Source of the DNA: Abditibacteriota bacterium
GTDB taxonomy: Bacteria > Armatimonadota > UBA5829
DNA length: 64,000 bases
Direction of reading: 5' to 3'
NCBI GenBank assembly: GCA_017552965.1
Contig: JAFZNQ010000039.1
Coordinates: 62,001 to 126,000, forward strand
Part shown: piece after piece, positions 1-64,000 of the stretch
Layout: every line of letters begins with the position of its first letter
Numbering within the stretch: position 1 is the stretch's first letter
Program-made: the position numbers and the translations under genes
The notes under the pieces: model-generated
What the model was told of the DNA's origin: nothing
Database searches by the model: none
What the model saw: the letters and a program-made list of their open reading frames with translations, nothing else

Positions 1-1
1 G

Positions 2-334
2 GTGGGAGATACCAGATATCTGGGCGCCTACATAGAGACCCAGGACGTCTCCGCCGTGAAGATGATGGCCGACTCCGTCATAGAGCGTATGAAGAGCGGC
101 TGCGTCCTGATAGGCGGCTACACCGAGGGCAAGATAGTATTTGTGGCCAAGGCCACCGACGACCTGGTGGCCAGAGGCATCCACTGCGGCAAGCTCATCA
201 GGGTGGCTGCCACAGCCACCGGCGGCAAGGGCGGCGGCAAGCCCGATTTTGCCCAGGGCGGCGGCAAGGATACCTCCAAACTGGAGGAAGCCTTTGCCAA
301 GGCCAGAGAAGCCTTCGGAGAGCAGCTGAAATAA
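2..334 (+). CDS. alaS: Alanyl-tRNA synthetase, C-terminal end (5' truncated)
   Basis: This is the last 110 or so residues of alanyl-tRNA synthetase, the cytoplasmic enzyme that charges tRNA-Ala. The window begins inside the gene, so the GTG at position 2 is only the first in-frame codon and not the real start. The visible part matches the C-terminal C-Ala/DHHA1 region: a beta-strand segment ending in VLIGGYTEGKIVFVAKAT and then the glycine-rich signature GGKGGGKPDFAQGGGKD (usual form GGxGGGxPxxAQxGG). A short helix, LEEAFAKAREAFGEQL, ends the protein. It is followed 13 bases later by ruvX, an alaS-ruvX order that is common in bacteria. The catalytic and editing domains lie upstream of the window. 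Confidence 0.93.
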   Translation: MGDTRYLGAYIETQDVSAVKMMADSVIERMKSGCVLIGGYTEGKIVFVAKATDDLVARGIHCGKLIRVAATATGGKGGGKPDFAQGGGKDTSKLEEAFAKAREAFGEQLK

Positions 335-347
335 ATACCTCCGGCCT

Positions 348-761
348 ATGAAAAGACTGCTGGCTCTGGATATAGGAGACGCCCGGGTGGGCGTCGCCGT
401 GTGCCTCAATCCTCTGGGGATAGTGTCGCCTCACTCCGTGCTCGAGAGGACCAGGAGCATCAAGGCCGACGTGAGGCAGATAGAGGCCATCGTCCGGGAA
501 AACCGCATAGACAAGGTGATCATAGGCCTGCCGTCGGGGCCGGATTCGGAGCAGGCAGTGAAAAACAGCGAGCTGGCCGACAGGCTCATGCGCCGCAGCG
601 ATTTTCCGCCCTGCCAGTACTGGAACGAGGACTTTAGCTCGGCGGACGCCGAGGAAGAGCTGAAGGCCATGGGCAGGAGCAGGCAGAAGAGGCGGCAGGT
701 GATAGACCGGTCGGCAGCGGTGCTGATACTGGAAAGCTATATAAGGTGTGAAGAACTATAA
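348..761 (+). CDS. ruvX: RuvX/YqgF-family Holliday junction resolvase-like nuclease
   Basis: A 137-residue RNase H-fold protein of the RuvX/YqgF family (usual size 130-150). Family members have been linked to pre-16S rRNA 5'-end processing and, from their fold, to Holliday junction resolution. The N-terminal motif LALDIGDARVGVAV carries the first acidic residue (D8). GLPSGPDSEQAVKNSELADRL is the second family block, YWNEDFSSADAEEEL supplies the middle acidic residue, and RQVIDRSAAVLILESYI contains the final Asp. The ATG has no strong Shine-Dalgarno site and lies 13 bases after alaS, so translational coupling is likely. Its stop overlaps the mltG start by one base (TAATG). Confidence 0.9.
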   Translation: MKRLLALDIGDARVGVAVCLNPLGIVSPHSVLERTRSIKADVRQIEAIVRENRIDKVIIGLPSGPDSEQAVKNSELADRLMRRSDFPPCQYWNEDFSSADAEEELKAMGRSRQKRRQVIDRSAAVLILESYIRCEEL

Positions 762-1774
762 TGTGGGGTCAAAAGCACGTGCGGACCGTGATGGTCATCC
801 TGGTGGCCGTGGTCGGATACCTGTGGTATCAGTGTCTCCCTCCCTCGCTGTCCGATGAGGTGGTGTTTATCACCATTCCCAAGGGGTCCACTCTGTCTCA
901 GGCTGCCTCGCAGCTGAAGTCGGCGGGCATCATACGCAGCGATACGGCTCTGAAGCTCTATATGAGGCTGAAGGGCCTCGCGGACGATGTCAAGCCCGGG
1001 ACCCACAGGTTTTACCGGCGGCTGCCCGTGGCGGGCATATCGGCGGAGCTGGTGAGGAGCACCCGGGACAGCTCGGTGATCACGGTGCCCGAGGGCTTTA
1101 CCATCGCCCAGATCCAGAACAGATACAACCTGCTCAAGGAAAAGACGGGGGACAGGTTCTGCTATCTCACCCTGAACGTGCCCGTGGGCTCCGTGTCCTT
1201 TATCCCTTCGGATTCCATGGAGGGCTATCTGTTCCCGGACACCTATCCCATAGCGGAAGAGGACGAGATGGGGCTCATCAGGCAGATGACCTCCAACTTC
1301 GAGCGCAAGGTCATCCTGAACTACCGGGAGGAGATAGCCGCGGCTGGAGAAAAGTATTTTCACGAGTCCGACTTCTATGAGGCCCTCTACAAGATAGTGA
1401 CCGTGGCGTCCCTCATAGAGAGGGAGGCCAAAGTCCCGTCGGAAAGGCCCATCATCGCGTCGGTCATATACAACAGGCTGGAAAAGGGCATGCGTCTCCA
1501 GATAGACGCCACCGTGAGCTACGTGCCCGGCAGGAGCACGAACAACAAAGAAAAGACCACCCTGAGCGACACGAAAAAGAAGACCGAATACAACACCTAC
1601 CGGATAGACGGGCTGCCGGCGGGCCCCATCTGCAACCCGGGGCTGGAGTGCATCAGGGCCGCCTTTGAGCCTGCCCGGACCGATTATCTCTACTACGTGG
1701 CCCGCAAGGACGGGTCCCACGTCTTTACCCGCTCCTTCGCCGAGCACAAGAAGGAAAAGGCCCGGGTCAAATGA
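761..1774 (+). CDS. mltG: Endolytic murein transglycosylase MltG
   Basis: A 337-residue membrane-anchored lytic transglycosylase that cuts nascent peptidoglycan strands in the periplasm or at the outer face of the inner membrane. One N-terminal membrane segment (about residues 9-27, VMVILVAVVGYLWYQ) is followed by a LysM-like region (ITIPKGSTLSQAASQLKSAG) and the YceG domain. Family signatures are VITVPEGFTIAQI, MEGYLFPDTYPI, ASLIEREAKVPSERPIIASV and YNTYRIDGLPAGPICNPG. The first Glu of IERE, E220, aligns with the catalytic Glu of E. coli MltG (E218). The start codon overlaps the ruvX stop and the stop overlaps the yqeG start (ATGA), so ruvX-mltG-yqeG form one transcription unit. Confidence 0.95.
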   Translation: MWGQKHVRTVMVILVAVVGYLWYQCLPPSLSDEVVFITIPKGSTLSQAASQLKSAGIIRSDTALKLYMRLKGLADDVKPGTHRFYRRLPVAGISAELVRSTRDSSVITVPEGFTIAQIQNRYNLLKEKTGDRFCYLTLNVPVGSVSFIPSDSMEGYLFPDTYPIAEEDEMGLIRQMTSNFERKVILNYREEIAAAGEKYFHESDFYEALYKIVTVASLIEREAKVPSERPIIASVIYNRLEKGMRLQIDATVSYVPGRSTNNKEKTTLSDTKKKTEYNTYRIDGLPAGPICNPGLECIRAAFEPARTDYLYYVARKDGSHVFTRSFAEHKKEKARVK

Positions 1775-2295
1775 AGGGTCCTCTCAAAGCCTTTGCGCAG
1801 TGGCTCAGGCCCGATATGTGGGCGGAGCGGGTGTCCGACCTGACGCCCGGCCTGCTGGAAGAGCGGGGGATAAAGGCGATCATACTGGATCTGGACAACA
1901 CCCTGCTGCCCTGGAAGAGCGACCGGGTCCCGGAGGAAAACCTGCGTTGGGCCGAGGGTCTCCGGCGGGAGGGCATCAAAATATTCGTGCTGTCCAACAC
2001 CACGAAGCCCGGGCGCATGAAGGCCATATGCGCCGGCATAGGCGCCGGGTGGATACATCCCGCCGCCAAGCCAAACAAAAGCAGCTTTTTGCGGGCCGCC
2101 CGCAGCCTGGAGCTGGAGCCCCGGGAGATAGCGGTGGTGGGAGACCAGCTGTTTACGGATATGCTGGGAGGCAGGCTGGCAGGAATGTATCTCGTGCTCG
2201 TCAGACCCATCAGCGCCGTGGAATTTGCGGGCACCCGTCTCATATCCCGGCCGGCCGAGCGGCTGCTGAAAAAGTATATGCAGGCCCCTTTTTGA
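1771..2295 (+). CDS. YqeG-family HAD-IIIA phosphatase
   Basis: A 174-residue HAD-superfamily phosphatase of the YqeG type (usual length about 170). Motif I is AIILDLDNTLLPW with nucleophile and acid/base D40 and D42. Motif II is FVLSNTTKPGRM, and motif III/IV is IAVVGDQLFTDMLGGRLAGM. The in vivo substrate of this family is not established; the mitochondrial relative Gep4/PTPMT-like enzymes act on phosphatidylglycerophosphate, so a lipid phosphate substrate is possible but unproven. The start overlaps the mltG stop by four bases. The stop is followed by a 143-base AT-rich gap carrying the pilB promoter. Confidence 0.85.
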   Translation: MKGPLKAFAQWLRPDMWAERVSDLTPGLLEERGIKAIILDLDNTLLPWKSDRVPEENLRWAEGLRREGIKIFVLSNTTKPGRMKAICAGIGAGWIHPAAKPNKSSFLRAARSLELEPREIAVVGDQLFTDMLGGRLAGMYLVLVRPISAVEFAGTRLISRPAERLLKKYMQAPF

Positions 2296-2343
2296 GGAAA
2301 AACCAAGATTTTTTCGGATTTTTCATAGATTTTTCCTTCAGGT

Positions 2344-2373
2344 TTGCATAAGGGCCGGCATATGTGATATAAT
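2344..2373 (+). promoter_or_regulatory. Sigma70-type promoter of the pilBTC operon
   Basis: A -35 box TTGCAT at 2344-2349 and a perfect -10 box TATAAT at 2368-2373 are separated by 18 bases. It lies in the AT-rich gap between yqeG and pilB, about 65 bases before the pilB start. The T-rich run at 2308-2340 just upstream has no clear hairpin, so read-through from yqeG is possible. Confidence 0.65.
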
Positions 2374-2438
2374 AAATCTATACAGTGAATAAAACTTAGC
2401 TTGATGAATACTATACTGTTTTGAAACAGGAGCACAAC

Positions 2439-4199
2439 ATGGCATTAGCAAGAAAAGATGTAGGAGAGATCCTCGTAACGAAAGGATATATGACCCAGCA
2501 GCAGCTGGAGCAGGTCAGAGTCGCTCAGAAGAACGCCCCGGGCGATCTGGGCAAGATAGCCGTGGAGCTGGGCTTTGTGACCGAGAAGCAGGTCATAGAA
2601 GCAAAGGCCGAGTCCTTCAACTATCTGTTCTTTGACTTTGAGAAATCCGCCAAGACCATAGATCCCAAGTGCGCGACCCTCATACCCGAGCACGTTGCGA
2701 GAAAATACAAGGCGATCGCTCTGGGCAAGAAGCACGACAAGCTGTTTGTCTGCATCTGCAATCCCGGCGACAACACGGCGCTGAACGATATACGCCTGGC
2801 CACCGGCGTTCAGAACATCAAGATATGCCTGGGCAGCGAAGACGAGATCCTGGCTGCCATAGACCAGTATTACAAGACAGATCAGGGCATCGTGCCCTCC
2901 AACGTGGACAACACGGATATCACCGCCAAGCCGGAGAACACCCTGTCCTCCGAGATCAGACAGAATCTGGTGGATATGCAGAACGCGGACGTCGACGACG
3001 ACGAGGAAGAGGGCGAGGATCAGAACACCGCTCCCATCGTCCGCTTGGCCTATTCCATCATCAAGCTGGCCATCGAGGACGGCGCATCGGATATCCACAT
3101 AGAGCCCCAGAGAGACAACGTCCGCGTCAGATACAGGATCGACGGCGTGCTCCACGAGGTCATGCCTCTGCCCAAGTACGTTGACAAGCCTCTTACGTCC
3201 CGCTTCAAGATCATGTCGGATATGAATATCGCCGAAAAGAGAGCTCCTCAGGACGGCCGTATCGGTATCATGCTGGACAAGAAAGACTATGACCTTCGTG
3301 TCAGCTGCCTTCCCACCGTCCACGGCGAAAAGATCGTTATGAGAATCCTGGACAAGAGCTCCGTCCTCCTGGGTCTCAACAAGCTGGGCTTTACCCACGA
3401 GCTCCAGTCCGAAGTGGAAGAGCTCATCAGCCAGCCTAACGGCTGCGTGCTGCTGACCGGACCTACAGGTTCGGGCAAAACCACCACGCTGTATTCGATC
3501 CTGCACAAGCTGAACACCATCGAAAAGAATATCCTCACCGTAGAGGACCCTGTAGAATACCAGCTGCCCGGTATCGCCCAGGTCCACGTGAACAGAAAAG
3601 CCGGCCTGACCTTCGCTACGGCCCTGCGCTCCTTCCTGAGACAGGACCCCGATATCATCATGGTCGGTGAAATGAGAGACCTGGAAACCGCCAGCATCGC
3701 CATCGAGTCCGCACTTACCGGACACCTTGTGCTGAGCACCCTCCACACCAACGACGCTCCTTCCGCTATCACCAGACTTGCCGATATGGGTATTGAGGAA
3801 TACCTGATCGCCGCTACTATGATAGGTATAGTCGCCCAGCGTCTTGCCAGAAGGATATGTCCCAACTGCAAGACCTCCTATCAGGTGCCCGCCTCCGACC
3901 TGAGGCGCTTTGGCCTGAAGGAGTTTGACGACAACGAGATGATCACCCTCTACAAGGGCACCGGCTGCGAAAAGTGCAAGAACACCGGCTACAAGGGACG
4001 CTGCGGCATCCACGAGATGCTCACCGTCAACGACGAAGTCCGCGAGCTCATAGTCCGCAAGGCCCCCGTGACCAACCTGAGAGAAGCCGCCAAGGCCAAC
4101 GGCATGAACGAGCTGAGAGAAGACGGACTGATCAAGGTCCTCGAGGGCATCACCACTCCCGACGAGGTCATGAGAGTCGTCTTTACGGCCGGTTATTGA
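2439..4199 (+). CDS. pilB: Type IV pilus extension ATPase PilB
   Basis: A 586-residue GspE/PilB ATPase that powers pilin polymerisation at the cytoplasmic face of the inner membrane. An N-terminal MshEN/T2SSE_N domain (about residues 1-140) is followed by an acidic linker (DVDDDEEEGED), the GspE N2 region (ASDIHIEPQRDNVRVRYRID) and the RecA-like domain. Walker A is GPTGSGKTTT with K347; the Asp box is EDPVEYQLPG, Walker B is DPDIIMVGEMRDLETA and the His box is TGHLVLSTLHTNDA. A tetracysteine zinc site, CPNC...CEKC, follows, as in PilB and not PilT. The start is set at the ATG in 2439 because CAGGAG lies six bases before it; an upstream in-frame TTG at 2421 would bury that site. Confidence 0.95.
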   Translation: MALARKDVGEILVTKGYMTQQQLEQVRVAQKNAPGDLGKIAVELGFVTEKQVIEAKAESFNYLFFDFEKSAKTIDPKCATLIPEHVARKYKAIALGKKHDKLFVCICNPGDNTALNDIRLATGVQNIKICLGSEDEILAAIDQYYKTDQGIVPSNVDNTDITAKPENTLSSEIRQNLVDMQNADVDDDEEEGEDQNTAPIVRLAYSIIKLAIEDGASDIHIEPQRDNVRVRYRIDGVLHEVMPLPKYVDKPLTSRFKIMSDMNIAEKRAPQDGRIGIMLDKKDYDLRVSCLPTVHGEKIVMRILDKSSVLLGLNKLGFTHELQSEVEELISQPNGCVLLTGPTGSGKTTTLYSILHKLNTIEKNILTVEDPVEYQLPGIAQVHVNRKAGLTFATALRSFLRQDPDIIMVGEMRDLETASIAIESALTGHLVLSTLHTNDAPSAITRLADMGIEEYLIAATMIGIVAQRLARRICPNCKTSYQVPASDLRRFGLKEFDDNEMITLYKGTGCEKCKNTGYKGRCGIHEMLTVNDEVRELIVRKAPVTNLREAAKANGMNELREDGLIKVLEGITTPDEVMRVVFTAGY

Positions 4200-4212
4200 T
4201 AGGGGAGACTAT

Positions 4213-5337
4213 ATGGCAGACAAACCTACTACCTTCGCTCCTCAGGACGTCAAGTCCCTGAACGACGTCCATCTGGACGATCTGCTGAACGAAATGGCCA
4301 GCCTGGGCTCCTCCGACCTTCACCTGGCGGTGGGGCTCCCGCCCATGATCCGCAAGGACGGCGGTCTCAGGAAGCTGAACTATGAAGTCTTCAAGCCCAT
4401 GATCCTCCAGAGGGTCATATACGACATCCTGAACGACGAGCAGATACAGAAGTTCGAAGAGTCCTGGGAGCTGGATATGTCTTACTACGTCCAGAACCTG
4501 GCCCGTTTCAGGGTGAACATATATAAGGACAGAGGCAATCTGGCCGGCGCCTTCCGTATCATCCCCATGAAGACCCCTACCATCGAGGAGATGGGTCTTC
4601 CCAAGGTGCTGGGGGATCTGTGCGAAAAGCCCAGAGGCCTCATACTGGTGACCGGTCCTACCGGCTCCGGCAAGTCCACCACCCTGGCTGCCATGGTCCA
4701 CAAGATCAATCTGGAGCAGGAGCAGCATATCATCACCATCGAGGACCCTGTGGAATTTGTCCACAATCACATCAAGAGCATCGTCAATCAGAGAGAAGTG
4801 GGCACGGACACCAAGGCCTTTGCCAACGCTCTGAGAGCCGCCATGCGTGAAGACCCGGACGTCATCCTGGTGGGTGAAATGAGAGACCTGGATACCATGC
4901 AGAATGCTATCCGGGCCGCCGAGACAGGCCACCTGGTCTTTGCCACCCTCCACACCAATTCCGCGTCTTCCACCGTGGACAGGATCGTGGACTCCTTCCC
5001 TGCGGAGCAGCAGGAGCAGATCAGGCTCATGCTGTCCAACTCCCTGCAGGCTATCCTGTGCCAGCAGCTGCTGCCCAGAGCCTCCGGCAAGGGCCGTATA
5101 GCCGCCATGGAGATCCTGCTGGGGACTCCCGCCGTGCGCAACCTTATCCGTGAATCCAAGAGCCATCAGCTGACCAGTACCATCCAGACCAGCGGCGGTA
5201 TCGGCATGCAGACCATGGACCAGCACCTGAAGGAGCTGTATCAGTCCGGAATGGTCACCTATGACGACGCCGTGGGCAAGGCCATGAGCCCAGAAGAGTT
5301 CAAGGCCATGGTATCGTCGGGTCAAGTGAAAAAATAA
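4213..5337 (+). CDS. pilT: Type IV pilus retraction ATPase PilT
   Basis: A 374-residue hexameric ATPase that depolymerises the pilus and drives twitching motility. An N-terminal PAS-like domain (SSDLHLAVGLPPMIRKDG) precedes the RecA-like core. Walker A is GPTGSGKSTT with K154, and Walker B is EDPDVILVGEMRDLDTM. The PilT-typical AIRAAETGHLVFATLHTNSA block follows. There is no zinc tetracysteine, which separates it from PilB. The start follows an AGGGGAGA ribosome site. It lies 13 bases after pilB and 18 before pilC, so the three are cotranscribed. Confidence 0.95.
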   Translation: MADKPTTFAPQDVKSLNDVHLDDLLNEMASLGSSDLHLAVGLPPMIRKDGGLRKLNYEVFKPMILQRVIYDILNDEQIQKFEESWELDMSYYVQNLARFRVNIYKDRGNLAGAFRIIPMKTPTIEEMGLPKVLGDLCEKPRGLILVTGPTGSGKSTTLAAMVHKINLEQEQHIITIEDPVEFVHNHIKSIVNQREVGTDTKAFANALRAAMREDPDVILVGEMRDLDTMQNAIRAAETGHLVFATLHTNSASSTVDRIVDSFPAEQQEQIRLMLSNSLQAILCQQLLPRASGKGRIAAMEILLGTPAVRNLIRESKSHQLTSTIQTSGGIGMQTMDQHLKELYQSGMVTYDDAVGKAMSPEEFKAMVSSGQVKK

Positions 5338-5355
5338 CCATAGGAGGCAGTACAC

Positions 5356-6579
5356 ATGCCCAGTTTTTCGTATACCATCAAGGACGAAGAAGAAAAGATC
5401 CTGGAAGGCACAGCCGAAGCCGACAGTGAAGATATTCTCCGCACCCGTCTTTCCGAACAGGGCTTTACCGTTCTCGAGATAAAGCAAACCAAGACCACCA
5501 CCGGCGCCCGCAAGGTGTACGGCGGCGTCAAGGCCAAGGACCTGTCCATCATGTGCAGACAGTTCTCCGTTATGATCGACGCCGGCGTGTCCCTGGTCCG
5601 CAGCCTGAACGTTCTCAGTCAGCAGGTGTCCAACCCCAAGCTGAAGATAGTGCTGGAGGACGTGAAGCTGGACGTGGAGGCTGGTAATCAGCTCTACAAG
5701 GCTCTGTCAAAGTATCCCGCCATATTCGACAGACTGTTCGTCGGTCTGATCAAGGCCGGCGAGGTCGGCGGTAACCTGGAAGAGTCCCTGCACAGACTGT
5801 CGGAGTTCCTGGAGTCCGACGTGAAGCTCAAGAACAAGATCAAGTCCGCTATGACCTATCCTACGGTAGTTATGGTGGCGGCCATCACCATCGTGCTGGT
5901 GCTGATGACCTTTGTCATCCCTCAGTTTTTGAGCATGTTTGAGGACCTGGGCGTCAAGGAGCTCCCTCCCACCACCCAGTTCCTGAAGGACTTTTCCGAC
6001 TTCCTGCTGCAGAAGTGGTATCTGCTCATAGGCATCGTGGCCTGCGCCGTGGGTCTGTGGAAGTGGATCGCCTCCACCAAACTGGGCAACAGGTGTATCG
6101 ACTGGGGCAAGCTGAAGGTGCCCGTGTTCGGCGATCTGACCCTGAAGGTGGCTATCAGCCGTTTTGCCAGAACCCTGGCTACCCTCCTCTCCTCCGGCGT
6201 GCCCATTCTGCAAGCCATGGAGACCGTGGCCGGCACCGTGTCCAACGAGATCATCTCCGACGCCATCTTTGACGCCAGAGAAGCCATCCGCGAAGGTGAG
6301 GGCATCGCTCCTCCTCTGGAGCGCAGCAAGCTGTTTCCTCCCATGGTGGTCCACATGATCGCCATCGGACAGGAGTCCGGCGCTCTGGACCCCATGCTCC
6401 TGAAGGTGGCAGACTTCTACGAGGACGAGGTGGACAACATGGTGGCCTCCCTGACCTCGGCTCTGGAGCCTTTGCTGATCATATTCCTGGGCGGAATAGT
6501 CGGCTTTATCGTCATATCGGTCTTTATGCCTATCATCAACATCACCCAGACCCTGTCCGGTGACGGCGCTGCCGAATAG
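5356..6579 (+). CDS. pilC: Type IV pilus inner-membrane platform protein PilC
   Basis: A 407-residue GspF/PilC polytopic protein that couples the cytoplasmic ATPases to the growing pilus. It has two GspF cytoplasmic domains (about residues 70-195 and 270-395), each followed by membrane helices: VVMVAAITIVLVLMTFVIP, then YLLIGIVACAVGLW, then PLLIIFLGGIVGFIVISVFM near the C-terminus. Typical blocks are MCRQFSVMIDAGVSLVRSLN and RFARTLATLLSSGVPILQAM. TAGGAGGC precedes the ATG. The operon ends here with a strong hairpin terminator 28 bases downstream. Confidence 0.94.
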   Translation: MPSFSYTIKDEEEKILEGTAEADSEDILRTRLSEQGFTVLEIKQTKTTTGARKVYGGVKAKDLSIMCRQFSVMIDAGVSLVRSLNVLSQQVSNPKLKIVLEDVKLDVEAGNQLYKALSKYPAIFDRLFVGLIKAGEVGGNLEESLHRLSEFLESDVKLKNKIKSAMTYPTVVMVAAITIVLVLMTFVIPQFLSMFEDLGVKELPPTTQFLKDFSDFLLQKWYLLIGIVACAVGLWKWIASTKLGNRCIDWGKLKVPVFGDLTLKVAISRFARTLATLLSSGVPILQAMETVAGTVSNEIISDAIFDAREAIREGEGIAPPLERSKLFPPMVVHMIAIGQESGALDPMLLKVADFYEDEVDNMVASLTSALEPLLIIFLGGIVGFIVISVFMPIINITQTLSGDGAAE

Positions 6580-6606
6580 GTACAGAGATATAATTGAAAC
6601 TTTTGG

Positions 6607-6639
6607 GTCTATCAGTGCGTCGCACTGATAGACTTTTTT
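6607..6639 (+). terminator. Intrinsic terminator after pilC
   Basis: A near-perfect inverted repeat runs from GTCTATCAGTGCG (6607-6619) to CGCACTGATAGAC (6621-6633), followed by TTTTT (6634-6638). The stem is about 12 base pairs with a tight loop, which is strong for a rho-independent terminator. Confidence 0.88.
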
Positions 6640-6643
6640 ATGT

Positions 6644-6666
6644 CCGGACCGCGGGGAGCCGTCCGG
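6644..6666 (+). promoter_or_regulatory. Small hairpin in the pilD leader
   Basis: CCGGAC (6644-6649) and GTCCGG (6661-6666) are complementary and separated by an 11-base loop. The hairpin sits between the pilC terminator and the pilD ribosome site, so it falls in the pilD leader. There is no U-run after it, so it is not an intrinsic terminator. Function is unknown. Confidence 0.3.
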
Positions 6667-6682
6667 TAACAGAGGTGTCAGC

Positions 6683-7591
6683 GTGAACATTCAGCTATTG
6701 ACCATAGGCATAGTATTTGCCTTTCTCTTCGGGATCACCATAGGCAGCTTTCTCAACGTGTGCATATACAGGCTGCCTCTCGGTATGTCCGTCAATTTTC
6801 CCCCTTCCCATTGTCCCAAATGCAAGCACAGGCTGGGGGCGGCGGACCTGTTTCCTCTCTTCAGCTTCCTGCTTTTGGGCCGCAAATGCAGATATTGCGG
6901 CGCCCCCATCAGCTGGACCTACTTTTCCCGGGAGCTGCTCACCGGGCTCATATTCGTGTGCATCTTCCTCCGGTTCGGCTACAGCATAGACACTGTGTGC
7001 TACTGCCTCTTTGCCGCGGGGCTCATAGTGGCCTTCTTCACCGACCTGGAGACCTACATCATACCCGACTCGGTGAACATAGCCCTCTGCATCTTCGGCG
7101 TGGCCCGGGATATAGCCCGGATAGCCGAGGCCTCCGGCTACGCAGTGGGCGGCGGCTCCGCCCTGACCCTCTACAGCATCCCCTTTACGGACGTGAGCTT
7201 TCGCATGATGCCCTCGGTCATGGGCATAGTGCTGTGCGGCGGCGCCTTCTGGCTGCTGACGGTGATAGGCTACCACGCCTTCAGGCCCAGAGATCCCAAA
7301 AAGAGAGAGGGCTACGAAGGCGCCATGGGCATGGGCGACGTGTTTCTGGCAGCCGGCATAGGCGCGGTGCTGGGGGCCCGGAAGGGCTTTATCAGCTTTC
7401 TCGCGGCCATATTTCTGGGCACCTTCATCGGCCTTATAGTGATAGCCGTCCGCAGGAGAAAGGGCGACCTGCAGGGAGAGGGCACCATGATCCCCTTCGG
7501 GCCCTTTATGGCCGCCGGAGCCATGATAGTACTCTTCTTTGCAGACAAGCTGACCCTCCTCTGGAAACTGTGGCTGGGCCTGTTTGCATGA
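6683..7591 (+). CDS. pilD: Prepilin peptidase/N-methyltransferase PilD
   Basis: A 302-residue polytopic aspartyl protease that cleaves prepilin leader peptides and methylates the new N-terminus. The N-terminal block GSFLNVCIYRLPLGMSVNFP is followed by the CPKC and CRYC cysteine pairs of the methyltransferase loop. The two catalytic aspartates are D121 in FFTDLETYIIPD and D219 in GMGDVFLAAGIGAV. About eight hydrophobic segments are visible. A GTG start is used, with GAGGTG upstream. A roughly 45-residue extra stretch around RIAEASGYAVGGGSALTLYS separates the two catalytic regions. The neighbours are its likely substrates, the pilin-like proteins directly downstream. Confidence 0.93.
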   Translation: MNIQLLTIGIVFAFLFGITIGSFLNVCIYRLPLGMSVNFPPSHCPKCKHRLGAADLFPLFSFLLLGRKCRYCGAPISWTYFSRELLTGLIFVCIFLRFGYSIDTVCYCLFAAGLIVAFFTDLETYIIPDSVNIALCIFGVARDIARIAEASGYAVGGGSALTLYSIPFTDVSFRMMPSVMGIVLCGGAFWLLTVIGYHAFRPRDPKKREGYEGAMGMGDVFLAAGIGAVLGARKGFISFLAAIFLGTFIGLIVIAVRRRKGDLQGEGTMIPFGPFMAAGAMIVLFFADKLTLLWKLWLGLFA

Positions 7592-7643
7592 TACAGAAAA
7601 TACCAGAACGCGGGAACATTGAACGGATTTAGACAGACTAATA

Positions 7644-7668
7644 AATGTATGCGAATACATTAATTTTT
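7644..7668 (+). promoter_or_regulatory. AT-rich hairpin between pilD and the pilin gene
   Basis: AATGTAT (7644-7650) pairs with ATACATT (7655-7661) and is followed by an AATTTTT run. It could be a weak terminator for pilD or a leader structure for the pilin gene. A possible promoter (TTGAAC at 7619-7624, TAAATG at 7642-7647, 17-base spacer) overlaps it. The two readings conflict and the sequence alone does not decide. Confidence 0.35.
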
Positions 7669-7683
7669 GCAAGGGTTGAATCT

Positions 7684-8424
7684 ATGAATACGAGAAACAA
7701 ATTCATGCATGAAGGCTTTACTCTCATCGAGCTGCTTACGGTCATAGCCATAATTGCTATATTGTCCGCTATCATTTTCCCGATCATGAAGAGCGTGTCC
7801 GAGCAGACGGATCGCACCGCCTGCACCTCCAATATGAAGGAGATAGGGGTGGCTCTCTCCATGTATCACGCCGACAACGGCCGCTATCCGGCCGGACTGG
7901 CTCCCGACGTGGAGTATGACGGCGACGGCAATCCCAAGGGCATCACAGGCTCCAAGACCAACCTGTTCGCCAATGACTATCTGGCCAACACCGAAGCTTT
8001 TCATTGCCCCTCCGACGTCCGTTTTGAGGACAAGTATGAAGTTGTTAAGCTCGCCGACAGGGACGTGTACGCCTATTCGTCCTACGAGGTGTATATCAAC
8101 GACGCCTCCTCCTATGACAACGTAGGCACCGACAACGTGGTCTGCTACAACGCAGGCAGCAACCCCGTGAAGCAGTACGCCCTGTCCTGGACCAATGACA
8201 AGGACGCCGCCGGCACCGATTATGCCAGGCAGCTCAAATGGAAGAACCCTCCTTCAAGCACCGTGGTCTGCTGGTGCATGAATCATGCCGATTACCCTTA
8301 CGCTCAGGACGGCTCCGCCTCCGGCAAGTCGCTGGTGCTGTTCCTGGACGGTCACGTAGATCTGTTTAACGACGTATCCATAGTGGCAGGCAACACCTGG
8401 AAAGTAAAGCCCATCAAAGAATAG
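7684..8424 (+). CDS. Type IV pilin-like protein (short, likely major pilin)
   Basis: A 246-residue prepilin. The leader MNTRNKFMHEG is cut before FTLIELLTVIAIIAILSAII, which has the conserved Glu at mature position 5 and a hydrophobic helix. The globular part has four Cys, repeated aromatic/Asp patches and a C-terminal FLDGHVDLF block like that of the DUF1559/H-X9-DG pseudopilins common in Armatimonadota, Planctomycetota and Verrucomicrobiota. The start is placed at 7684 since AAGGG lies about eight bases upstream and the leader is then of normal size; an ATG at 7645 would add 13 residues. As the smallest of the four pilin-like proteins here it is the best candidate for the main subunit, which is inference. 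Confidence 0.82.
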   Translation: MNTRNKFMHEGFTLIELLTVIAIIAILSAIIFPIMKSVSEQTDRTACTSNMKEIGVALSMYHADNGRYPAGLAPDVEYDGDGNPKGITGSKTNLFANDYLANTEAFHCPSDVRFEDKYEVVKLADRDVYAYSSYEVYINDASSYDNVGTDNVVCYNAGSNPVKQYALSWTNDKDAAGTDYARQLKWKNPPSSTVVCWCMNHADYPYAQDGSASGKSLVLFLDGHVDLFNDVSIVAGNTWKVKPIKE

Positions 8425-8453
8425 AGTTCCGTATTAGAATGCAGGATAGAAGA

Positions 8454-10427
8454 ATGAAAGCTATGAAAAGAATAACAGCTGTGCATGGCAGACGCGGTTC
8501 TACGCTGATCGAGATCCTTGTCACGATATTTGTCCTGACAGGCGGTTTGTTTGTTCTGTACGGAATGTATCCTCAAGGCTTCAATATTCTGGAAAATGCC
8601 CGGAATATCAATACAGCCAAGGGGCTTATCCAGACAAGTATCTCGGATCTGCAGTCCAGAGCCGGCAATTTGCCATTTGCCATAGTTCCGTGCGACGATC
8701 TCGGAGATCCGGACGGCAGGATCCAGCAGGGCAACGGCACCGTGAAGATCTCCGCCCTCAACCCTTATCTCACCGAGAAGAACACCTTTGAGACCGACGA
8801 AGACGGCAACTACAAGGCCGACGGCCAGGGCAATTATCAGAGAGGCAGCCTGCTCCGCAGCAGAAAGGTAGTGGGCGAAAAGACCGAGATACCCGGCGGG
8901 GACTACGTGACCACCGCCAACGGCAACCTCTACGGCGGCAAATACACGCTGCTCTTCAGCCCCATAGACACCGAGAGAGACGCTGCCGGCAAGCTGGTCC
9001 GCTTCAGGATAGCAGGTCCCGAGATGACTCTCATAGACGACTCGGCCACCTCCCAGTATCCGGTCAATCAGATATGGACCGATGCAGAATTCGGCTGCTA
9101 CTTCAGCGAATATGACAGCAGGCTGTATTTTGCATTTTTGCCCTCTTCCGTCTATACCACCATGGACTATACCCGGAAGCTGGACTACGACAGAAAGTAT
9201 TACGTATCCTACATGGTGCGCAACCAGACCACGGGCCAGGTGTTCCGCAAGGAAGGCGGCATCCGGGTCAAGTCCGACTACGACGGCAGATGGAGCACCC
9301 TGTTTTATGACTACGACGAGAACAACGCCGAGCTGAACACCACCAACCTGATGGACGTGGGCAACGGCTACGTATTCCTGGCGGACACCCTGAAGGTCAA
9401 GAGGATCTTCGAAGAGGTGACGGACGGCAGCTTTGGCAGAGATCCCTACCAGTTCGTCATGGCCGACCCCATCGTGGGCACCGTAGTATTCAACCCTCTC
9501 GGCCACGACCTGAAGTTTGAGGCGGACGGCCGCAAGACGGCTCTGACCGCCACCATAGACTACATGATATATGACTCCCGCATCATCGCGCAGGACTTCC
9601 AGTTCCCTGCCAGTCACGATTATGACGGCTCGGTGAAGCTGAAGCTGCACACGGGAGGCATCCTGGGCGTGGGCAGTCCCACCGACATCACCGACGGCGC
9701 CGGCACGGACAACCCCGACGAGCCCACCTTTGAAGGCCTCATCAGAGGCGCCTTTGACGCCACGGGCAACGTGAACCTGCAGCTGGGCCACAAGATATCC
9801 ACGGTGGACGAGCTGGTGCTGCCTCAGTCGGTGCTCATCATCGACATGGCCACCGGTCTCAGAGTGTTCCCGGCCGACGAGGACGCTTCGGATATATCCA
9901 TCGACTTTGGCAACGGAGTCATCAACTTCCGGTCCTCCACGGTGGATCTGATCAGCTGGGCCGACGGCTCCTCCAGACCCGTGTATTCGGACGTGGATAT
10001 GTCCAACAGGGCCGTGAGAGTGTATTACCGCACGGACAACGACTGGCTGGTGAAGTTCGTCAAGCTGCCCGACAGCTTCATGGACAACGGCAAGGGCGAG
10101 AAGAACTACAACCTGAACGTGGACCTCAACTGGGACGAATACGGCATAGCGGCCAACTCTCCCGGCAGGGTGTATTTCCCTCAGGTGTACGCCGGTCTGG
10201 ACGTACTGGTGGACTATGTGGACACGGACGGCAACGCCGTGTACGGCGAGCTGCAGAAGATATCCGAGTTCCCCGAGGACAACCAAAGCAGCTGCTACAT
10301 CGAGCTGAAGAATGACGCCGAGTCCATCTCCAACATCAGAGGCTCGGGGATCAACGTAGGCGCTTACTGGAGAAACAACGGTAAGTTCAGAGCGAGAGAC
10401 ATCAATTTTTCAATCATCGGACAGTAA
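8454..10427 (+). CDS. Giant pilin-like protein, PilV-like N-terminus
   Basis: A 657-residue protein with a prepilin N-terminus: a basic leader ending HGRRG, then STLIEILVTIFVLTGGLFVL. Mature position 1 is Ser and not Phe, but Glu5 is kept. The pattern resembles PilV-type minor pilins, which are normally below 200 residues. The remaining 600 residues are rich in Asp, Gly, Tyr and Asn, predicted beta-rich, and matched no family I can name. The start is taken at 8454 because AGGA lies seven bases upstream; ATGs at 8439 and 8463 are alternatives. It is 29 bases after the pilin and 3 bases before the next gene, so it belongs to the same transcript. A role as a tip or surface-exposed minor subunit is inferred. 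Confidence 0.7.
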   Translation: MKAMKRITAVHGRRGSTLIEILVTIFVLTGGLFVLYGMYPQGFNILENARNINTAKGLIQTSISDLQSRAGNLPFAIVPCDDLGDPDGRIQQGNGTVKISALNPYLTEKNTFETDEDGNYKADGQGNYQRGSLLRSRKVVGEKTEIPGGDYVTTANGNLYGGKYTLLFSPIDTERDAAGKLVRFRIAGPEMTLIDDSATSQYPVNQIWTDAEFGCYFSEYDSRLYFAFLPSSVYTTMDYTRKLDYDRKYYVSYMVRNQTTGQVFRKEGGIRVKSDYDGRWSTLFYDYDENNAELNTTNLMDVGNGYVFLADTLKVKRIFEEVTDGSFGRDPYQFVMADPIVGTVVFNPLGHDLKFEADGRKTALTATIDYMIYDSRIIAQDFQFPASHDYDGSVKLKLHTGGILGVGSPTDITDGAGTDNPDEPTFEGLIRGAFDATGNVNLQLGHKISTVDELVLPQSVLIIDMATGLRVFPADEDASDISIDFGNGVINFRSSTVDLISWADGSSRPVYSDVDMSNRAVRVYYRTDNDWLVKFVKLPDSFMDNGKGEKNYNLNVDLNWDEYGIAANSPGRVYFPQVYAGLDVLVDYVDTDGNAVYGELQKISEFPEDNQSSCYIELKNDAESISNIRGSGINVGAYWRNNGKFRARDINFSIIGQ

Positions 10428-10430
10428 AAT

Positions 10431-12335
10431 ATGAAAAGCATGATCATTAACAGAGCGCCAGTGAGCCGGCAAGGCTTCACTCTCATGGAGCTTTTGGTAG
10501 TATTGGCTCTTTCTATCATTCTTATGGCGCTGCTCCTGGTACCTATCTACAAGACTCTGGAAAACAACCGTCTTACCGGAGCCAGTGTGAACGCCCAGAA
10601 GTCTGCCCGGGATGCCATGGACAAGGTGAGAAAGGATATCTCAGAGGCTATATACGTCTATGACTCCGGCGAGACTCCCATGCTGCTGCCCGTCAACCAT
10701 TTGGTGGACTCCGACGGCAACTTTGTCGACAAGCCTGTGGTCCTGGACAATGCCGTGATCAATCTGATCATGCCCAAGACCGAGTTCTACTGCTCCAATC
10801 CGGATCACGATCCCTCTGCCAGCAGGAGCTTTCCAAGAGGCGACAGATACGCCGACGACGGGCTGGAAATGGCTATCAACGAATGTCCTTCCTGCCACAC
10901 CAGCCAGTTCGTAAAGGTAGTCCCCAAGACTCCCATCGAAAAGGGCAATCTGGTGGTCAGATACTTCCTGGGCCTCAAATACAACAAGGACGAGGATGCC
11001 AATAGGAGCATCATGACTGCCGGCGACCTGCTGGCCGATCCTCTGGACTGGACAGTGGCCGACAACGAGGGCTGGAGACCCGAGTCCAACTGGAACGAGG
11101 CAGAGGGCATGGACAACAGCCTGATCCTCTACCGGGTGGAATTCGATCCCTATGACGACAGCCTGTTCCCCGAGGAATACTCTCTGCCCGAGGACAGAGA
11201 AGCCGCTCCCGAGCAGTGGGACAAGGTGATGGCCAGGAGGATCTCCGACGCCAACGTGTTCTATCATCCCGACGTGGCCGACGTATGGGCCGAGCGGGCC
11301 GACACCGTGGGCCTGGCGGAGGCCATGGACCTGGGCGCCGCCGACAAGGACAGAGATTACGTGGACGGCCACCCCTTCAGAGTCAAGGCTACCGTGGCCT
11401 TTGTGCCCGCAGCCATAGCCGGCGAGGCTCCCAGAGCCGACACCGGCAACGAGGCTGTCTTTGACGGACAGGGCTTTGCCCCTGCCTCCTACAGCACCAA
11501 ATACGCCCTGCTGGGCAAGACCCTGAGGGTGGAGGTGACCCGCTCCGACGCCAACATGCAGCCCGTGAAGAAGTGGCTCCTGGAGGTGGCTCCCAACGGC
11601 TCCAACGGCATCCTCAAGGAGTATGCCTCGCCGTCGGATCCCACCAGCGCTCTCAGCAGCGTGTTCGACGTGAACGACTATATGTACGGCGCTTCCCGCA
11701 GCGTGTCCCTGACGGATATGCAGGGCGAGGATATGCCCATGGCCTTCACCTTCAACGCCGAGAACGGCAAGATAGAGTTCGGCCTGGTTCCCAAGCCCAA
11801 TCCGGAGCTGCAGGACAACCTGGATCAGACCCGGCTGTTCTACTATCCCGACATAGACGTTTACGGCTACAAGTTTCTGGAATATCCCAACGCTTCCGTG
11901 GTTCCCGGCAGCGAACAGGTGAGCTATTACAACGCCTATTACCGCAACAACACCGGCGACATAGTGGAGAACGGCTACGTGACCTACAACGATCTGGAAG
12001 CCCACGGGGTGGACAGCGTGTTTTATCAGCGGGCGCCTTATTCCCTGGGTCAGCTGACCTACAACCAGTACAAGATGGATTATGAAAAGGGTATAGTTTA
12101 CTGGAAGCCCTTGCTCGCCCATAACGCCAACGTGTTTCCCGAGCTCTATATTGACATACCCACGGTCAATTACAGGATCCAGTTCAACAAGCCTTCCGAC
12201 AAGGTTACTATTTCCTACAGCACCAACGAGGTTATCGACGTGGTCATGGATATGAGGATGCACTACAGCAACAGCTTCCCGCCCAAGTCCTCTTCGGTAA
12301 ACGAAAAGGTCGTGGTAGGCAATGCGTTAAGATAG
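10431..12335 (+). CDS. Giant pilin-like protein, PilW/GspJ-like N-terminus
   Basis: A 634-residue protein with leader MKSMIINRAPVSRQG followed by FTLMELLVVLALSIILMALL, including Glu5. The next stretch, AQKSARDAMDKVRKDISEAI, resembles the start of PilW/GspJ minor pilins. The large C-terminal part has a possible metal site (FYCSNPDHD...NECPSCH, about residues 105-150) and then long beta-rich, acidic sequence with no family I recognise. Usual PilW/GspJ proteins have 200-350 residues, so this one is about twice as long. It lies 3 bases after the PilV-like gene and 10 bases before the PilX-like gene. Confidence 0.7.
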   Translation: MKSMIINRAPVSRQGFTLMELLVVLALSIILMALLLVPIYKTLENNRLTGASVNAQKSARDAMDKVRKDISEAIYVYDSGETPMLLPVNHLVDSDGNFVDKPVVLDNAVINLIMPKTEFYCSNPDHDPSASRSFPRGDRYADDGLEMAINECPSCHTSQFVKVVPKTPIEKGNLVVRYFLGLKYNKDEDANRSIMTAGDLLADPLDWTVADNEGWRPESNWNEAEGMDNSLILYRVEFDPYDDSLFPEEYSLPEDREAAPEQWDKVMARRISDANVFYHPDVADVWAERADTVGLAEAMDLGAADKDRDYVDGHPFRVKATVAFVPAAIAGEAPRADTGNEAVFDGQGFAPASYSTKYALLGKTLRVEVTRSDANMQPVKKWLLEVAPNGSNGILKEYASPSDPTSALSSVFDVNDYMYGASRSVSLTDMQGEDMPMAFTFNAENGKIEFGLVPKPNPELQDNLDQTRLFYYPDIDVYGYKFLEYPNASVVPGSEQVSYYNAYYRNNTGDIVENGYVTYNDLEAHGVDSVFYQRAPYSLGQLTYNQYKMDYEKGIVYWKPLLAHNANVFPELYIDIPTVNYRIQFNKPSDKVTISYSTNEVIDVVMDMRMHYSNSFPPKSSSVNEKVVVGNALR

Positions 12336-12345
12336 GGGCAGGACT

Positions 12346-15060
12346 ATGATGCGTACCAATAATTCCAAGGGTTTTACTCTGATACTTGCCTTGATAGTAT
12401 TGACCCTGCTATCAACACTGCTGGCTCTGTTCATCGCCATGGTGTCATCCAATCTGAGGCAGTCCCAGAATTCGCTGAAGATCTCCACCATCGAAGTGAT
12501 GGCCAACTCGGGCATAGATTACTGCAACAACATGCTGATCCACAGCCCGGACGGAGCCGACTGGCGGCCTGTACCCGACAACATATCCATGGTCGAAGAC
12601 TGGATGCCCGATCCGGCCAATCCCATGCCCGACGAAGCCGACTGTGTGGCCAACCTGAGGGAGCTGGCGGAATCGGACCCCGATTATGACAACCTGATAG
12701 CCTATTGGCCCACGGAGCTGCAGACTGCCGACGGCATCACCTACGCAGGCCCCAACGGCGGCTACACCAGAGTCAACTCCGGCGACGGCAGATTCCTGGT
12801 GAGGGTGTCCTATGACAGCGTCACCCCCGGCGAGGACGGAGTCTATTTTGCCAACTTCTTCGACGCAGAGTCCAAGTTCATCAGGATAGAATCCATAGGC
12901 AAGCTGGGCGTAGTGGACGAAAACGATCCCACTACCATGAAGCCCTACGGCAATCCCACCAAGCAGCATTATCTGGTGGCCTACAAGCCCATAGGCATCA
13001 CCGACTATCTGAGGTTCGTCACCAACAAGGACAACCGCAAGACAGTGTTCAATATAGGCACCGATTTTCTCCATGAGACCTTTGGCCGGGCTCAGACCCG
13101 CTACTCCTTCAGAGGCGCTCCCATGAGGATCCAGGGCGACGCCGAGTTCGACGCCAACTGCAACGTGTTCCTCAGAGGACAGGAGCTGGACGTGAACGGC
13201 AGCAGCGTGGTATCCCCCAGAGACTATCTGGAGATCACCGGCGAGCTCTCCAATCCCGACCTGGAGTTCGTCACTCTGTTCTCCTGCGACGACACGCGCT
13301 CCGATCTCATGGACGACAACGTCAGCAAGGACCTCTTTGTCAAGAGAGGCGGCGCCAGGACCGGCGACGGCGTGACCAGGATCGCCGCTCCCATACTGGA
13401 CGTCAGCGACGTGACCAAGGCCAACCTGAGATACAGGGCCCTGACCAAGAATTCGGGCAAGTATCTGGCCGACACCGGCAGGAATTCCGGCGAGTTCGGC
13501 TGGGGCTCGGGTATATATATCAACAATACCTCCGACGTGCAGAAGGAATCGGAGACCCTCTTCGGCGGCTATTCGCTGAGAGCCGACTGGCTGAATCCGG
13601 GCAACCTGTTCAGCAGGAACTGGCAGGGTCCCTACTATATCCCGCCCGGAGTGGTGGTGGTGCTGCATCCCGACATCAGTACGGGCATCACCATTACCCG
13701 CACCGATTTTGACTCCCGCAACAAGAACAGAGTCTGGTGCGACGCCGAGGGCTACCCCCATCCCGAATGGGGCGCCACCATCAACGTGCCCTATCCCGTG
13801 GAGGGAGAGGACCGCAGCTTTGACGGCAACGGACTGCCCCGGTGGGCCGACCCCGGCCAGAGCCGGATAAAGGGCAACGGCGTGCTGTATGCCGAGGGCA
13901 ATATCCGCATCAAGGGTATGCTGCCCGAGAACGTGCAGCTGACGGTGGTATCCAACGAGAACATCTACATCGAGGGCAACCTGCTCAAATACAGGACTGC
14001 CGACACAGAGCTGGACAGGGCAGTGGATATGCTGGGCCAGGACTCTTCGCCTGTGGACCACAGATGCTCCCTCAGCCTGCTGGCCCGGAACAACGTGGTG
14101 GTGAATACCACTCAGTTCCTGGCTCCTCAGATGGCTCTGGGTCCCGACGACACGGCCTCCGACGCAGACGGCAGCAACGAGCCTCCCTACCATATGGAGC
14201 TGTCTCCCATGGATTATGGCCGCAGCTTCAGCTGGAGCTACATGTTCGGCCCCTACGAGAGCGAGACCGACCTCTACGGCGCCGTGCTGGCCAACGGCTA
14301 CAACGTGATGCTGCGCCATTCTTCCAAGAACGGCTTCGTGGACGCCTATATGGACGTCTATAATCAGAACGTCCGCAACTGGAGATCTCTCAACTGGGGC
14401 AGCGAGCTCAACCAGAATCCATATTACAGAGACAACGCCTATCGCAACAAGCTGAGAATGGACGGCGGCAACGCCTGGGATACCCTGGCCAACGGCTCCG
14501 GCTGGAGATACGCCGAGGAATACTTCAAGCTGTTTGACAGTGACATCTACGACGGCGCCCGTCCCACCTTTGGCGACATACAGTATATGCGCATATTCCT
14601 GGACCGGGAGTCCGTGGGCAACTATGTGCTGGGCAACATATCCGTGAACCCCATGGACGTGAGGATAGAGGCTCTGACCTATGCTCAGAACGGGTCCTTC
14701 TTCATCATCCCGGGCTACTGGTTCAACCCCGATCCCAACTTTGACAATGACAAGCTGTGGATGCTGGGCGACCCCATGGATATCAGAGTGACCATAGACG
14801 GCGCCATCTCCGAGAACGTGATGGCCGACAAGAGCGACCAGAGAGCCTGGATGGAAAAGTGGGGCAAGACCTTTGACCCCTCGCTGGAGGACCACGACAG
14901 CTATCACGACGGACAGGGCCTCAACATACTGTATGACGATCACCTGGCTTACCCGGTGGTGGACATGCAGCCCATCCGGACCGACAGATACGGCAGAGTG
15001 CTGCCCGTGTCGCCCAAGCTGCCAGTATCGGAGACCCTGGTGTATAAGGGCCGACCATAA
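12346..15060 (+). CDS. Giant PilX/GspK-like protein with DUF4900-like region
   Basis: A 904-residue protein whose leader MMRTNNSKG is followed by FTLILALIVLTLLSTLLALF. Mature position 5 is Leu and not Glu, as in PilX/GspK-type tip proteins. The segment after the helix, SSNLRQSQNSLKISTIEVMA, keeps the PilX pattern. In the middle, GVLYAEGNIRIKGMLPENVQ and LTVVSNENIYIEGNLL resemble the DUF4900 region found in long PilX-like proteins of Armatimonadota and Deinococcota. The C-terminus holds aromatic-rich sequence and ends in SETLVYKGRP. It is last in the pilin cluster and is followed by a terminator. Confidence 0.72.
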   Translation: MMRTNNSKGFTLILALIVLTLLSTLLALFIAMVSSNLRQSQNSLKISTIEVMANSGIDYCNNMLIHSPDGADWRPVPDNISMVEDWMPDPANPMPDEADCVANLRELAESDPDYDNLIAYWPTELQTADGITYAGPNGGYTRVNSGDGRFLVRVSYDSVTPGEDGVYFANFFDAESKFIRIESIGKLGVVDENDPTTMKPYGNPTKQHYLVAYKPIGITDYLRFVTNKDNRKTVFNIGTDFLHETFGRAQTRYSFRGAPMRIQGDAEFDANCNVFLRGQELDVNGSSVVSPRDYLEITGELSNPDLEFVTLFSCDDTRSDLMDDNVSKDLFVKRGGARTGDGVTRIAAPILDVSDVTKANLRYRALTKNSGKYLADTGRNSGEFGWGSGIYINNTSDVQKESETLFGGYSLRADWLNPGNLFSRNWQGPYYIPPGVVVVLHPDISTGITITRTDFDSRNKNRVWCDAEGYPHPEWGATINVPYPVEGEDRSFDGNGLPRWADPGQSRIKGNGVLYAEGNIRIKGMLPENVQLTVVSNENIYIEGNLLKYRTADTELDRAVDMLGQDSSPVDHRCSLSLLARNNVVVNTTQFLAPQMALGPDDTASDADGSNEPPYHMELSPMDYGRSFSWSYMFGPYESETDLYGAVLANGYNVMLRHSSKNGFVDAYMDVYNQNVRNWRSLNWGSELNQNPYYRDNAYRNKLRMDGGNAWDTLANGSGWRYAEEYFKLFDSDIYDGARPTFGDIQYMRIFLDRESVGNYVLGNISVNPMDVRIEALTYAQNGSFFIIPGYWFNPDPNFDNDKLWMLGDPMDIRVTIDGAISENVMADKSDQRAWMEKWGKTFDPSLEDHDSYHDGQGLNILYDDHLAYPVVDMQPIRTDRYGRVLPVSPKLPVSETLVYKGRP

Positions 15061-15066
15061 ATTAAG

Positions 15067-15086
15067 AGGCTGCAGCGCAGCCTTTT
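15067..15086 (+). terminator. Intrinsic terminator after the pilin cluster
   Basis: AGGCTGC (15067-15073) pairs with GCAGCCT (15077-15083) across a three-base loop and is followed by TTT. It lies 7 bases after the PilX-like stop codon. The U-run is short, so termination may be partial. Confidence 0.7.
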
Positions 15087-15101
15087 AATATCATAGAGCC
15101 A

Positions 15102-15131
15102 TTGAAGTACAGACAAAGATAGTTATATTAT
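15102..15131 (+). promoter_or_regulatory. Promoter of the 1640-aa exported protein gene
   Basis: TTGAAG at 15102-15107 and TATTAT at 15126-15131 are 18 bases apart, just downstream of the terminator. This suggests that the large gene is expressed apart from the pilins. Confidence 0.5.
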
Positions 15132-15155
15132 TATGCCCCGAGCGGAGTTTTAACT

Positions 15156-18100
15156 ATGAGAAATACCATAAAAATCCTGTTAACAGCTGCCTTATTCGCA
15201 GTGTGCTGCACCATGCTGTTTGCCGAGGCCCAGCATTACAATGCCACGGTCAAGGTAAGAGCAGCCGTGCTGGAGCTTGCGGATGCCAACGGCAACGGTG
15301 TCATCGTCAACAGAAGCGGCACCGCCAGGACCATATCTTCGGGTTGGCTCGATACTCTGCTGACCTTCCAGAGCCTGAATCTGTCAAGGGATACCATCGG
15401 CATAGACGCCAGAGCCAACATTGAGTTTGAGTTCTACAATCCCAATGCCATGCCCGAGTATGCTCAGTTTGCCGACTACGCAGGGAATACTAATATAAAT
15501 CCGACCAATTTCTACAACGACCAGAGAAACAATCCCGTGTACTGGCTGCTGCCTGCCGACTGCGTGACAGCCAGGGCCCTCTCGCAGCTGGACGTGCTGC
15601 TGGTGCCCTATGCCGCCGGCGACGTGTATCAGCTCCTGTCCATGAACAAGACAGTCAAGGACTGGGTAGCCAGGGGCGGCGTGTTGTGGTATGACACGGA
15701 CAAGCCCTCCAAGAGCGTGCCCATAGATATCACTCCCATAGTCAAGCTGTCCTTTGGCAAGGCCTCCGGACGCTCCGGTATCAGCAGCACCAGCCCCATA
15801 CTGGACTATCCCTTCGTGCTGGATCTGGACAAGATCACCGACCTGTCCGAGGGCAGCCTGCAGCAGACAGGCACTCTGGGTCTGGAGCACAATTTTTCCG
15901 CCATCACCTTCAACAACGACGCTCCTTCCTACAGCGTGGTGAAGGTGGGCGAGGGCAAGGTGGTCTTCAGCTTTGATTCCCTGACGGGAAAGATCGTGGA
16001 TCTCTCCGCTTCCGACGACTACAAGAAGGCTGCCTTCAACATGCTGTATTATGCCCTGGGCAACACCACTCTCCGCAGCGGCGCCCTCACGGGGCTTTTG
16101 GGCAGCAGCGTGACCTATACCGGCGGCTTCGCCGGCAAGGCCAAGCCCATCATAGACGCCAACCGGGTCATCTATACCACCGACATGCCCGGCAACTACG
16201 CAGTGTATATAGAGGGTGAAAAGCTCACCAACGGCCAGTGCCCCGATCGGGACAAAAAGCTGTCCAAGCCTGCAGTGCTGGGCGAGAATGACGTGGTGGT
16301 CTATGACGAGGACGGCGTGGTCTATCTCTACGACGGTATCACCTATACCATGGGCGGCATGAACGTGGGCACAGGCAGATGGCTGAAGATCTACGAGCCT
16401 GAGGACACGGACCATCCCGATGATACCGACGACTTTGCCAACACGGACTATGCTCCTCTGGTCAGAGACAACTGGGTCTATTATGCCGACAATTACGCCA
16501 GGCTGCACTGCATCTACACCAAGGATCTCTCCTCCGGTGAGGCTCAGCACAGCTGGGTGACCAAGGTCACAGTCAACGCCAACGACAGGATGCTGCTGGC
16601 TCAGCCCCTGCTGTATTCCTGCACGGAGAGCAACGGAGCCTACGTGACCCACGTGGTCATGGCTACCAGAAAGATCAGCTCCGACTCCGACCAGCCCAGC
16701 ATCTCCTCGGTGCCCGTGTTTGTGGAAAACGAGGTGTGCTCCAATCAGCCGGCCAATCAGCCCTCCACAGACGTGCTGAAGCCGGATCTGACGGTGTATC
16801 CCTCCTTTGCCAGCAACAAGATGAGCTATTACAAGACCGAGGGCGGCGAATACATGCTGGACGTGGTCTGCGAATACAACATCGACGACGAGCTGCCGGT
16901 GGAGCAGTTCACCCTGACAGAGGGCTCGGACTATACAGTGGAGGACAACAAGAGTCTGATGCTGAAGTCCAAGAGGGTGACCAACAGCGAAGACGATTCC
17001 TCCTATCTTGCCATGTCCGATGACAGCGACCTGGTGAGGGGCGAGTCCAGGCTGAAGTACGTGCGCCTCAGCGACATGAAGTTCATCCTGACCTACGTGC
17101 CCAAATACGATAATGCTCCGGTGGGAGGCGGCACGGGAACGCGTCATTTCTACATAGAGAACAACGTGCTGGCCAATGCGGGCGACGGCTTTGTCATCAA
17201 ACTGAAGACCTATGACGTGGACGAGACCGGCTCCAAAAAGAACAGATACATAGCCAAGATCTACAACAATTCCATTATCACCAACGGGACCGTGGCCAAC
17301 ACCAGAGCCATGCAGTGGTCCTATCTGGTACACGGCGGTTATGACGGCATGAAGCTGCCCGAGGGCACCTCCACCTACACCGGCTCTCTCAAGTCGGAGA
17401 TCGACTGGGAGTTTCCTTACGGGACCACGAACCTGCCGGATATCACCAGCCTTTCCGATCCCGTCGCAGTGGGCGACAGAGTCTATTTTACAGCCACTGC
17501 CACCGTTGACGGCATCAACAGGACGGCTGTCATCTGCGTCAAGAACGACCCTACATACAAGCTGAAGATCGTGGACGAAGACGGCAACCCCGTACGCCTC
17601 TACAGCAACAAAAAGAATGAGTCCGACGCCTGGGTGCGGGACAAGACCTATGACGTGATGATATATCAGCCCGATCCCGTGTTCAAGGATTACGGACCCG
17701 ACGCCATCCGGTTCAACGTGCGCAACGCCGGCCTGCAGCTGGGTCTGGATGAAGAACAGGGCATCATCACCATCACCAAGAACAACACCCTGCGGCACAC
17801 CGTGGGCGAAAACTCCGATCCCAAGTGGCTGCCCTGCGGCGGCGTGACGGCCGCCCTGCCCGTGTTCGTCAGCGTGGACGCCAAATTCCTGCCCATCAAG
17901 AACGACACCTATCCCTTCATACCGGACGATTACAACGAGAACAACACCTCCAACAGCCTCAGCGTGTGGGACGGTGACAGCAATAAGACCAAGAAGCTCT
18001 ACGTGGATATGAGCGAATGGCAGACCCTGTGCTGGTACAGCATCCTGCCCGGCAACACCAAGGCCGCCATCTGCCCGGTGGTGTCCGGGGACAACGTGAT

Positions 18101-20078
18101 GGTCTTTGCCGAGACCCAGGACGAGAACTCCAGCTTCGTGAGCAACAGCGTATATACCATTTCGCCCAAGGCCAATATTCTCTCCGGCAGCAAAGTGACA
18201 GACATCAAGTCGTCGGGCCTGCCCGACTCTCTCTATCTGACAGGCAACAGCAACGTGGCCATGGGCGTTCCGTCCATAGGCAGCAACCTGATAGCTGCCC
18301 CCGCTCAGGTCAGCGGGACCCCGGGTATCGCCCTGTTTGAAAACAGCCGCACCCTGGTGGTGGACAACAACAAGGTGCTGGAGATAGACGGCAACGGCGA
18401 CGCCGCCTGGAGGCTGACCAATCCCGAGATGATGATCCGGGACGGCAACAGCTGGGTGCGCAGCGGCTTCACCCTGAACAATCCGGTGAAGGCCTCCTAC
18501 CACGTGGACGACAACTTCTACAACAAGAGCTGCATCGTGGTAGCCGACGCCGGCAGAAAGGCAGTGATGTTCTTTGACAAGGCCGGCATAGTCAAGACCA
18601 GCTCCTACGACGGCATGGAATACAGCTGGTATTTCAACAGGTTCGTGGACCAGTACGGTCTGATGCCTTCGGGCCAGAGCTCGGATCTCAGCAACATAAG
18701 CGACTTCCAGGTGTGGACCGAAAAGCTGGGCGACTTCATATACAGATACCACATCACTGTGGCCGACTCCGGCAACAAGCGCATAGTGGATATGACTCTG
18801 GTGGACAACAACGGCCATCTGGAGGACTGCTTCGTCACCGATAAGGGCGAGATCATGCCCTATCTGAACTGGATCTGCTACGACAGCTTTACCGACAAGA
18901 AGTTCAAGTTCACCTCCGTGCAGGTCTCCGACGTGATCAGAGACCCCGTGGCCGGCAAGGACGTCCGGCTGGTGGTGGCAGGCATCGCCAACTTCAACGC
19001 TGCCGAGCGCAGCGGCCTGAAGAAGAGCAAGGGCGGCTCGGTGCTCATCTATTCCTATGATCTGCTGGACAACACAGACACAGTGAACAGATACGGCAAG
19101 GCCATCGACTCCATAGGCAAGAAGACCGACAAGCTGGGCGTGCCCGGCACCTTCGGAGATATGCTGGCCGACAGCGTCAGCAACAAGCTGCTCCAGTCCA
19201 TCAGCGGTCTGAAGAAGGCCGTCATCACGGGCTATCACTTCAACCAGGGCTCCGAGTCGGCCGATATGTCCCACATAGGCATAGCGGTGCTGGACGACAG
19301 CGGCATAGTGGAATACGTGGTGGCGAGAGACGGGTCCAACAGTCCCATACAGAACTCCGACGGCACCTATCAGTGGAAGGGCAGAAGGTTCGTGACTGCC
19401 AGCTACTTCGGTATGAACAGTCCCGAGGCCGACAAGCTGACCAGAGGCTCTCAGGTAGCCGAGTACTCGCTGGTGACCTTCCCCGGCCGCGTAAAGGCCT
19501 TCTCGGCGGACTATTACAAGAGAGCCGGCTTTGCCTCCGGCTACTCCCAGGGCAGCAACACCACCTACAGGAACAACTGGCTGCCTCTGAAGGCTCCTCT
19601 GGTGCCTATGGATCTGAAGGTCCTGGGCAACGGCAACTGGCTGGTGACCAACGGCTTCAGCGGCGACCTGAACTACCGCTACAAGAACCCCTATGACGGC
19701 AACGTATATCTGGCTAAGGGCAAATATACGGGCGAGGTGTTCGAGGTGGATTTCCAGGACGTCTATGACGGCAACGAGAACAACCAGGAGTGGTGGGCTC
19801 CCAGACTGGTCTGGAGCAACACCAACATCCGGTCCTACAACGTGGACGACTATCTGCCCAACATAGAAAAGTCCCCCAGAGCCATATGGTTCCTGGAGCT
19901 GGCAGACCAGATCGCCCTCTGGAACAGGACCGTGGAGGAGATGGACGGTGTGATCTATCCCGACCCGTCCGTGGCAGACAACGGCGACGTCAATCAGCCT
20001 ACCGTGCTGGGCACCATAGTGGGCGGCTGGAGAAACAGCGGAGCCAAGATGAGCTTCCCCAAGTCTGCAGACAGATAA
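15156..20078 (+). CDS. Very large exported protein, possible pilus-linked adhesin
   Basis: A 1640-residue protein with a signal peptide (MRNTIKILLTAALFAVCCTMLFAEA is the N-terminal 25). About residues 125-190 (LSQLDVLLVPYAAGDVYQLL, then KDWVARGGVLWYDT) resemble a glutamine-amidotransferase-like Rossmann domain as in DUF4350 or ThuA-type proteins. The rest is beta-rich; segments such as IVVADAGRKAVMFFDKAG, TVADSGNKRIVDMTLVDNNG and RTLVVDNNKVLEIDGNGDAAW look like blades of an NHL/PQQ-type propeller. There is no membrane anchor or sorting signal at the C-terminus. Its place right after the giant pilins suggests a job like PilY1 (pilus-tip adhesin, propeller-bearing), but the sequence is not PilY1 and this is inference. 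GGAG lies nine bases before the ATG. Confidence 0.6.
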   Translation: MRNTIKILLTAALFAVCCTMLFAEAQHYNATVKVRAAVLELADANGNGVIVNRSGTARTISSGWLDTLLTFQSLNLSRDTIGIDARANIEFEFYNPNAMPEYAQFADYAGNTNINPTNFYNDQRNNPVYWLLPADCVTARALSQLDVLLVPYAAGDVYQLLSMNKTVKDWVARGGVLWYDTDKPSKSVPIDITPIVKLSFGKASGRSGISSTSPILDYPFVLDLDKITDLSEGSLQQTGTLGLEHNFSAITFNNDAPSYSVVKVGEGKVVFSFDSLTGKIVDLSASDDYKKAAFNMLYYALGNTTLRSGALTGLLGSSVTYTGGFAGKAKPIIDANRVIYTTDMPGNYAVYIEGEKLTNGQCPDRDKKLSKPAVLGENDVVVYDEDGVVYLYDGITYTMGGMNVGTGRWLKIYEPEDTDHPDDTDDFANTDYAPLVRDNWVYYADNYARLHCIYTKDLSSGEAQHSWVTKVTVNANDRMLLAQPLLYSCTESNGAYVTHVVMATRKISSDSDQPSISSVPVFVENEVCSNQPANQPSTDVLKPDLTVYPSFASNKMSYYKTEGGEYMLDVVCEYNIDDELPVEQFTLTEGSDYTVEDNKSLMLKSKRVTNSEDDSSYLAMSDDSDLVRGESRLKYVRLSDMKFILTYVPKYDNAPVGGGTGTRHFYIENNVLANAGDGFVIKLKTYDVDETGSKKNRYIAKIYNNSIITNGTVANTRAMQWSYLVHGGYDGMKLPEGTSTYTGSLKSEIDWEFPYGTTNLPDITSLSDPVAVGDRVYFTATATVDGINRTAVICVKNDPTYKLKIVDEDGNPVRLYSNKKNESDAWVRDKTYDVMIYQPDPVFKDYGPDAIRFNVRNAGLQLGLDEEQGIITITKNNTLRHTVGENSDPKWLPCGGVTAALPVFVSVDAKFLPIKNDTYPFIPDDYNENNTSNSLSVWDGDSNKTKKLYVDMSEWQTLCWYSILPGNTKAAICPVVSGDNVMVFAETQDENSSFVSNSVYTISPKANILSGSKVTDIKSSGLPDSLYLTGNSNVAMGVPSIGSNLIAAPAQVSGTPGIALFENSRTLVVDNNKVLEIDGNGDAAWRLTNPEMMIRDGNSWVRSGFTLNNPVKASYHVDDNFYNKSCIVVADAGRKAVMFFDKAGIVKTSSYDGMEYSWYFNRFVDQYGLMPSGQSSDLSNISDFQVWTEKLGDFIYRYHITVADSGNKRIVDMTLVDNNGHLEDCFVTDKGEIMPYLNWICYDSFTDKKFKFTSVQVSDVIRDPVAGKDVRLVVAGIANFNAAERSGLKKSKGGSVLIYSYDLLDNTDTVNRYGKAIDSIGKKTDKLGVPGTFGDMLADSVSNKLLQSISGLKKAVITGYHFNQGSESADMSHIGIAVLDDSGIVEYVVARDGSNSPIQNSDGTYQWKGRRFVTASYFGMNSPEADKLTRGSQVAEYSLVTFPGRVKAFSADYYKRAGFASGYSQGSNTTYRNNWLPLKAPLVPMDLKVLGNGNWLVTNGFSGDLNYRYKNPYDGNVYLAKGKYTGEVFEVDFQDVYDGNENNQEWWAPRLVWSNTNIRSYNVDDYLPNIEKSPRAIWFLELADQIALWNRTVEEMDGVIYPDPSVADNGDVNQPTVLGTIVGGWRNSGAKMSFPKSADR

Positions 20079-20094
20079 GAACAAACAAAAAAAG

Positions 20095-20121
20095 CAGACC
20101 CGCAAGGGTCTGTTTTTTTTT
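20095..20121. terminator. Bidirectional terminator between the 1640-aa gene and birA
   Basis: CAGACCC (20095-20101) and GGGTCTG (20106-20112) form a stem with a GCAA loop, flanked by an A-run on the left and nine T on the right. It serves the plus-strand gene ending at 20078 and, read on the minus strand, the birA gene ending at 20125. Confidence 0.9.
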
Positions 20122-20124
20122 GTG

Positions 20125-20808
20125 TCAGAGGAAGGTGCCGGAGGAGAGGCGCTGCAGCCCGGAGCCTGTCTCCACCAGGAGCCTGCCCTCCCTGTCAACG
20201 CCTCTGATGACGCCGGTGACGGAGCTGCTCCCGCAGGCTACGGAGGCCCGCTCGTTCAGGAGGAGCATATGGCTGCTCCACTCTCCTATGATCTCGTCAA
20301 AGGGCAGCTCCAGACAGCGCTCCAGCTCCCGGGACAGGGGCAGGGTGAGGACCTGAGGCTCTATGAGCCTGCCGGTCTCCAGCAGCACGGAGGTGGCCCG
20401 AAGGCCCGGGGGGAAGGCTGAGGACCGGACGTTGATCCCTATGCCTATGGTCATATAGGCCGCGCCGCCGCAGGAAGCCTTTTCGCACAGGATGCCGCAG
20501 AGCTTCCGGCCGCCTGCATACAGGTCGTTGACCCATTTGAGACGGGTGTCCAGACCGCAGACCCCCAGGAGGGTCCTGCGGACTGCCAGCCCCGCCGCAA
20601 AGCTGTATTCGCCGGCGGGCCTGAGGCAGGGGAAGGCAAAGGTGATGAGCAGGGATTCCGCCGCCGTGTCATGCCACTTGCGGCCCGGCTTGCCCCGGCC
20701 CCGGGTCTGGGTCCGGGCAGTCACACAAAAAGGACTGCTGACACTTGGCAGCAGCCCCGCGGCTTGGTCCATGGTGGAATCCACCGTATCGTAGTGGAAA
20801 AAAAGCAT
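20125..20808 (-). CDS. birA: Biotin--[acetyl-CoA-carboxylase] ligase, catalytic domain only
   Basis: A 227-residue class I biotin protein ligase that activates biotin with ATP and attaches it to a lysine of BCCP-type carriers. The start MLFFHYDTVDSTMDQA matches the catalytic domain, so there is no N-terminal DNA-binding domain and no repressor function. The biotinyl-AMP loop is TRGRGKPGRKWHD (residues 36-48). KWVND with K91 is the usual KWPND catalytic-Lys motif with Val for Pro, and MTIGIGINV follows. It ends with the small C-terminal beta domain (TGVIRGVDREGRLLVETGSG). The ATG sits 2 bases after the J-domain gene, so the two are coupled. Longer upstream starts would overlap that gene and were not used. 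Confidence 0.9.
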   Translation of the reverse strand: MLFFHYDTVDSTMDQAAGLLPSVSSPFCVTARTQTRGRGKPGRKWHDTAAESLLITFAFPCLRPAGEYSFAAGLAVRRTLLGVCGLDTRLKWVNDLYAGGRKLCGILCEKASCGGAAYMTIGIGINVRSSAFPPGLRATSVLLETGRLIEPQVLTLPLSRELERCLELPFDEIIGEWSSHMLLLNERASVACGSSSVTGVIRGVDREGRLLVETGSGLQRLSSGTFL

Positions 20809-20810
20809 GT

Positions 20811-21458
20811 CTATTTGAATATCTTGCCGAAGAAGCCTCCGCTCTTTTTGGCGCTGGTGGTGGAGCTGGTGGCCTTGCGTGGCTTGCCGCTCCTTTCCGC
20901 CACCGTGTCCATGAGCTTTTCGCGGATGGCGGGATTGTTGCCTGCCAGCTGGGCAGCCTTGGAGTAGGACGCCATGGCTACGTCGAAGGAGCGCATGGAC
21001 CTGTGTATGTCGCCCTTCAGCTCCCACAGCTCGGCTGAGTTCTGCTTCAGCTCCAGAGCCTTTTCCAGCACCTGGTCGGCCTCGTTGGGCTTGGATTGCT
21101 TGATGAGGCCCCGGGCAGTCTCTATGAGGTTGGAGAACTGCAGCTCCTTTTGCCGCCGCATCTCGGGAGTCTCGATCACGATCGTTTCTTCCGGCTGCTG
21201 CTCTTCTGCGGGATGGGGCTGCCGGGCGTATTCTCTGGCCTGAGCCAGACCGAAGTCGTAGGCCTCCCTGAGGACGTCGTCCTTGAGAGTCCTGTAGGCC
21301 TCGTTTAAGGCAATAAACTTTTCGTTTGCGTCGTGCAGATTTTTGGCTATATCCGGATGATATTGGCGCACGAGCTTGTGATACTGCTTCTTCACGGTGT
21401 CCTTTGAAGCAGTCTCTTCGATATCAAGTATCTCGTAAAAGTTCTTGTCTATGTCCAT
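20811..21458 (-). CDS. J-domain protein with TPR-like C-terminal half
   Basis: A 215-residue protein with an N-terminal J domain (about residues 7-70) bearing the HPD motif at 34-36 (RQYHPDIAKN), which stimulates DnaK ATPase. After a short Pro/Glu-rich linker there is a helical TPR-like segment (IETARGLIKQSKPNEADQVL, LKGDIHRSMRSFDVAMASYS). The Lys/Ser-rich tail ends in FFGKIFK. It lacks the Gly/Phe region and zinc fingers of DnaJ, so it is a co-chaperone of restricted, unknown client range. The start is set at the ATG at 21458, two bases after folK; an in-frame ATG at 21491 would overlap folK. It is in the dnaX-ybaB-folK operon. Confidence 0.82.
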   Translation of the reverse strand: MDIDKNFYEILDIEETASKDTVKKQYHKLVRQYHPDIAKNLHDANEKFIALNEAYRTLKDDVLREAYDFGLAQAREYARQPHPAEEQQPEETIVIETPEMRRQKELQFSNLIETARGLIKQSKPNEADQVLEKALELKQNSAELWELKGDIHRSMRSFDVAMASYSKAAQLAGNNPAIREKLMDTVAERSGKPRKATSSTTSAKKSGGFFGKIFK

Positions 21459-21460
21459 AC

Positions 21461-21904
21461 TTAAGCTGTTCCTGTAATATAGCTTCTCCAATGCAGGCGC
21501 TCTGTCTCCGGAATGATCTCGAGAGCCGGCTCGATCACAAAGGGTCTCTGTCGCAGATCCCTGTGGGGTATGACCAGGTCCGGGCTGTCGTAGATGATGT
21601 TGTCATAAAATATGATGTCTATATCTATGACCCTCGGCCCCCATTTAAATGTTTCACGCCTTCCGCATATTTTCTCCGTTTCTTTCACCCACCTGAGCAG
21701 CTCCGAAGGAGTGAGAGAGGTGGTCCCGTACAGGGCGCCGTTCAGAAAAAGGGGCTGCTCCCTGTAGCCGTAGGGCTCGGTCTCCCTCAGGGCGGACTGC
21801 CTGAGGACGGTGACCCCCGGGCTCAGCAGGCTGCAGGCCCGGGCTATGTTGGCCTCTCTGTCCCCCAGGTTGCTGCCCAGTCCCAGAAGAATGGGGACCT
21901 CCAT
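21461..21904 (-). CDS. folK: 2-amino-4-hydroxy-6-hydroxymethyldihydropteridine pyrophosphokinase
   Basis: A 147-residue HPPK, which transfers pyrophosphate from ATP to 6-hydroxymethyl-7,8-dihydropterin in folate synthesis. Motifs are LLGLGSNLGDREANI at the start, the ET-EPYGYREQPLFLNGA pterin site, and the signature WGPRVIDIDIIFYD with the magnesium-binding DxD. PHRDLRQRPFVIEPALEI ends the core. The size is a little below the usual 155-170. Its ATG follows the ybaB TGA with no gap (TGAATG). folC, another folate gene, is in a separate operon at 33303-34538. Confidence 0.93.
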   Translation of the reverse strand: MEVPILLGLGSNLGDREANIARACSLLSPGVTVLRQSALRETEPYGYREQPLFLNGALYGTTSLTPSELLRWVKETEKICGRRETFKWGPRVIDIDIIFYDNIIYDSPDLVIPHRDLRQRPFVIEPALEIIPETERLHWRSYITGTA

Positions 21905-22258
21905 TCAGAACTTCAGTCCGGGTATATTCAGTCCTCCGGTGAGCTGGGATACCTGAGCTTCCTCGGCTGCCTTGGCCTGCTTGACCGCCTCGTTGACGGC
22001 GGATATGATCATGTCCTGGAGCATCTCCACATCCTGGGGATCCACGCACTCGGGCTTGATGGTCAGCTCAGTCAGGGCGCAGGCGCCGGTGACCTTGGCG
22101 GTGACCATGCCGCCGCCGCTGGAGGCCTCGTAGATCTTCTGATTCAGCTCTTCCTGGATCTTTTCCTGCTCGGCCAGCATCTTCTGAGCCTGCTTCATCA
22201 TGTTCTGCATGTTCATACCGCCGCCGAAGCCGCCGTAATTGTTTCTTCCTTTTGCCAA
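21905..22258 (-). CDS. ybaB: YbaB/EbfC-family nucleoid-associated protein
   Basis: A 117-residue member of the YbaB/EbfC family of small dimeric DNA-binding proteins. The core MNMQNMMKQAQKMLAEQEKI, the GGGMVTAKVTGACALTELTI strand region and PECVDPQDVEMLQDMIISAV are typical. The start is a TTG at 22258, chosen because AAGGAGA (22270-22264) lies five bases upstream. That gives an N-terminal stretch LAKGRNNYGGFGGG before the core, with an internal ATG as alternative. It follows dnaX by 13 bases, the common dnaX-ybaB pairing, but the recR that usually comes next is replaced by folK. Confidence 0.9.
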   Translation of the reverse strand: MAKGRNNYGGFGGGMNMQNMMKQAQKMLAEQEKIQEELNQKIYEASSGGGMVTAKVTGACALTELTIKPECVDPQDVEMLQDMIISAVNEAVKQAKAAEEAQVSQLTGGLNIPGLKF

Positions 22259-22271
22259 TGTGGTCTCCTTG

Positions 22272-24041
22272 TTATTTGTATATCGTATCGATCTCCGCCT
22301 CGGGCCAGAGCTTTTTGGCCTCTGCCAGCTGGGGATGATCGTCATATCTCGGGTCGGCCAGAGGGTTGTCCGGCTCCTCCGCCGTAAGTCTGGGATTGTC
22401 CACCGTCACCGCCTCCCTGTCTGCCGGAGGCTCCTCCGGAGCCGGGGCCGTCTCCAGCCCCTCCGGGGTAGGGGGGACTACCCGGGCGTCGTCTGCCTCC
22501 CGGGGAGCTGCTTCCCGGGGCGCGGGCTCTGTCTCAAACTCCATGTTGATGTGGAACTGATAGCATTCCTCCAGAGCCTGCTCCAGAGTCTTTTTTTCCT
22601 CGATGCACAGCTTGCAGATAAAGCCGTCCGTGTGGGCAAAGCTGACAAAGAGAGTGCCGTCGCGATAATCCCTGAGGACGGCCTTTTCGGCTCCCTTGAC
22701 CAGCTGCTCCTTGCGGTATTTTTCCCGCACGTAGTTCAGGTAGCGCTTCCAGAAGCTGCGCAGGTTGTCTATGCTGATGGACCTGCCGGCGGCCTGACGC
22801 TCCTTTTTGTCTGCGGCAGGCTTCGTCTGGAGCACCCGCACCGGCTTTTCAGCCGGGGCGGAGGCAGGCTGCTCGGCGGGCTGAGGCCGGGTCTCCTGCT
22901 TCGGCTGCTCCGCTCGGGGCTGTTCTGCGCGGGGCTGCTGCCGGACCGGCAGGACCTCCGGCGCCGCCGCAGGGCTCGCCGCTCCGGCGCAGGCCTTCAA
23001 AAATGCCAGCTCAAATACCAGTCTGGCGTCCGTGGTGTAGCGCAGGCTCTGCTCGGCGGACAGGAATACGTCCATCACTCTCACTATTTCCTGCACCTCG
23101 AACCGGGCCGCCTGCTCTTCCCACCGGCTGCCTCTGGTCTTGTCGGCGCCTATGCGGACTGTCAGCAGGTCTCTGAAAAACCCGGCTATCAGGGGGATGG
23201 CGTCCCTGATGTCCTTGCCGGCAGAGAGGAGCCGCCCCGAATATTCGAAGGCAGCGGCCGCATCCCTGTCCCTGACGGCCCGGGATATGTCAAAAAGTAT
23301 GTCGTCCTCTATGAGTCCCAGGACCCCCGTCACGTCCTTGTCGGTGATGTTCGCGCCGGAAAAGGAGATGACCTGCTCCAGTATGCTCAGGGAATCCCTG
23401 TAGGAGCCGTTGGCGGCTCTGGCTATCAGGCTCACCGCCTCCGGGGTCATGGTCACGTGCTCGCATTCTGCCACGTGGGCCACCCGGCTGCCGATGGATT
23501 CGACAGTGCCCCGGCGGAAGTCAAACTGCTGACACCGGCTCCTGATGGTGACCGGTATCTTGTGGGCCTCGGTGGTGGCCAGTATGAACACCGCGTAGGA
23601 GGGAGGCTCTTCCAGAGTCTTGAGAAAGGCGTCCTTTGCCGTGGCGGAGAGCTGGTGGGCCTCGTCTATGATAAACACCTTGTAGCGGAGCTCCGCGGGC
23701 CTGTATTTAACGCTGTCCACTATGGCTTCCACGTCGTCCACGCCTCTGTTGCTGGCGGCGTCCATCTCATACACGTCCACGGCGTTGCCGTTCCTGATGG
23801 AGACGCAGGCCGGACACTGACAGCAGGGCTCCGCAGTGGGGCCCTTCTCACAGTTCAGGGCCTTGGCCAGTATCCTGGCCACGGTAGTCTTGCCGGTGCC
23901 TCTGGTGCCGCAGAACAGATAGGCCTGGGGGATCTTGCCTGTGGCTATAAAGTTGGATATGGTGCGGACGATATGCTCCTGTCCCACCAAATCTCCAAAG
24001 CTTTCCGATCTGTATTTTCTGAATAGAGAAATATAGCCCAA
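22272..24041 (-). CDS. dnaX: DNA polymerase III subunit tau (and perhaps gamma)
   Basis: A 589-residue clamp-loader ATPase. The N-terminus LFRKYRSESFGDLVGQEHIV is typical. Walker A is GTRGTGKT (45-52) and the zinc site is C64, C73, C76 and C79. Walker B is VFIIDEAHQL, and the sensor/SRC region is ILATTEAHKIPVTIRSRCQ. Domain III runs to about residue 365, followed by a Pro/Glu/Gln-rich linker and a tau C-terminal domain (SISIDNLRSFWKRYLNYV onward). The start is a TTG with GGGAGG six to seven bases upstream. An in-frame A_AAA_AAG heptamer lies at 22596-22590 (see findings). It is the first gene of the minus-strand operon. Confidence 0.94.
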   Translation of the reverse strand: MGYISLFRKYRSESFGDLVGQEHIVRTISNFIATGKIPQAYLFCGTRGTGKTTVARILAKALNCEKGPTAEPCCQCPACVSIRNGNAVDVYEMDAASNRGVDDVEAIVDSVKYRPAELRYKVFIIDEAHQLSATAKDAFLKTLEEPPSYAVFILATTEAHKIPVTIRSRCQQFDFRRGTVESIGSRVAHVAECEHVTMTPEAVSLIARAANGSYRDSLSILEQVISFSGANITDKDVTGVLGLIEDDILFDISRAVRDRDAAAAFEYSGRLLSAGKDIRDAIPLIAGFFRDLLTVRIGADKTRGSRWEEQAARFEVQEIVRVMDVFLSAEQSLRYTTDARLVFELAFLKACAGAASPAAAPEVLPVRQQPRAEQPRAEQPKQETRPQPAEQPASAPAEKPVRVLQTKPAADKKERQAAGRSISIDNLRSFWKRYLNYVREKYRKEQLVKGAEKAVLRDYRDGTLFVSFAHTDGFICKLCIEEKKTLEQALEECYQFHINMEFETEPAPREAAPREADDARVVPPTPEGLETAPAPEEPPADREAVTVDNPRLTAEEPDNPLADPRYDDHPQLAEAKKLWPEAEIDTIYK

Positions 24042-24073
24042 GCTATCCCTCCCGGGTATAGTTATTCATTATA

Positions 24074-24103
24074 ATTATACTACAAAACCCCGGCCGTTTG
24101 CAA
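24074..24103 (-). promoter_or_regulatory. Promoter of the dnaX operon
   Basis: On the minus strand TTGCAA (24103-24098) and TATAAT (24079-24074) are 18 bases apart; the sequence just before the -10 reads TTGTAG. A second TATAAT-like copy lies at 24073-24068. It is divergent from the promoter region of the LTxxQ gene on the plus strand. Confidence 0.7.
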
Positions 24104-24183
24104 CACGGTCGCTGCAATAATATGCGGCCGGGAAAGAGACTGCCGCCGCCGCGGAGCCCGGCGGAACTTTTCGGAGGCAAAAA

Positions 24184-24195
24184 TTGTAGTATAAA
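24184..24195 (+). promoter_or_regulatory. Likely promoter of the first LTxxQ gene
   Basis: TTGTAGTATAAA occurs 43 bases before the likely start codon, and its TATAAA (24190-24195) would be the -10 box. It repeats the TTGTAGTATAA block of the dnaX and glycosyltransferase promoters. The -35 region (TTTTCG near 24168) is poor. The rest of the 24042-24238 gap holds this divergent promoter pair and nothing else that I can identify. Confidence 0.45.
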
Positions 24196-24238
24196 TGTAA
24201 GAGCGCCGCTCTAATAATACAGTATGCTGGTGAACAAG

Positions 24239-25045
24239 ATGAAAAAAACGGTTTTGATGCTGATACTGATCCTGGCCGTCACCGCCTCCTTCGGAGCAGA
24301 CGTGGTGAAAAAGAGCGCCAGACCCTCCGGGTCCTCCGGGAGCGACTTCCCGATCCTGGCCCCCGGCAGCGAGGGGGGCTATCCCTCCGTGGCCGGCTTT
24401 CAGGGCAGAGGCCTGACTACGGGCTCCTATTTCCTGGGCATGATCTCTCCCGACGGCCTGATAGCCAGAGAGCTGGGCCTTACCTCGGCTCAGAAGAAAA
24501 AGCTGAGAGAGCTGAACTCCAACTACAGCTACAGATACAGGCAGGACTACAGGGATCACGGCGGCTTTGCCCCGGTCCGCGGCGCAGGCCGGGATGACCG
24601 CATGTACCATATGTCCTCCGGCTACGAGAATGCCTTCAAGGCTCTGCTGACCGGCAGACAGAGGACCAGATACGAGCAGCTGAAAAGACAGTATACCGGG
24701 GACTGGTATGACGACTACAGATTGTTCGACGACAGATACGACTATCTCTACGAGTCCTCCTTCCTGCGGGATCTGGACCTGACCACCGCTCAGAGACGGC
24801 AGCTGGAAAATCTGAACAAGATATTCTCGGACAAGCTCCGGAAGCAGACCGGGAGAAGCGACCGGCAAAAGGTCATGAGCGAGTATGACAGGTCTGTAAG
24901 GAGCATGCTGAACAAGAAGCAGCAGGAAAGGCTGGACGAGATGTATCTGGGCTTTCCCGGGGTCATAAATCCCGGCAAGGGCGATCCTTTTCCCGAGAGG
25001 ATGAAGGACACGCCTTCCACCAACAAGAAGTATTCCGTCCGCTGA
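24239..25045 (+). CDS. Exported LTxxQ-motif protein (Spy/CpxP-like helices)
   Basis: A 268-residue protein with a signal peptide (MKKTVLMLILILAVTASFGA). It carries two copies of a helical LTxxQ-type unit: ELGLTSAQKKKLRELNSNYS (about residue 78) and DLDLTTAQRRQLENLNKIFS (about residue 178). Each is followed by Tyr/Arg/Asp-rich helices and a segment like ENAFKALLTGRQRTRYEQL or DRSVRSMLNKKQQERLDEMY. LTxxQ repeats define the Spy/CpxP periplasmic chaperone and metal-response family, so an envelope-stress role is possible; the rest of the sequence is not close to those proteins. ATG 24239 gives a standard signal peptide; an ATG at 24224 would add five residues. Neither has a strong ribosome site. 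Confidence 0.65.
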   Translation: MKKTVLMLILILAVTASFGADVVKKSARPSGSSGSDFPILAPGSEGGYPSVAGFQGRGLTTGSYFLGMISPDGLIARELGLTSAQKKKLRELNSNYSYRYRQDYRDHGGFAPVRGAGRDDRMYHMSSGYENAFKALLTGRQRTRYEQLKRQYTGDWYDDYRLFDDRYDYLYESSFLRDLDLTTAQRRQLENLNKIFSDKLRKQTGRSDRQKVMSEYDRSVRSMLNKKQQERLDEMYLGFPGVINPGKGDPFPERMKDTPSTNKKYSVR

Positions 25046-25118
25046 TCCCGGCCCGGACAGGGCTTTGGAGGACCATACGAAGACGAACATATGGATAACC
25101 TACGCTGTGTTTGTTGCT

Positions 25119-25146
25119 GCGGCAGGCAATATGCCTGCCGCTTTCT
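25119..25146 (+). terminator. Likely terminator after the first LTxxQ gene
   Basis: GCGGCAGGCA (25119-25128) pairs with TGCCTGCCGC (25132-25141) across a three-base loop, followed by TTTCT. The stem is strong and the U-run weak. It lies 74 bases after the stop codon. Confidence 0.55.
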
Positions 25147-25172
25147 GCCTGCCCGGGCTTCCGAAGGGCGTC

Positions 25173-25196
25173 AACAAGCCTCCCGGGAGGCTTGTT
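25173..25196. repeat. Perfect 24-base palindrome
   Basis: AACAAGCCTCCC (25173-25184) is followed at once by its exact reverse complement GGGAGGCTTGTT (25185-25196). There is no loop and no U-run, so it looks more like a protein-binding site or cruciform than a terminator. It lies 38 bases before the start of the second LTxxQ gene. Confidence 0.6.
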
Positions 25197-25233
25197 CGGC
25201 TATACGGGCGCGCCGGCAGGGGTGGAGGCTGAT

Positions 25234-26829
25234 ATGAAAAAGACACTGTTGCTGATATTGGCAGCGGCGCTGTTTTGCATCGTCTGCTTTCGCGCCGGCT
25301 CTGCCTATGGCGACTATGCCGCCCGCAAACAGACAGAGAGCGCGGTCCCGCCGGGGCCGGTCTCGTCCGCGGCAAAGGCCTACCGGCCGTTCGGCGCGTC
25401 TCAGCTTCCCCGGCAGACAGTCTCCCCCGCAGACCGCAAGACCCTCAAGTCCGGGGGTCCCTCACACAGGGTGAAGTACGGTCCGGACAATGCGCTCGGC
25501 AGTATGGCCGACGCCTTTCCCTGCAAGATATATCCTGACAGCGACTACGCGTTGGATCTGGGGCTGACGCCGAAGCAGAGAAAAAAGCTGGAGAGCCTCA
25601 ACAAGCGCTATTTCAGGCTGTTTGAAGCGGAATACAAAAGGGAGCTGGGGGTATATATGACCCGGATCACCGGGCCTCACCCCCTGAAGGAATACGTGAA
25701 GCTGGAGAGCGACGGCAAAAGCGAGGCTCTCGGAGCGGGATACGAAAAGGAGTTCCGGTCGTTTCTCACACCCACGCAGACGGCCCGCTGCAGAGTCACC
25801 GTCGAAGCCGACACGCTGGGCTATGACCTGAACCACCATTCAGGCATGTATCCCAAGCCCCACGACATCTATTTTTTCAGATCCTTCGGACTGACCGACC
25901 GGCAGAAGGACCGGATAGAGCGGCTGAGCGCGGAGTATGGCGATTCCCTCAAAAAAAGCCGGTCTCCTCTGGAAAGACTGAAGTCGGCGCAAGAATACAA
26001 GACCAGGCTCAAGTCTTTCCTGGACGACTCCCAAAAGGAGCAGTATGAGAACATGTTCCGGGGGTCTCCCCTCGGCTTCCGCAAGTCTGTCGGCCCGAAG
26101 GTGAAGGCGGACTGGGATGATCTCCGGGCGGCCGGAGCCCCCGTGAAGGGTCCGGCGCCGCAGCCGGGAGCTGCCCCGGCAGGTCCCGACCCTGCCAAAA
26201 AGATACCCGATGCCACCGAGGCCGCCCACAGAGACTTCGCCGCAGATTTTCCCGGCAGGCTGGCGCCGGATGCGCCCGCCACCCCTGCCGTAAAGATCAC
26301 CCTTTCCGCGGCCCAGAAGAAAAAGGTCGAAGAGCTGAACAAGCGGTATTTTGCCCTGTATGAGGCGGAATACAAGAGGCAGCTGAGGCTCTATATGTCA
26401 CGGATCGACGCCCCCGCGTCCGCAGGTCCTCTGACGGAAGCCGTCAATGACGACCGGAGCGAAGCCATAGGAAAGGAATACGAGCAGGCTCTGCTGGATA
26501 TCCTTACTCCGGAGCAGCGGGAGCTCCGGGCGAAGGACTCGGGGGAGAGCAGATCCCTGTATGCCCGCGGCTATTTCTATGCGTATCCCCGTCCCCACGG
26601 ATGGCACTTTTTCAGGGACATGGGGCTCTCGGAGGAGCAGCAGCGCAAAATACGCAGCCTCAACGAGAAGCTGGGCAAGGATCTGGCCTCTGCCTCCGAT
26701 CCTCTGCAGAGATCCACGAGATACTGTGAATACAAAAACGAGGTCACGTCTCTCTTCGATAGGCGGCAAACCGATCTCTTTTACAGCAGGTTCAACGACC
26801 TGATGCAAGGCAAGCAGCCCACGGACTGA
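25234..26829 (+). CDS. Exported LTxxQ-motif protein with duplicated halves
   Basis: A 531-residue paralogue of the preceding protein with a signal peptide or single N-terminal anchor (MKKTLLLILAAALFCIVC). Two similar halves (about residues 95-290 and 340-525) each hold two LTxxQ-like units. In half 1 they are LGLTPKQRKKLESLNKRYF and FGLTDRQKDRIERLSAEYG; in half 2, ITLSAAQKKKVEELNKRYF and MGLSEEQQRKIRSLNEKLG. EAEYKRELGVYMTRI and EAEYKRQLRLYMSRI show how close the duplication is. A Pro/Ala-rich linker (VKGPAPQPGAAPAGPDP) joins the halves. GGAGG lies just before the ATG, which fixes the start. Function is unknown; a periplasmic chaperone or sensor role is inferred from the motif only. Confidence 0.65.
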   Translation: MKKTLLLILAAALFCIVCFRAGSAYGDYAARKQTESAVPPGPVSSAAKAYRPFGASQLPRQTVSPADRKTLKSGGPSHRVKYGPDNALGSMADAFPCKIYPDSDYALDLGLTPKQRKKLESLNKRYFRLFEAEYKRELGVYMTRITGPHPLKEYVKLESDGKSEALGAGYEKEFRSFLTPTQTARCRVTVEADTLGYDLNHHSGMYPKPHDIYFFRSFGLTDRQKDRIERLSAEYGDSLKKSRSPLERLKSAQEYKTRLKSFLDDSQKEQYENMFRGSPLGFRKSVGPKVKADWDDLRAAGAPVKGPAPQPGAAPAGPDPAKKIPDATEAAHRDFAADFPGRLAPDAPATPAVKITLSAAQKKKVEELNKRYFALYEAEYKRQLRLYMSRIDAPASAGPLTEAVNDDRSEAIGKEYEQALLDILTPEQRELRAKDSGESRSLYARGYFYAYPRPHGWHFFRDMGLSEEQQRKIRSLNEKLGKDLASASDPLQRSTRYCEYKNEVTSLFDRRQTDLFYSRFNDLMQGKQPTD

Positions 26830-26923
26830 GCCGGGAGCCCGGACGGCAGGCCCGCCGAGGGGCAGCCTGCGGGACGGTAAAATAATAAAAAAATGCTGCC
26901 GGGACTCGTTTTTTGGTATTCTG

Positions 26924-26932
26924 TGCTATAAT
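26924..26932 (+). promoter_or_regulatory. Extended -10 promoter of the oxidoreductase gene
   Basis: TGCTATAAT (26924-26932) is an extended -10 element with a perfect TATAAT. No good -35 box is seen 16-18 bases upstream, as expected for an extended -10 promoter. It lies 37 bases before the ATG. Confidence 0.6.
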
Positions 26933-26969
26933 ATATAGAGAATATCATTCTTGGCAAGGAGATATATAT

Positions 26970-28208
26970 ATGAGTAAAAAGATCAGGATCGGCGTCTTCG
27001 GCGCCGGCCGGGGCTCTACCATGGTGGGAGTCATGAGCCAGCACCCCGACGCGGAGCTGGTGGCAATATGCGATAAATACAGGCCCGCTCTGGAAAACTG
27101 CAGGGCCCTGGCAGAGAAATACGGGGAAAAGGTGACCCTCTACGAGGACTTTGACCAGTTCCTGGAGCACGATATGGACGCGGTGGTCATGGCCAACTAC
27201 GCCACGGAGCACGCCCCCTACGCCGCCCGATGCCTCCGCTCCGGCCGCCACGTGACCAGCGAGGTGCTGTGCATGCAGAACATGGCGGAGGCCGTGGATC
27301 TCATCGAGGCGGTGGAGGAGTCCGGCAAGGTGTACACCTACGCCGAAAACTACTCCTATTTCAGAGGCACCTGGGAGATGCGCAAGATATACCGCAGAGG
27401 GGACATAGGCGAGTTCCTCCACGGGGAGGGCGAATACGTCCACGACTGCGAGCCCATCTGGCCCCAGATCACCTACGGCGAGAGGAACCACTGGCGCAAC
27501 TGGGCCCCCTCCACCTTTTACTGCACCCACGGAGCCGGACCCATCCTGACTATCACGGGGCTGCGGCCGGTGAAGGTGACTGCCTACGAGAACCCCAACA
27601 GGCTCAATCAGACCTACACGGCCCGGAAGGGAGACGGCTGCATGCTGTGCGTGCAGTTTGAGAACGGCGGCACCGGCAAATTCCTTACGGGAGGCTACAG
27701 ACGGCAGCAGGAATCCATCTGGTACTGCGTGTACGGGACCAACGGCCAGATGGAGACCGACCGCTTTGGCGCCACCGTGGATATGCTCCACACCTGGATC
27801 CACGACAAGAAGGAAGGCAATTACTACAGGCCCGAGTTCGACACGGAAAACGATATATCCCGGTCCACCGAGGGCCACGGCGGGTCGGACTACTGGACCA
27901 TGCAGTATTTTCTGGACAGCATTCTGGACAGAGAGGGCAAGGAGAACGCCATCGACGTCTATACGGCGGTGGATATGACCATGCTGGGGACCCTGGGCCT
28001 GAAGTCCCTCTTTAACGGCAACGCTCCCATGGATTGCCCCGATCTCAGGATCAAGGCGGAGAGAGAGCAGTTCCGCAACGACTATTACTGCGCGGACCCG
28101 GCTCTGGCCCATCTGCCCGGCCAGCCTCCCTGCTCCTGCTCCTTCGGTGACGTGGATATCCCCGACGAAGCCTACGAAGCGATCAGGAAGAAGTGGCAGG
28201 GCGAATAA
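26970..28208 (+). CDS. Gfo/Idh/MocA-family oxidoreductase
   Basis: A 412-residue cytoplasmic NAD(P)-dependent sugar or cyclitol oxidoreductase. The Rossmann motif IRIGVFGAGRGSTMVGV is at the N-terminus, followed by DAVVMANYATEHAPYAARCL. The usual E-K-P motif reads SEVLCM here, so the common catalytic Lys is replaced by Val, as in a subset of the family. The C-terminal domain includes NHWRNWAPSTFYCTHGAGPI, whose His-rich signature recalls GH109-like members. The substrate cannot be told from sequence. AAGGAGA lies eight bases before the ATG. No sugar transport genes are nearby. Confidence 0.82.
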   Translation: MSKKIRIGVFGAGRGSTMVGVMSQHPDAELVAICDKYRPALENCRALAEKYGEKVTLYEDFDQFLEHDMDAVVMANYATEHAPYAARCLRSGRHVTSEVLCMQNMAEAVDLIEAVEESGKVYTYAENYSYFRGTWEMRKIYRRGDIGEFLHGEGEYVHDCEPIWPQITYGERNHWRNWAPSTFYCTHGAGPILTITGLRPVKVTAYENPNRLNQTYTARKGDGCMLCVQFENGGTGKFLTGGYRRQQESIWYCVYGTNGQMETDRFGATVDMLHTWIHDKKEGNYYRPEFDTENDISRSTEGHGGSDYWTMQYFLDSILDREGKENAIDVYTAVDMTMLGTLGLKSLFNGNAPMDCPDLRIKAEREQFRNDYYCADPALAHLPGQPPCSCSFGDVDIPDEAYEAIRKKWQGE

Positions 28209-28249
28209 ATCAGACGGCAGGCCCTCGGGGCTCTGTCAAGGAGCAGCAT

Positions 28250-28774
28250 ATGGAACAGAACGAACAAATATTCAAGATCAGCTGGGACAACGTGCCCAAC
28301 ATGGCCTACACCAAGGCCTACGCCCTCAAATACGGCGACGACGAGGAGATCACCTTTACCAAGTCCAAGACCTGGATGAAGCTGGTGAAGGCTCTGGCCA
28401 ACAAGCTCATAGCCGAGTATCCGGACACGGACCTGGGCAAGTTCACCATCCCGGGAGGCAAGGAGTATTTTTGCTATGAGGACAAGGCCTATCTGAACTG
28501 GCCCATCGATCTGGACAACGGGCTCTTTTTTGAGGGCAACATCAGCGCGGTGAAGGCGGTGGCCATAGCCGAGGCTCTCATAGACTATTTTCACGCCGAC
28601 AAGGACAGGATAGTCATCAGCTATCTCGGCAAGGATTCGGTGCCTCCCGAGAACAATTTTGAGAGCAACTTCCGCAGAGCGGGAGATGAGGAAAAGCTGA
28701 AGATGCTCAAGGAGCTGGCCGGAGAGCTGTCGCCGGAAAAGAAAAAAGAACTGGCCGAATGGCTGAAAAAATAG
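28250..28774 (+). CDS. Protein of unknown function
   Basis: A 174-residue soluble protein I do not recognise. It has an acidic start (MEQNEQIFKISWDNVPNM), a mixed alpha/beta middle with YFCYEDKAYLNWPIDLDNG, and a charged helical tail (EEKLKMLKELAGELSPEKKK). There is no signal peptide, membrane segment or cysteine motif. AAGGAG lies before the ATG at 28250, which rules out the in-frame ATG at 28193. Its last 16 bases overlap the exonuclease gene, so the two are translationally coupled and may act together. Confidence 0.7.
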   Translation: MEQNEQIFKISWDNVPNMAYTKAYALKYGDDEEITFTKSKTWMKLVKALANKLIAEYPDTDLGKFTIPGGKEYFCYEDKAYLNWPIDLDNGLFFEGNISAVKAVAIAEALIDYFHADKDRIVISYLGKDSVPPENNFESNFRRAGDEEKLKMLKELAGELSPEKKKELAEWLKK

Positions 28775-29358
28775 CCCCGGTGCCCAGAGGCGAAAGGCTG
28801 GACATGCTGCCGGACACCTACGTGTGTCTGGACCTGGAGACCACCGGCTTTTCACCCCGCAGGGGCTCCGAGATACTGGAGATCGCCGCCGTGCTGACGG
28901 AGGACTTCCGGGTGGTCCGGGAGTTCAGCCGGACAGTGAGGCCCCGGGGAGACATCCCTCCCGCCATCACATTTCTCACGGGCATATCCCGGGAGATCGT
29001 CAGGTTTTCCGGGCCCATAGAGACGGTGCTGCCGGAGTTTCTGGAGCTGGCGGGCGACCTGCCGGTGGTGGGCCACAACGTGACCTTTGACCTGGGCTTT
29101 CTGAGCTACTATTCCAGGGAGGTCACCGGCCGCTATTTCCTGAACCCCTACGTGGACACCCTGCAGCTGAGCCGCAGCGTGTTCACCCCCGCCAGATGCG
29201 GCGGCAAGGTGTCTCACAGTCTGGAGGCCCTTTCCGAGAGGCTGGAGGTGGAGGCCATGCCCTCCCACAGGGCCCTGCGGGACGTGTATGCCACCCATCA
29301 GTGCTACAGAGCTCTGACGGCGGTCATCGCCGGAGAGCTGCTGAAGGAGGAACAATGA
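28759..29358 (+). CDS. DnaQ-like DEDDh 3'-5' exonuclease
   Basis: A 199-residue RNase T/DnaQ-fold exonuclease. Exo I is YVCLDLETTGFSP with D25 and E27. Exo II is VGHNVTFDLGFL with D111. Exo IIIe is HRALRDVYATHQCY with H170 and D175. It has no polymerase or helicase domain and is not long enough to be DinG or PolC. It could be a stand-alone proofreading epsilon-like subunit or a repair/RNA exonuclease. The gene overlaps the unknown gene before it by 16 bases and the flavoprotein gene after it by four (ATGA). Confidence 0.88.
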   Translation: MAEKIAPVPRGERLDMLPDTYVCLDLETTGFSPRRGSEILEIAAVLTEDFRVVREFSRTVRPRGDIPPAITFLTGISREIVRFSGPIETVLPEFLELAGDLPVVGHNVTFDLGFLSYYSREVTGRYFLNPYVDTLQLSRSVFTPARCGGKVSHSLEALSERLEVEAMPSHRALRDVYATHQCYRALTAVIAGELLKEEQ

Positions 29359-29870
29359 AGGTACTTATTCTGAACGGAAGCCCCCGGGCCGGGGGCAATA
29401 CCGCGGCCATGTGCGAAGCCTTCCGGGAAGGCGCGGAGGCCGCCGGCCATACGGTGGAGCTGCTCCAGACCGGCAGGATGGATATAGGCGGCTGCCGGGC
29501 CTGCGAATACTGCCACGGAGAAGGGGAGGGCCGCTGCGCCGTGAAGGACGACATGCAAAAGGTGTATCCCCTGCTGGCAGAGGCCGAGTTCGTGGTGCTG
29601 GCCAGCCCCATATACTACTTTGCTCCCACCGCCCAGCTGCAGGCTGCGGTGCAGAGGATGTATGCCCTGATGCGGCCCGAAAAGACCCGCCGCATGGCTC
29701 TGCTCCTGTCCTCCGGCTCCCCCGGCGTTTACAACGCAGCGGTGTGCCAGTACAAGGACATGCTCAGCTATCTGGGCATAGGCAACAGCGGGATCATCAC
29801 AGCCCACGGCCGGGAAAACAAGTCCCCGGAGAAGCTGGAGGAGATCAGGGCCTTCGCCCGGACCATATAA
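29355..29870 (+). CDS. Flavodoxin-fold NAD(P)H-dependent FMN reductase
   Basis: A 171-residue flavodoxin-fold protein. The phosphate loop MKVLILNGSPRAGGNTAAMC binds FMN. GGCRACEYCHGEGEG has the Cys cluster seen in iron-sulfur flavoprotein-like reductases, where it often reads GCxxCxxC. VKDDMQKVYPLLAEAEFVVL and ASPIYYFAPTAQLQAAVQRM are typical of the family. It likely reduces flavins, quinones or small electron carriers; a specific role cannot be given. The start overlaps the exonuclease stop by four bases. A bidirectional terminator follows. Confidence 0.85.
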   Translation: MKVLILNGSPRAGGNTAAMCEAFREGAEAAGHTVELLQTGRMDIGGCRACEYCHGEGEGRCAVKDDMQKVYPLLAEAEFVVLASPIYYFAPTAQLQAAVQRMYALMRPEKTRRMALLLSSGSPGVYNAAVCQYKDMLSYLGIGNSGIITAHGRENKSPEKLEEIRAFARTI

Positions 29871-29876
29871 ACGGAC

Positions 29877-29909
29877 AAAAAAAGGCGGCTCTCATGAGCC
29901 GCTTTTTTT
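29877..29909. terminator. Bidirectional terminator between the flavoprotein and recC genes
   Basis: GCGGCT (29885-29890) pairs with AGCCGC (29897-29902), flanked by an A-run (29877-29883) and a T-run (29903-29909). It can end transcription from both sides, and the recC TAA stop lies inside the T-run. Confidence 0.85.
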
Positions 29910-32900
29910 ATTTGGATTTGTACTCCTTCAATTCCGATATGGGCCGGAGCCGCTCCGCTGCCGCCTTCAGCTCCTCTGCGCCGGGGATGACCAGCCTGTC
30001 CGGATGCTCCTTCAGCAGATAGTGCCAGTAGTGATCGGGGTTCTTGTCTTTGTTCAGATCCGCCCGGCATTTTTCCTCAAACAGCGCCGTCAGCTCGTTT
30101 ACCTTCCTGTCGAGCTCCTTGTCTTCGTCCGGCTTTTCCAGTGTGGGGAAGATGCCGTAATATTTGTTCCGAAGGTGTTCTGGCAGCTCGTCTGTCTTTG
30201 CTTTGACTTCTTTTACAATTATTATCTCCGCAGGGGCGGAATAAAAGCTGTCGAGCTCGGTCACAGCGTCGCATACGCCGGTAAGCCAGCGCTTTATCTG
30301 ATCTGTTTGCTCGCAAGTCTCGCACAGCGCGTATTCCTTATCCGCGCCGCATATATGCACGGGTAGAAACGGGAGAGAGTCATCCCGGCTCAGCAGATAT
30401 ACCGCGCCGGCCACGTAGGCTTCGATGCGGTTCCGGAGCTCTTCGATCTTCTTGGGAATAAAGACCCGTATCATGTCTTCGGACTCAAATACGTGGGTCT
30501 CGCCGGTGACGGTATAGGTCTTGCCGGTCTGCTCCGAAAAGAGCTCCGGCTTCAGAGGCGCCTTTTGGGCGCTGCCGCCGTATTTGGCTATCTGCTCGAA
30601 GGCCTTGTCCTCCCGGAGCAGGGCCTTTTCTATGTCGGCCAGGGGCCCCTCGGGAGCCTTGCCCTGCTGCCTGAATTCGCTGTCATAGGAGCCTGCCGCC
30701 TCATCTTTGTCGCCGCCGGCTGTGGCATAGGCCAGATATGCGGGCCTCTGATACTGCCATTTAGCCTTGGAGGGAGTGGCGGGAGGGATAAAGTCACTGT
30801 GGTCCGGGTCCCTGTCAAAATCGCCGAGGCCCAGCAGGCGCCTGAGATAAAAGTCCCCCGGGTCCAGCAAAAATTCTCTGATCAGGCCTGTGGTCAGCCC
30901 GGCGGTGTCATTGATGGCGCTGCTATATGTATCTGTGTTGACTCCGGGTTTTTTGGCAACTACGCCCGACAGAGCCCGGGCCTCCTCCAGGTCCTCTCCG
31001 TGATAGGGGACGGTCCATTCCCGCTCGGGAGCGTCTTTCCCATATTTCACGAGGTCGGTCCTGGCAAAGAGGGACAGGGGCTGCTCTTCACTGATACCCA
31101 GCAGCTTTTCCAGATCCGTGACGCAGGAGGAGGGGAAGCGCTCCGCGTTCTTGACCCGGTCCTTGCAGTCGTAGGTGATGTACACCTTGTCCGCTGCCCA
31201 GAGCACCGCCCGCAGGAAGGCGAAGCGGTTCAGGTCCGTCTGCGTGACTATCTCCCGCTTGCCGCCGGTCAGGTCCAGAGAGGACGGGACCTCCGTCCCG
31301 GGAAAATTGTCCTCGTTGAAGCCCATGAGATACAGGATCCTGAAATCGGGAAAGGTGATATTTTTTATGTGTCCGGTCATGACTCCCCCGATGAAGGGCT
31401 GCCCGTGCTCGAACTGCATGGGCTCTGCGGTGATCTCCAGAAAATAGCGCAGGTCCCGGAGATAGGGCACGTAGTTTCGTTGGATGCACTGGGTCCGGAA
31501 TTTGTTCAGCCTGTCGGCCACGTAGCGCGCCATGCCCGCTTCTTTTTTGTCCGGCGCCAGCCAGTGCTCGAGCAGGGTCAGGACGCCCTCAAAGACCCGG
31601 TCGATGGCCTCACGGATCTTGTTTTCGTCTCTCATGGCGCTCCGGTCCTCGCGGTCAAGAGCCGCCAGTGCGCAGAGCTCCTGCCACAGAGGCTCGGCGA
31701 GGGACAGCAGCGCCGCATCTCTCCCGGTGTGCAGGATATCCTCCGGAGGCGTCAGACCGTCCCGGCTTTCCCGGGTGGCCTTTGCCAGCCTGTAGCGCCG
31801 GCCGGAGTGCTTCCAGGTGTGCAGGAGGTCGCCGTCGTCCCCCTTGTGGGCTGCGTCAAAGAACTCCCAGACTCCATTGGCCTCCATCCTGCCGAGCCAG
31901 TCCGTCACGTCCCCGTATTCCAGACCCTGCCGGTTCAGAAAACAGGGGTTCGTAAAGAGCTTCTCTATGCGAAAGCGCTCCATGCGGGAGCCCATCAGGT
32001 CAAAGAGAGCCTTGACTCCCTCCAGATAGCTGCTGCCGGGGCCCGGGCGGACACAGGTGAGATTGAAGGGGACGGACAGGGTCTTCGCTTTGGTTTTTTC
32101 GTCGGTTTTCTCGCAAGTATTTTCGTCGGGTTTTACCTCGGTCTTCTCCTTGCGGCCGAACACCCGCTCCATGTGGGGATAGTATTTGTTGGGGTCGCAG
32201 ACCAGGACGCATATGTCCTCGGGAGAATACAGGTGATGGCCGTCCTTGTCCTTCGCCTTCAGGTCATTGCACACGCAGGTCCACACGGCCTCCGCCTCTC
32301 TCTCAGGGCCGGGGCAGGGGATGACCCTGACCTTGTCCCGGATATCCCCGTCCGTGACCCCGAAGCTCCGGGAGATGACCTGCTTCGGGTCGCTCTCGTC
32401 TCCGAACCTGCCGTCGGATACGCTGACTATATGCAGGTGCTTTGCGCCGCTCATATATTCCTCTGTGTTGGCCTTCTCCCCGGCGATCACCTTGTTCCAG
32501 CCCTGCAGGAGAGCGCAGTCGTCATCGGGCCGGGACGTATCCTCGTGCAGCTCCGGCAGAGCCTCGTGATAGAGGGTGATGCTGGCCTTCTGGCCCAGGG
32601 CGTTCAGCTGCCCCAGCACGGTGGAGGGTATATAGCCGTAGCCCAGTATGTGGGTGTCCGGGACCGGGTCTTCGGATCCGGCGACCTCTGCCGGCAGCTC
32701 CTTGCCGAAGGTGAGGGCTGCGGGCAGGGTGCCGAGCTCCAGCAGCTGCCGGTAGAGGCAGGCCTCTATGACCTCTATGGGGTTGTCGCTGTGAAAGCTG
32801 CTCTCCTGCCACTGCGACAGGAGCCCCGGGGCTTCCTCGGCGTATCTGACGAATATGCCGCTGAGGACGTGGGCGAGAGAATACCTGGCGGAGCCCTGCT

Positions 32901-33306
32901 CGTCACCGGTCATATAAGCCTTCAGGAGCTGCTTTGCCTCGCCGGCGCCGTCCACGCCTTCGAAAAGCCTGTCGATCCTGTCCGGCCGGAGGAGCATCAG
33001 CAGATGGGCAAACACGTCTCTCCGGGTGAGATTGTCCTCTATGTTCTCGGCTTCCAGAGCCTTGGCCAGCCTGAGCACCGACCAGTCCAGGGTGTCGTAG
33101 CCCACGCCCGTAACGGCCAGGCCCCGGCGGGCCAGCGCCAGGTCTATGAAGGTGCGGTTGATCCTGGAGGGGATGATGATCCGGTGGCTCGGACAGTCAA
33201 ACAGGTTCTCTCCCCGGGCGTTGGCAGTCCTGATGGCTGCGGCCAGGTCGTCCATTGTCTGATCAAATATCGTGCGGCTGCCGCCGTTGTCCTGTGTGTG
33301 GCTCAT
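29908..33306 (-). CDS. recC: RecC-like subunit of exodeoxyribonuclease V
   Basis: A 1132-residue protein (E. coli RecC is 1122). RecC holds inactive helicase and nuclease domains and scans for Chi in RecBCD. N-terminal blocks include HRIIIPSRINRTFIDLALAR and DTLDWSVLRLAKALEAENI. HILGYGYIPSTVLGQLNALG matches the RecC helicase-fold region, and CLGPEREAEAVWT-type sequence precedes the ICVLVCDPNKYYPHM block. KNITFPDFRILYLMGFNEDN (about residues 646-666) and RFAFLRAVLWAADKVYITYD match the 1A/1B-like C-terminal helicase part. No Walker A and no AddB iron-sulfur cysteines are seen. The start overlaps the folC stop (ATGA). recB and recD are not next to it, which is unusual. Confidence 0.85.
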   Translation of the reverse strand: MSHTQDNGGSRTIFDQTMDDLAAAIRTANARGENLFDCPSHRIIIPSRINRTFIDLALARRGLAVTGVGYDTLDWSVLRLAKALEAENIEDNLTRRDVFAHLLMLLRPDRIDRLFEGVDGAGEAKQLLKAYMTGDEQGSARYSLAHVLSGIFVRYAEEAPGLLSQWQESSFHSDNPIEVIEACLYRQLLELGTLPAALTFGKELPAEVAGSEDPVPDTHILGYGYIPSTVLGQLNALGQKASITLYHEALPELHEDTSRPDDDCALLQGWNKVIAGEKANTEEYMSGAKHLHIVSVSDGRFGDESDPKQVISRSFGVTDGDIRDKVRVIPCPGPEREAEAVWTCVCNDLKAKDKDGHHLYSPEDICVLVCDPNKYYPHMERVFGRKEKTEVKPDENTCEKTDEKTKAKTLSVPFNLTCVRPGPGSSYLEGVKALFDLMGSRMERFRIEKLFTNPCFLNRQGLEYGDVTDWLGRMEANGVWEFFDAAHKGDDGDLLHTWKHSGRRYRLAKATRESRDGLTPPEDILHTGRDAALLSLAEPLWQELCALAALDREDRSAMRDENKIREAIDRVFEGVLTLLEHWLAPDKKEAGMARYVADRLNKFRTQCIQRNYVPYLRDLRYFLEITAEPMQFEHGQPFIGGVMTGHIKNITFPDFRILYLMGFNEDNFPGTEVPSSLDLTGGKREIVTQTDLNRFAFLRAVLWAADKVYITYDCKDRVKNAERFPSSCVTDLEKLLGISEEQPLSLFARTDLVKYGKDAPEREWTVPYHGEDLEEARALSGVVAKKPGVNTDTYSSAINDTAGLTTGLIREFLLDPGDFYLRRLLGLGDFDRDPDHSDFIPPATPSKAKWQYQRPAYLAYATAGGDKDEAAGSYDSEFRQQGKAPEGPLADIEKALLREDKAFEQIAKYGGSAQKAPLKPELFSEQTGKTYTVTGETHVFESEDMIRVFIPKKIEELRNRIEAYVAGAVYLLSRDDSLPFLPVHICGADKEYALCETCEQTDQIKRWLTGVCDAVTELDSFYSAPAEIIIVKEVKAKTDELPEHLRNKYYGIFPTLEKPDEDKELDRKVNELTALFEEKCRADLNKDKNPDHYWHYLLKEHPDRLVIPGAEELKAAAERLRPISELKEYKSK

Positions 33307-34538
33307 GTTCTGACTTCTCCTATGGTGTAAAAGGAGCCCGTGACTATCACGGCTCCCTCCGGCCCCGCCAGAGCCCGGGCCTCGGCCAGGGCCGCGTTGA
33401 CCTCCGGGACCTGCCGGCAGGGCAGATAGCGCTCCACCGTCCGGGCCAGCTCCTCCGCCGGCAGGGCTCTGGGGGAGGAGGAACGGGTGACTACCGCTTC
33501 GGCGCACAGGGGCGCCAGGGCCCGGACCACCGGGTCCGGATCGTGGTTCGAGAGCATGCCGATGACCAGCACCAGCTTCGGATACCGGAGCTCTGCGAGA
33601 GTGGCGGCCAGAGCCCGGGCGGCGGGTCCGTTGTGGGCTCCGTCCAGATAGACGCCGGGCCGGGAGCCGATCTGCTGAAACCGGCCCGGCAGAAAGGCCC
33701 GGGCAATGCCCCGCCTCAGGGCGTCCTCAGTCACGCTTGCGGTGAGGGACGCCGCCAGAGCGGCTATGGCCGCGTTCACCGGCTGAAAGGTCCCCCGGAG
33801 GGTGGGGGCATAGCCTCTGAGGGTCAGGACTTCCGACTCCAGGTCCCAGGGACCGGAGCCTGTGACCGTGAAGTCCCGCCCAAGGGCATAGACCCGGGAG
33901 CCTGCGAGGGCCGCCTGCCGGTCGATCTCCTCCAGGGCTTCTCCGTCGGCGCCTGTGACGCAGGGGACCCCGGGCTTGATGATGCCGGCCTTTTCCCGGG
34001 CTATCTCCCGCAGGGTGCTGCCCAGCCATTCCATATGGTCCGGGCCCACGGACACTATGACGCTGCAGTCGGGGGTGATGACGTTGGTGGCGTCGCTCCT
34101 GCCTCCCATGCCGCACTCTATGACGACTGCGTCCGTCTTCTGCAGGGCAAAATAGACGAAGGCCGCCACGGTCTTGGCTTCGAATTCCGTCAGGGACTCA
34201 TAGCCGAGCCCGGCCAAACGGCCGTTGACCTCCCGCACCTTGTCTGCGCAGAGGCCAAAATCCTCGTCGGAGATATAGTCCCTGCCTATGCCTATGCGCT
34301 CGTTGACTCTGAATACGTAGGGGGAGGTGTAGGAGCCGGCTCGATAGCCGGCCTCGGTGAGGATGGAGGCGGCAAAGGCTGTGACGCTGCCCTTGCCGTT
34401 GGTGCCGGCCACGTGTATGAGCCTGCCGGCCCGGGGGAGCCCCAGCAGCTCCAGGGCCCGGGCAGTGCGGGCAAGACCCGGCCTGATGCCGAACACGGCC
34501 AGGGAGGAATAGTATTCCACAGCCTCTCGGATGTCCAT
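33303..34538 (-). CDS. folC: Folylpolyglutamate synthase/dihydrofolate synthase
   Basis: A 411-residue Mur-ligase-fold enzyme that adds glutamate to (dihydro)folate or joins dihydropteroate to glutamate. The ATP loop is HVAGTNGKGSVTAFAA (GTNGKGS at 45-51). YTSPYVFRVNERIGIG is the family TSPH/L-ER region, VVIECGMGGRSDATNVI follows, and DGAHNGPAARAL is the C-terminal-domain DGAHN motif. The start at 34538 gives the usual N-terminus (MDIREAVEYYSSL); an in-frame start at 34619 overlaps the sulfotransferase gene. It lies 7 bases after that gene and overlaps recC. Confidence 0.93.
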   Translation of the reverse strand: MDIREAVEYYSSLAVFGIRPGLARTARALELLGLPRAGRLIHVAGTNGKGSVTAFAASILTEAGYRAGSYTSPYVFRVNERIGIGRDYISDEDFGLCADKVREVNGRLAGLGYESLTEFEAKTVAAFVYFALQKTDAVVIECGMGGRSDATNVITPDCSVIVSVGPDHMEWLGSTLREIAREKAGIIKPGVPCVTGADGEALEEIDRQAALAGSRVYALGRDFTVTGSGPWDLESEVLTLRGYAPTLRGTFQPVNAAIAALAASLTASVTEDALRRGIARAFLPGRFQQIGSRPGVYLDGAHNGPAARALAATLAELRYPKLVLVIGMLSNHDPDPVVRALAPLCAEAVVTRSSSPRALPAEELARTVERYLPCRQVPEVNAALAEARALAGPEGAVIVTGSFYTIGEVRT

Positions 34539-34545
34539 GGCGCAG

Positions 34546-35595
34546 TCAGGTGGCCCGGCCTGTCCGGCCGGTGAACATGGGGCCCCGGCCTTCCGGCGGG
34601 GGATAGCTGTCAAAGTCAAAGAGATACTCGGGCAGGGCCTCCTCTATCTCTCTGACCGCGTCGGCGTATTGGGGGAACCGTGTGAAGACCCGGGTGTTGT
34701 GGACGGACCTGGCCGGGTCGAACCAGAGGCCGGGGCGGGGGTCCTCCCCTAGGCCCAGAAAGTCCCTGATGCGGGCAGTGGTCGCCTCATAATCATATAC
34801 CATGTCCTCAAACCGCACCCTCAGTATCCCCTCGCCGGTGAGATAGGGCTGATGCTGCCGCAGGGCTCTGTAATAGGTGATAAAGTCTGCGGGGCTTTCC
34901 AGAGGCATGTAGCTGTTGGAGCGGCGGAGGGCTGTCAGGGCAAAGACGTAGAGGTCTCTGGGGTCCCTGTCGGAGACTATGGCCCGGGGATCCCGGAAAA
35001 AGGGAAAGCCCGCCCGGGGATCGTTGGCTCCGAAGGGCTGGTCCAGCACCACGGTCCGGTCCGGGCTGCCCCCCAGGGCTTCGATCATATCCCGGACGTG
35101 CTCGCAGGCCGCTTCGTAAAAGTTGTCGGGCATCACGGACATGCCCACCCTTATCCGGGGCCAGCCGGTCCAGGGCCTGCCCGTGAGCCGTTCTGCCAGG
35201 GGGATGATGCGTCTGGCGAAGAGGCGCCGCTTCAGAAAGGTGTTCACGAAGCCTGCCTGAGGCTCCGACCTGTCCCGCCAATACCAACGGGCCTGGGTGA
35301 CCGAGTCCAGAAAGGCGCTCAGGGACCGGAGTATGCGGTCGCCGTCGCCGCCCCGGATGCGGCAGGCTGCGGCAAAGTCCCGGCATTTGCGCTCATATCT
35401 CAGGAGGGCCACCGCCGAGTCCAGATTGCGCATCTTCGGCCGGAGCAGCCGCTCCGCCAGATCCGCCAGACCGTCCGGCTCGCATATGATGCCGAACTCC
35501 AGGTTGTCCAGCACGCAGAGGTCCTCAAACTCCTTCAGATAGTCGCTTACGGCGCTGGAGCCCGTGTTGCCGAAGCCGCATACGCCCACTATCAT
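34546..35595 (-). CDS. Sulfotransferase-family protein
   Basis: A 349-residue PAPS-dependent sulfotransferase-like protein. The N-terminal GVCGFGNTGSSAVSDYL fits the 5'-phosphosulfate loop, and IVSDRDPRDLYVFALTALRR fits the 3'-phosphate loop with its Arg and Ser. LRVRFEDMVYDYEATTARI and FLGLGEDP are the usual C-terminal pattern. It lies between a Wzy-like polymerase and folC in a glycosyltransferase operon, so the likely target is the sugar of a surface polysaccharide. The acceptor cannot be told from sequence. The start overlaps the previous gene by four bases. Confidence 0.75.
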   Translation of the reverse strand: MIVGVCGFGNTGSSAVSDYLKEFEDLCVLDNLEFGIICEPDGLADLAERLLRPKMRNLDSAVALLRYERKCRDFAAACRIRGGDGDRILRSLSAFLDSVTQARWYWRDRSEPQAGFVNTFLKRRLFARRIIPLAERLTGRPWTGWPRIRVGMSVMPDNFYEAACEHVRDMIEALGGSPDRTVVLDQPFGANDPRAGFPFFRDPRAIVSDRDPRDLYVFALTALRRSNSYMPLESPADFITYYRALRQHQPYLTGEGILRVRFEDMVYDYEATTARIRDFLGLGEDPRPGLWFDPARSVHNTRVFTRFPQYADAVREIEEALPEYLFDFDSYPPPEGRGPMFTGRTGRAT

Positions 35596-36893
35596 TTTTT
35601 GTCCCTGCGGTGTTTGCGGGCCACCAGCCGGGAGGACTGGTGTATGTCTCTCTCGGCCACGGAAAACATGTTTTTGGTCAGGAGCCGGCGGGCAAAGGCG
35701 TATATGCCCGAGGGCTTGGGCCGGTATCCGGCCAGCAGCTGGGCGTATTGGGCGGATATGGGCAGGGCTACGAACAGCATCACGGCGGTGTAGGCCCGGA
35801 AGATGCCGCCCAGGACGCCCCAGAGTATCACAAAGGCTATGATGATGCCCGTGTAGTACTTCTGTATGCGGGTGTGCTTGCGCAGGATGACTATGATGCT
35901 CCGGCGGAGGATGTCCACCAGCAGCAGGCCGCCCACCAGACCGTATTTGGCAAAGGTGTCCAGTATGTCGCTGTGGCCGCTGATGACGCTGTAGTTTTTG
36001 GAATGGGAGCCGTAGCCTATGATAAAGGTGGTGGAGTCCGTGAGCCAGGTGTTGATGCTGTTCTGCAGGAAGGCAAATCTCAGCAATATGGATTTGGAGA
36101 GGCTGCTCATCTCACCGGTGGTCATCAGGTCCGCGATGCTCTTCAGGCGGTTGGCGAGCCTGTCCCCGGGGAACAGGGAGCAGACGGCCTTGATGCAGGC
36201 GGGCACGGCTCCCGACAGGACGAATACCAGAACAAAGAGTACCAGAGCGGCCAGTATGAGCTTGCGGTATCTGGAGGAAAATATGGCCAGAAGCAGCAGC
36301 ATGAAGAGGCACAGAATGGCGTTGATGGCCCTCTGGAGTATGACGGTGATCACCGCGAAGGACAGCAGGCTCACCCCGAACAGCAGGAGCTTTGCCATGC
36401 GCCCGGTGGCCTGGAGCCCCAGGGCAAAGCAAATGCCCGAAAAGATCATGATGGAGTTGCAGTAGGGAGCGCCGGTGATATGGTTGGCCAGGTTGGTGTC
36501 ATTCTCGTCCAGAGCGTTCTTGCCCAGAAAGGCCATGAAGAGCAGGTTCAGCAGGAATATGACGCATATGCCTACGAAGAGATCCCGTCTTTCCTTGCGG
36601 GGGAAGAAATAGAGCACTGCCAGGGAGGACAGGGCGCCTATGGAAAAGATGGCTGTCTGGCCCACGTATCTGAAGCCGTCGTCGGAAAAGCCCAGCAGGA
36701 GATACAGGCCGCACAAAAGGGGCAGCAGTATCAGCTCGCCCGCCAATATCTTTTCGTTGAGGGGCAGCCGGCTCCTCTGTCTGAAAAGACAATAGACGGA
36801 CAGGACCCCCAGCAGCAGACCTGCGGGTATGCAGAAGTCCGCCAGCTGGGTGATCAGCATGGGTATGTAGCACAGTAAAAATACGTATATCAT
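35592..36893 (-). CDS. Wzy-like polysaccharide polymerase or O-antigen ligase
   Basis: A 433-residue polytopic membrane protein with about 11-12 hydrophobic segments, starting MIYVFLLCYIPMLITQLADF. A large external loop near residues 245-310 ends in ISGHSDILDTFAKYGLVGGL, a His-containing signature of the Wzy/WaaL family. It would polymerise lipid-linked repeat units or ligate the glycan to a carrier. The two families cannot be told apart here. It is cotranscribed with two glycosyltransferases and a sulfotransferase, with four-base overlaps on both sides. Confidence 0.8.
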   Translation of the reverse strand: MIYVFLLCYIPMLITQLADFCIPAGLLLGVLSVYCLFRQRSRLPLNEKILAGELILLPLLCGLYLLLGFSDDGFRYVGQTAIFSIGALSSLAVLYFFPRKERRDLFVGICVIFLLNLLFMAFLGKNALDENDTNLANHITGAPYCNSIMIFSGICFALGLQATGRMAKLLLFGVSLLSFAVITVILQRAINAILCLFMLLLLAIFSSRYRKLILAALVLFVLVFVLSGAVPACIKAVCSLFPGDRLANRLKSIADLMTTGEMSSLSKSILLRFAFLQNSINTWLTDSTTFIIGYGSHSKNYSVISGHSDILDTFAKYGLVGGLLLVDILRRSIIVILRKHTRIQKYYTGIIIAFVILWGVLGGIFRAYTAVMLFVALPISAQYAQLLAGYRPKPSGIYAFARRLLTKNMFSVAERDIHQSSRLVARKHRRDKK

Positions 36894-38044
36894 CGGTCGT
36901 TCCTGTCAAGAGATGCCTTGACGTAATCAAAATAGGCGCTGCGCGTCCGGTCCGGTATCCCGCGGGCGTAGCGCGCCGAGCGGGCGTAGCTGTCTTCCGC
37001 TGCCCGTTTCAGCTCGTCCCTGCTGCACAGCAGGACCACCTTCCGGCACAGGTCTGCGGGGTCGCGTTTTGCGATGAGATATTTTTCCGGTATGAGCTCT
37101 GGGATCCCTCCGGCCCGGCTGCCTATGCAGGGGCAGCCCGTGGCCATGGCCTCTATCACCGCTCTGGGCAGACCTTCCTGCAGACTGGGCTGCAGATATA
37201 TGTCCGCCTCCTCCATGGCTGCCTCCATTTCCCCGGGGGTCAGCTCTCCCAGCAGCTCCAACCGGTCCTCCGCTCCCAGGCTTTTGGCCAGAGCGGTCAG
37301 ACGGTCTCCGCTGCCGGGGCCGGCTATCCTGTAGCGGGCGTCTATGCCTGCCGCCTTCAGCAGTGGCAGGGCCCGGATCACCGTGTCATAGCCCTTGGAA
37401 GGGTTGTCCGGGGCTCCTGCGGACAGGAGCACGGGACGGGACGGGTCCATGCGGTCTGCGCGGCTCAGCCTGCTGCGGAGCAGGTCCCGGCCGTCTCTGT
37501 CCGGAAGGGAGACGTTGGACGCCGCCGCGGACCTGCGGGGGCAGGGATATCGTTTCTGGAGGGTGCTCTCTGTGACGTAGAGAGCGTAGTCTGCCCGGCG
37601 GACCCATTTTTTCATGGACAGATGATAGTAGGGGGCCAGCAGCTTGCCGGACAAGCCGTGATTCCAGCTGGCGTCCCAGGCGTCGCCCATGCATTCCGCA
37701 AACACGGGTATCCCCGCGCCTACCGCAGCCGCTGCGGCGGCGTAGGCGGGCACCGAGGGGAACCGGCACACTGCCAGGCTGCAGCCTGCCATGGCCGACC
37801 TTATCTGCCGGCGATAGCGGCCGGCGAGCACCTGCGTCAGGGAGCCTATGGGCACCACGTTTTCCAGCATATCCGTGCCGTCGCTGCCCGGAGGCAGGGA
37901 GCCGGCCTCCTGGATGCGGGTAAACAATACTATGGGACCGAAGGCCTCATAGTAGCGCCTGACTATGTGATAGTATTTGCTCCTGAAATAATATCTGCCC
38001 TCATAGCGCCCTATGCGGAAGTCGGTGGCCATGAAGACAGTCAT
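36890..38044 (-). CDS. GT4-type glycosyltransferase
   Basis: A 384-residue GT-B glycosyltransferase of the GT4 type. The C-terminal half has LLSAGAPDNPSKGYDTVIRA, RYRIAGPGSGDRLTALAKSL, and the signature YLQPSLQEGLPRAVIEAMAT with the Glu-x7-Glu pair that binds the nucleotide sugar. GIPELIPEKYLIAKRDPADL follows. The N-terminal acceptor half is less conserved. The sugar and acceptor are unknown. The start overlaps the preceding glycosyltransferase gene. Confidence 0.85.
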   Translation of the reverse strand: MTVFMATDFRIGRYEGRYYFRSKYYHIVRRYYEAFGPIVLFTRIQEAGSLPPGSDGTDMLENVVPIGSLTQVLAGRYRRQIRSAMAGCSLAVCRFPSVPAYAAAAAAVGAGIPVFAECMGDAWDASWNHGLSGKLLAPYYHLSMKKWVRRADYALYVTESTLQKRYPCPRRSAAASNVSLPDRDGRDLLRSRLSRADRMDPSRPVLLSAGAPDNPSKGYDTVIRALPLLKAAGIDARYRIAGPGSGDRLTALAKSLGAEDRLELLGELTPGEMEAAMEEADIYLQPSLQEGLPRAVIEAMATGCPCIGSRAGGIPELIPEKYLIAKRDPADLCRKVVLLCSRDELKRAAEDSYARSARYARGIPDRTRSAYFDYVKASLDRNDR

Positions 38045-39132
38045 GGTATGCGTTCCAGCTCGCTCATGTAGATGTTGACTATCTGCTCCCGGTCAAACTC
38101 CTGCTCCACCTTGTGCCTGCCGTTGATGCCCATCTGCAGCTTTTCTTCGTAGGACATCTTCAGGAACCGCTCCATCTTGTTCACCAGATCCTGATGGTTC
38201 TCCGGCTGGAACAAAAAGCCGGTGACGTTGTCGTCTATGACGCTCCTGGTGCCCGGGGTGTTGGAGCCTATGCAGGCCCTGCCCGTGGCGGCGCCCTCCA
38301 GCAGGGCGTTGGGTATGCCCTCGCCTCCCTTGGAGGGGAGGACTATGCAGTGGCTTTTGCGGATCTCTCTGTCTATGTCGTTGCTGAAGCCCAGGTGCTT
38401 GACTATGCCGTCCTGCTCGTATTCCTGCACTATCTGACGGTACTGGGGCTCCACGAAATAGCCCGCTATGTAGAACTGGGTCCTGGGATACTTGCTCTTG
38501 ATGGATTTGGCCGCCTTCAGGTATTCGTCTATGCCCTTCAGGGCCAGGATGCGGCCTATGTAGAGAAACCGGATGCGCTCGGTCTTGGGCATCCTCACGT
38601 AAAAATGCTCCCTGAGGTTGCAGCCCGAGCCGGGGATGACGGTATAGTTGTCCTTGACGAGGCTGTTGGCGAGAAAAAACTCCTTGTCGTCGGCGTTCTG
38701 AAAAAACACCTTGTAGGCTCGCTTCACCGACAGCCGGTACAGCACCTTGCACAGCTCGCTGATAAGGCTTTTTTTGAGGAATACGCCGCCGGTGCCCGTG
38801 ATGTTGCATATCTGGGGACAGCCGAAGGACCGGGACGCGAGGGAGCCGTAAATATTGGGCTTGATGGTGTAGGAGAAGATGATGTCGGGCCGTATCTGAC
38901 GGATGATCTGCCTGTAATGCCTGTAGAGTCTGAAGTCCTTGAGAGGGTTGATGCCCCGTCTGTCTATGGGGGCGGGGATCACCCGGCAGCCCATTTCTTC
39001 ATAGGGCTGGTTTTCTTCCGCCTCCAGCATGGAGACATACACTTCGTGCCCCTCCTTCAGCAAGCGCATCACCAGCTCCTTGCGGAAGTTGAGAGACATG
39101 AAGTCGTTGGATAGCAGAAGTATCTTTTTCAA
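38041..39132 (-). CDS. GT4-type glycosyltransferase, first gene of the polysaccharide operon
   Basis: A 363-residue GT-B enzyme resembling capsule or LPS glycosyltransferases. N-terminal MKKILLLSNDFMSLNFRKEL and DIIFSYTIKPNIYGSLASRS form the acceptor domain. In the donor domain, RFLYIGRILALKGIDEYLKA and CIVLPSKGGEGIPNALLEGA carry the GT4 nucleotide-sugar motif. NTPGTRSVIDDNVTGFLFQP is typical. A strong promoter lies 53 bases upstream on the minus strand, so this starts the operon GT4-GT4-wzy-sulfotransferase-folC-recC. Confidence 0.86.
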   Translation of the reverse strand: MKKILLLSNDFMSLNFRKELVMRLLKEGHEVYVSMLEAEENQPYEEMGCRVIPAPIDRRGINPLKDFRLYRHYRQIIRQIRPDIIFSYTIKPNIYGSLASRSFGCPQICNITGTGGVFLKKSLISELCKVLYRLSVKRAYKVFFQNADDKEFFLANSLVKDNYTVIPGSGCNLREHFYVRMPKTERIRFLYIGRILALKGIDEYLKAAKSIKSKYPRTQFYIAGYFVEPQYRQIVQEYEQDGIVKHLGFSNDIDREIRKSHCIVLPSKGGEGIPNALLEGAATGRACIGSNTPGTRSVIDDNVTGFLFQPENHQDLVNKMERFLKMSYEEKLQMGINGRHKVEQEFDREQIVNIYMSELERIP

Positions 39133-39184
39133 GGCGTGCTCCGAATAACGGCCGGACCGTGTATGTGTTGATAACTCACAAAAT

Positions 39185-39213
39185 ATTATACTACAAAAAA
39201 GTATTTATTGCAA
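39185..39213 (-). promoter_or_regulatory. Promoter of the polysaccharide-folC-recC operon
   Basis: On the minus strand TTGCAA (39213-39208) and TATAAT (39190-39185) are 17 bases apart, with TTGTAG just before the -10. The layout is almost the same as that of the dnaX promoter. Confidence 0.8.
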
Positions 39214-39235
39214 CAAAGCCGGGGCCTCTCCGGGT

Positions 39236-39265
39236 TTGACATCCCGGCTGCGCGTATAGTAAAAT
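39236..39265 (+). promoter_or_regulatory. Promoter of the acyltransferase operon
   Basis: TTGACA (39236-39241) and TAAAAT (39260-39265) are 18 bases apart, divergent from the minus-strand polysaccharide promoter 23 bases away. The two transcripts therefore share a control region of about 80 bases. Confidence 0.6.
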
Positions 39266-39307
39266 CTTAGTGGAACAAGCTAAAAAATCGGTATTACGGA
39301 CTGACGT

Positions 39308-39844
39308 ATGAACAGATATCTGAAGGGAGCCCTGGCCTGCGCGCGAGGCGGGGCTTTCGGCATCGCGGCCCTGCCCGTAAAGGGCTGGACCGTGAATATG
39401 CGCGCAGCCATTTTCGGCGGCGCGGACCTGGAGCTGGACCCCGGCTCGCTGGTGGAGATAGGCCGCAACGTGCGGATCAGGGAAAGAGCGTCCCTGAAGG
39501 CCCGCCGGGGAGCCCGGCTGACTCTGGAGAAGGACGTGTACGTGGGCCCCGGCAGCATACTGGCGGCCCGCTGCGGGATCACCGTGGGCGAGGGCACTCT
39601 CATATCCCCCTACGTGCAGATATACGACCACGACCACAAATACACGGAGGAGGGGGTCTCCGAGAGGGAATACGCCTGCGCCCCCGTCACCATCGGCAAG
39701 CGCTGCTGGATAGGCGCCAACACGGTGATACTGAAGGGCGCCACTCTGGGCGACAACTGCATAGTGGCCGCCGGCAGCATAGTAAAGGGCAGCTGGCCTC
39801 CGGGCTCCAGGATAGTGCAGAAGAGACACACGGAAGACCTATGA
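39308..39844 (+). CDS. Hexapeptide-repeat acyltransferase (WbbJ/LbH type)
   Basis: A 178-residue left-handed beta-helix acyltransferase that probably O- or N-acetylates a sugar of the surface glycan. Hexapeptide turns are visible in LVEIGRNVRIRERASLKAR, LEKDVYVGPGSILAARCGIT and APVTIGKRCWIGANTVILKG. The catalytic region is IYDHDHKYTEEGVSEREYA, with the active-site His. CIVAAGSIVKGSWPPGSRIV ends the coil. It is the first gene of a plus-strand operon divergent from the glycosyltransferase operon, and its stop overlaps the next gene by four bases. Confidence 0.88.
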   Translation: MNRYLKGALACARGGAFGIAALPVKGWTVNMRAAIFGGADLELDPGSLVEIGRNVRIRERASLKARRGARLTLEKDVYVGPGSILAARCGITVGEGTLISPYVQIYDHDHKYTEEGVSEREYACAPVTIGKRCWIGANTVILKGATLGDNCIVAAGSIVKGSWPPGSRIVQKRHTEDL

Positions 39845-40917
39845 AAGCGGCTCTCATCATACACAGGCTTTCCCGGTCCGGGGCTCCGAAGATCATGGTG
39901 TGGCTGGCCGAGTATCTCACCAGGAGGGGTCATGACGTGACACTGGTGTCCCTGTATGACTGCCCCGACAGCCTGCCGGTGCCTCCGGAGGTCCGGCTGA
40001 AGGCTCTGGATATACGGCAGAGCGGGAACCCTCTGGTCCGGAAGACTGTGGGGCTCTGGAGAGCCGAGAAGCGGCTGCTGCAGGTCCTGAGGGAGACGCG
40101 TCCCGACCTGTGCCTCACCTTTATGGACACTGCCGGGCTCCTGCTGCTCCTGGTCAAGGGCTTCTGCGGCCTCAGAGTGTATTGCTCCGAAAGGGCCGAC
40201 CCGGACAGGGGAGGCCCCCTGAGCGCCTTCATCAGAAAAAGACTTACCCTCCTGTCCGACGGAGTGGTGTTCCAGACGGAGGGGGCCAGAGACTGCTTCC
40301 GGGGCCTTGCTCTCCCCCGCAGCAGGGTGATACCCAACCCTGTCAGCGTCCCTCCCGCCCCTGCCAAAGAGGACCGGCCCGGGACTCTGGTGTGGGCCGG
40401 CAGGTTCGACAACCGGCAGAAAAGGCTGGACCTGCTGCTCCGGGCCTTCGCCCTCGTGCTGAAGACCTTTCCGGAGGAAAGGCTCACCCTCTACGGCGAC
40501 GGACCGGATATGCCCCGGATCAGGCGTCTGGCGGAGAAGCTGGGCATAGAGGGCAGCGTGGACTTTGCGGGCTTTGAGCCCGACCTGGCCCGGGCGCTGG
40601 CCGCAGGGAAGGTCTTCGTCATGTCCTCGGACTTCGAAGGCATCCCCAACACCCTCATAGAAGCCATGGCAGCGGGGCTGCCCTGCGCCGTCACCGACTG
40701 CTCCCCGGGAGGGGCGCGGGTCCTGATAAGGGACGGCGTGGACGGGCTCATCACTCCCCGGGGAGACGCCCGGGCCCTGGCGGAGGCTGTGACCGGCATA
40801 CTCTCGGACCCGGAGCTGGCCCGGACCCTGGGGGCCAACGCGGCCCTCATCACCGACAGGTTCGCGCCGGACAGGATAGGCGCCGAGTGGGAAGAGTTTT
40901 TGACGGAAGGACTGTGA
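39841..40917 (+). CDS. GT4-type glycosyltransferase
   Basis: A 358-residue GT4 enzyme. The N-terminal HRLSRSGAPKIMVWLAEYLT is the usual start loop, GTLVWAGRFDNRQKRLDLLL is the linker, and VMSSDFEGIPNTLIEAMAAG is the donor-binding motif. CSPGGARVLIRDGVDGLITP follows, resembling the N-acetylgalactosamine/glucosamine GT4 group that acts on repeat-unit synthesis. It sits between the acyltransferase and the ATP-grasp gene in one operon. Confidence 0.87.
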   Translation: MKAALIIHRLSRSGAPKIMVWLAEYLTRRGHDVTLVSLYDCPDSLPVPPEVRLKALDIRQSGNPLVRKTVGLWRAEKRLLQVLRETRPDLCLTFMDTAGLLLLLVKGFCGLRVYCSERADPDRGGPLSAFIRKRLTLLSDGVVFQTEGARDCFRGLALPRSRVIPNPVSVPPAPAKEDRPGTLVWAGRFDNRQKRLDLLLRAFALVLKTFPEERLTLYGDGPDMPRIRRLAEKLGIEGSVDFAGFEPDLARALAAGKVFVMSSDFEGIPNTLIEAMAAGLPCAVTDCSPGGARVLIRDGVDGLITPRGDARALAEAVTGILSDPELARTLGANAALITDRFAPDRIGAEWEEFLTEGL

Positions 40918-40919
40918 CG

Positions 40920-41852
40920 ATGAACAAGCTGTCGAAACTCCTGGGCGACCCCTGGAGGGCGGTGCGTTCCCTGGGAAACCGGGGCTTTCTGAACTTTGTG
41001 GATGACAGGACTTACCTGCGCCTGAGGTTTCGGGCCAAAATGGGCTATTGGCCGAACCTGGAGAGCCCGCAGACTTATTCCGAAAAGATCCAGTGGCTGA
41101 AGCTCCATGACAGGGATCCCCTCTATACGGTGCTGGCGGACAAATACGCGGTACGGGAATACGTGGCAGACAGGATCGGCCCGGAATACCTGATATCCCT
41201 GCTGGGCAAATGGGACCGGCCCGGGGATATAGATTTTGACAGCCTGCCGGACAGGTTCGTGCTGAAGTGCAGTCACGATTCCAACTCGGTGGTGATCTGT
41301 CGGAACAAAGCCTCCTTTGACGCTGCCAAGGCCTGCCGGCGTCTGGCGGAGAGGCTGGAGCGCAACCCCTTTTACTTTGACAGGGAATGGGCATACAAGG
41401 ACATAGTTCCCTGTATCATTTGCGAGGAATATCTGGAGGATACCGCTGCGGGAGAGCTGAAGGATTACAAGTTCTTCTGTTTCGGAGGCGTCCCCCGCAT
41501 GATGCTGCTGGCTTCCGGAAGGCAGGACAGGGACCGGGGGCCCGTCTTTGATTATTTTGACATGGATTTCCGGCGGCTGGATATGCGCCGGGGCCACCCC
41601 AATTCCCCGGAGCCTCCCGAAAAGCCCGCCGCCTTTGAGGAGATGAAGAAGCTGGCGGAGGCTCTGTCCCGGGACCTGCCCCACGCCAGGATAGACTTTT
41701 ACCAAGCGGACGGCAGGGTGTATTTCGGAGAGATCACCTTTTATCCCGCCGGAGGCTCGGAACCCTTCGATCCTCCTGAATGGGACGCCAGGATCGGCGG
41801 GTGGCTGGATCTGGAGCCGGTGAGGCAAAAGTACGGGGCCGGGACCAAATGA
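40920..41852 (+). CDS. TupA-like ATP-grasp protein
   Basis: A 310-residue protein of the TupA-like ATP-grasp family, named after a teichuronopeptide synthesis protein and often found in polysaccharide clusters. N-terminal PQTYSEKIQWLKLHDRDPLY and VLADKYAVREYVADRIG are characteristic. VLKCSHDSNSVVICRNKASF and IICEEYLEDTAAGELKDYKF form the ATP-grasp core, and DFYQADGRVYFGEITFYPAG has the metal-binding acid. It may join an amino acid or peptide to a polysaccharide uronic acid; that is inferred. The ATG at 40920 with GAAGGA upstream is preferred over 40887. Confidence 0.83.
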   Translation: MNKLSKLLGDPWRAVRSLGNRGFLNFVDDRTYLRLRFRAKMGYWPNLESPQTYSEKIQWLKLHDRDPLYTVLADKYAVREYVADRIGPEYLISLLGKWDRPGDIDFDSLPDRFVLKCSHDSNSVVICRNKASFDAAKACRRLAERLERNPFYFDREWAYKDIVPCIICEEYLEDTAAGELKDYKFFCFGGVPRMMLLASGRQDRDRGPVFDYFDMDFRRLDMRRGHPNSPEPPEKPAAFEEMKKLAEALSRDLPHARIDFYQADGRVYFGEITFYPAGGSEPFDPPEWDARIGGWLDLEPVRQKYGAGTK

Positions 41853-41861
41853 GGTCCCGCT

Positions 41862-41890
41862 CCCGGAGCAGGCGTCCGGGAAACTTTTTT
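41862..41890 (+). terminator. Intrinsic terminator after the ATP-grasp gene
   Basis: CCCGGA (41862-41867) pairs with TCCGGG (41875-41880) and is followed by AAAC and six T (41885-41890). The last two T also begin the -35 box of the next promoter. Confidence 0.6.
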
Positions 41891-41917
41891 GACAGAATCG
41901 CCGTCTTATGATATAGT
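41889..41917 (+). promoter_or_regulatory. Promoter of the HAD/WbpM operon
   Basis: A perfect -35 box TTGACA (41889-41894) and TATAGT (41912-41917) are 17 bases apart, 31 bases before the HAD start codon. Its -35 overlaps the T-run of the preceding terminator. Confidence 0.75.
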
Positions 41918-41947
41918 TAGAGTGTATATGCTGCGAACAAGGCTGAT

Positions 41948-42763
41948 ATGAAAGACGTATTTGGCCGGGATTACGCCCGGCTCCGGGGGAAAACCCTGTA
42001 TCTGCTGGATATGGACGGCACTCTGTATCTGGGAGACAGGGTCTTTGACGGGACCCGCGGGTTCCTCTCGGGGATAAAGGCCCGGGGCAGATACGTATTT
42101 ATCACCAACAATTCGTCCCGGAGCCCCGCGGACTACGTGGCCAGGCTGGCCTCCATGGGGATAGAAGCCTCGAAGGAGGATTTTTTTACCTCCGTGGACG
42201 CGGCGGCGCTGCTCCTTGCGGACAGGCACCCCGGGGGCCTCATATACGCCCAGGGCACCCGTTCCATGATCGGGCAGCTCAGGGAGGCGGGCATCCGGGT
42301 AGTGACGGAGCCCTGCTCCGAAGCGGAGGCCGTGCTGGTGGGCTTTGACACGGAGCTGACCTTTGAGAAGCTGGTAAACACGGTGAAGATGCTGGCTCTC
42401 GGCACGCCCTTTTACGCCACCAATCCGGACCTGGTGTGTCCCGTGGAATTCGGCAGCGTGCCGGACTGCGGCAGCATGTGCGTGGGTCTGGAAAACGCCA
42501 CCGGGCGCAAGCCTTATTACATAGGCAAGCCCAGGCCGGACATGATACGCATCGCCATGGAAAAATACGGCGCCCTGCCGGAGGAGACTCTGGTGGTGGG
42601 GGACAGGCTGTACACGGATATAGCCGCCGGCGTGAACGCCGGAGTGGACACGGTGTGCGTGCTGTCCGGCGAGGCCACCCTCGAAGATATTGAGCATGCG
42701 GACCTGCGGCCGGACTACGTGCTGGACTCCGTCAGGGATCTGATATGCCTTTTTGAGCACTGA
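41948..42763 (+). CDS. HAD-IIA family sugar/phosphate hydrolase (NagD-like)
   Basis: A 271-residue HAD phosphatase of class IIA (NagD/p-nitrophenylphosphatase type, usual length 250-280). Motif I is LLDMDGTLYLGDRVF with D21 and D23, and motif II is YVFITNNSSRSPADYVARL. YYIGKPRPDMIRIAMEKYG supplies the Lys, and VVGDRLYTDIAAGVNAGV is motif IV. Substrates of this class include sugar phosphates and nucleotide monophosphates, with none predicted here. It is cotranscribed with the WbpM-like gene, so a part in nucleotide-sugar supply is possible. Confidence 0.87.
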   Translation: MKDVFGRDYARLRGKTLYLLDMDGTLYLGDRVFDGTRGFLSGIKARGRYVFITNNSSRSPADYVARLASMGIEASKEDFFTSVDAAALLLADRHPGGLIYAQGTRSMIGQLREAGIRVVTEPCSEAEAVLVGFDTELTFEKLVNTVKMLALGTPFYATNPDLVCPVEFGSVPDCGSMCVGLENATGRKPYYIGKPRPDMIRIAMEKYGALPEETLVVGDRLYTDIAAGVNAGVDTVCVLSGEATLEDIEHADLRPDYVLDSVRDLICLFEH

Positions 42764-42779
42764 ACGTGTGATCGATACT

Positions 42780-44780
42780 ATGGAAGACAAGGATATTACA
42801 CAAGCGTTATCAAAAACCAAGACCTCCCACAACAACGTGGTGAGGCTGATGGTGTATGACTTTCTCGCCTATCTGTTTTTTGCCGTGACCTTTTTGTACT
42901 GGCACGACAAATGCAGCGTGAAGGAGACCCTGCTGCTCTTGTCGGCGGGGGCGGTGTTTGTGTTCGGCTGCCGTATATCCTGGAAGATATACAGGCAGGT
43001 CTGGCGCTACGGCAGCACTCTGTCCTACGGCAGGCTGATCATCAGCGACGTGACGGCCCTGGCGCTGCTGCTGATGACCGACGCGGTCTCCGGCTACATA
43101 TTGCAGGACTTCAATCAGAAGCCTGCCACCTACGCGGGCATCATAGCCATCATTTCCCTCAACCTGATCTTCAGCATAGTCATGCGTCTGGCCTATCAGT
43201 ACGCCTACCATTCCAGCTCCAGCGACAGCGTCAAGGCGGAGCGCTTCCGCACCCTGCTGCGTATCATAGGCCGCCTGAACGTGAATCAGCCGAGCAGCCT
43301 GCAGAACTCCAGACATACCATCAAGATAGCGGTGGTGGGCGCCGGCAGAACAGGCGCCAGCCTGGCCAACGAACTCCTGAACAACCCCTACGCCAACTAC
43401 AAGCCCAGCCTCTTCATAGACAAGGACCCCGAGAAGGTGGGCCGCCAGCTCTACGGCATCTCCATCGTGGGGGAAAACGAGGCCACTCTGGACTTTCTCA
43501 ATCAGACGGACATACAGGAAGTGGTGTTTGCCCTGCCCGCCATGGAGGCGGACGAAAAGCGCAGGCTCTACGAATACTACAAAAAGACCGGCTGCAAGGT
43601 GAAGATATACGACTATCCCAACATGCGGCAGGCCGGCGAGACCAAGAGGACCCTCAGAGAGTTTGACATAGAGGAGCTGCTGTTCCGCAAGCCCATAGAG
43701 CTGTCCGACGAAAAGACGGTGGCCTACTACAGGGACAAGGTGATACTGGTCACCGGAGGCGGCGGCTCCATAGGCAGCGAGCTGTGCCGTCAGATAGCCG
43801 GCATGAATCCCAGGCGGCTGGTGATACTGGACGTCTATGAAAACGGCGCCTACGACATAGAGCAGGAGCTGAAGATAGCCTACGGCGACGCTCTGGACCT
43901 GCGGCTGGAGATACTGTCCGTGTGCGACAGGAGCGGCCTGGAAAAGGTCTTCGAGACCCACCGGCCCGACATAGTGCTCAACGCCGCCGCCCACAAGCAC
44001 GTGCCCCTGATGGAGCACAACTGCTGCGAGGCTGTCAAGAACAACGTGTTCGGCACCCTCAACACTGTGGATATGGCGGTCAAATACGGCGCCCGGCGCT
44101 TCATCATGATCTCCACGGACAAGGCGGTGAACCCCACCAACGTCATGGGAGCCACCAAGCGCATGTGCGAGATGATAGTCCAGAGCCGCAGCCTGGAGAA
44201 CACGGGCACCATCTTTTCCTGCACCCGCTTCGGCAACGTGCTGGGCAGCGCCGGCTCGGTGATACCTCTCTTCAAGAGGCAGATAGCCAAGGGAGGCCCC
44301 ATCACCCTGACGGACAAGCGCATCATCAGATATTTTATGACCATCCCCGAGGCCAGCCAGCTGGTGCTGCAGTCCGGCCCCATGGCTCACAACGGCGAGC
44401 TGTTCGTGCTGGATATGGGCAAGCCGGTCAGGATACTGGATATGGCGGAAAATATGATCAGGCTCTCCGGCAAGGAGCCCTACTATGACGTGGACATAGT
44501 GGAGACAGGCCTCCGGCCCGGCGAAAAGCTGTATGAAGAGCTGCTGATCAAGAACGAGGATATGGACAAGACCGACAATTCTCTCATATTCATAGAGAGA
44601 GACACTCCTCTTCCCTACCCGGAGATCGAGGCGAAGCTGCAGATCCTGCGGGACGCGGTGGCAGGCGAGGACAACCGTCTGGCCAAAAAGGCCCTGAGAC
44701 AGGTGGTCCCCACCTTCAAGGACCCGGAGGTGGTAAACGCTTCGGCGGCCCAGTCGGAAGAGATGAACGCGGTCATGTGA
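42780..44780 (+). CDS. WbpM/CapD-type nucleotide-sugar 4,6-dehydratase
   Basis: A 666-residue membrane-bound dehydratase of the WbpM/FlaA1 group, which makes UDP-4-keto-6-deoxy-GlcNAc-type sugars. About four N-terminal membrane helices (residues 25-150) are followed by a CoA-binding-like Rossmann domain (KIAVVGAGRTGASLANELL) and the SDR domain. The cofactor loop is TGGGGSIGSE (from residue 325). The catalytic set is S445 in ISTDKAV with M456 and K460 in NVMGATK; Met replacing the usual SDR Tyr is a WbpM-group trait. GLRPGEKLYEELL is the C-terminal signature. ATG 42780 is chosen; TTG 42753 and GTG 42768 are in frame, and no start has a clear ribosome site. Confidence 0.9.
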   Translation: MEDKDITQALSKTKTSHNNVVRLMVYDFLAYLFFAVTFLYWHDKCSVKETLLLLSAGAVFVFGCRISWKIYRQVWRYGSTLSYGRLIISDVTALALLLMTDAVSGYILQDFNQKPATYAGIIAIISLNLIFSIVMRLAYQYAYHSSSSDSVKAERFRTLLRIIGRLNVNQPSSLQNSRHTIKIAVVGAGRTGASLANELLNNPYANYKPSLFIDKDPEKVGRQLYGISIVGENEATLDFLNQTDIQEVVFALPAMEADEKRRLYEYYKKTGCKVKIYDYPNMRQAGETKRTLREFDIEELLFRKPIELSDEKTVAYYRDKVILVTGGGGSIGSELCRQIAGMNPRRLVILDVYENGAYDIEQELKIAYGDALDLRLEILSVCDRSGLEKVFETHRPDIVLNAAAHKHVPLMEHNCCEAVKNNVFGTLNTVDMAVKYGARRFIMISTDKAVNPTNVMGATKRMCEMIVQSRSLENTGTIFSCTRFGNVLGSAGSVIPLFKRQIAKGGPITLTDKRIIRYFMTIPEASQLVLQSGPMAHNGELFVLDMGKPVRILDMAENMIRLSGKEPYYDVDIVETGLRPGEKLYEELLIKNEDMDKTDNSLIFIERDTPLPYPEIEAKLQILRDAVAGEDNRLAKKALRQVVPTFKDPEVVNASAAQSEEMNAVM

Positions 44781-44799
44781 CCCGCTTGCGAGAAAAAAG

Positions 44800-44821
44800 C
44801 CTGCTCCGGCAGGTTTTTTTG
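44800..44821 (+). terminator. Intrinsic terminator after the WbpM-like gene
   Basis: CCTGC (44800-44804) pairs with GCAGG (44809-44813), followed by seven to eight T. An A-run lies on the other side. The final T-run runs into the -35 box of the NlpC/P60 gene promoter. Confidence 0.8.
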
Positions 44822-44850
44822 TTGCACCGGGGCTTTTTATATGTTATAAT
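44822..44850 (+). promoter_or_regulatory. Promoter of the NlpC/P60 gene
   Basis: TTGCAC (44822-44827) and TATAAT (44845-44850) are 17 bases apart, 51 bases before the start codon. It directly follows the preceding terminator. Confidence 0.75.
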
Positions 44851-44901
44851 AGAAATAACCTATAGTTGCGCATGCATCCGTATGGGCAAAGAACAGAGGT
44901 C

Positions 44902-45702
44902 ATGATGATCAGAAAAATCATATACCTGATACTTGTGTGTCTGGCGGCGGCGCCGGTCCTTTGCGAGCCGGTGACCGAGATCACGGTGTTGCTGGGCGAG
45001 GAAAAAGAGGCGCCCAGACAGACTCCGTCCGTGTCTTCCCGCGCCCATTCCTCCGACGGAAAAGAAAAGATAGGGGATTACGGGGTGATAATCACCGACT
45101 TTGCCACCATCCGCAAGACCCCTTCCGAAAAGGCCGTCTCCAGAGGGGTGGTGCCTGCCAACGAGACCGTCATCATACAGGCGCAGAAGGCCGGCTACAC
45201 CGGAGTCCTGCTGGAGGACGGCACCACGGGCTGGATACTGGACGCCGCCGTGAGGAGAGTGCCCATAGAGGTGTTTGCGAAGCGCACCTATCTGCCTTCG
45301 AAGATCATGGGCTACGACTCGGGCAAGATACCCTTTTCCGAGATCATCACCCACAGCATGGCTTTCAGCAAGACCCCCTACGTGTTCGGAGGCACCTCCA
45401 TCAACGCGGGCATGGACTGCTCCGCCTTTGTGCGGGAGATTTTCAAGCGCATGGGCATCACTCTGCCCCGCACCGCCAGAGAGCAGGCCAACGTGGGCAC
45501 CGACGTGCCCAAGGACATAGAGCATATGGTGGTGGGAGACAGGCTGTATTTCAGATACAAGAACTCCTACATAGATCATACGGGGATATACGTGGGCAAC
45601 GGCTACTATATCCACTGCAACGCCTCCAAGCACGGAGTCAGCTGCGACGAGCTGTTCGTCCCCAGGACCTTCAGCAAGCTGGTGTCTGTCAAGAGGTTTT
45701 AA
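44902..45702 (+). CDS. Exported NlpC/P60 cell-wall hydrolase with SH3-like domain
   Basis: A 266-residue exported cysteine peptidase that likely cuts peptidoglycan stem peptides. A signal peptide (MMIRKIIYLILVCLAAAPVL) is followed by a Ser/Pro-rich linker and an SH3-like domain (about residues 65-120, IITDFATIRKTPSEKAVSRG). The NlpC/P60 domain occupies about residues 145-265. The catalytic Cys is C173 in NAGMDCSAFVREIFKRMGI and the His is H226 in IDHTGIYVGNGYYIHCNAS. Both are intact, so it should be active. The ATG at 44902 follows AGAGGT; an in-frame start at 44866 is unlikely. It probably acts in wall turnover. Confidence 0.88.
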   Translation: MMIRKIIYLILVCLAAAPVLCEPVTEITVLLGEEKEAPRQTPSVSSRAHSSDGKEKIGDYGVIITDFATIRKTPSEKAVSRGVVPANETVIIQAQKAGYTGVLLEDGTTGWILDAAVRRVPIEVFAKRTYLPSKIMGYDSGKIPFSEIITHSMAFSKTPYVFGGTSINAGMDCSAFVREIFKRMGITLPRTAREQANVGTDVPKDIEHMVVGDRLYFRYKNSYIDHTGIYVGNGYYIHCNASKHGVSCDELFVPRTFSKLVSVKRF

Positions 45703-45716
45703 TTATTGGCAAATGG

Positions 45717-45753
45717 GATCCGCTATAGAGCCCGAAGGGCTTTGTAGCGGATC
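45717..45753 (+). promoter_or_regulatory. Long two-part hairpin upstream of the beta-helix gene
   Basis: GATCCGCTA (45717-45725) pairs with TAGCGGATC (45745-45753), and an inner AGCCC (45729-45733) pairs with GGGCT (45737-45741). There is no U-run, so it is not a standard terminator. It sits 15 bases after the NlpC stop and 21 before the GTG start at 45774, where it could protect mRNA ends or affect read-through. Confidence 0.5.
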
Positions 45754-45773
45754 TGTCTGTTGTGAGGTAGTGT

Positions 45774-48692
45774 GTGAGAGCTCTCCTTTTACTCTGCGTA
45801 TTGCTGTGGGCTGCGCCTCTGTGGGCGGAGCCTGAGGCAGTGAAGCAGCGCTGGCCCGGAGAGGACAGGGCCATATGCGAATACGTATTGCAGGCGGACG
45901 TCTCCGGCCGGACCGACGCCACCGCCGCCCTTCAGGGCCTCATAGACCGGGCCGCCGAGGCGGGAGGCGGGGTCATATGGTGCCCGGCGGGCACCTACCG
46001 CTTTGAGGGCAGCCTGAGGCTCAGGAAGGGGGTCACCCTACGGGGCGACCGGCCCAGCCCCCGGAAGACCGGCGGCAGGGTGCAGGGCACCGTGTTTGCC
46101 ATATACGCCGGCCGGGGCTCGGAGGAGGGCCCCGCCTTTGTCACCATGGAAAAGGTGTCCGGGCTGACGGACCTGAGCCTGTGGTATCCGGAGCAGGATC
46201 CGGAGCATATTACCCCATATCCCTGGACCGTGGCGGCCACAGACAGGGGCTCCTGCGGCTACACGGTGCGCCGGGTGACCTTTGTCAACAGCTACAAGGC
46301 CCTGTCCAACGGGGCGGACGACGGGGAGGGCTACAACGTGGCCTTTTATTCGGACCTGTGCGGCTGTCCCCTGAAATACGGCCTGTGGATCAATCTGTGT
46401 CTGGACATCACCCGCTTCGAATACCTGTCCTTCGGCCCCCGATACTGGGAGCAGAGCGGCCTCCCCGGGGCCCCCGCGACCGGCAGGGCCAAAAAGGCGC
46501 TCCGCCAATATCTCTACGACAACGGCGAGGCCTTCGTGTCCGGGCTCTTTGACTGGCTGCCCATATACGAAGCCGACATAGAGGGTTACGGAGTGGGGCT
46601 CCATTTTGTGCAGAACGGCTTCGGGTGCCCCAACGGTCAGCTGTGCAGGGTCCGGGTCCGGGGCGGCCGGGTGGGCCTGCTGGCGGACAACGTGGCAATA
46701 TACGGCTGGTGCATCACGGACTGCGAATTCACCTCTCTTGACAGGCCCGGCGCTGCCGGGGTGAGGCTCTCTGCCGGCTGCGGCCGGGGCCCCTTTATGT
46801 TCCACAGCTGCCGTCTGGGCAGGGTGGAGGCGGAGGAGGGCTGTCTGGCCGCCGTGTCCATGATGAATTGCTCCCTCACCGGCGACGTGACCCTCGCTTC
46901 GGGGGACTCGGCGGTCATAAACTGCTCCCAAAAGGCGGGCAGAAGTGTGGCCTTTGCCCCCGGCCGGGACAATCTGGCGGCTTCTCCCGGGCTCCGTTAC
47001 ACCGGCGAAGCCCGCGCAGGAAAGGCGGACAGGACCGACGCGGTGTCCGCCTCTTACAAAAGACCGCCTCTTTTCCGGCCCCGTTCCTCCCGGGTGTTCA
47101 GCGTCCGGGCCTTCGGAGCTAAGGGGGATGGGAAGACCGACGACACCCGGGCCTTTGCGGCCGCCCTTGAGGCGGCGGGGAAGGCGGGAGGCACCGCCTA
47201 CGTCCCCGCCGGACGCTACCTGATCACCGCTCCCCTGACCGTGCCCTCCGGCGCGGAGCTGAGGGGTATAGGCGAAGGGCCTCCCCACACCATGGTGCCC
47301 GCCAGCTGCATCCTGGCCGGCACAGCCCCGGGCTCCGAAGAGGGGGCTCTGGTGAGCCTTGAAGAGGGCTCCTCCCTGAGGGGAGTGGGCTTTTGGTATC
47401 CCCGGGCCCGGTTTGACAGGGCGACTCCCTTTCCCTGGACCGTGAGGGCTCTGGGCAAGAACTGTCAGGTGCGGGACGTGTCTCTGGGCAACTCCTGGCA
47501 GGGGCTGGACTTCGCTTCTGCCGGCGACGTCTCCGGACACCTTATCTCCGGAGTGGTGGGCTGCTGCCGCAGGCGGGGCGTATTCGTGGACCACGCCCCC
47601 CGGGGCGGAGTGGTGGAAAACTGCCATCTGGCCGTCCATTACTGGGACAGGAACGACGGAGATCTGCCCTTTGAGGGCCCCCGGCTCCTGGGGGATATGC
47701 ACGACGTGAACAACGCCATGCGCAGGGAGTCGGAGAGCTACGTGTTCGGCAAATGCTCCCGGGAATATATACGCTCCACCTTCAGCGTCTTCAGCCGCAG
47801 GGGGCTCACCCTGAAGGAGGGCTTCAGGGGCGTGGTCATCAACCACGGCTCCGACGGCACTGTGTCCGGCATCAATGCGGAGGGGGATTCCCGCAGCCTG
47901 CTCATCAACACCCTGTCCGCCCCGGTCCCCACGGTGCAGGGCAAGACCGAATACAGGCCCCTGGACCCGGACAATCCCCTCTACGTCAACCGGGAGTCCC
48001 GCAGCATAGCCTGCGGCCCGGACTTTGAGGGCAGCGCCCGCTGTGTCAATACGGCCGTGTGGGGCTTCGGCGACGCAATACGGGCGGAGGGGCCGGGCAG
48101 GCTCACTCTGGAGCTGTTCAACTCGCTGCTGGGCCTCTCCCTGCTGCGGGAGGCCCGGGTGTACGGGGCCTATTCCCAGGCGGGCGCCCTTTGGGCTGCC
48201 GCCGGCAGGCAGGGTGACGCCGCCTTTTTCGGCAGCTGGGGCTTTTTGGAGGAGACGGGTCTGACGGACTGCGCCCGGGAGGCCCGGGTGACCGCTTCTT
48301 CCCGATACGTGGAGGGGCAGGGGACGGCGGAGCTGACGGACGGCTTTCCCCTGAAGTTTTACGCCTCGGAGCAGGAGGAAGGCACCTGGATAAGGTTTGA
48401 CTTTGACAGGCCCCGGGCCATAGAATACGCCGTCCTCATCAACGCGGCTCCCGACGGCGACGGCTACCTGACCCGGGCTGCGGAGCTCTATGGAGTGGAC
48501 CCGGAGGGCCGGGAGGTCCCCATAGGGGGCTGGCGGGACAATACCCGCTGCGTGGCCGTGACGCCTCTCGGGGGAGAGTGGCAGAGCATAGTCCTGCGGA
48601 TCCGGGAGCCCAACAGCTATGACAGGCACACCAGGATCGGAGACGTGTATCTCCTTACCCGGGAGCGGCCGGACCTGCCGCAGGCCCGGTGA
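45774..48692 (+). CDS. Exported double right-handed beta-helix protein with discoidin-like tail
   Basis: A 972-residue exported protein with a signal peptide (MRALLLLCVLLWAAPLWAEP). Two Pectate_lyase_3-type beta-helix modules are visible. The first starts ADVSGRTDATAALQGLIDRA and GGGVIWCPAGTYRFEGSLRL (about residues 35-430). The second starts VFSVRAFGAKGDGKTDDTRA and GGTAYVPAGRYLITAPLTVP (about 440-790). A C-terminal discoidin/F5-8C-like domain (about 830-965) has VTASSRYVEGQGTAELTDG and WIRFDFDRPRAIEYAVLIN. Such proteins are polysaccharide lyases, hydrolases or glycan-binding depolymerases; the active residues are not clear. The start is GTG with GAGGT upstream. The next gene is a close paralogue. 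Confidence 0.78.
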   Translation: MRALLLLCVLLWAAPLWAEPEAVKQRWPGEDRAICEYVLQADVSGRTDATAALQGLIDRAAEAGGGVIWCPAGTYRFEGSLRLRKGVTLRGDRPSPRKTGGRVQGTVFAIYAGRGSEEGPAFVTMEKVSGLTDLSLWYPEQDPEHITPYPWTVAATDRGSCGYTVRRVTFVNSYKALSNGADDGEGYNVAFYSDLCGCPLKYGLWINLCLDITRFEYLSFGPRYWEQSGLPGAPATGRAKKALRQYLYDNGEAFVSGLFDWLPIYEADIEGYGVGLHFVQNGFGCPNGQLCRVRVRGGRVGLLADNVAIYGWCITDCEFTSLDRPGAAGVRLSAGCGRGPFMFHSCRLGRVEAEEGCLAAVSMMNCSLTGDVTLASGDSAVINCSQKAGRSVAFAPGRDNLAASPGLRYTGEARAGKADRTDAVSASYKRPPLFRPRSSRVFSVRAFGAKGDGKTDDTRAFAAALEAAGKAGGTAYVPAGRYLITAPLTVPSGAELRGIGEGPPHTMVPASCILAGTAPGSEEGALVSLEEGSSLRGVGFWYPRARFDRATPFPWTVRALGKNCQVRDVSLGNSWQGLDFASAGDVSGHLISGVVGCCRRRGVFVDHAPRGGVVENCHLAVHYWDRNDGDLPFEGPRLLGDMHDVNNAMRRESESYVFGKCSREYIRSTFSVFSRRGLTLKEGFRGVVINHGSDGTVSGINAEGDSRSLLINTLSAPVPTVQGKTEYRPLDPDNPLYVNRESRSIACGPDFEGSARCVNTAVWGFGDAIRAEGPGRLTLELFNSLLGLSLLREARVYGAYSQAGALWAAAGRQGDAAFFGSWGFLEETGLTDCAREARVTASSRYVEGQGTAELTDGFPLKFYASEQEEGTWIRFDFDRPRAIEYAVLINAAPDGDGYLTRAAELYGVDPEGREVPIGGWRDNTRCVAVTPLGGEWQSIVLRIREPNSYDRHTRIGDVYLLTRERPDLPQAR

Positions 48693-48695
48693 ACA

Positions 48696-48704
48696 TGCTA
48701 TAAT
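48696..48704 (+). promoter_or_regulatory. Extended -10 promoter of the second beta-helix gene
   Basis: TGCTATAAT (48696-48704) repeats the extended -10 seen at 26924. No convincing -35 box is seen. The rest of the 109-base gap (48693-48801) is GC-rich, with a short self-complementary run GGCGCGCGCCGC near 48717. Confidence 0.5.
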
Positions 48705-48801
48705 TATTTATCCGGCGGCGCGCGCCGCGCCGTTCGGGCCGGCTGCGGGGCTGCTCAAAGCCCGGGCCGCAGAGACCACCGGAAGCAAGGGGGAAGACAA
48801 C

Positions 48802-51705
48802 ATGAGATTATTGGCAGTCATCATACTTTTGATGTGCGCCGGCGGCCTGTGGGCGGGGCCCGCGGCCATGGAGCAGCGCTATGACACCGAAGACTACGCC
48901 ATCTGCGAGTATATCCTGCAGGCGGACGTCTCCGGCAGGACCGACGCTACCGGGGCCCTGCAGGGCCTCATCGACCGGGCTGCCGAGGCCGGAGGCGGGG
49001 TCATATGGTGCCCCGAGGGCACCTACCGCTTTGACGGCAGTCTGCGCCTCAGGAAGGGGGTCACCCTGCGGGGCGACTGGCAAAGCCCCCGGGAGACCGG
49101 CGGCAAGGCGGTGGGCACCGTGTTTGCGGTCTATGGAGGCCGGGGCTCGGAGGAAGGGCCCGCCTTTATCACCATGGAAAAGGTGACGGGGCTGGTGAAC
49201 CTGAATATCTGGTATCCGGAGCAGGATCCGGAGAGCATCTCTCCTTATCCCTGGACCGTGAGCACCACGGACAACTCTTCCTGCGGCTACACGGTGCGCA
49301 ACGTGAACTTTGTCAACAGCTACAAGGCCCTGTCCAACGGAGCCGACGACCATATGTGCTACAACGTGGCCTTTTATTCCGGTCTTTTCGGCTGTCCCCT
49401 GAAGCAGGGCATCTATCTCCACTACGTGCTGGATATCACCCGGCTGGAGCACATATTCTTTGGCCCGGACTATTGGATACACAGCGGCCTGCCCGGCGCC
49501 CCGGTCTCCGACCGGCAGCAGGAGGCCCTGCGGGAATATATGTACGCAGAGGCCGAGGCGGTGGTGGCCGGACGCTTTGACTGGATGCCCATGTATGACG
49601 CGGTCATAGAGGGCTACGGAGTGGGGCTCCGGTTCATCAACAACGAGTTTGGCTGCCCCAACGGCAACCTGTACGGAGTCGTGGTCCGGGAAGGCCGTGT
49701 GGGGCTGCTGGCGGAGGACGTGGCTCTCTACGGCTGGTGCATCACAGGCTGCGAATTCACCTCCCTTGACAGGCCGGGAGCAGCCGGAGTGAGGGTGACC
49801 TCCGCCAAGGGGCCTCTCATGTTTTACGGCTGCCGGCTGGGCAGAACGGAGACGGAGGAGGGCAGCGGCGCCGCCCTGTCCTTTATGGGCTGCGAGCTCA
49901 CCGGGGACGTGCTCTCTGCCGGAGGAGACTGCGCCGTCATAGGAGGCGTTCAGATTCCGGGGACCAGGGTGCATTTTTCCGAAAAAGGCTCCAATATAGC
50001 CGCCCTGACGGGCTTGGTCTATGACGGCAGCGCCCGTCCGGGGAACGGGGCCTTTGTCCCTCCTGAATTCTTCCCGCCGGCTCCCAAGCCCTTTTTCCGG
50101 CCCCGTTCGCGGCAGGTGTTCAGCGTGCGGGACTTCGGAGCCAAGGGGGACGAGAAGACCGACGACACCCGGGCCTTTATGGAGGCTCTGAAGGCGGCGG
50201 GAAAGGCGGGAGGCACCGCCTACGTGCCCGCCGGCCGCTACGTGGTCACGGCTCCCCTGACGGTGCCCTCCGGAGCGGAGCTCCGGGGCGTCAGCGAGGG
50301 CCCGGCCCACACCATGGTCCCCTGCAGCTGCATCATAGTCAGGACAGGCCTTGGCTCCGAGAAGGGGGCCTTTGTGAGACTGTCGGCAGACTCCTCCCTG
50401 AGAGGCGTCAGCTTTTGGTATCCCCAGGCCCGGTATGACAGGGTGACTCCCTTCCCCTGGACCGTGCGGGCTCTGGGCAAAAACTGTCAGGTGCGGGACG
50501 TGTCCCTGGGCAACTCCTGGCAGGGGCTGGACTTCGCTTCCGCCGGGGACACCTCCGGCCACGTGATAGCGGGAGTCATGGGCTGCTGCCGCCGGAGAGG
50601 CATATTCGTGGACCACGCTCCCAAGGGGGGCTATGTGGCAAACTGCCAGCTGGTGGTGCACTACTGGGACCGCAATGACAGCGGCCTCCTGTCCGAGGGG
50701 CCGGCCCTTACCGGCCGTACCCCCGACGTGAACAACGCCATGCGCCGGGAGTCGGAGAGCTACGTGTTCGGAGACTGCGACGGGGAGGAGATACTCTCCA
50801 CCTTCAGCTACTCCAGCCAGAAGGGGCTCACCCTGAAAAAGAACTTCAGGGGGACCCTCGTCAACCACGGCTCCGACGGCACCGTGTTCGGCATCAATCT
50901 GGAGGACCGGGCCCGGGCGGTGCTCGTCAACACTCTGGCGGCTCCGGTGCCCAGCATGCACCTCTACGGCAACGCGGAATACAAGCCTCTGGACCCGGAC
51001 AATCCTCTCTACGTCAACAAGGACTCCCGCAGCATCACCCTGGCAGAGAGCTTCGCAGGAGACGCCGTGTTTGTCAACACCTCCCTGTGGGGCTACGGCG
51101 ACACCATACTGGCGGAGGGAGAGGGCGGCCTGTCCCTGATGCTGCTCAATACCATTCTGCCCAAGGGGACCGTCAGGGGCCCCAACACCCGGATCATCGG
51201 GGCCTATTCCCGATGCGGCACTCTGTGGGACCTGGCCCGGGAGCAGGGCGGGGAAGCCTTTTTCGGCTCCTTCGGCATCCTCACGGGCAAGCGCCTCGGG
51301 GAGGCGGCCCGCAGGGCAGAGGTCTCCGTGACCAGTCAGGTGTCCGACGGACAGGGGGCAAAACAGCTGACCGACGGTCTGGCCGCCTCTATCTTCGCCT
51401 CACAGCCCGAGGACGGGACCCGGATAAGCCTGACTTTTCCCGTAGAGGAGCAGGTGCAATATGTGGTGCTGATCAACACAGGCCCCGACGGCCACGTCTT
51501 CAACACCAGGGATCTGGACCTGTGGGGCTCTGACGCCGCAGGGAACAGAGTCCTCCTGGATCAGGTGAGGGGCAACGACCGCTGCGTGCTGATCATCCCG
51601 GTGGGGAAGACCCTGAAGGGACTGGAGATAGAGGTGATCACTCCGGGTCTGGCGGACAAATACACCAGGATAGGAGAGCTGTGCGTCCTGACCCTGCAAC
51701 GCTGA
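48802..51705 (+). CDS. Exported double right-handed beta-helix protein, paralogue
   Basis: A 967-residue paralogue of the previous gene, alike over its full length, with a signal peptide (MRLLAVIILLMCAGGLWA). The first beta-helix module contains ADVSGRTDATGALQGLIDRA and the second, from about residue 439, FSVRDFGAKGDEKTDDTRAF. Several blocks are almost unchanged between the two, for example NCQVRDVSLGNSWQGLDFAS. The discoidin-like tail starts near residue 833 (GQGAKQLTDGLAASIFASQP). GGGGGA-type ribosome site precedes the ATG; the in-frame start at 48619 lies inside the previous gene and was rejected. Likely a recent duplication with divided function or substrate range. Confidence 0.78.
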   Translation: MRLLAVIILLMCAGGLWAGPAAMEQRYDTEDYAICEYILQADVSGRTDATGALQGLIDRAAEAGGGVIWCPEGTYRFDGSLRLRKGVTLRGDWQSPRETGGKAVGTVFAVYGGRGSEEGPAFITMEKVTGLVNLNIWYPEQDPESISPYPWTVSTTDNSSCGYTVRNVNFVNSYKALSNGADDHMCYNVAFYSGLFGCPLKQGIYLHYVLDITRLEHIFFGPDYWIHSGLPGAPVSDRQQEALREYMYAEAEAVVAGRFDWMPMYDAVIEGYGVGLRFINNEFGCPNGNLYGVVVREGRVGLLAEDVALYGWCITGCEFTSLDRPGAAGVRVTSAKGPLMFYGCRLGRTETEEGSGAALSFMGCELTGDVLSAGGDCAVIGGVQIPGTRVHFSEKGSNIAALTGLVYDGSARPGNGAFVPPEFFPPAPKPFFRPRSRQVFSVRDFGAKGDEKTDDTRAFMEALKAAGKAGGTAYVPAGRYVVTAPLTVPSGAELRGVSEGPAHTMVPCSCIIVRTGLGSEKGAFVRLSADSSLRGVSFWYPQARYDRVTPFPWTVRALGKNCQVRDVSLGNSWQGLDFASAGDTSGHVIAGVMGCCRRRGIFVDHAPKGGYVANCQLVVHYWDRNDSGLLSEGPALTGRTPDVNNAMRRESESYVFGDCDGEEILSTFSYSSQKGLTLKKNFRGTLVNHGSDGTVFGINLEDRARAVLVNTLAAPVPSMHLYGNAEYKPLDPDNPLYVNKDSRSITLAESFAGDAVFVNTSLWGYGDTILAEGEGGLSLMLLNTILPKGTVRGPNTRIIGAYSRCGTLWDLAREQGGEAFFGSFGILTGKRLGEAARRAEVSVTSQVSDGQGAKQLTDGLAASIFASQPEDGTRISLTFPVEEQVQYVVLINTGPDGHVFNTRDLDLWGSDAAGNRVLLDQVRGNDRCVLIIPVGKTLKGLEIEVITPGLADKYTRIGELCVLTLQR

Positions 51706-51849
51706 AAACAGCCCATGGGTCTGCCCAAAACGCAACGAGGCTTTTGCCCGCGCAGACAAAAGGCTGAGCGCAAAGGAGCGGCGCGGCTGCAGATATATGC
51801 CGGCGCGCCGCCGGAGCGCAGGTGAAAAACGCTGCCCCGCGGGAACCTT

Positions 51850-51879
51850 TTGACCGTGACAGCGTCTAACATGTAGTAT
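51850..51879 (+). promoter_or_regulatory. Promoter of the first GLUG/InlB-type gene
   Basis: TTGACC (51850-51855) and TAGTAT (51874-51879) are 18 bases apart, 48 bases before the ATG. The rest of the 51706-51926 gap is GC-rich without a recognisable gene or terminator, and contains short inverted runs such as GGCGCGCC near 51802. Confidence 0.55.
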
Positions 51880-51926
51880 TATAGGATTTTATAGGCATAA
51901 GAGATCATCTTTCAAAGGAGAGGTAT

Positions 51927-54653
51927 ATGAAATCATTTACTGCTATCAAGTGTTCCCTGATCGCTGTGGTAGCTCTTGTACTGGCGTGCTTTGCAGGCTC
52001 GGCCCGGGCGGATATCACCGTCAGCACCGAGGCTCAATTGGCGGCGCTGGGCAATACCAACATCACAGAGAACGTGAACATCGTGGGTAAGACCTATGAT
52101 ATGTCCTCTTTCAGCGGCTGGAAACCCATCAAGAGCCTGGCTCAGAACTGCACCATCAACGGCAACGGCGCTGTCATCGAGGGCCTGAACCTGGGCGCAG
52201 TAGTGAGCTCCAATTACTGCGGCTTTGTGGGTCAGAACAGAGGGACCATAGAGAGCCTGTCCATCCGGACCTCCGCCAACGTGACCGTCCCCCAGAATAT
52301 GGGCGGCATAGCCGCCGAGAACCTGGCGTCGGGGACCATCGACAACTGCATCGTGTATGCCGACAGCCCGAATTCCGTGGTCATCACAGTCGGCTCCAAC
52401 ACCAAAGCCGGCGGCATAGCCGGCCTCAACAAGGGCACTATATCCAACTGTATGGTGAAGAATCTGCAGTTCGTGTGCAGCGGAGTCGGCGAAGTGGGCG
52501 GTATCGTCGGCAACAACGGCGGCGGTGACTATGACGGCGCCATCGAGAGCTGCTACGCTTATAACGTCACCATACAGAACACCAACGGCGGCCCCGGCGG
52601 CAGATACGGCTTTATAGTCGGATACAATGAGTGCGGTACCATCAATATCGCCAACGCCGACGGCTGCTCCCTGTCCAGCGACGACAGCTACATAGGCGGC
52701 GTGACCAGCTATGTGGACTATGATTCCGTCATATCCAACTGCTGGATCAAGAACTGCAGCGTGGCCCTGGCCCAGAACGGCTCCGGCATGATGGGCGGCC
52801 TTTTCGGCTACGTGTATGATGCAGGCGCTACTTCAATAACGTCCTGCTACTTTGGCGGCGGCAGCGCAAGCCTCACAAATAACGGCACGGGTATTGCGGG
52901 AGGCCTGGTGGGATCATTCTGCACCGAAAGTTTCTATCGCGCCGCCCTCACAAACTGCTTCTACGAGACGGATGCAGCCCCGGGCATCACCGATATGGTA
53001 GGCGCTTATGCTGGAGGGGACGACAGCAATCTGGCAAACTGCGACGGCGTGACCACCAGCACTATGAAGGGCTCCGGCTGGGCTGCCGACAACCTGGGCA
53101 GCGGCTGGATCCCGGAGTCCGACGGCTACCCGGTGTATTCCGACGGCAATATCAGGCTGGTATCCATTTCACGTCCCTCAAAGAACAACGTGTCTCTCAA
53201 CAGAAACCATTTCCGCCTGACGGTGGGAGACCTGAACGACATGGGCTACGTCAGCGCCGATAAGGTCATCGCTGTTTCCGACTTCCAGCTGGTGGACCTG
53301 CTGCAGGACGGCACCAGCGTGACCCTGGACTATCCCACAGTGAACGGGACCAGGATTACCTCCTCCATTGTCGCGGAGGACTACGCTACCCTGGACCTCT
53401 CTGCTAAGGTCACCAACAATACCGCCGATGCCCTGCAGGCCAAGTATGATGAATATCTGGCTATATACAACAGAGGCCGCAGGATGTATACGGTCTCCAG
53501 CCTGGCCACCCTTAAGACCGCTCTGGACGCCGCCAACGCGGCCCTGACCGATCACTATATCAACATCACCAAGACCGAGGCCGATCCTCTGGCCGCAGCC
53601 ATCGAGACCGCCTCTCTGGACGTGATGATGTGCACCCTTTCTTTCGACGCCGTGGACGGTGTCGTGAACGTGAACTCCGGCGCCGCCGTGAACCAGTATA
53701 TCGCGGAAAAGAACACCACCGTGACTCTCAACGCGATCCCCATGAGCGGCTACGAGTTCGTATGCTGGAAGGATTCGGCGGGCAACCTGCTGGGCGACGA
53801 CACCTCTCTTGAATACACCGTGTTCAGCACCACCACCATCACCGCGGAATTCCGCCCCAACAGCCGGTATACCTTTACCTATCAGGACAACTACGGCAAG
53901 ACCTACAAGATCCAGCCCGTCGCCGACTACAGCGACGTGAGCTATCCCGCTGCCGTGGGCGCTTATCTGAGGACCGGCTACAAGGTCAAGAGCTGGGACA
54001 ACGACTATCCCGGCGGCGATCTGCCCTCCTCGGGCAGCGTCACCGGCAACGTGGTCTTTACCGCTACCCTGGGCCATGATACTGCCGACACCTTTACCGT
54101 GAAGTACAAGCCCAACGCCGGCGCCGAGTGGGTGGAAGGCACCTACAAGCCGGGCCGCGTGTTCCGGGCCACCGCAGACGAGACCTACGGCGGCAACGCC
54201 TTCAGCTACTGGAAGGACCAGAACGGCAATACCGTGACCTACGAGCGCGAGCTGTCCGTCACCGTGTACGCCGCTATGGAGTTCACTCCTTACTACGAGG
54301 GCGCCCAGTCCGGCGTGACCGTAGCCAACCTGCAGAGCGCCGTCGCCAACAGCTCCACCGGCAAGATAGCCTTTACCGGCCAGGTGGTATTCGGCGATGA
54401 TTTCGCCAGCGAGGTCTATCACGGAGTGCTGCTCTTGAAGTCCTCCTCTGCCGTCAGCAGTCTGGACTTCAACACCTCCGGCGTGATCGTGGGCAAGTCC
54501 AGCGGCTACAGCGCCCAGACCAACACCTATATCATCAACAAGAAGAACGTGGCCGCCGGCGATACCTGGTACGGCAGAGCCTTCATAGTATACTACGATA
54601 CTAACAACGAGATGCAGATAGCGTTCTCCGACATCAAGAGCGCTACTCTGTAA
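51927..54653 (+). CDS. Exported GLUG-repeat protein with InlB-type repeat
   Basis: A 908-residue exported protein with a signal peptide (MKSFTAIKCSLIAVVALVLA, cleaved near ARA-DI). After a GxGAVIEGLNLG block, residues about 80-400 hold GLUG-type repeats such as NMGGIAAENLASGTIDNCI, AGGIAGLNKGTISNCMV and VGGIVGNNGGGDYDGAIESC. Then comes a beta-helical linker, a helical FIVAR-like stretch (SLATLKTALDAANAALTDHY) and a divergent InlB B-repeat (VTLNAIPMSGYEFVCWKDS). A C-terminal region of about 250 residues almost matches the next protein. No membrane anchor is seen. An adhesin or matrix protein role is inferred. AAAGGAGAGG precedes the ATG. Confidence 0.75.
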   Translation: MKSFTAIKCSLIAVVALVLACFAGSARADITVSTEAQLAALGNTNITENVNIVGKTYDMSSFSGWKPIKSLAQNCTINGNGAVIEGLNLGAVVSSNYCGFVGQNRGTIESLSIRTSANVTVPQNMGGIAAENLASGTIDNCIVYADSPNSVVITVGSNTKAGGIAGLNKGTISNCMVKNLQFVCSGVGEVGGIVGNNGGGDYDGAIESCYAYNVTIQNTNGGPGGRYGFIVGYNECGTINIANADGCSLSSDDSYIGGVTSYVDYDSVISNCWIKNCSVALAQNGSGMMGGLFGYVYDAGATSITSCYFGGGSASLTNNGTGIAGGLVGSFCTESFYRAALTNCFYETDAAPGITDMVGAYAGGDDSNLANCDGVTTSTMKGSGWAADNLGSGWIPESDGYPVYSDGNIRLVSISRPSKNNVSLNRNHFRLTVGDLNDMGYVSADKVIAVSDFQLVDLLQDGTSVTLDYPTVNGTRITSSIVAEDYATLDLSAKVTNNTADALQAKYDEYLAIYNRGRRMYTVSSLATLKTALDAANAALTDHYINITKTEADPLAAAIETASLDVMMCTLSFDAVDGVVNVNSGAAVNQYIAEKNTTVTLNAIPMSGYEFVCWKDSAGNLLGDDTSLEYTVFSTTTITAEFRPNSRYTFTYQDNYGKTYKIQPVADYSDVSYPAAVGAYLRTGYKVKSWDNDYPGGDLPSSGSVTGNVVFTATLGHDTADTFTVKYKPNAGAEWVEGTYKPGRVFRATADETYGGNAFSYWKDQNGNTVTYERELSVTVYAAMEFTPYYEGAQSGVTVANLQSAVANSSTGKIAFTGQVVFGDDFASEVYHGVLLLKSSSAVSSLDFNTSGVIVGKSSGYSAQTNTYIINKKNVAAGDTWYGRAFIVYYDTNNEMQIAFSDIKSATL
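53891..54653 (+). repeat. Conserved 3' segment, copy 1 of 2
   Basis: The last 763 bases of the first GLUG gene are nearly the same as the last 760 bases of the next gene (56757-57516), with long exact stretches, while the 5' parts differ. One codon is missing in copy 2 (HDTADTF against HDSDTF). Confidence 0.85.
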
Positions 54654-54667
54654 GAGTATATCCATAC

Positions 54668-54697
54668 ACGGCAGGCCCTGCGCCTGCCGTTTTTTTT
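54668..54697 (+). terminator. Intrinsic terminator after the first GLUG gene
   Basis: ACGGCAGGC (54668-54676) pairs with GCCTGCCGT (54682-54690), followed by seven more T. The stem is nine pairs and lies 14 bases after the stop codon. Confidence 0.92.
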
Positions 54698-54822
54698 GCC
54701 CCGGGGACCCCTTTTTGGGGAATTCGCAAAAAAAACGGGAACAAAACCGCGGGGGACGTGTCTTATTAGTGGACATATAGATTTAGTCATATGCAATATA
54801 AGTACTTAACAAGGAGATACTG

Positions 54823-57516
54823 ATGAAAACTGCACTATTCAAAAGGTTTTCCTTTCTCGCGCTGATGACGGTCATACTGGCGTCCCTTGCGGCCGCCGTC
54901 CATGCGGACATCACCGTCACCAGCGAAGCCGAGCTGGCGGCTCTCTGCAACACGGCCGTTACTCAGAACGTGAACATCGTAGGCAAGACCTATAACATGG
55001 CCCCTTACGGCTGGACTCCGCTGAGGAGCCTGGCCTCCGGCTGCACCATCAACGGCAACGGCGCCGTCATCGAAGGCTTGGATCTGTCTGCCGTCGTGTT
55101 GCAAAAATGGTGCGGCTTTGTCGGCCAGAACAACGGCATCATCCGGAACCTGTCCGTCCGGTCCTCCTCCAACGTGTCCGTCCGCAAGGCTATGGGCGGC
55201 ATCGCCGCGGAGAACAAAGGCACCATAGCCAACTGCGTCATGTATGCGGATACCCAGGGCTCCGTTGTCGTGGACACCGCGGGCAACATCCACGCCGGCG
55301 GTATCGCCGGGGACAACACCGGCACCATCACCGACTGCATGGTCAAGAACATGATCTTTTCCAGCTGGGGCTCGGATTACGCGGGCGGTATAGCCGGCAC
55401 CAACACCGGCACCATCGACACGTGCTACGTGTATTCTACCACCATCACCAACAACGACGGCAGCACCAGCGGCGCTTACGGCCTGATCGCCGGCTACAAC
55501 GGGGGCGGGACCATAACTGTCTGCAGCGTGGAAGGCTCTTCCGTGGGCACCGACAATGCTTATGTGGGCGGTATCGCGGGCAACGTTGACAAAGGCTCCT
55601 CCATATCCAATACCCGTGTCAAAAACACTGTGGTGCTTCAAAACGGCACCGGCTCCGCAGGCGGACTGTTTGGCCGCGTTTACAACGAGAACAACGTGCG
55701 CACTAACGTGGTGTCCTGCTACTATGGCGGCAATGGTCTCACCGGCTCCGACTCCGGCTCAGTGGGCGGCGTAGTGGGGGTCCTGGACTCCGACAACGGA
55801 ACGGATAAAATACTCACCAGTTGCTTCTTTGCTACCGATTTTTGTAGTTCCGGTACTACCGTGTATGGAGCTACTGCAGAACATGCAGGCGGCGACAATC
55901 TTGCAAGCTGCGCCGGCGTGACCAGCGGCATGATGAAGGGCCTGAACTGGGCCCGAGACAACCTTGGGGACGGATGGCAGAACGACGCCGACCTGTATCC
56001 CGTTTATGCCGACGCCAACGTGAGACTGGTGTCCATCTCCCGCCCGGAGAAGGACGGCGTGCCCCTGTCCAGGAGCAACTTCCGCGTCAAGGTGGGGAAT
56101 CTGAACGACATTTCCTACGTGAGGGCCAACGAAACTATTACCCTTTCCAGTATTTCGCTGGAGGACCTGGTCCAGGACGGCACCAGCATGACAGTGAACG
56201 CCTTTACCCTGAACGGCAGCGATATCACCGGCAATATTCTGGTCAGCCAATACAGCACCCTGAACTTCTCCGCCAAAGTGACGAACAACACCGCTGCTGC
56301 TTTGGCGGCTGAGGTGGCCGATTATACAGCTCTGTATAACGACGGTCTGCGGATGTTCACTCCCGCCAGCCTGGCCACCCTGAAGACTGCCATAGACGCA
56401 GCCAACTACGCCCTGAACGATCACTATATAAACATCACCAAGACAGAGGCTGACGCCCTGACCGGCGCCATGCACAGCGCTTCTCTGGACGTGCTGGTGT
56501 GCGTGGTGACCTTTGACGCCCAGAACGGTTCCGTCCAGTATGGCGGCAGCGCCGTCACTAGCGTGGAAAAGCCCAAGAACTCCACCATCAGCCTGACTGC
56601 GGTCCCCGACAGCGGCTACGAGTTCGTGTATTGGAAGGATTCCGGCGACAACATCATAGGCTCCGGGACCACCCTGAGCTACATGGTGACCAGGACCACC
56701 ACCGTGACTGCCGAGTTCCGCTCCCAGAGCAGCAAGATCTTTACCTACAAGGACAACTACGGCAAGACCTACAAGATCCAGCCCGTCAGCGACTACAGCG
56801 AGGTGAGCTATCCCGCGGCTGTGGGCGCTTATCTGAGGACCGGCTACAAGGTCAAGAGCTGGGACAACGACTATCCCGGCGGCGATCTGCCCTCCTCGGG
56901 CAGCGTCACAGGCGACGTGACCTTTACCGCCACTCTGGAGCATGACTCCGACACCTTTACGGTGAAATACAAGCCCAACGCCGGCGCCGAGTGGGTGGAA
57001 GGCTCCTACAAGTCGGGCCGCGTGTTCAGCGCCACTGCGGACGCGACCTACGGCGGCAACGACTTCAGCTACTGGAAGGACCAGAACGGCAACACGGTGA
57101 GCTATGAGCGCGAGCTGTCCGTCACGGTGTATGCCGCTATGGAGTTCACTCCTTACTACGAGGGCGCCCAGTCCGGCGTGACCGTAGCCAACCTGCAGAG
57201 CGCTATCGCCAACAGCGGGACCGGCAAGATCGCCTTCACCGGTCAGGTGGTATTCGGCGACGATTTCGGGAGCGAGGTCTATCACGGCGTGCTGCTCCTG
57301 CAGTCCTCCTCGGCAGTCACCGATCTGGACTTCAATACTGCGGGCGTGATCGTGGGCAAGTCCAGCGGCTACAGCGCCCTGACCAATACCTACATCATCA
57401 ACAAGAAGAACGTCGCTTCCGGCGACACCTGGTACGGCAGAGCCTTCATCGTATACTACGACACGAACAACCAGATGCAGATAGCGTTCTCCGACATCAA
57501 GAGCGCTACCATGTAA
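54823..57516 (+). CDS. Exported GLUG-repeat protein with InlB-type repeat, paralogue
   Basis: An 897-residue paralogue of the previous protein with its own signal peptide (start MKTALFKRFSFLALMTVILA, cleaved near VHA-DI). GLUG-type repeats (AMGGIAAENKGTIANCVMY, AGGIAGDNTGTITDCMV, AGGIAGTNTGTIDTCYVY) precede the helical FIVAR-like stretch (SLATLKTAIDAANYALNDHY) and the InlB-type repeat (ISLTAVPDSGYEFVYWKDS). The C-terminal 250 residues almost match the first copy. AAGGAGA lies seven bases before the ATG. It has its own terminator on each side, so it is probably transcribed alone. Confidence 0.75.
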   Translation: MKTALFKRFSFLALMTVILASLAAAVHADITVTSEAELAALCNTAVTQNVNIVGKTYNMAPYGWTPLRSLASGCTINGNGAVIEGLDLSAVVLQKWCGFVGQNNGIIRNLSVRSSSNVSVRKAMGGIAAENKGTIANCVMYADTQGSVVVDTAGNIHAGGIAGDNTGTITDCMVKNMIFSSWGSDYAGGIAGTNTGTIDTCYVYSTTITNNDGSTSGAYGLIAGYNGGGTITVCSVEGSSVGTDNAYVGGIAGNVDKGSSISNTRVKNTVVLQNGTGSAGGLFGRVYNENNVRTNVVSCYYGGNGLTGSDSGSVGGVVGVLDSDNGTDKILTSCFFATDFCSSGTTVYGATAEHAGGDNLASCAGVTSGMMKGLNWARDNLGDGWQNDADLYPVYADANVRLVSISRPEKDGVPLSRSNFRVKVGNLNDISYVRANETITLSSISLEDLVQDGTSMTVNAFTLNGSDITGNILVSQYSTLNFSAKVTNNTAAALAAEVADYTALYNDGLRMFTPASLATLKTAIDAANYALNDHYINITKTEADALTGAMHSASLDVLVCVVTFDAQNGSVQYGGSAVTSVEKPKNSTISLTAVPDSGYEFVYWKDSGDNIIGSGTTLSYMVTRTTTVTAEFRSQSSKIFTYKDNYGKTYKIQPVSDYSEVSYPAAVGAYLRTGYKVKSWDNDYPGGDLPSSGSVTGDVTFTATLEHDSDTFTVKYKPNAGAEWVEGSYKSGRVFSATADATYGGNDFSYWKDQNGNTVSYERELSVTVYAAMEFTPYYEGAQSGVTVANLQSAIANSGTGKIAFTGQVVFGDDFGSEVYHGVLLLQSSSAVTDLDFNTAGVIVGKSSGYSALTNTYIINKKNVASGDTWYGRAFIVYYDTNNQMQIAFSDIKSATM
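56757..57516 (+). repeat. Conserved 3' segment, copy 2 of 2
   Basis: The second copy of the segment at 53891-54653. The two copies are about 2.9 kb apart in direct orientation, so homologous recombination between them could delete or fuse the two genes. Confidence 0.85.
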
Positions 57517-57530
57517 GCGATACGGCTTTT

Positions 57531-57564
57531 ATACGGCAGACCTGCGGGTCTGCCGTATTTTTTT
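57531..57564 (+). terminator. Intrinsic terminator after the second GLUG gene
   Basis: ATACGGCAGACC (57531-57542) pairs with GGTCTGCCGTAT (57547-57558) around TGCG, followed by six T. The 12-base-pair stem is the strongest terminator in the window. Confidence 0.95.
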
Positions 57565-57573
57565 GCCGGCGCG

Positions 57574-57601
57574 TTATCCGGGACTATTTATATGATATAA
57601 T
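57574..57601 (+). promoter_or_regulatory. Promoter of the GH92 operon
   Basis: TATAAT (57596-57601) has a weak -35 candidate TTATCC (57574-57579) 16 bases upstream. It lies 31 bases before the ATG, and transcription from here would start after the upstream in-frame TTG at 57606, which excludes that codon. Confidence 0.55.
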
Positions 57602-57632
57602 CATATTGGAAAACATGAATATGAGGTATACT

Positions 57633-60600
57633 ATGATAAAGACAGCGGCTGCCATTTGGCTTGTCCTCGCATCCTGCATGGTGCTGGGCTTTTCGTGGAG
57701 CTTCGAGAAAGACGAGACTGCTCCCGATAGCAGCATCACGGACTGCAAGGGAGTGTATAGGATAGTGGGCTCCGGCTTCGGCGACCTGGTGGAGGAAATG
57801 GACGCCTCTCCCGCCGGCGTGCTGGACGAAGGCCCCCGCAATCTGCTGGACGGGAGCCCGGATACGAAATACATCACCGGCTCCATGCCTCTGGAGATCG
57901 CCTATACCCTGACAAGTGCCGTGGGGATCAGGGGCTACTTTCTGACCAGCGCCAACGACTATCCCGGCAGGGATCCCGCCGATTGGGTCCTGGAGGGCTC
58001 CGCCGACGGCGTGAGCTGGCAGGCTCTGGACAGCAGGCAGGACGAAGCCTTTGGGGAACGGTTTGAAAAAAAGACCTACCCAGTGGAGGATGCCCCCGTA
58101 TTCAGATATTACCGTCTGAGAGTGACCAGCCGGCAGGAACCGGAGATACAGCCCGGCTACACCCAGCTGGCCTCCTTTGAGCTCATCACCGATACAGCCG
58201 GCAACGAGCCTGTGAAGACAGACGGCATGACCGTGTCTGTCAAAAACGCGCCGGTGCACTCCTGGATCAACGGAGGCGGAGGCTGGAAGGGCAGCGCCTG
58301 TCTGGAGATCCGCGGATCCCACACGGGCCCGGCCATGTGCAGCGCCGCGCTCCGGGAGGGCCTGGGGCAAAGGGTCCAAAAGGACACCGTGTTCTCCTAC
58401 ATGATCCTGCCGGACTATCTGGGAGAGTATGACTTTGACCACGTGAGCCAGTATGCGGCTCTGGATCTGGTGTTTACCGACGGCACCACTCTGTCCTCTC
58501 TCGGAGCAAAGGACCGGGATCTCTTTGGCATGTCTGCCCGGGAGCAGGGCGGCGCCAAGAGGATGATCACAGGCAACTGGAACAGGATCACCTGCGACGC
58601 CGGCAAATATGCAGCCGGGAAGACCATTGACAAGATCGTCGTCGTGTATGACAACCCGAACCGCTACGACGGCGAGAGGAGCTTTCTCACCTATTTTGAC
58701 GACGTGGACATCCGGGAGGAGGCTCCCCGCGCGGGGCTGACTCCGGCGGACTATATAGTCACCACCCGGGGCACCAATGACAACCTGTTCATGACCAGGG
58801 GCCTCACCTTCCCCGCGGTGTGCGTGCCCAACAGCTTCAACTTCTGGACCGCCTCCACCTCCTACAGGGACGGCCAGCTCTACAAGTATCAGCCCGACAG
58901 CAAGATCACCCATTTTATGTCCTCCCATCAGGCCTCCTTCCATCTGGGGGACCACGGCAACTTCATGTTCATGCCGGTGGACGTGGCTCTTGAGGAGGCC
59001 ACGGCGGACAACTGCAACGTGGGGGCCCGGGCCCGCAGCTTTGACTTTGACGGACAGACGGCGAGAGCCCACTATTACGGAGTCACTCTGGACAACGGCG
59101 TTGTATGCGAGCTGACTCCCACCAGCCACGCAGCCGCCGCCCGGTTCACTTTTCCGGAGGGGGTCAAGAGCTCTCTGGTCCTGGACTGCTGCAGCGGAGG
59201 CTTTGAAAACGGCAGGCTGACCATCGCCCGGGACGGCAGCTTCAGCGGCTACCTCAACACCCATTACGGCGCCGCCTACGGCACCCCCGGCATCTACGTG
59301 TACGGCCGGTTTGACGCGCCGGTAAAGGGCTCCAAAAAGCTGACGGACGACAGCATCATGACCTGCGTGGCCTTTGACAAGTCCACGGTGACCATGTATC
59401 TGGCCACCAGCTATCTGAGCCCGGAGCAGGCCCGGAAGAACCTGTCCATGGAGATAGGCAGCGGCACCTTTGACTCGGTGCGCAACTCCGCCAAGAGGCT
59501 GTGGAACAGCCTGCTGGGCCGGGTGCAGATAGAGGGAGCCACTCCCCACCAGCTCACCAGCTTTTATTCCGGCATGTATCGTATGCTCATGTATCCCACC
59601 ACTCTGGCGGAGAACACGGGTACTCCGGAGAAGCCCCACTGGGTCTATGCTTCTCCCTACACCAGCGAGCCGGAGAAGCCGGACGTCAGAGAAGGGGTCA
59701 TGAACACCTCCAACGGCTTTTGGGACACCTACCGCACCGCCTGGTCCGCCTACGCCCTGCTGTTCCCCGACAAGGCGGGGGGGCTGATAGACGGCATCAC
59801 AGAGCACTACAACGCCTGCGGCTTCATCCCCAAGTGGGTGGCTCCCGCGGGAGTGGAGTGTATGGTGGGCACCAGCTCCGACGTGATCTGCGCCGACCTG
59901 ATGCTCAAGGGCATCAAATTCAACAGGGAAAGGGCATATCTGGCCGCCCTCCGCAACGGCTCCTGCGACCCTCTGGGCTCCTTTGGCAGGCCGGAGATGT
60001 TCCGGGCCCGCTACAAGGGCTACGGCGAGAGCATGGGCTGGAGCTGGATGGCCGACAACTGCATCAACGACGCGGGCATAGCCCAGATGGCCCGGCTCAT
60101 GGGCCTGCCGGACGACGAGGCCTACTTCAACAGGACCGCAGTGAACTACACCCACATGTTCAACCGGGATATAGGACTGGGCTTCTTTATGACCCATTAT
60201 TTCGACGGCCGGTGGAAGGCGGACAAGGACACCTTTGATCCCTGGTACTGGCACGGAGATTACGTGGAAAGCAACGGCTGGGGTATGAGAGTCACGGTGC
60301 CTCATGACGGCAACGGCCTGGCCTGGCTCTACGGCGGCCGGGACAAGCTGGGGCAGGCCATAGACGAGATCATGGCCGCCGACGAGGACTTTCATCATTC
60401 CGGCAGACAGCACGAGATGTATGAGGCCAGAGAGGTGCGCATGGGCCAGTATATGCACAACAACCAGCAGGCCCACCACACCCTGTATATGTATCTCTTT
60501 GCCAACGAGGCTCCCAAGACACAGAAATACGTGCGGGAGGTGCTCTCGCGGCTGTATCTGGGCAGCGATGCCGGACAGGGATACCTGGGGGACGAGGACA

Positions 60601-61274
60601 ACGGCGAGCAATCCTGCTGGTATATCCTGAGCTCTCTGGGCATCTATCCCCTGAGCCTGGCCGGCGGCGAATACGCCATAGGCTCACCCCTCTTTGACCG
60701 GGTCACTCTGGACCTGCCTACGGGCAAGGTGGTCATAGAGGCCAAAAACAACAGCCCGGAGAACTGCTACGTGCAGAGCCTGGCCATAGACGGCAAGGCC
60801 TGGAACAGGGTCACCATCCCCCACAGCGTGTTTGTAAAGGCCCGGCGCATCACCTTTACCATGGGGCCCCGGCCCTCCGACTGGGGCAGGAACACCTATC
60901 CTGTCAGCATCACCAAGGAGCTGGCGGAGCCCCTGGGTACCGTGGACCTGACCACATCGAGCGACCGGGGAGAGCTCACGGACGACGACTCCAACACCGT
61001 GTGCCGGATAGACGGTCAGGCCTCTCTGACCGCAAAGGAGGAGAAGGCCAACCTGCTGACCCTGACCTGCGACACGCCGGAAAACGCTCCCCGGGAGTTT
61101 GCCCTCTACGGAGTGGCGGAGGAAGGCGAGCGGGTGCTCCTGGAGCAGAGAAAGAACATCAGATATGAATGGCCCAAGCAGCTCAAGCCCTTTATCATCC
61201 ACAAGCCGGGAGCCTACAGTCAGTATATCCTGGAAATAAAGGGCGACGTGGCAGAGGCCGAGCTTTTGAAGTGA
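57633..61274 (+). CDS. Exported GH92-family alpha-mannosidase with N-terminal discoidin domain
   Basis: A 1213-residue exported enzyme with signal peptide MIKTAAAIWLVLASCMVLG. A discoidin/F5-8C-like domain (about 30-190; LTSANDYPGRDPADWVLEGS) is followed by a beta region with WSFE/DYDNPNRYDGERSFL and the GH92 module from about residue 372 (DYIVTTRGTNDNLFMTRG). Family signatures include SGMYRMLMYPTTLAENT, NTSNGFWDTYRTAWSAYALL, YVESNGWGMRVTVPHDGNGL with E879 and YLGDEDNGEQSCWYIL with D987 and D989. GH92 enzymes are calcium-dependent exo-acting mannosidases on N-glycans or mannans. The start at 57633 follows GAGGT; 57606 lies at the transcription start. A second GH92 gene follows with one intervening base. 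Confidence 0.88.
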   Translation: MIKTAAAIWLVLASCMVLGFSWSFEKDETAPDSSITDCKGVYRIVGSGFGDLVEEMDASPAGVLDEGPRNLLDGSPDTKYITGSMPLEIAYTLTSAVGIRGYFLTSANDYPGRDPADWVLEGSADGVSWQALDSRQDEAFGERFEKKTYPVEDAPVFRYYRLRVTSRQEPEIQPGYTQLASFELITDTAGNEPVKTDGMTVSVKNAPVHSWINGGGGWKGSACLEIRGSHTGPAMCSAALREGLGQRVQKDTVFSYMILPDYLGEYDFDHVSQYAALDLVFTDGTTLSSLGAKDRDLFGMSAREQGGAKRMITGNWNRITCDAGKYAAGKTIDKIVVVYDNPNRYDGERSFLTYFDDVDIREEAPRAGLTPADYIVTTRGTNDNLFMTRGLTFPAVCVPNSFNFWTASTSYRDGQLYKYQPDSKITHFMSSHQASFHLGDHGNFMFMPVDVALEEATADNCNVGARARSFDFDGQTARAHYYGVTLDNGVVCELTPTSHAAAARFTFPEGVKSSLVLDCCSGGFENGRLTIARDGSFSGYLNTHYGAAYGTPGIYVYGRFDAPVKGSKKLTDDSIMTCVAFDKSTVTMYLATSYLSPEQARKNLSMEIGSGTFDSVRNSAKRLWNSLLGRVQIEGATPHQLTSFYSGMYRMLMYPTTLAENTGTPEKPHWVYASPYTSEPEKPDVREGVMNTSNGFWDTYRTAWSAYALLFPDKAGGLIDGITEHYNACGFIPKWVAPAGVECMVGTSSDVICADLMLKGIKFNRERAYLAALRNGSCDPLGSFGRPEMFRARYKGYGESMGWSWMADNCINDAGIAQMARLMGLPDDEAYFNRTAVNYTHMFNRDIGLGFFMTHYFDGRWKADKDTFDPWYWHGDYVESNGWGMRVTVPHDGNGLAWLYGGRDKLGQAIDEIMAADEDFHHSGRQHEMYEAREVRMGQYMHNNQQAHHTLYMYLFANEAPKTQKYVREVLSRLYLGSDAGQGYLGDEDNGEQSCWYILSSLGIYPLSLAGGEYAIGSPLFDRVTLDLPTGKVVIEAKNNSPENCYVQSLAIDGKAWNRVTIPHSVFVKARRITFTMGPRPSDWGRNTYPVSITKELAEPLGTVDLTTSSDRGELTDDDSNTVCRIDGQASLTAKEEKANLLTLTCDTPENAPREFALYGVAEEGERVLLEQRKNIRYEWPKQLKPFIIHKPGAYSQYILEIKGDVAEAELLK

Positions 61275-61275
61275 T

Positions 61276-64000
61276 ATGAAAAGACTTATCTTTTGCATTT
61301 GTATGCTGTGCCTTGCGGCGGAGGTGTCCGCCGCAGGCTTTTTTGCAGGCTTTGACACGGACAAGGGCTTCAGGAAGGACGCTGCCGAGGAGAGCAGGGG
61401 CGTCACCCACACCGACGCGCCCGGAGTGTTTGAAGAAGTGTTCATCAGCCCCGCCATCTCCATACAGGAGGGCATCGACAGGCTCTTCGACGGTGACGTG
61501 AACACCAAATACGTGACCAACACCCGGCCCGCGGAATTCAAGTTTCGCCTGAAAGCGCCCTGGGAGCTGAAGAGCTATCATATGACCTCGGCCAACGACT
61601 ACCCCAACAGGGACCCCGGGTCCTGGGTGCTGGAGGGCTCCGCAGACGGTGAGAGCTGGCAGACCCTGCACACTGTCACCGGCCACGAGTTCAAAGAGCG
61701 CTACGAAAAGGCTGTCTTTGACGTGGAAAGCCCCGGCGTCTACCTGTGGTACCGCTTTGGGAAGGTGCTCTCCCGGAGCATGGTGCCCGACGGATATATC
61801 CAGCTGTCCGAGTTCGGCATGGATCTGCCGGACAAGCTGGAGATCGATCCCGCTCCGGGCATGACCACCCGCATAGTGCAGGGAGTGGCCGACTGCTGGA
61901 CCGGCAACGTGGGCACGGGCTGGAGCGGCCCCGGTTGTCTGGAGATAGCGGGCACCGTGTCCGCCTCGGCTCCGGGGAGATGCGTCAACAGAGTGTTTGA
62001 GGATCTGAATATCCCGGTGGGCCGGAACACCCGTTTTTCTTTTTGCATACTGCCCTTTTATCGGGGAGACTTTGACTTTTCCCATGCCAACAAATACGTG
62101 AGCCTGGACCTGCGGTTCACCGACGGCACCCTGCTGTCGGAGACCGGGGCCCTGGACCGGGACGGCTTTCTCATGGGCGGCCGGGGCCAGGGAGAAGCCC
62201 GGCGCACCTTTACCGGACAGTGGAATTACATCAGCTGCGACCTGGGTGCTCTGGCGGGCAAGACCGTGAAGGATATACTGGCTGTGTATGACCGGGAGAC
62301 CGGAGCGCAGCAGGGCGAGAGCTTTTTGGTGTATGCCGACGATATCAGGATAGAGGACGTGAAGCCGGTCAGGAGGGAGACCCCTGCGGACTGGGTGGAC
62401 ACCACCCGGGGCTCCAACGACAGCTTTGTATATACCCGGGGGCTGCACTATCCCGCCTGCTGCCTGCCCAACTGCTTCACAGCCTGGACTCCCTCCACCA
62501 CCGACGGACAGAGGCGCATATACGCCTATCAGCCCGGGAACAAGATCACCCATTTTATGTCGGGCCACGCCGTCAACTACTGTCTGGGAGACCACGGCAA
62601 CTTTATGGTGATGCCCAACTGCGATCTGGACGCCGCCTCCTGCGAGCCCGCCGACGCCGACGTGTGGCGCCGGGGCTCCGAGTTTGACCGGGAGACCGAG
62701 GCCGCCCGGGCCCACGGCTATTCCGTGACCCTGAAAAGGGGCAATATCCGGGTGGAGATGGCTCCCACCATGCGCTGCGGCTATTTCCGCTTTACCTTTG
62801 ACGGCCAGGAGACCCCCAACGTGATACTGGACAGCATGAACTCCGAGGTGCAGGCCCACGGCAGGATCACCTTCAACCCGGACGGCTCCTTTGACGCCTT
62901 TACGGACCAGTATTCGGATCAGGGGAAGGGCATGCCGGGCCTGTACGTCCACGGCGTGTTCAGCGTGAAGCCCACTCTCAGCCGGCGCCTGTCGGAGGAT
63001 TCGCCTCTCTCCATAGCGGCCTTTCCCGCCGGCACCCGGACCCTGACCCTGAAGATAGGCACCAGCTACATCAGCTGCGCCCAGGCCGCCAAAAACCTGG
63101 CGGAGGAGACGGGCTCCATGGGCTTTGACGCCGTGCGCAACAGGGCCAGGGCAGTGTGGAACGAGCTCCTGGGGCGGGTGAAGATAGACGTCCGGGGCGA
63201 GAACGTGACGGACAACTACCTCACCACCTTTTATTCCTGCATGTACAGGCTGTTCCGGTTCCCCACCACCCTGACGGAAAACACGGGGACCGCCTCAAGG
63301 CCCGAGTGGAGCTACACCTCCCCCTACGCCAGCGGAGTGGACAAGCCCCGGGTGTTCCCCGGAGACATGCGCACCTCCAACGGCTTCTGGGACAACTACC
63401 GCACCACCTGGCCCGCCTACGCCATACTGGCTCCGGAAAAGGATACGGAGGCCCTCAACGGCATACTCATGCACTACAGGGAGACGGGCTGGCTGGCCAA
63501 ATGGCTGTGCCCCCGGGGCATAGACTGCATGGTGGGCTCCTCCTCGGACATCATCTGCGCCGAGGCCATGGTAAAGGGCATAGAGTTTGACCGGGACACC
63601 GCCTTTGAGTGCGCCCTGAAAAACGCCACCGTGGTGCCCCCCGAGGCCATGGGCCGGGCCGGCATGACCTACTATCCCTTCATAGGCCACGTGGCCACCG
63701 CCGGCTATTCCTGGATGATAGAGGACAGCGTCAACGACTACGGCATCAGCCGTATGGCGGAGATACTGGGCCACGAGGACGAGGCGGAATACTTCCGCCG
63801 CACGGCGGCCTTTTACAGCAATATGTTCAACCCGGAGATAGGGTATTTCGTATCCCGGTATCCCTCGGGGGACTGGGTGAGGACCAAGGACAACTTTGAC
63901 CCCTTCCTGTGGGACGACGGCTTTGCCGAGAGCAACGCCTGGGGGGCCTGCGTGTCCGCCGTCCACGACGGCGAGGGTCTCTGCGGCCTCTACGGCGGCC
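61276..64000 (+). CDS. Exported GH92-family alpha-mannosidase, 3' end outside the window
   Basis: The first 908 codons of a second GH92 enzyme; the gene runs past 64000. The ATG is one base after the first GH92 stop codon (TGA-T-ATG), so the genes form an operon. The signal peptide is MKRLIFCICMLCLAAEVSA. The N-terminal discoidin-like domain repeats the motif MTSANDYPNRDPGSWVLEGS of the first gene. The GH92 module includes DWVDTTRGSNDSFVYTRGL, MRTSNGFWDNYRTTWPAYA and CMVGSSSDIICAEAMVKGI, and FAESNAWGACVSAVHDGEGL with E885. The C-terminal GDEDNG-type motif would lie beyond the window, so its activity cannot be judged fully. Confidence 0.87.
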   Translation, partial: MKRLIFCICMLCLAAEVSAAGFFAGFDTDKGFRKDAAEESRGVTHTDAPGVFEEVFISPAISIQEGIDRLFDGDVNTKYVTNTRPAEFKFRLKAPWELKSYHMTSANDYPNRDPGSWVLEGSADGESWQTLHTVTGHEFKERYEKAVFDVESPGVYLWYRFGKVLSRSMVPDGYIQLSEFGMDLPDKLEIDPAPGMTTRIVQGVADCWTGNVGTGWSGPGCLEIAGTVSASAPGRCVNRVFEDLNIPVGRNTRFSFCILPFYRGDFDFSHANKYVSLDLRFTDGTLLSETGALDRDGFLMGGRGQGEARRTFTGQWNYISCDLGALAGKTVKDILAVYDRETGAQQGESFLVYADDIRIEDVKPVRRETPADWVDTTRGSNDSFVYTRGLHYPACCLPNCFTAWTPSTTDGQRRIYAYQPGNKITHFMSGHAVNYCLGDHGNFMVMPNCDLDAASCEPADADVWRRGSEFDRETEAARAHGYSVTLKRGNIRVEMAPTMRCGYFRFTFDGQETPNVILDSMNSEVQAHGRITFNPDGSFDAFTDQYSDQGKGMPGLYVHGVFSVKPTLSRRLSEDSPLSIAAFPAGTRTLTLKIGTSYISCAQAAKNLAEETGSMGFDAVRNRARAVWNELLGRVKIDVRGENVTDNYLTTFYSCMYRLFRFPTTLTENTGTASRPEWSYTSPYASGVDKPRVFPGDMRTSNGFWDNYRTTWPAYAILAPEKDTEALNGILMHYRETGWLAKWLCPRGIDCMVGSSSDIICAEAMVKGIEFDRDTAFECALKNATVVPPEAMGRAGMTYYPFIGHVATAGYSWMIEDSVNDYGISRMAEILGHEDEAEYFRRTAAFYSNMFNPEIGYFVSRYPSGDWVRTKDNFDPFLWDDGFAESNAWGACVSAVHDGEGLCGLYGG

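Follow-up and report, generated by a model that had tools for sequence, protein, structure and literature searches.

Three giant minor pilins and a giant exported protein in a conserved type IVa pilus operon of Armatimonadota

A type IVa pilus operon carrying three giant minor pilins, V, W and X, followed by a giant exported protein, BIG, is described here, and the V-W-X-BIG set is a near-universal trait of the phylum Armatimonadota and not a local oddity. We consider an oversized priming and tip complex at the type IVa pilus of this phylum to be the best reading of the set, with a probability of roughly 70%. The operon spans positions 2439-20078 of the window, the 64,000-nt stretch of DNA that was analysed, in a draft genome of 2.78 Mb, and is ordered PilB-PilT-PilC-PilD-pilin-V-W-X-BIG:

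2439..4199 (+), PilB extension ATPase (PF00437 8.4e-138, MshEN; NCBIfam PilB 633 bits, slightly below the cut-off)
4213..5337 (+), PilT retraction ATPase (NCBIfam TIGR01420 500.5 bits against a cut-off of 319.1)
5356..6579 (+), PilC platform protein (PF00482 1.3e-64)
6605..6635 (+), putative terminator in the pilC/pilD interval, a terminator-like stem of 14 pairs plus a T-run (consensus scan)
6683..7591 (+), PilD prepilin peptidase (PF06750 1.5e-31, PF01478 1.9e-9)
7684..8424 (+), pilin of normal size, probable major pilin (N_methyl above cut-off, GspG-like, DUF1559)
8454..10427 (+), V, giant PilV/GspI-type minor pilin (GSTLIEILV N-terminus, Glu5, AlphaFold model)
10431..12335 (+), W, giant PilW/GspJ-type minor pilin of 634 aa (N_methyl above cut-off, Glu5, AlphaFold model)
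12346..15060 (+), X, giant PilX/GspK-type minor pilin of 904 aa without Glu5 (alignment of relatives)
15156..20078 (+), BIG, exported protein of 1640 aa, proposed PilY1 analogue (signal peptide, domains of relatives)

The operon in the window and in related genomes

A previous sequence-only reading of this DNA had described a pilin followed by prepilin-type proteins of 657, 634 and 904 aa and by an exported protein of 1640 aa, and all of these ORFs are in place. The close order after pilD with almost no gaps, which was also claimed, is likewise found, PilD lying upstream at 6683-7591 and the gaps being 3 nt between V and W and 10 nt between W and X; 95 nt separate X from BIG. The best named relatives of PilB are Armatimonadota proteins. 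The PilB ORF opens at a TTG at 2421 and its homologues begin at the ATG at 2439, the pilin has 246 aa from the ATG at 7684 and 259 aa from 7645, and V has 657 aa from 8454 and 662 aa from 8439. PilC scores marginally below its curated NCBIfam cut-off. The consensus scan gave no longer stem elsewhere in the region than the strong one at 6605-6635, which could divide the operon into two transcripts; with the 95-nt gap upstream of BIG as well, more than one transcript is possible. Genes for a RuvX-like protein, MltG and a HAD-type phosphatase occupy positions 348-2295, upstream of pilB; relatives, too, have MltG and the phosphatase as neighbours, in many cases along with a shikimate dehydrogenase-like gene that is missing from the window. 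Downstream of BIG the window holds a biotin ligase gene on the opposite strand.

Profiles of V, W, X and BIG were used to analyse the conservation of the operon in 48 loci, among them 20 further regions taken from all over the phylum; a few contigs were counted twice (e.g. L030 and L164), which leaves slightly fewer than 48 independent loci. The order PilB-PilT-PilC-PilD-pilin-V-W-X-BIG is kept in 47 of them as far as the contigs extend, and the exception, L032, deviates only in that a short pilin-like ORF precedes pilB. In loci L030-L062 the linkage is independent of the selection, since these were found via PilB and not via the giants, and genomes of the same family retain the entire operon wherever the contigs permit. 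The median gaps across loci are 3 nt (V-W), 5 nt (W-X) and 43 nt (X-BIG). Thus the synteny check proposed with the sequence-only reading came out in its favour, the giants remaining linked to pilD in related genomes and not being scattered.

Homologues of X were found in 275 of the 291 genomes of the phylum (191 of the 194 good genomes) and homologues of BIG in 240 of the 291, figures that rule out a single-genome oddity. The large size is also general: across the phylum V measures 537-764 aa (median 640), W has a median of 634 aa, X a median of 933 aa with a maximum of 1109, and BIG measures 1362-1733 aa (median 1533), the smallest values recorded for W and X being broken genes or short chance matches. 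Outside the phylum the profiles of V and W retrieved only normal pilins of 142-397 aa, and that of X, run against 29 genomes of other phyla, gave matches in four, restricted to its first ~60 positions and to ordinary frames of 163-318 aa.

The distances among the homologues correlate with those of PilB (Mantel r of 0.92 for V, 0.91 for W, 0.82 for X and 0.91 for BIG), and the median identity is 27-30% for V, W and BIG versus 63-65% for PilB. Since the distances track PilB while V, W and BIG diverge more, shared descent with fast-changing exposed surfaces fits these data. Chance ORFs are ruled out by the homologues and the synteny; full-length homologues (20-83% identity), the preserved order and a divergence that tracks PilB (Mantel r 0.82-0.92) indicate that the frames are real genes.

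Pilin signatures, large regions and the exported protein

The pilin, V, W and X all have the signal motif and the hydrophobic helix of type IV pilins (class III prepilins), and PilD is encoded in the same operon. The Pfam family N_methyl is matched above its cut-off only by the pilin and W, the matches of V (E 0.039) and X (E 0.13) both falling below it; alignments of relatives demonstrate that the N-termini of V and X are of the prepilin type and conserved phylum-wide. Glu5 is invariant in V (19 homologues aligned) and in W (17 homologues aligned), and X has a hydrophobic residue in its place in the aligned relatives. A missing Glu5 is the mark of GspK/PilX tip pilins. The presence of Glu5 in V and W, its absence from X and the I-J-K order agree with an assignment to GspI/J and GspK (PilV/W and PilX), and the curated models for these families give low scores (X against GspK, 13.7 bits for a cut-off of 130; W against PilV, 12 for 52.2; V, no match). 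V, W and X are GspI/J/K (PilV/W/X)-type prepilins that far exceed normal size, in accordance with the oversize originally claimed for them.

When V, W and X are compared with each other, the common segment is limited to the N-terminal pilin region. Neither they nor their diverse relatives contain an additional Pfam domain, and hence they lack the recognisable non-pilus domain which, together with a pilin module, defines a modular pilin (PMC8179133). AlphaFold models of medium confidence (pLDDT 68) were obtained from sequences of the window and of related loci. In the model of V a helix at 23-73 is followed by an all-beta part (pLDDT 68, pTM 0.73), and in that of W a helix at 18-72 is followed by a mostly beta part (pLDDT 68, pTM 0.64). 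Both single-chain models thus show a long pilin-type N-terminal helix, continued by ~560-590 residues of other, mostly beta, structure. A Foldseek search with the V model returned multi-domain beta-sandwich proteins (complement C5) as top matches, at TM-scores of 0.05-0.1, too low for the fold to be named, and the search with W gave no match below E 0.1. Profile searches of solved structures with V, W and X found the pilin helix (geopilin) alone and otherwise only matches at E >0.1. The profile analysis recommended for the C-terminal regions consequently recovered the pilin helix and left the large regions with no Pfam match and no usable structure match. Residues ~121-170 of W contain a C-x4-H...C-P-x-C pattern, which is zinc-ribbon-like and occurs in an exported pilin; W proteins of the window's class retain it, those of Fimbriimonas-like and Chthonomonas-like relatives do not.

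BIG begins with a Sec-type signal, as judged by eye, and the protein of the window has no Pfam match. Among 12 relatives, DUF4159 was detected in 9, near residues 105-250, and a PQQ propeller in 8, near residues 980-1180, the propeller matches being weak. Against the designed 'Cake' propellers BIG passes for the whole sequence; we take these matches as a hint, since no single stretch passes. The PilY1 family PF05567 is absent from BIG and from all 291 genomes of the phylum, and the same search found one member in a Sedimenticola genome; hhalign gave 0.2% probability for an alignment of BIG with this true PilY1. What defines PilY1 proteins is a propeller at the C-terminus, and their N-termini vary (PMC13190605). 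With no PF05567, and with DUF4159 and a weak propeller in its relatives, BIG occupies the place of PilY1 and perhaps follows the same plan but falls outside the family, and is probably a PilY1 analogue. An extra large exported ORF lies directly 3' of BIG in many relatives (L168, L169, L170, L172-L176 and L121) and is missing from the window; the one tested (L168, 13425-16000) gave a match to a PQQ propeller and another to a Golvesin C-terminal domain.

Pilus machinery and the proposed tip complex

In addition to the operon, the genome encodes a second PilT above the cut-off, PilM (PilM_2 above cut-off), a weak PilN and a PilQ-type secretin; PilO and PilP are seen merely as adjoining ORFs with no family matches. 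Thus PilB, PilT, PilC, PilD, PilM/N and a secretin, the components of a type IVa pilus system, are all present. The secretin is found in two frames (L183, 6820-9379, contig C61), with the N-terminal part at 8576-9337 and the secretin part at 6820-8787, pointing either to a split gene or to an error in the assembly. Dispersed over the genome are some 16 other single prepilin genes, which code for proteins of normal size, mostly 240-313 aa (18 places, L001-L008), and many pseudopilins have reportedly been seen in Fimbriimonas.

These components bear on the possibility that the operon encodes a type II secretion pseudopilus, in which V, W and X would be GspI, GspJ and GspK and BIG a secreted substrate or an accessory protein. 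The I-J-K order and the GspG-like pilin fit such a system, as do the nearly equal GspE and GspD scores of PilB and the secretin, and an Armatimonadetes system was placed in T2SS by Denise et al. (PMC6668835). However, type II secretion is characterised by the lack of a retraction ATPase and by GspL/M rather than PilM/N, and here PilT lies within the operon in nearly all loci, above the curated cut-off, with a second PilT elsewhere in the genome. Moreover PilM is of the PilM type, the sole secretin found scores best as PilQ, and fimbriae have been reported in Fimbriimonas (PMC4072686). The second PilT, PilM, the weak PilN and the secretin make a retractable type IVa pilus the likelier system, and we regard the secretion pseudopilus as unlikely.

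Thus, we propose that the locus would constitute the assembly and tip half of a type IVa pilus locus, in which PilD would process the four prepilins and the normal pilin would probably build the shaft. V, W and X, equivalent to GspI/PilV, GspJ/PilW and GspK/PilX, would prime the filament and remain at its tip, each exposing an extracellular region of 500-850 residues in place of the usual 100-250, and BIG, once secreted, would probably dock on X in the way PilY1 docks on PilX, completing an oversized tip complex on a pilus presumably extended by PilB and retracted by PilT. The absence of Glu5 from X and the canonical pilV-pilW-pilX-pilY1 order fit such a tip complex, and the roles given to V, W, X and BIG follow by analogy from Myxococcus, in which a complex of PilY1 with PilV, PilW and PilX primes the pilus and occurs in pili at tip-like ratios, and PilY1 requires PilX for its accumulation (PMC7541494). 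Our best guess at the function is attachment, adhesion or surface capture being the supposed purpose; Fimbriimonas is fimbriate and non-motile, and attachment has been suggested for it (PMC4072686). It is well possible, though somewhat less likely than not, that the set is a separate ancestral tip machine of >3,800 residues with three giant minor pilins, novel pilus folds and a non-homologous DUF4159/propeller replacement of PilY1.

Two other uses of the large regions were weighed against this tip complex. X resembles the Thermus ComZ in being GspK-like, and ComZ is a large tip pilin that binds DNA (PMC6561018), so the structure might be a competence pilus with giant domains that mainly bind DNA; yet X has no sequence match to ComZ among the solved structures, no competence genes were seen adjoining the operon, and three giants plus BIG exceed what ComZ requires, which makes a competence role rather improbable. 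Alternatively, the large regions might decorate the surface all along the pilus, given that V and W retain the Glu5 with which they could enter the shaft and that the tip placement of V, W, X and BIG comes from inference. Against this, a subunit with 560-590 residues next to its helix would probably collide with the adjacent ones in the shaft, as argued for ComZ and for the PilB of S. sanguinis, and the minor pilin genes are single-copy and in priming order; decoration is in our opinion the least probable of these readings.

Relation to known systems and significance

The sequence-only reading had held that well-studied type IV pili offer no example of this layout. This must be restricted, since the gene order is the standard pilV-W-X-Y1 of the Myxococcus xanthus clusters (PMC7541494) and large pilins were already known; what stands as new is that three giant minor pilins occur together with a giant partner outside the PilY1 family, and that this set is near-universal in a phylum. 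As the order is canonical, it is the size that constitutes the unusual feature. The fimU-pilV-pilW-pilX-pilY1 clusters of Myxococcus and Pseudomonas share with this operon the succession of V, W, X and a large exported protein, the Glu5 pattern and the PilT/PilM/PilQ machinery, but here V, W and X exceed their counterparts severalfold in size, the last protein lies outside PF05567, a FimU-type gene is not singled out and the cluster is fused to pilB-T-C-D. With PilY1/PilC, BIG has in common a large size, export, the place after pilX, a variable N-terminal domain and a probable propeller; it differs in having no PF05567 (in 291 genomes of the phylum), a DUF4159-like instead of a vWA N-terminus and no profile match.

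Hitherto, large pilins have been known one at a time. ComZ of Thermus thermophilus, like X, is GspK-like and carries a bulky additional part, and it has been argued to fit at the tip only (PMC6561018). Tip pilins of the ComZ kind are characterised by a beta-solenoid inserted into a GspK-like pilin fold; ComZ has 554 aa compared with the 904 of X, no sequence match between them is detectable, and there one giant is present instead of three plus BIG. Modular pilins reach 860 aa (PMC8179133) and carry a recognisable adhesin module such as vWA or lectin, e.g. PilB of Streptococcus sanguinis, whereas the extra regions of V, W and X are without a Pfam match and the set is kept throughout the phylum. 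The Verru_Chthon cassette proteins A-D (TIGR02596-TIGR02600) also form a prepilin-like cassette, in a further phylum that has received little study, and the model of one of them has up to 1296 positions; the best score against their cut-offs was 22.5 for 70 bits, over the N-terminal helix only. Identity with the Verru_Chthon cassette, HpsC or tapirin was discarded, the matches being N-terminal or sub-threshold only. No description of giant pilins of Armatimonadota was found in the literature searched, subscription journals being mostly outside its reach.

The knowledge of minor pilins and PilY1 derives mainly from Proteobacteria and Myxococcota. In nearly the entire phylum Armatimonadota the same priming order is found with every minor pilin enlarged and PilY1 not recognisable, and the V-W-X-BIG set offers a simple genomic marker for the pili of these bacteria. 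Its study would test how bulky a tip complex may be and still pass a secretin, whether solutions other than PilY1 have arisen independently, and to what the pili of this phylum, few members of which are in culture, attach.

Follow-up and report, generated by a model that had tools for sequence, protein, structure and literature searches.

Gene organisation and domain architecture

Two genes, here called A and B, follow one another on the same strand of a 64,000-nucleotide stretch of an Abditibacteriota genome (the window), separated by 169 nt. Their features are listed in Table 1. The pair lies between two other doublets of like genes: two Pect-lyase_RHGA_epim proteins upstream, in overlapping frames (45774-48692 and 48619-51705), and two GH92 proteins downstream (57606-63999). 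Such a carbohydrate-degrading neighbourhood fits a putative contact with glycans, although it proves nothing.

Table 1. Features of genes A and B, in coordinates of the window.
Feature	Position	Strand	Description or basis
Gene A	51927-54653	+	908-aa secreted GLUG/InlB-repeat protein
A signal-peptide-like N-terminus, residues 1-28	51927-52010	+	Sequence; KD peak 3.27; helix 4-23 in model
A GLUG right-handed beta-helix, about residues 29-413, divergent part	52011-53165	+	AF2 model; VIA against IgA1 protease helix
A first InlB B-repeat-like domain (Flg_new_2), about residues 568-645	53628-53861	+	Pfam E 3e-10 at 584-645; model strands from 568
A homogenised 3' tract, residues 641-908 and stop	53847-54653	+	pS 0.239 against 0.513 upstream; break scans; model
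A C-terminal module, last 113 residues	54312-54650	+	FN3/Ig-like in model
Terminator-like hairpin and T-run after A	54668-54690	+
Gene B	54823-57516	+	897-aa tandem paralogue of A
B signal-peptide-like N-terminus, residues 1-29	54823-54909	+	Sequence; KD peak 2.56
B counterpart GLUG beta-helix region	54907-56034	+	Placed by alignment to A; Glug E 0.0033, below Pfam cut-off
B first InlB B-repeat-like domain (Flg_new_2), residues 567-634	56521-56724	+	Pfam E 1.4e-09
B homogenised 3' tract, residues 631-897 and stop	56713-57516	+	A/B alignment, pS
B C-terminal module, last 113 residues	57175-57513	+
Terminator-like hairpin and T-run after B	57531-57558	+

In its full-length model (mean pLDDT 78.8), A runs from a signal helix through a right-handed beta-helix, a beta domain and a helical linker (about residues 498-560) to a row of beta domains, and the modelled 3' tract contains two further repeat-like beta domains and the terminal module. 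The fold of the N-terminal helix is most like that of IgA1 proteases (7uvk, 6xja; VIA Z 28.1 over 283 residues, rmsd 2.9), followed by B. ovatus 3n6z (Z 24.6), with other beta-helices at 19.5 or below. The matched stretches of these structures we take to be GLUG helices. Classification as an IgA1 protease (M26) was rejected, because only the helix fold is common to both: there is no M26 match in Pfam, and HExxH occurs in none of 11 family members.

Flg_new_2 (PF18998) exceeds its cut-off of 23.6 in both proteins (40.4 bits in A, 38.2 in B) and is matched in seven of ten family members at E 0.01. Glug (PF07581) reaches 18.2 bits in B, short of the curated 20.5, and is matched in four of the ten at the same E-value; in a six-frame scan of the genome it passes the Pfam cut-off once, in another copy of the family, C112a. 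The predicted N-terminal fold agrees with a GLUG helix, and A and B are putative members of the GLUG family. Neither LPxTG, a lipobox nor a C-terminal membrane segment was found in any of the 11 members, and the LPxTG end with membrane segment that marks sortase-anchored surface proteins is thus absent from them. The export or attachment role that the initial annotation suggested for the C-terminus is accordingly a putative one, and the missing anchor motif counts against the adhesin-like reading given below.

Divergence along the pair

The initial annotation had drawn attention to nearly identical 3' ends of about 760 bases and divergent 5' ends, and this holds: 690 of 757 aligned positions are identical over the last 760 nt (91%) and 1250 of 1925 (65%) over the remaining length. 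The flanks are near background (68/142 in the 150 nt upstream, 50/85 in the 90 nt downstream). Although they have diverged and contain small indels, the 5' parts are homologous rather than unrelated. At the protein level, 336 of 627 residues agree before A-residue 641 and 238 of 267 after it. The last 250 residues, described earlier as 'almost unchanged', are about 91% identical (226/249), and the last 113 agree at 102 positions.

Synonymous sites were used to separate conversion from selection, the two causes that the initial annotation had offered. Values of pS and pN were derived from Nei-Gojobori counts on a codon alignment divided at A-residue 641 into an N-part and a C-part, and the control was G2_242, a homologue from another genome of the same genus (a sister species). 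This control gene carries an in-frame TAG and may be a pseudogene or reflect an assembly error. Between A and B, windowed pS ranges from 0.36 to 0.78 over the first 640 columns and from 0.13 to 0.31 beyond, with overall values falling from 0.513 in the N-part to 0.239 in the C-part. Against the sister species pS is flat (0.563 to 0.566 for A, 0.584 to 0.557 for B). The resulting ratio of ratios is -0.745 (95% -1.081 to -0.467), with none of 2000 codon bootstraps at or above zero. The break is not a product of chance, as none of 2000 permutations reached the observed value in a maximum chi-square test on synonymous codons, whereas against G2_242 the counts were 909 of 2000 for A and 448 of 2000 for B. 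A single break fits best near A-residue 536, the interval of 2-unit support covering residues 525-654.

The same pattern is seen in codons that encode an identical residue in A, B and G2_242: A and B differ at 78 of 195 such codons in the N-part and 18 of 141 in the C-part, and A and G2_242 at 85 of 195 and 61 of 141. Tree paths between A and B shorten from 0.555 (N) to 0.103 (C), while those between A and G2_242, summed from the trees, are about 0.81 and 0.58. The two genes are each other's nearest relatives in both trees, but the N-part split has only 66% support with one sister-species homologue, which leaves orthology there tentative. Even divergence at synonymous sites, named in the initial annotation as the refuting result, is not what was found, and the outcome favours conversion. 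Selection keeps a part in the explanation. As pN also falls between species (0.383 to 0.275), purifying selection is stronger in the C-part too; and since distant paralogue pairs dip mildly in pS there (for example, 0.57 to 0.45), part of the A/B drop may reflect codon-usage constraint. Synonymous divergence in the tract is nevertheless reduced beyond such constraint. Within it, dS between A and B is about 0.29, so the exchange would be old. GC-biased conversion was also considered, and GC3 proved uninformative: 10 of 11 sequences, the converted ones among them, have a higher value in the C-part, and nothing sets the converted ones apart.

Other copies of the family

Nine copies of the family occur in this genome and two in a congener. 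Of 291 genomes of the phylum, the other 289, a third congener included, yielded no copy. Copies form three tandem pairs: A/B, C112a/b and C56a/b. In C112a/b, pS falls from 0.386 to 0.130 (ratio of ratios -0.936, 0/2000 bootstraps), with a patchwork of tracts upstream. C56a and C56b show a modest drop only (0.542 to 0.417; 102/2000 permutations), so that tandem position alone is insufficient for homogenised ends. C74 and C56b, located on different contigs, are less divergent in their last part (15/2000 permutations; 5/2000 bootstraps at or above zero), and the break in A39/C112b was equalled in 7 of 2000 permutations; most remaining pairs tested have no break. The pairs were chosen by hand (15 for the permutation break test, five sets for the bootstrap), and the weaker results are read accordingly.

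Several smaller features accompany these copies. Roughly the first 60 bases that follow the stop codons of C74 and C56a (L011, L012), terminator included, are almost identical although the coding ends are not, a hint of an exchange in its own right. C81 (L014) and G2_169 (L018) have in common an extra C-terminal tail of some 20-30 residues that is absent from the other nine members; the idea of a sorting tail was rejected, as the corresponding DNA pattern has a single match in the genome, which is C81. Beside other members lie intergenic repeats that contain palindromic stretches (L012:243-301, 3472-3530, 3509-3571 and 3692-3754; L010:68-125). One such pattern has no match in the window, and these palindromes were discarded as drivers of conversion. 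The assembly consists of 138 contigs, and most other family members lie near contig ends (C56, C104, C81, C74, C112), so further copies may be missing from it.

Probable origin of the closely similar 3' ends

Probably, A and B are tandem paralogues in a lineage-restricted family of secreted, adhesin-like proteins, in which a beta-helix binds a putative ligand and gene conversion has overwritten the 3' third, with purifying selection acting in addition. The signal peptide would lead to the GLUG beta-helix, which would most likely be in contact with some ligand, for instance a glycan or the surface of a host or food particle. Next would come the helical linker, then InlB-type repeats forming a stalk, with an FN3/Ig-like module at the end of the chain. 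After duplication, conversion between the neighbours would have overwritten the stalk and terminal module at least once; we infer this event because synonymous divergence has been lost specifically in this pair. Purifying selection would keep the 3' third similar in all copies, and the beta-helix would have kept diverging.

Could strong purifying selection on the C-part, codons included, have produced the pattern with no exchange at all? The lower pN/pS in the C-part and its mildly lower pS between distant paralogues are what this would predict, but pS falls by at most 0.03 there against the sister-species gene, a control that argues against selection as sole cause. The A/B drop also exceeds that in ten comparisons with other paralogues (ratio of ratios -0.571; 0/2000 bootstraps at or above zero). 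The pair-specific synonymous drop largely refutes selection acting alone, which we regard as very improbable. Somewhat less improbable, though still unlikely, is an exchange at the opposite end, by which A and B would stem from a later duplication of the whole gene (dS about 0.29), the 5' two thirds of one of them having then been replaced from another, diverged relative. A single break between low and high divergence is symmetrical, and the data do not tell which side was exchanged; moreover, with the assembly in 138 pieces, a donor could be missing or reside in another strain. No donor is seen, however: the N-part tree places A and B nearest to one another among the nine genomic copies, with G2_242 next, and the C112 pair would require several such replacements.

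It is also conceivable, but hardly credible, that conversion here serves an active variation system that reshuffles the proteins to escape phages or immunity. Nine copies, some in tandem, with mosaic tracts and divergent beta-helices are the ingredients of such a system, but the part held in common is the conserved tail rather than the variable region, and divergence between A and B is old on both sides of the break. Each gene has its own signal peptide and terminator-like hairpin, with no sign of silent cassettes and one expression site, and dN/dS in the N-part is below 1 (0.38/0.86).

The most likely reading remains that a family of secreted adhesin-like proteins is evolving partly in concert, like homA/homB of Helicobacter pylori. 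In that species, according to PMC2795765, the 3' segments of the paralogues homA/homB and babA/babB evolve in concert by gene conversion and their 5' segments diverge. This is the same 3'/5' pattern as in A/B, with synonymous rates as the test in both cases, but the proteins are unrelated, and strain comparisons were made there where one sister-species homologue is used here. With the present case, concerted evolution of 3' ends, as known for outer-membrane proteins of H. pylori, would be extended to a beta-helix family of surface type in a small phylum.

Proteins with Flg_new and GLUG repeats are presented in PMC9723798 as putative adhesin-like proteins of gut archaea and bacteria. Like the Listeria-Bacteroides/InlB B-repeat proteins of that text, some of which have GLUG, A and B carry Flg_new_2/Flg_new repeats; they differ in ending with an uncatalogued module. 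Unlike InlB, they have no leucine-rich-repeat match in Pfam. A further parallel is offered by the Giant proteins of Apilactobacillus, for which PMC12863079 describes extracellular proteins encoded by consecutive genes, with recombination and with conserved C-terminal segments, several of them having N-terminal beta-solenoids; these proteins are 3,000-8,000 aa long with DUF5776 ends, in contrast to A and B. Our literature search returned nothing combining GLUG, gene conversion and surface protein.

The C-terminal module

The kind of process described above is already known, and the freshest part of the finding is the terminal domain. The initial annotation held that the last 120 residues match no known domain. 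For sequence databases this is borne out: Pfam has no family at a meaningful E-value for the last 113 residues in 12 members (best 0.03), and its fn3 profile has no match in them at E up to 1; NCBIfam has none when the longer C-part is searched in nine members (best 0.054), and the PDB, searched by sequence, has no match to the module at E up to 1. Plasmid and phage collections likewise contain no match, at E 0.01, to a 115-residue stretch holding these 113 residues, and a literature search with the module's motif strings gave an unrelated match only. At the level of structure and homology the claim needs qualifying, as the module has an FN3/Ig-like model and homologues in gut Clostridia.

A separate model of the C-part (317 residues, mean pLDDT 91.3) ends in a domain predicted to adopt an FN3/Ig-like fold. 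VIA gives Z up to 10.1 (91 residues, rmsd 2.5), with many FN3 and Ig chains tied, as for a common fold; Foldseek returned nothing for this model at E of 0.001 or below. The assignment is drawn from the separate model only, since the last 110 residues of the full-length model are of low confidence. A conserved GD-WYGRA stretch in it resembles the FN3 tyrosine-corner strand.

The search for other proteins with this end, proposed at the outset, led to secreted proteins of gut Clostridia (Aphodoplasma, UBA4717 and RGIG4639 MAGs). They have the terminal domain in common with A and B at 28-43% identity, placed likewise at the C-terminus after InlB-type repeats, but carry CBM, F5/8C, GDSL and Big domains in their N-terminal parts, with no Glug match. 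A scan of genome contigs gave 238 pattern matches and four confirmed loci, all of them in Clostridia MAGs. The module is matched in all four genomes of G292's family, in 7 of 196 in an even sample of its class and, within the phylum of the window, in 2 of 291, which belong to a single genus; this distribution suggests a putative transfer into the genus. More speculatively, and in our judgement rather unlikely, the 113-residue domain may have moved, as a mobile C-terminal module, out of gut Clostridia and into a single genus of a small phylum, and may serve as a common end-piece for surface attachment or secretion, conversion between neighbouring genes keeping it interchangeable while the binding helices diversify. 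A profile built from this uncatalogued domain, which apparently occurs in more than one phylum, could help to identify gut adhesin-like proteins.

The three Clostridia genomes behind the confirmed loci contain 17 matched stretches, and Flg_new_2 is present in all six long Clostridia frames scanned; four of these also contain CBM, F5/8C, GDSL or Big domains. In the 126-column alignment of the module, the Clostridia rows are 26-38% identical. Its motif pattern is present in 13 of 16 loci examined (of these 13, three genes and a fragment, L028, had already come up in the contig scan) and absent from three; where present, it always lies 27-41 residues before the stop codon.
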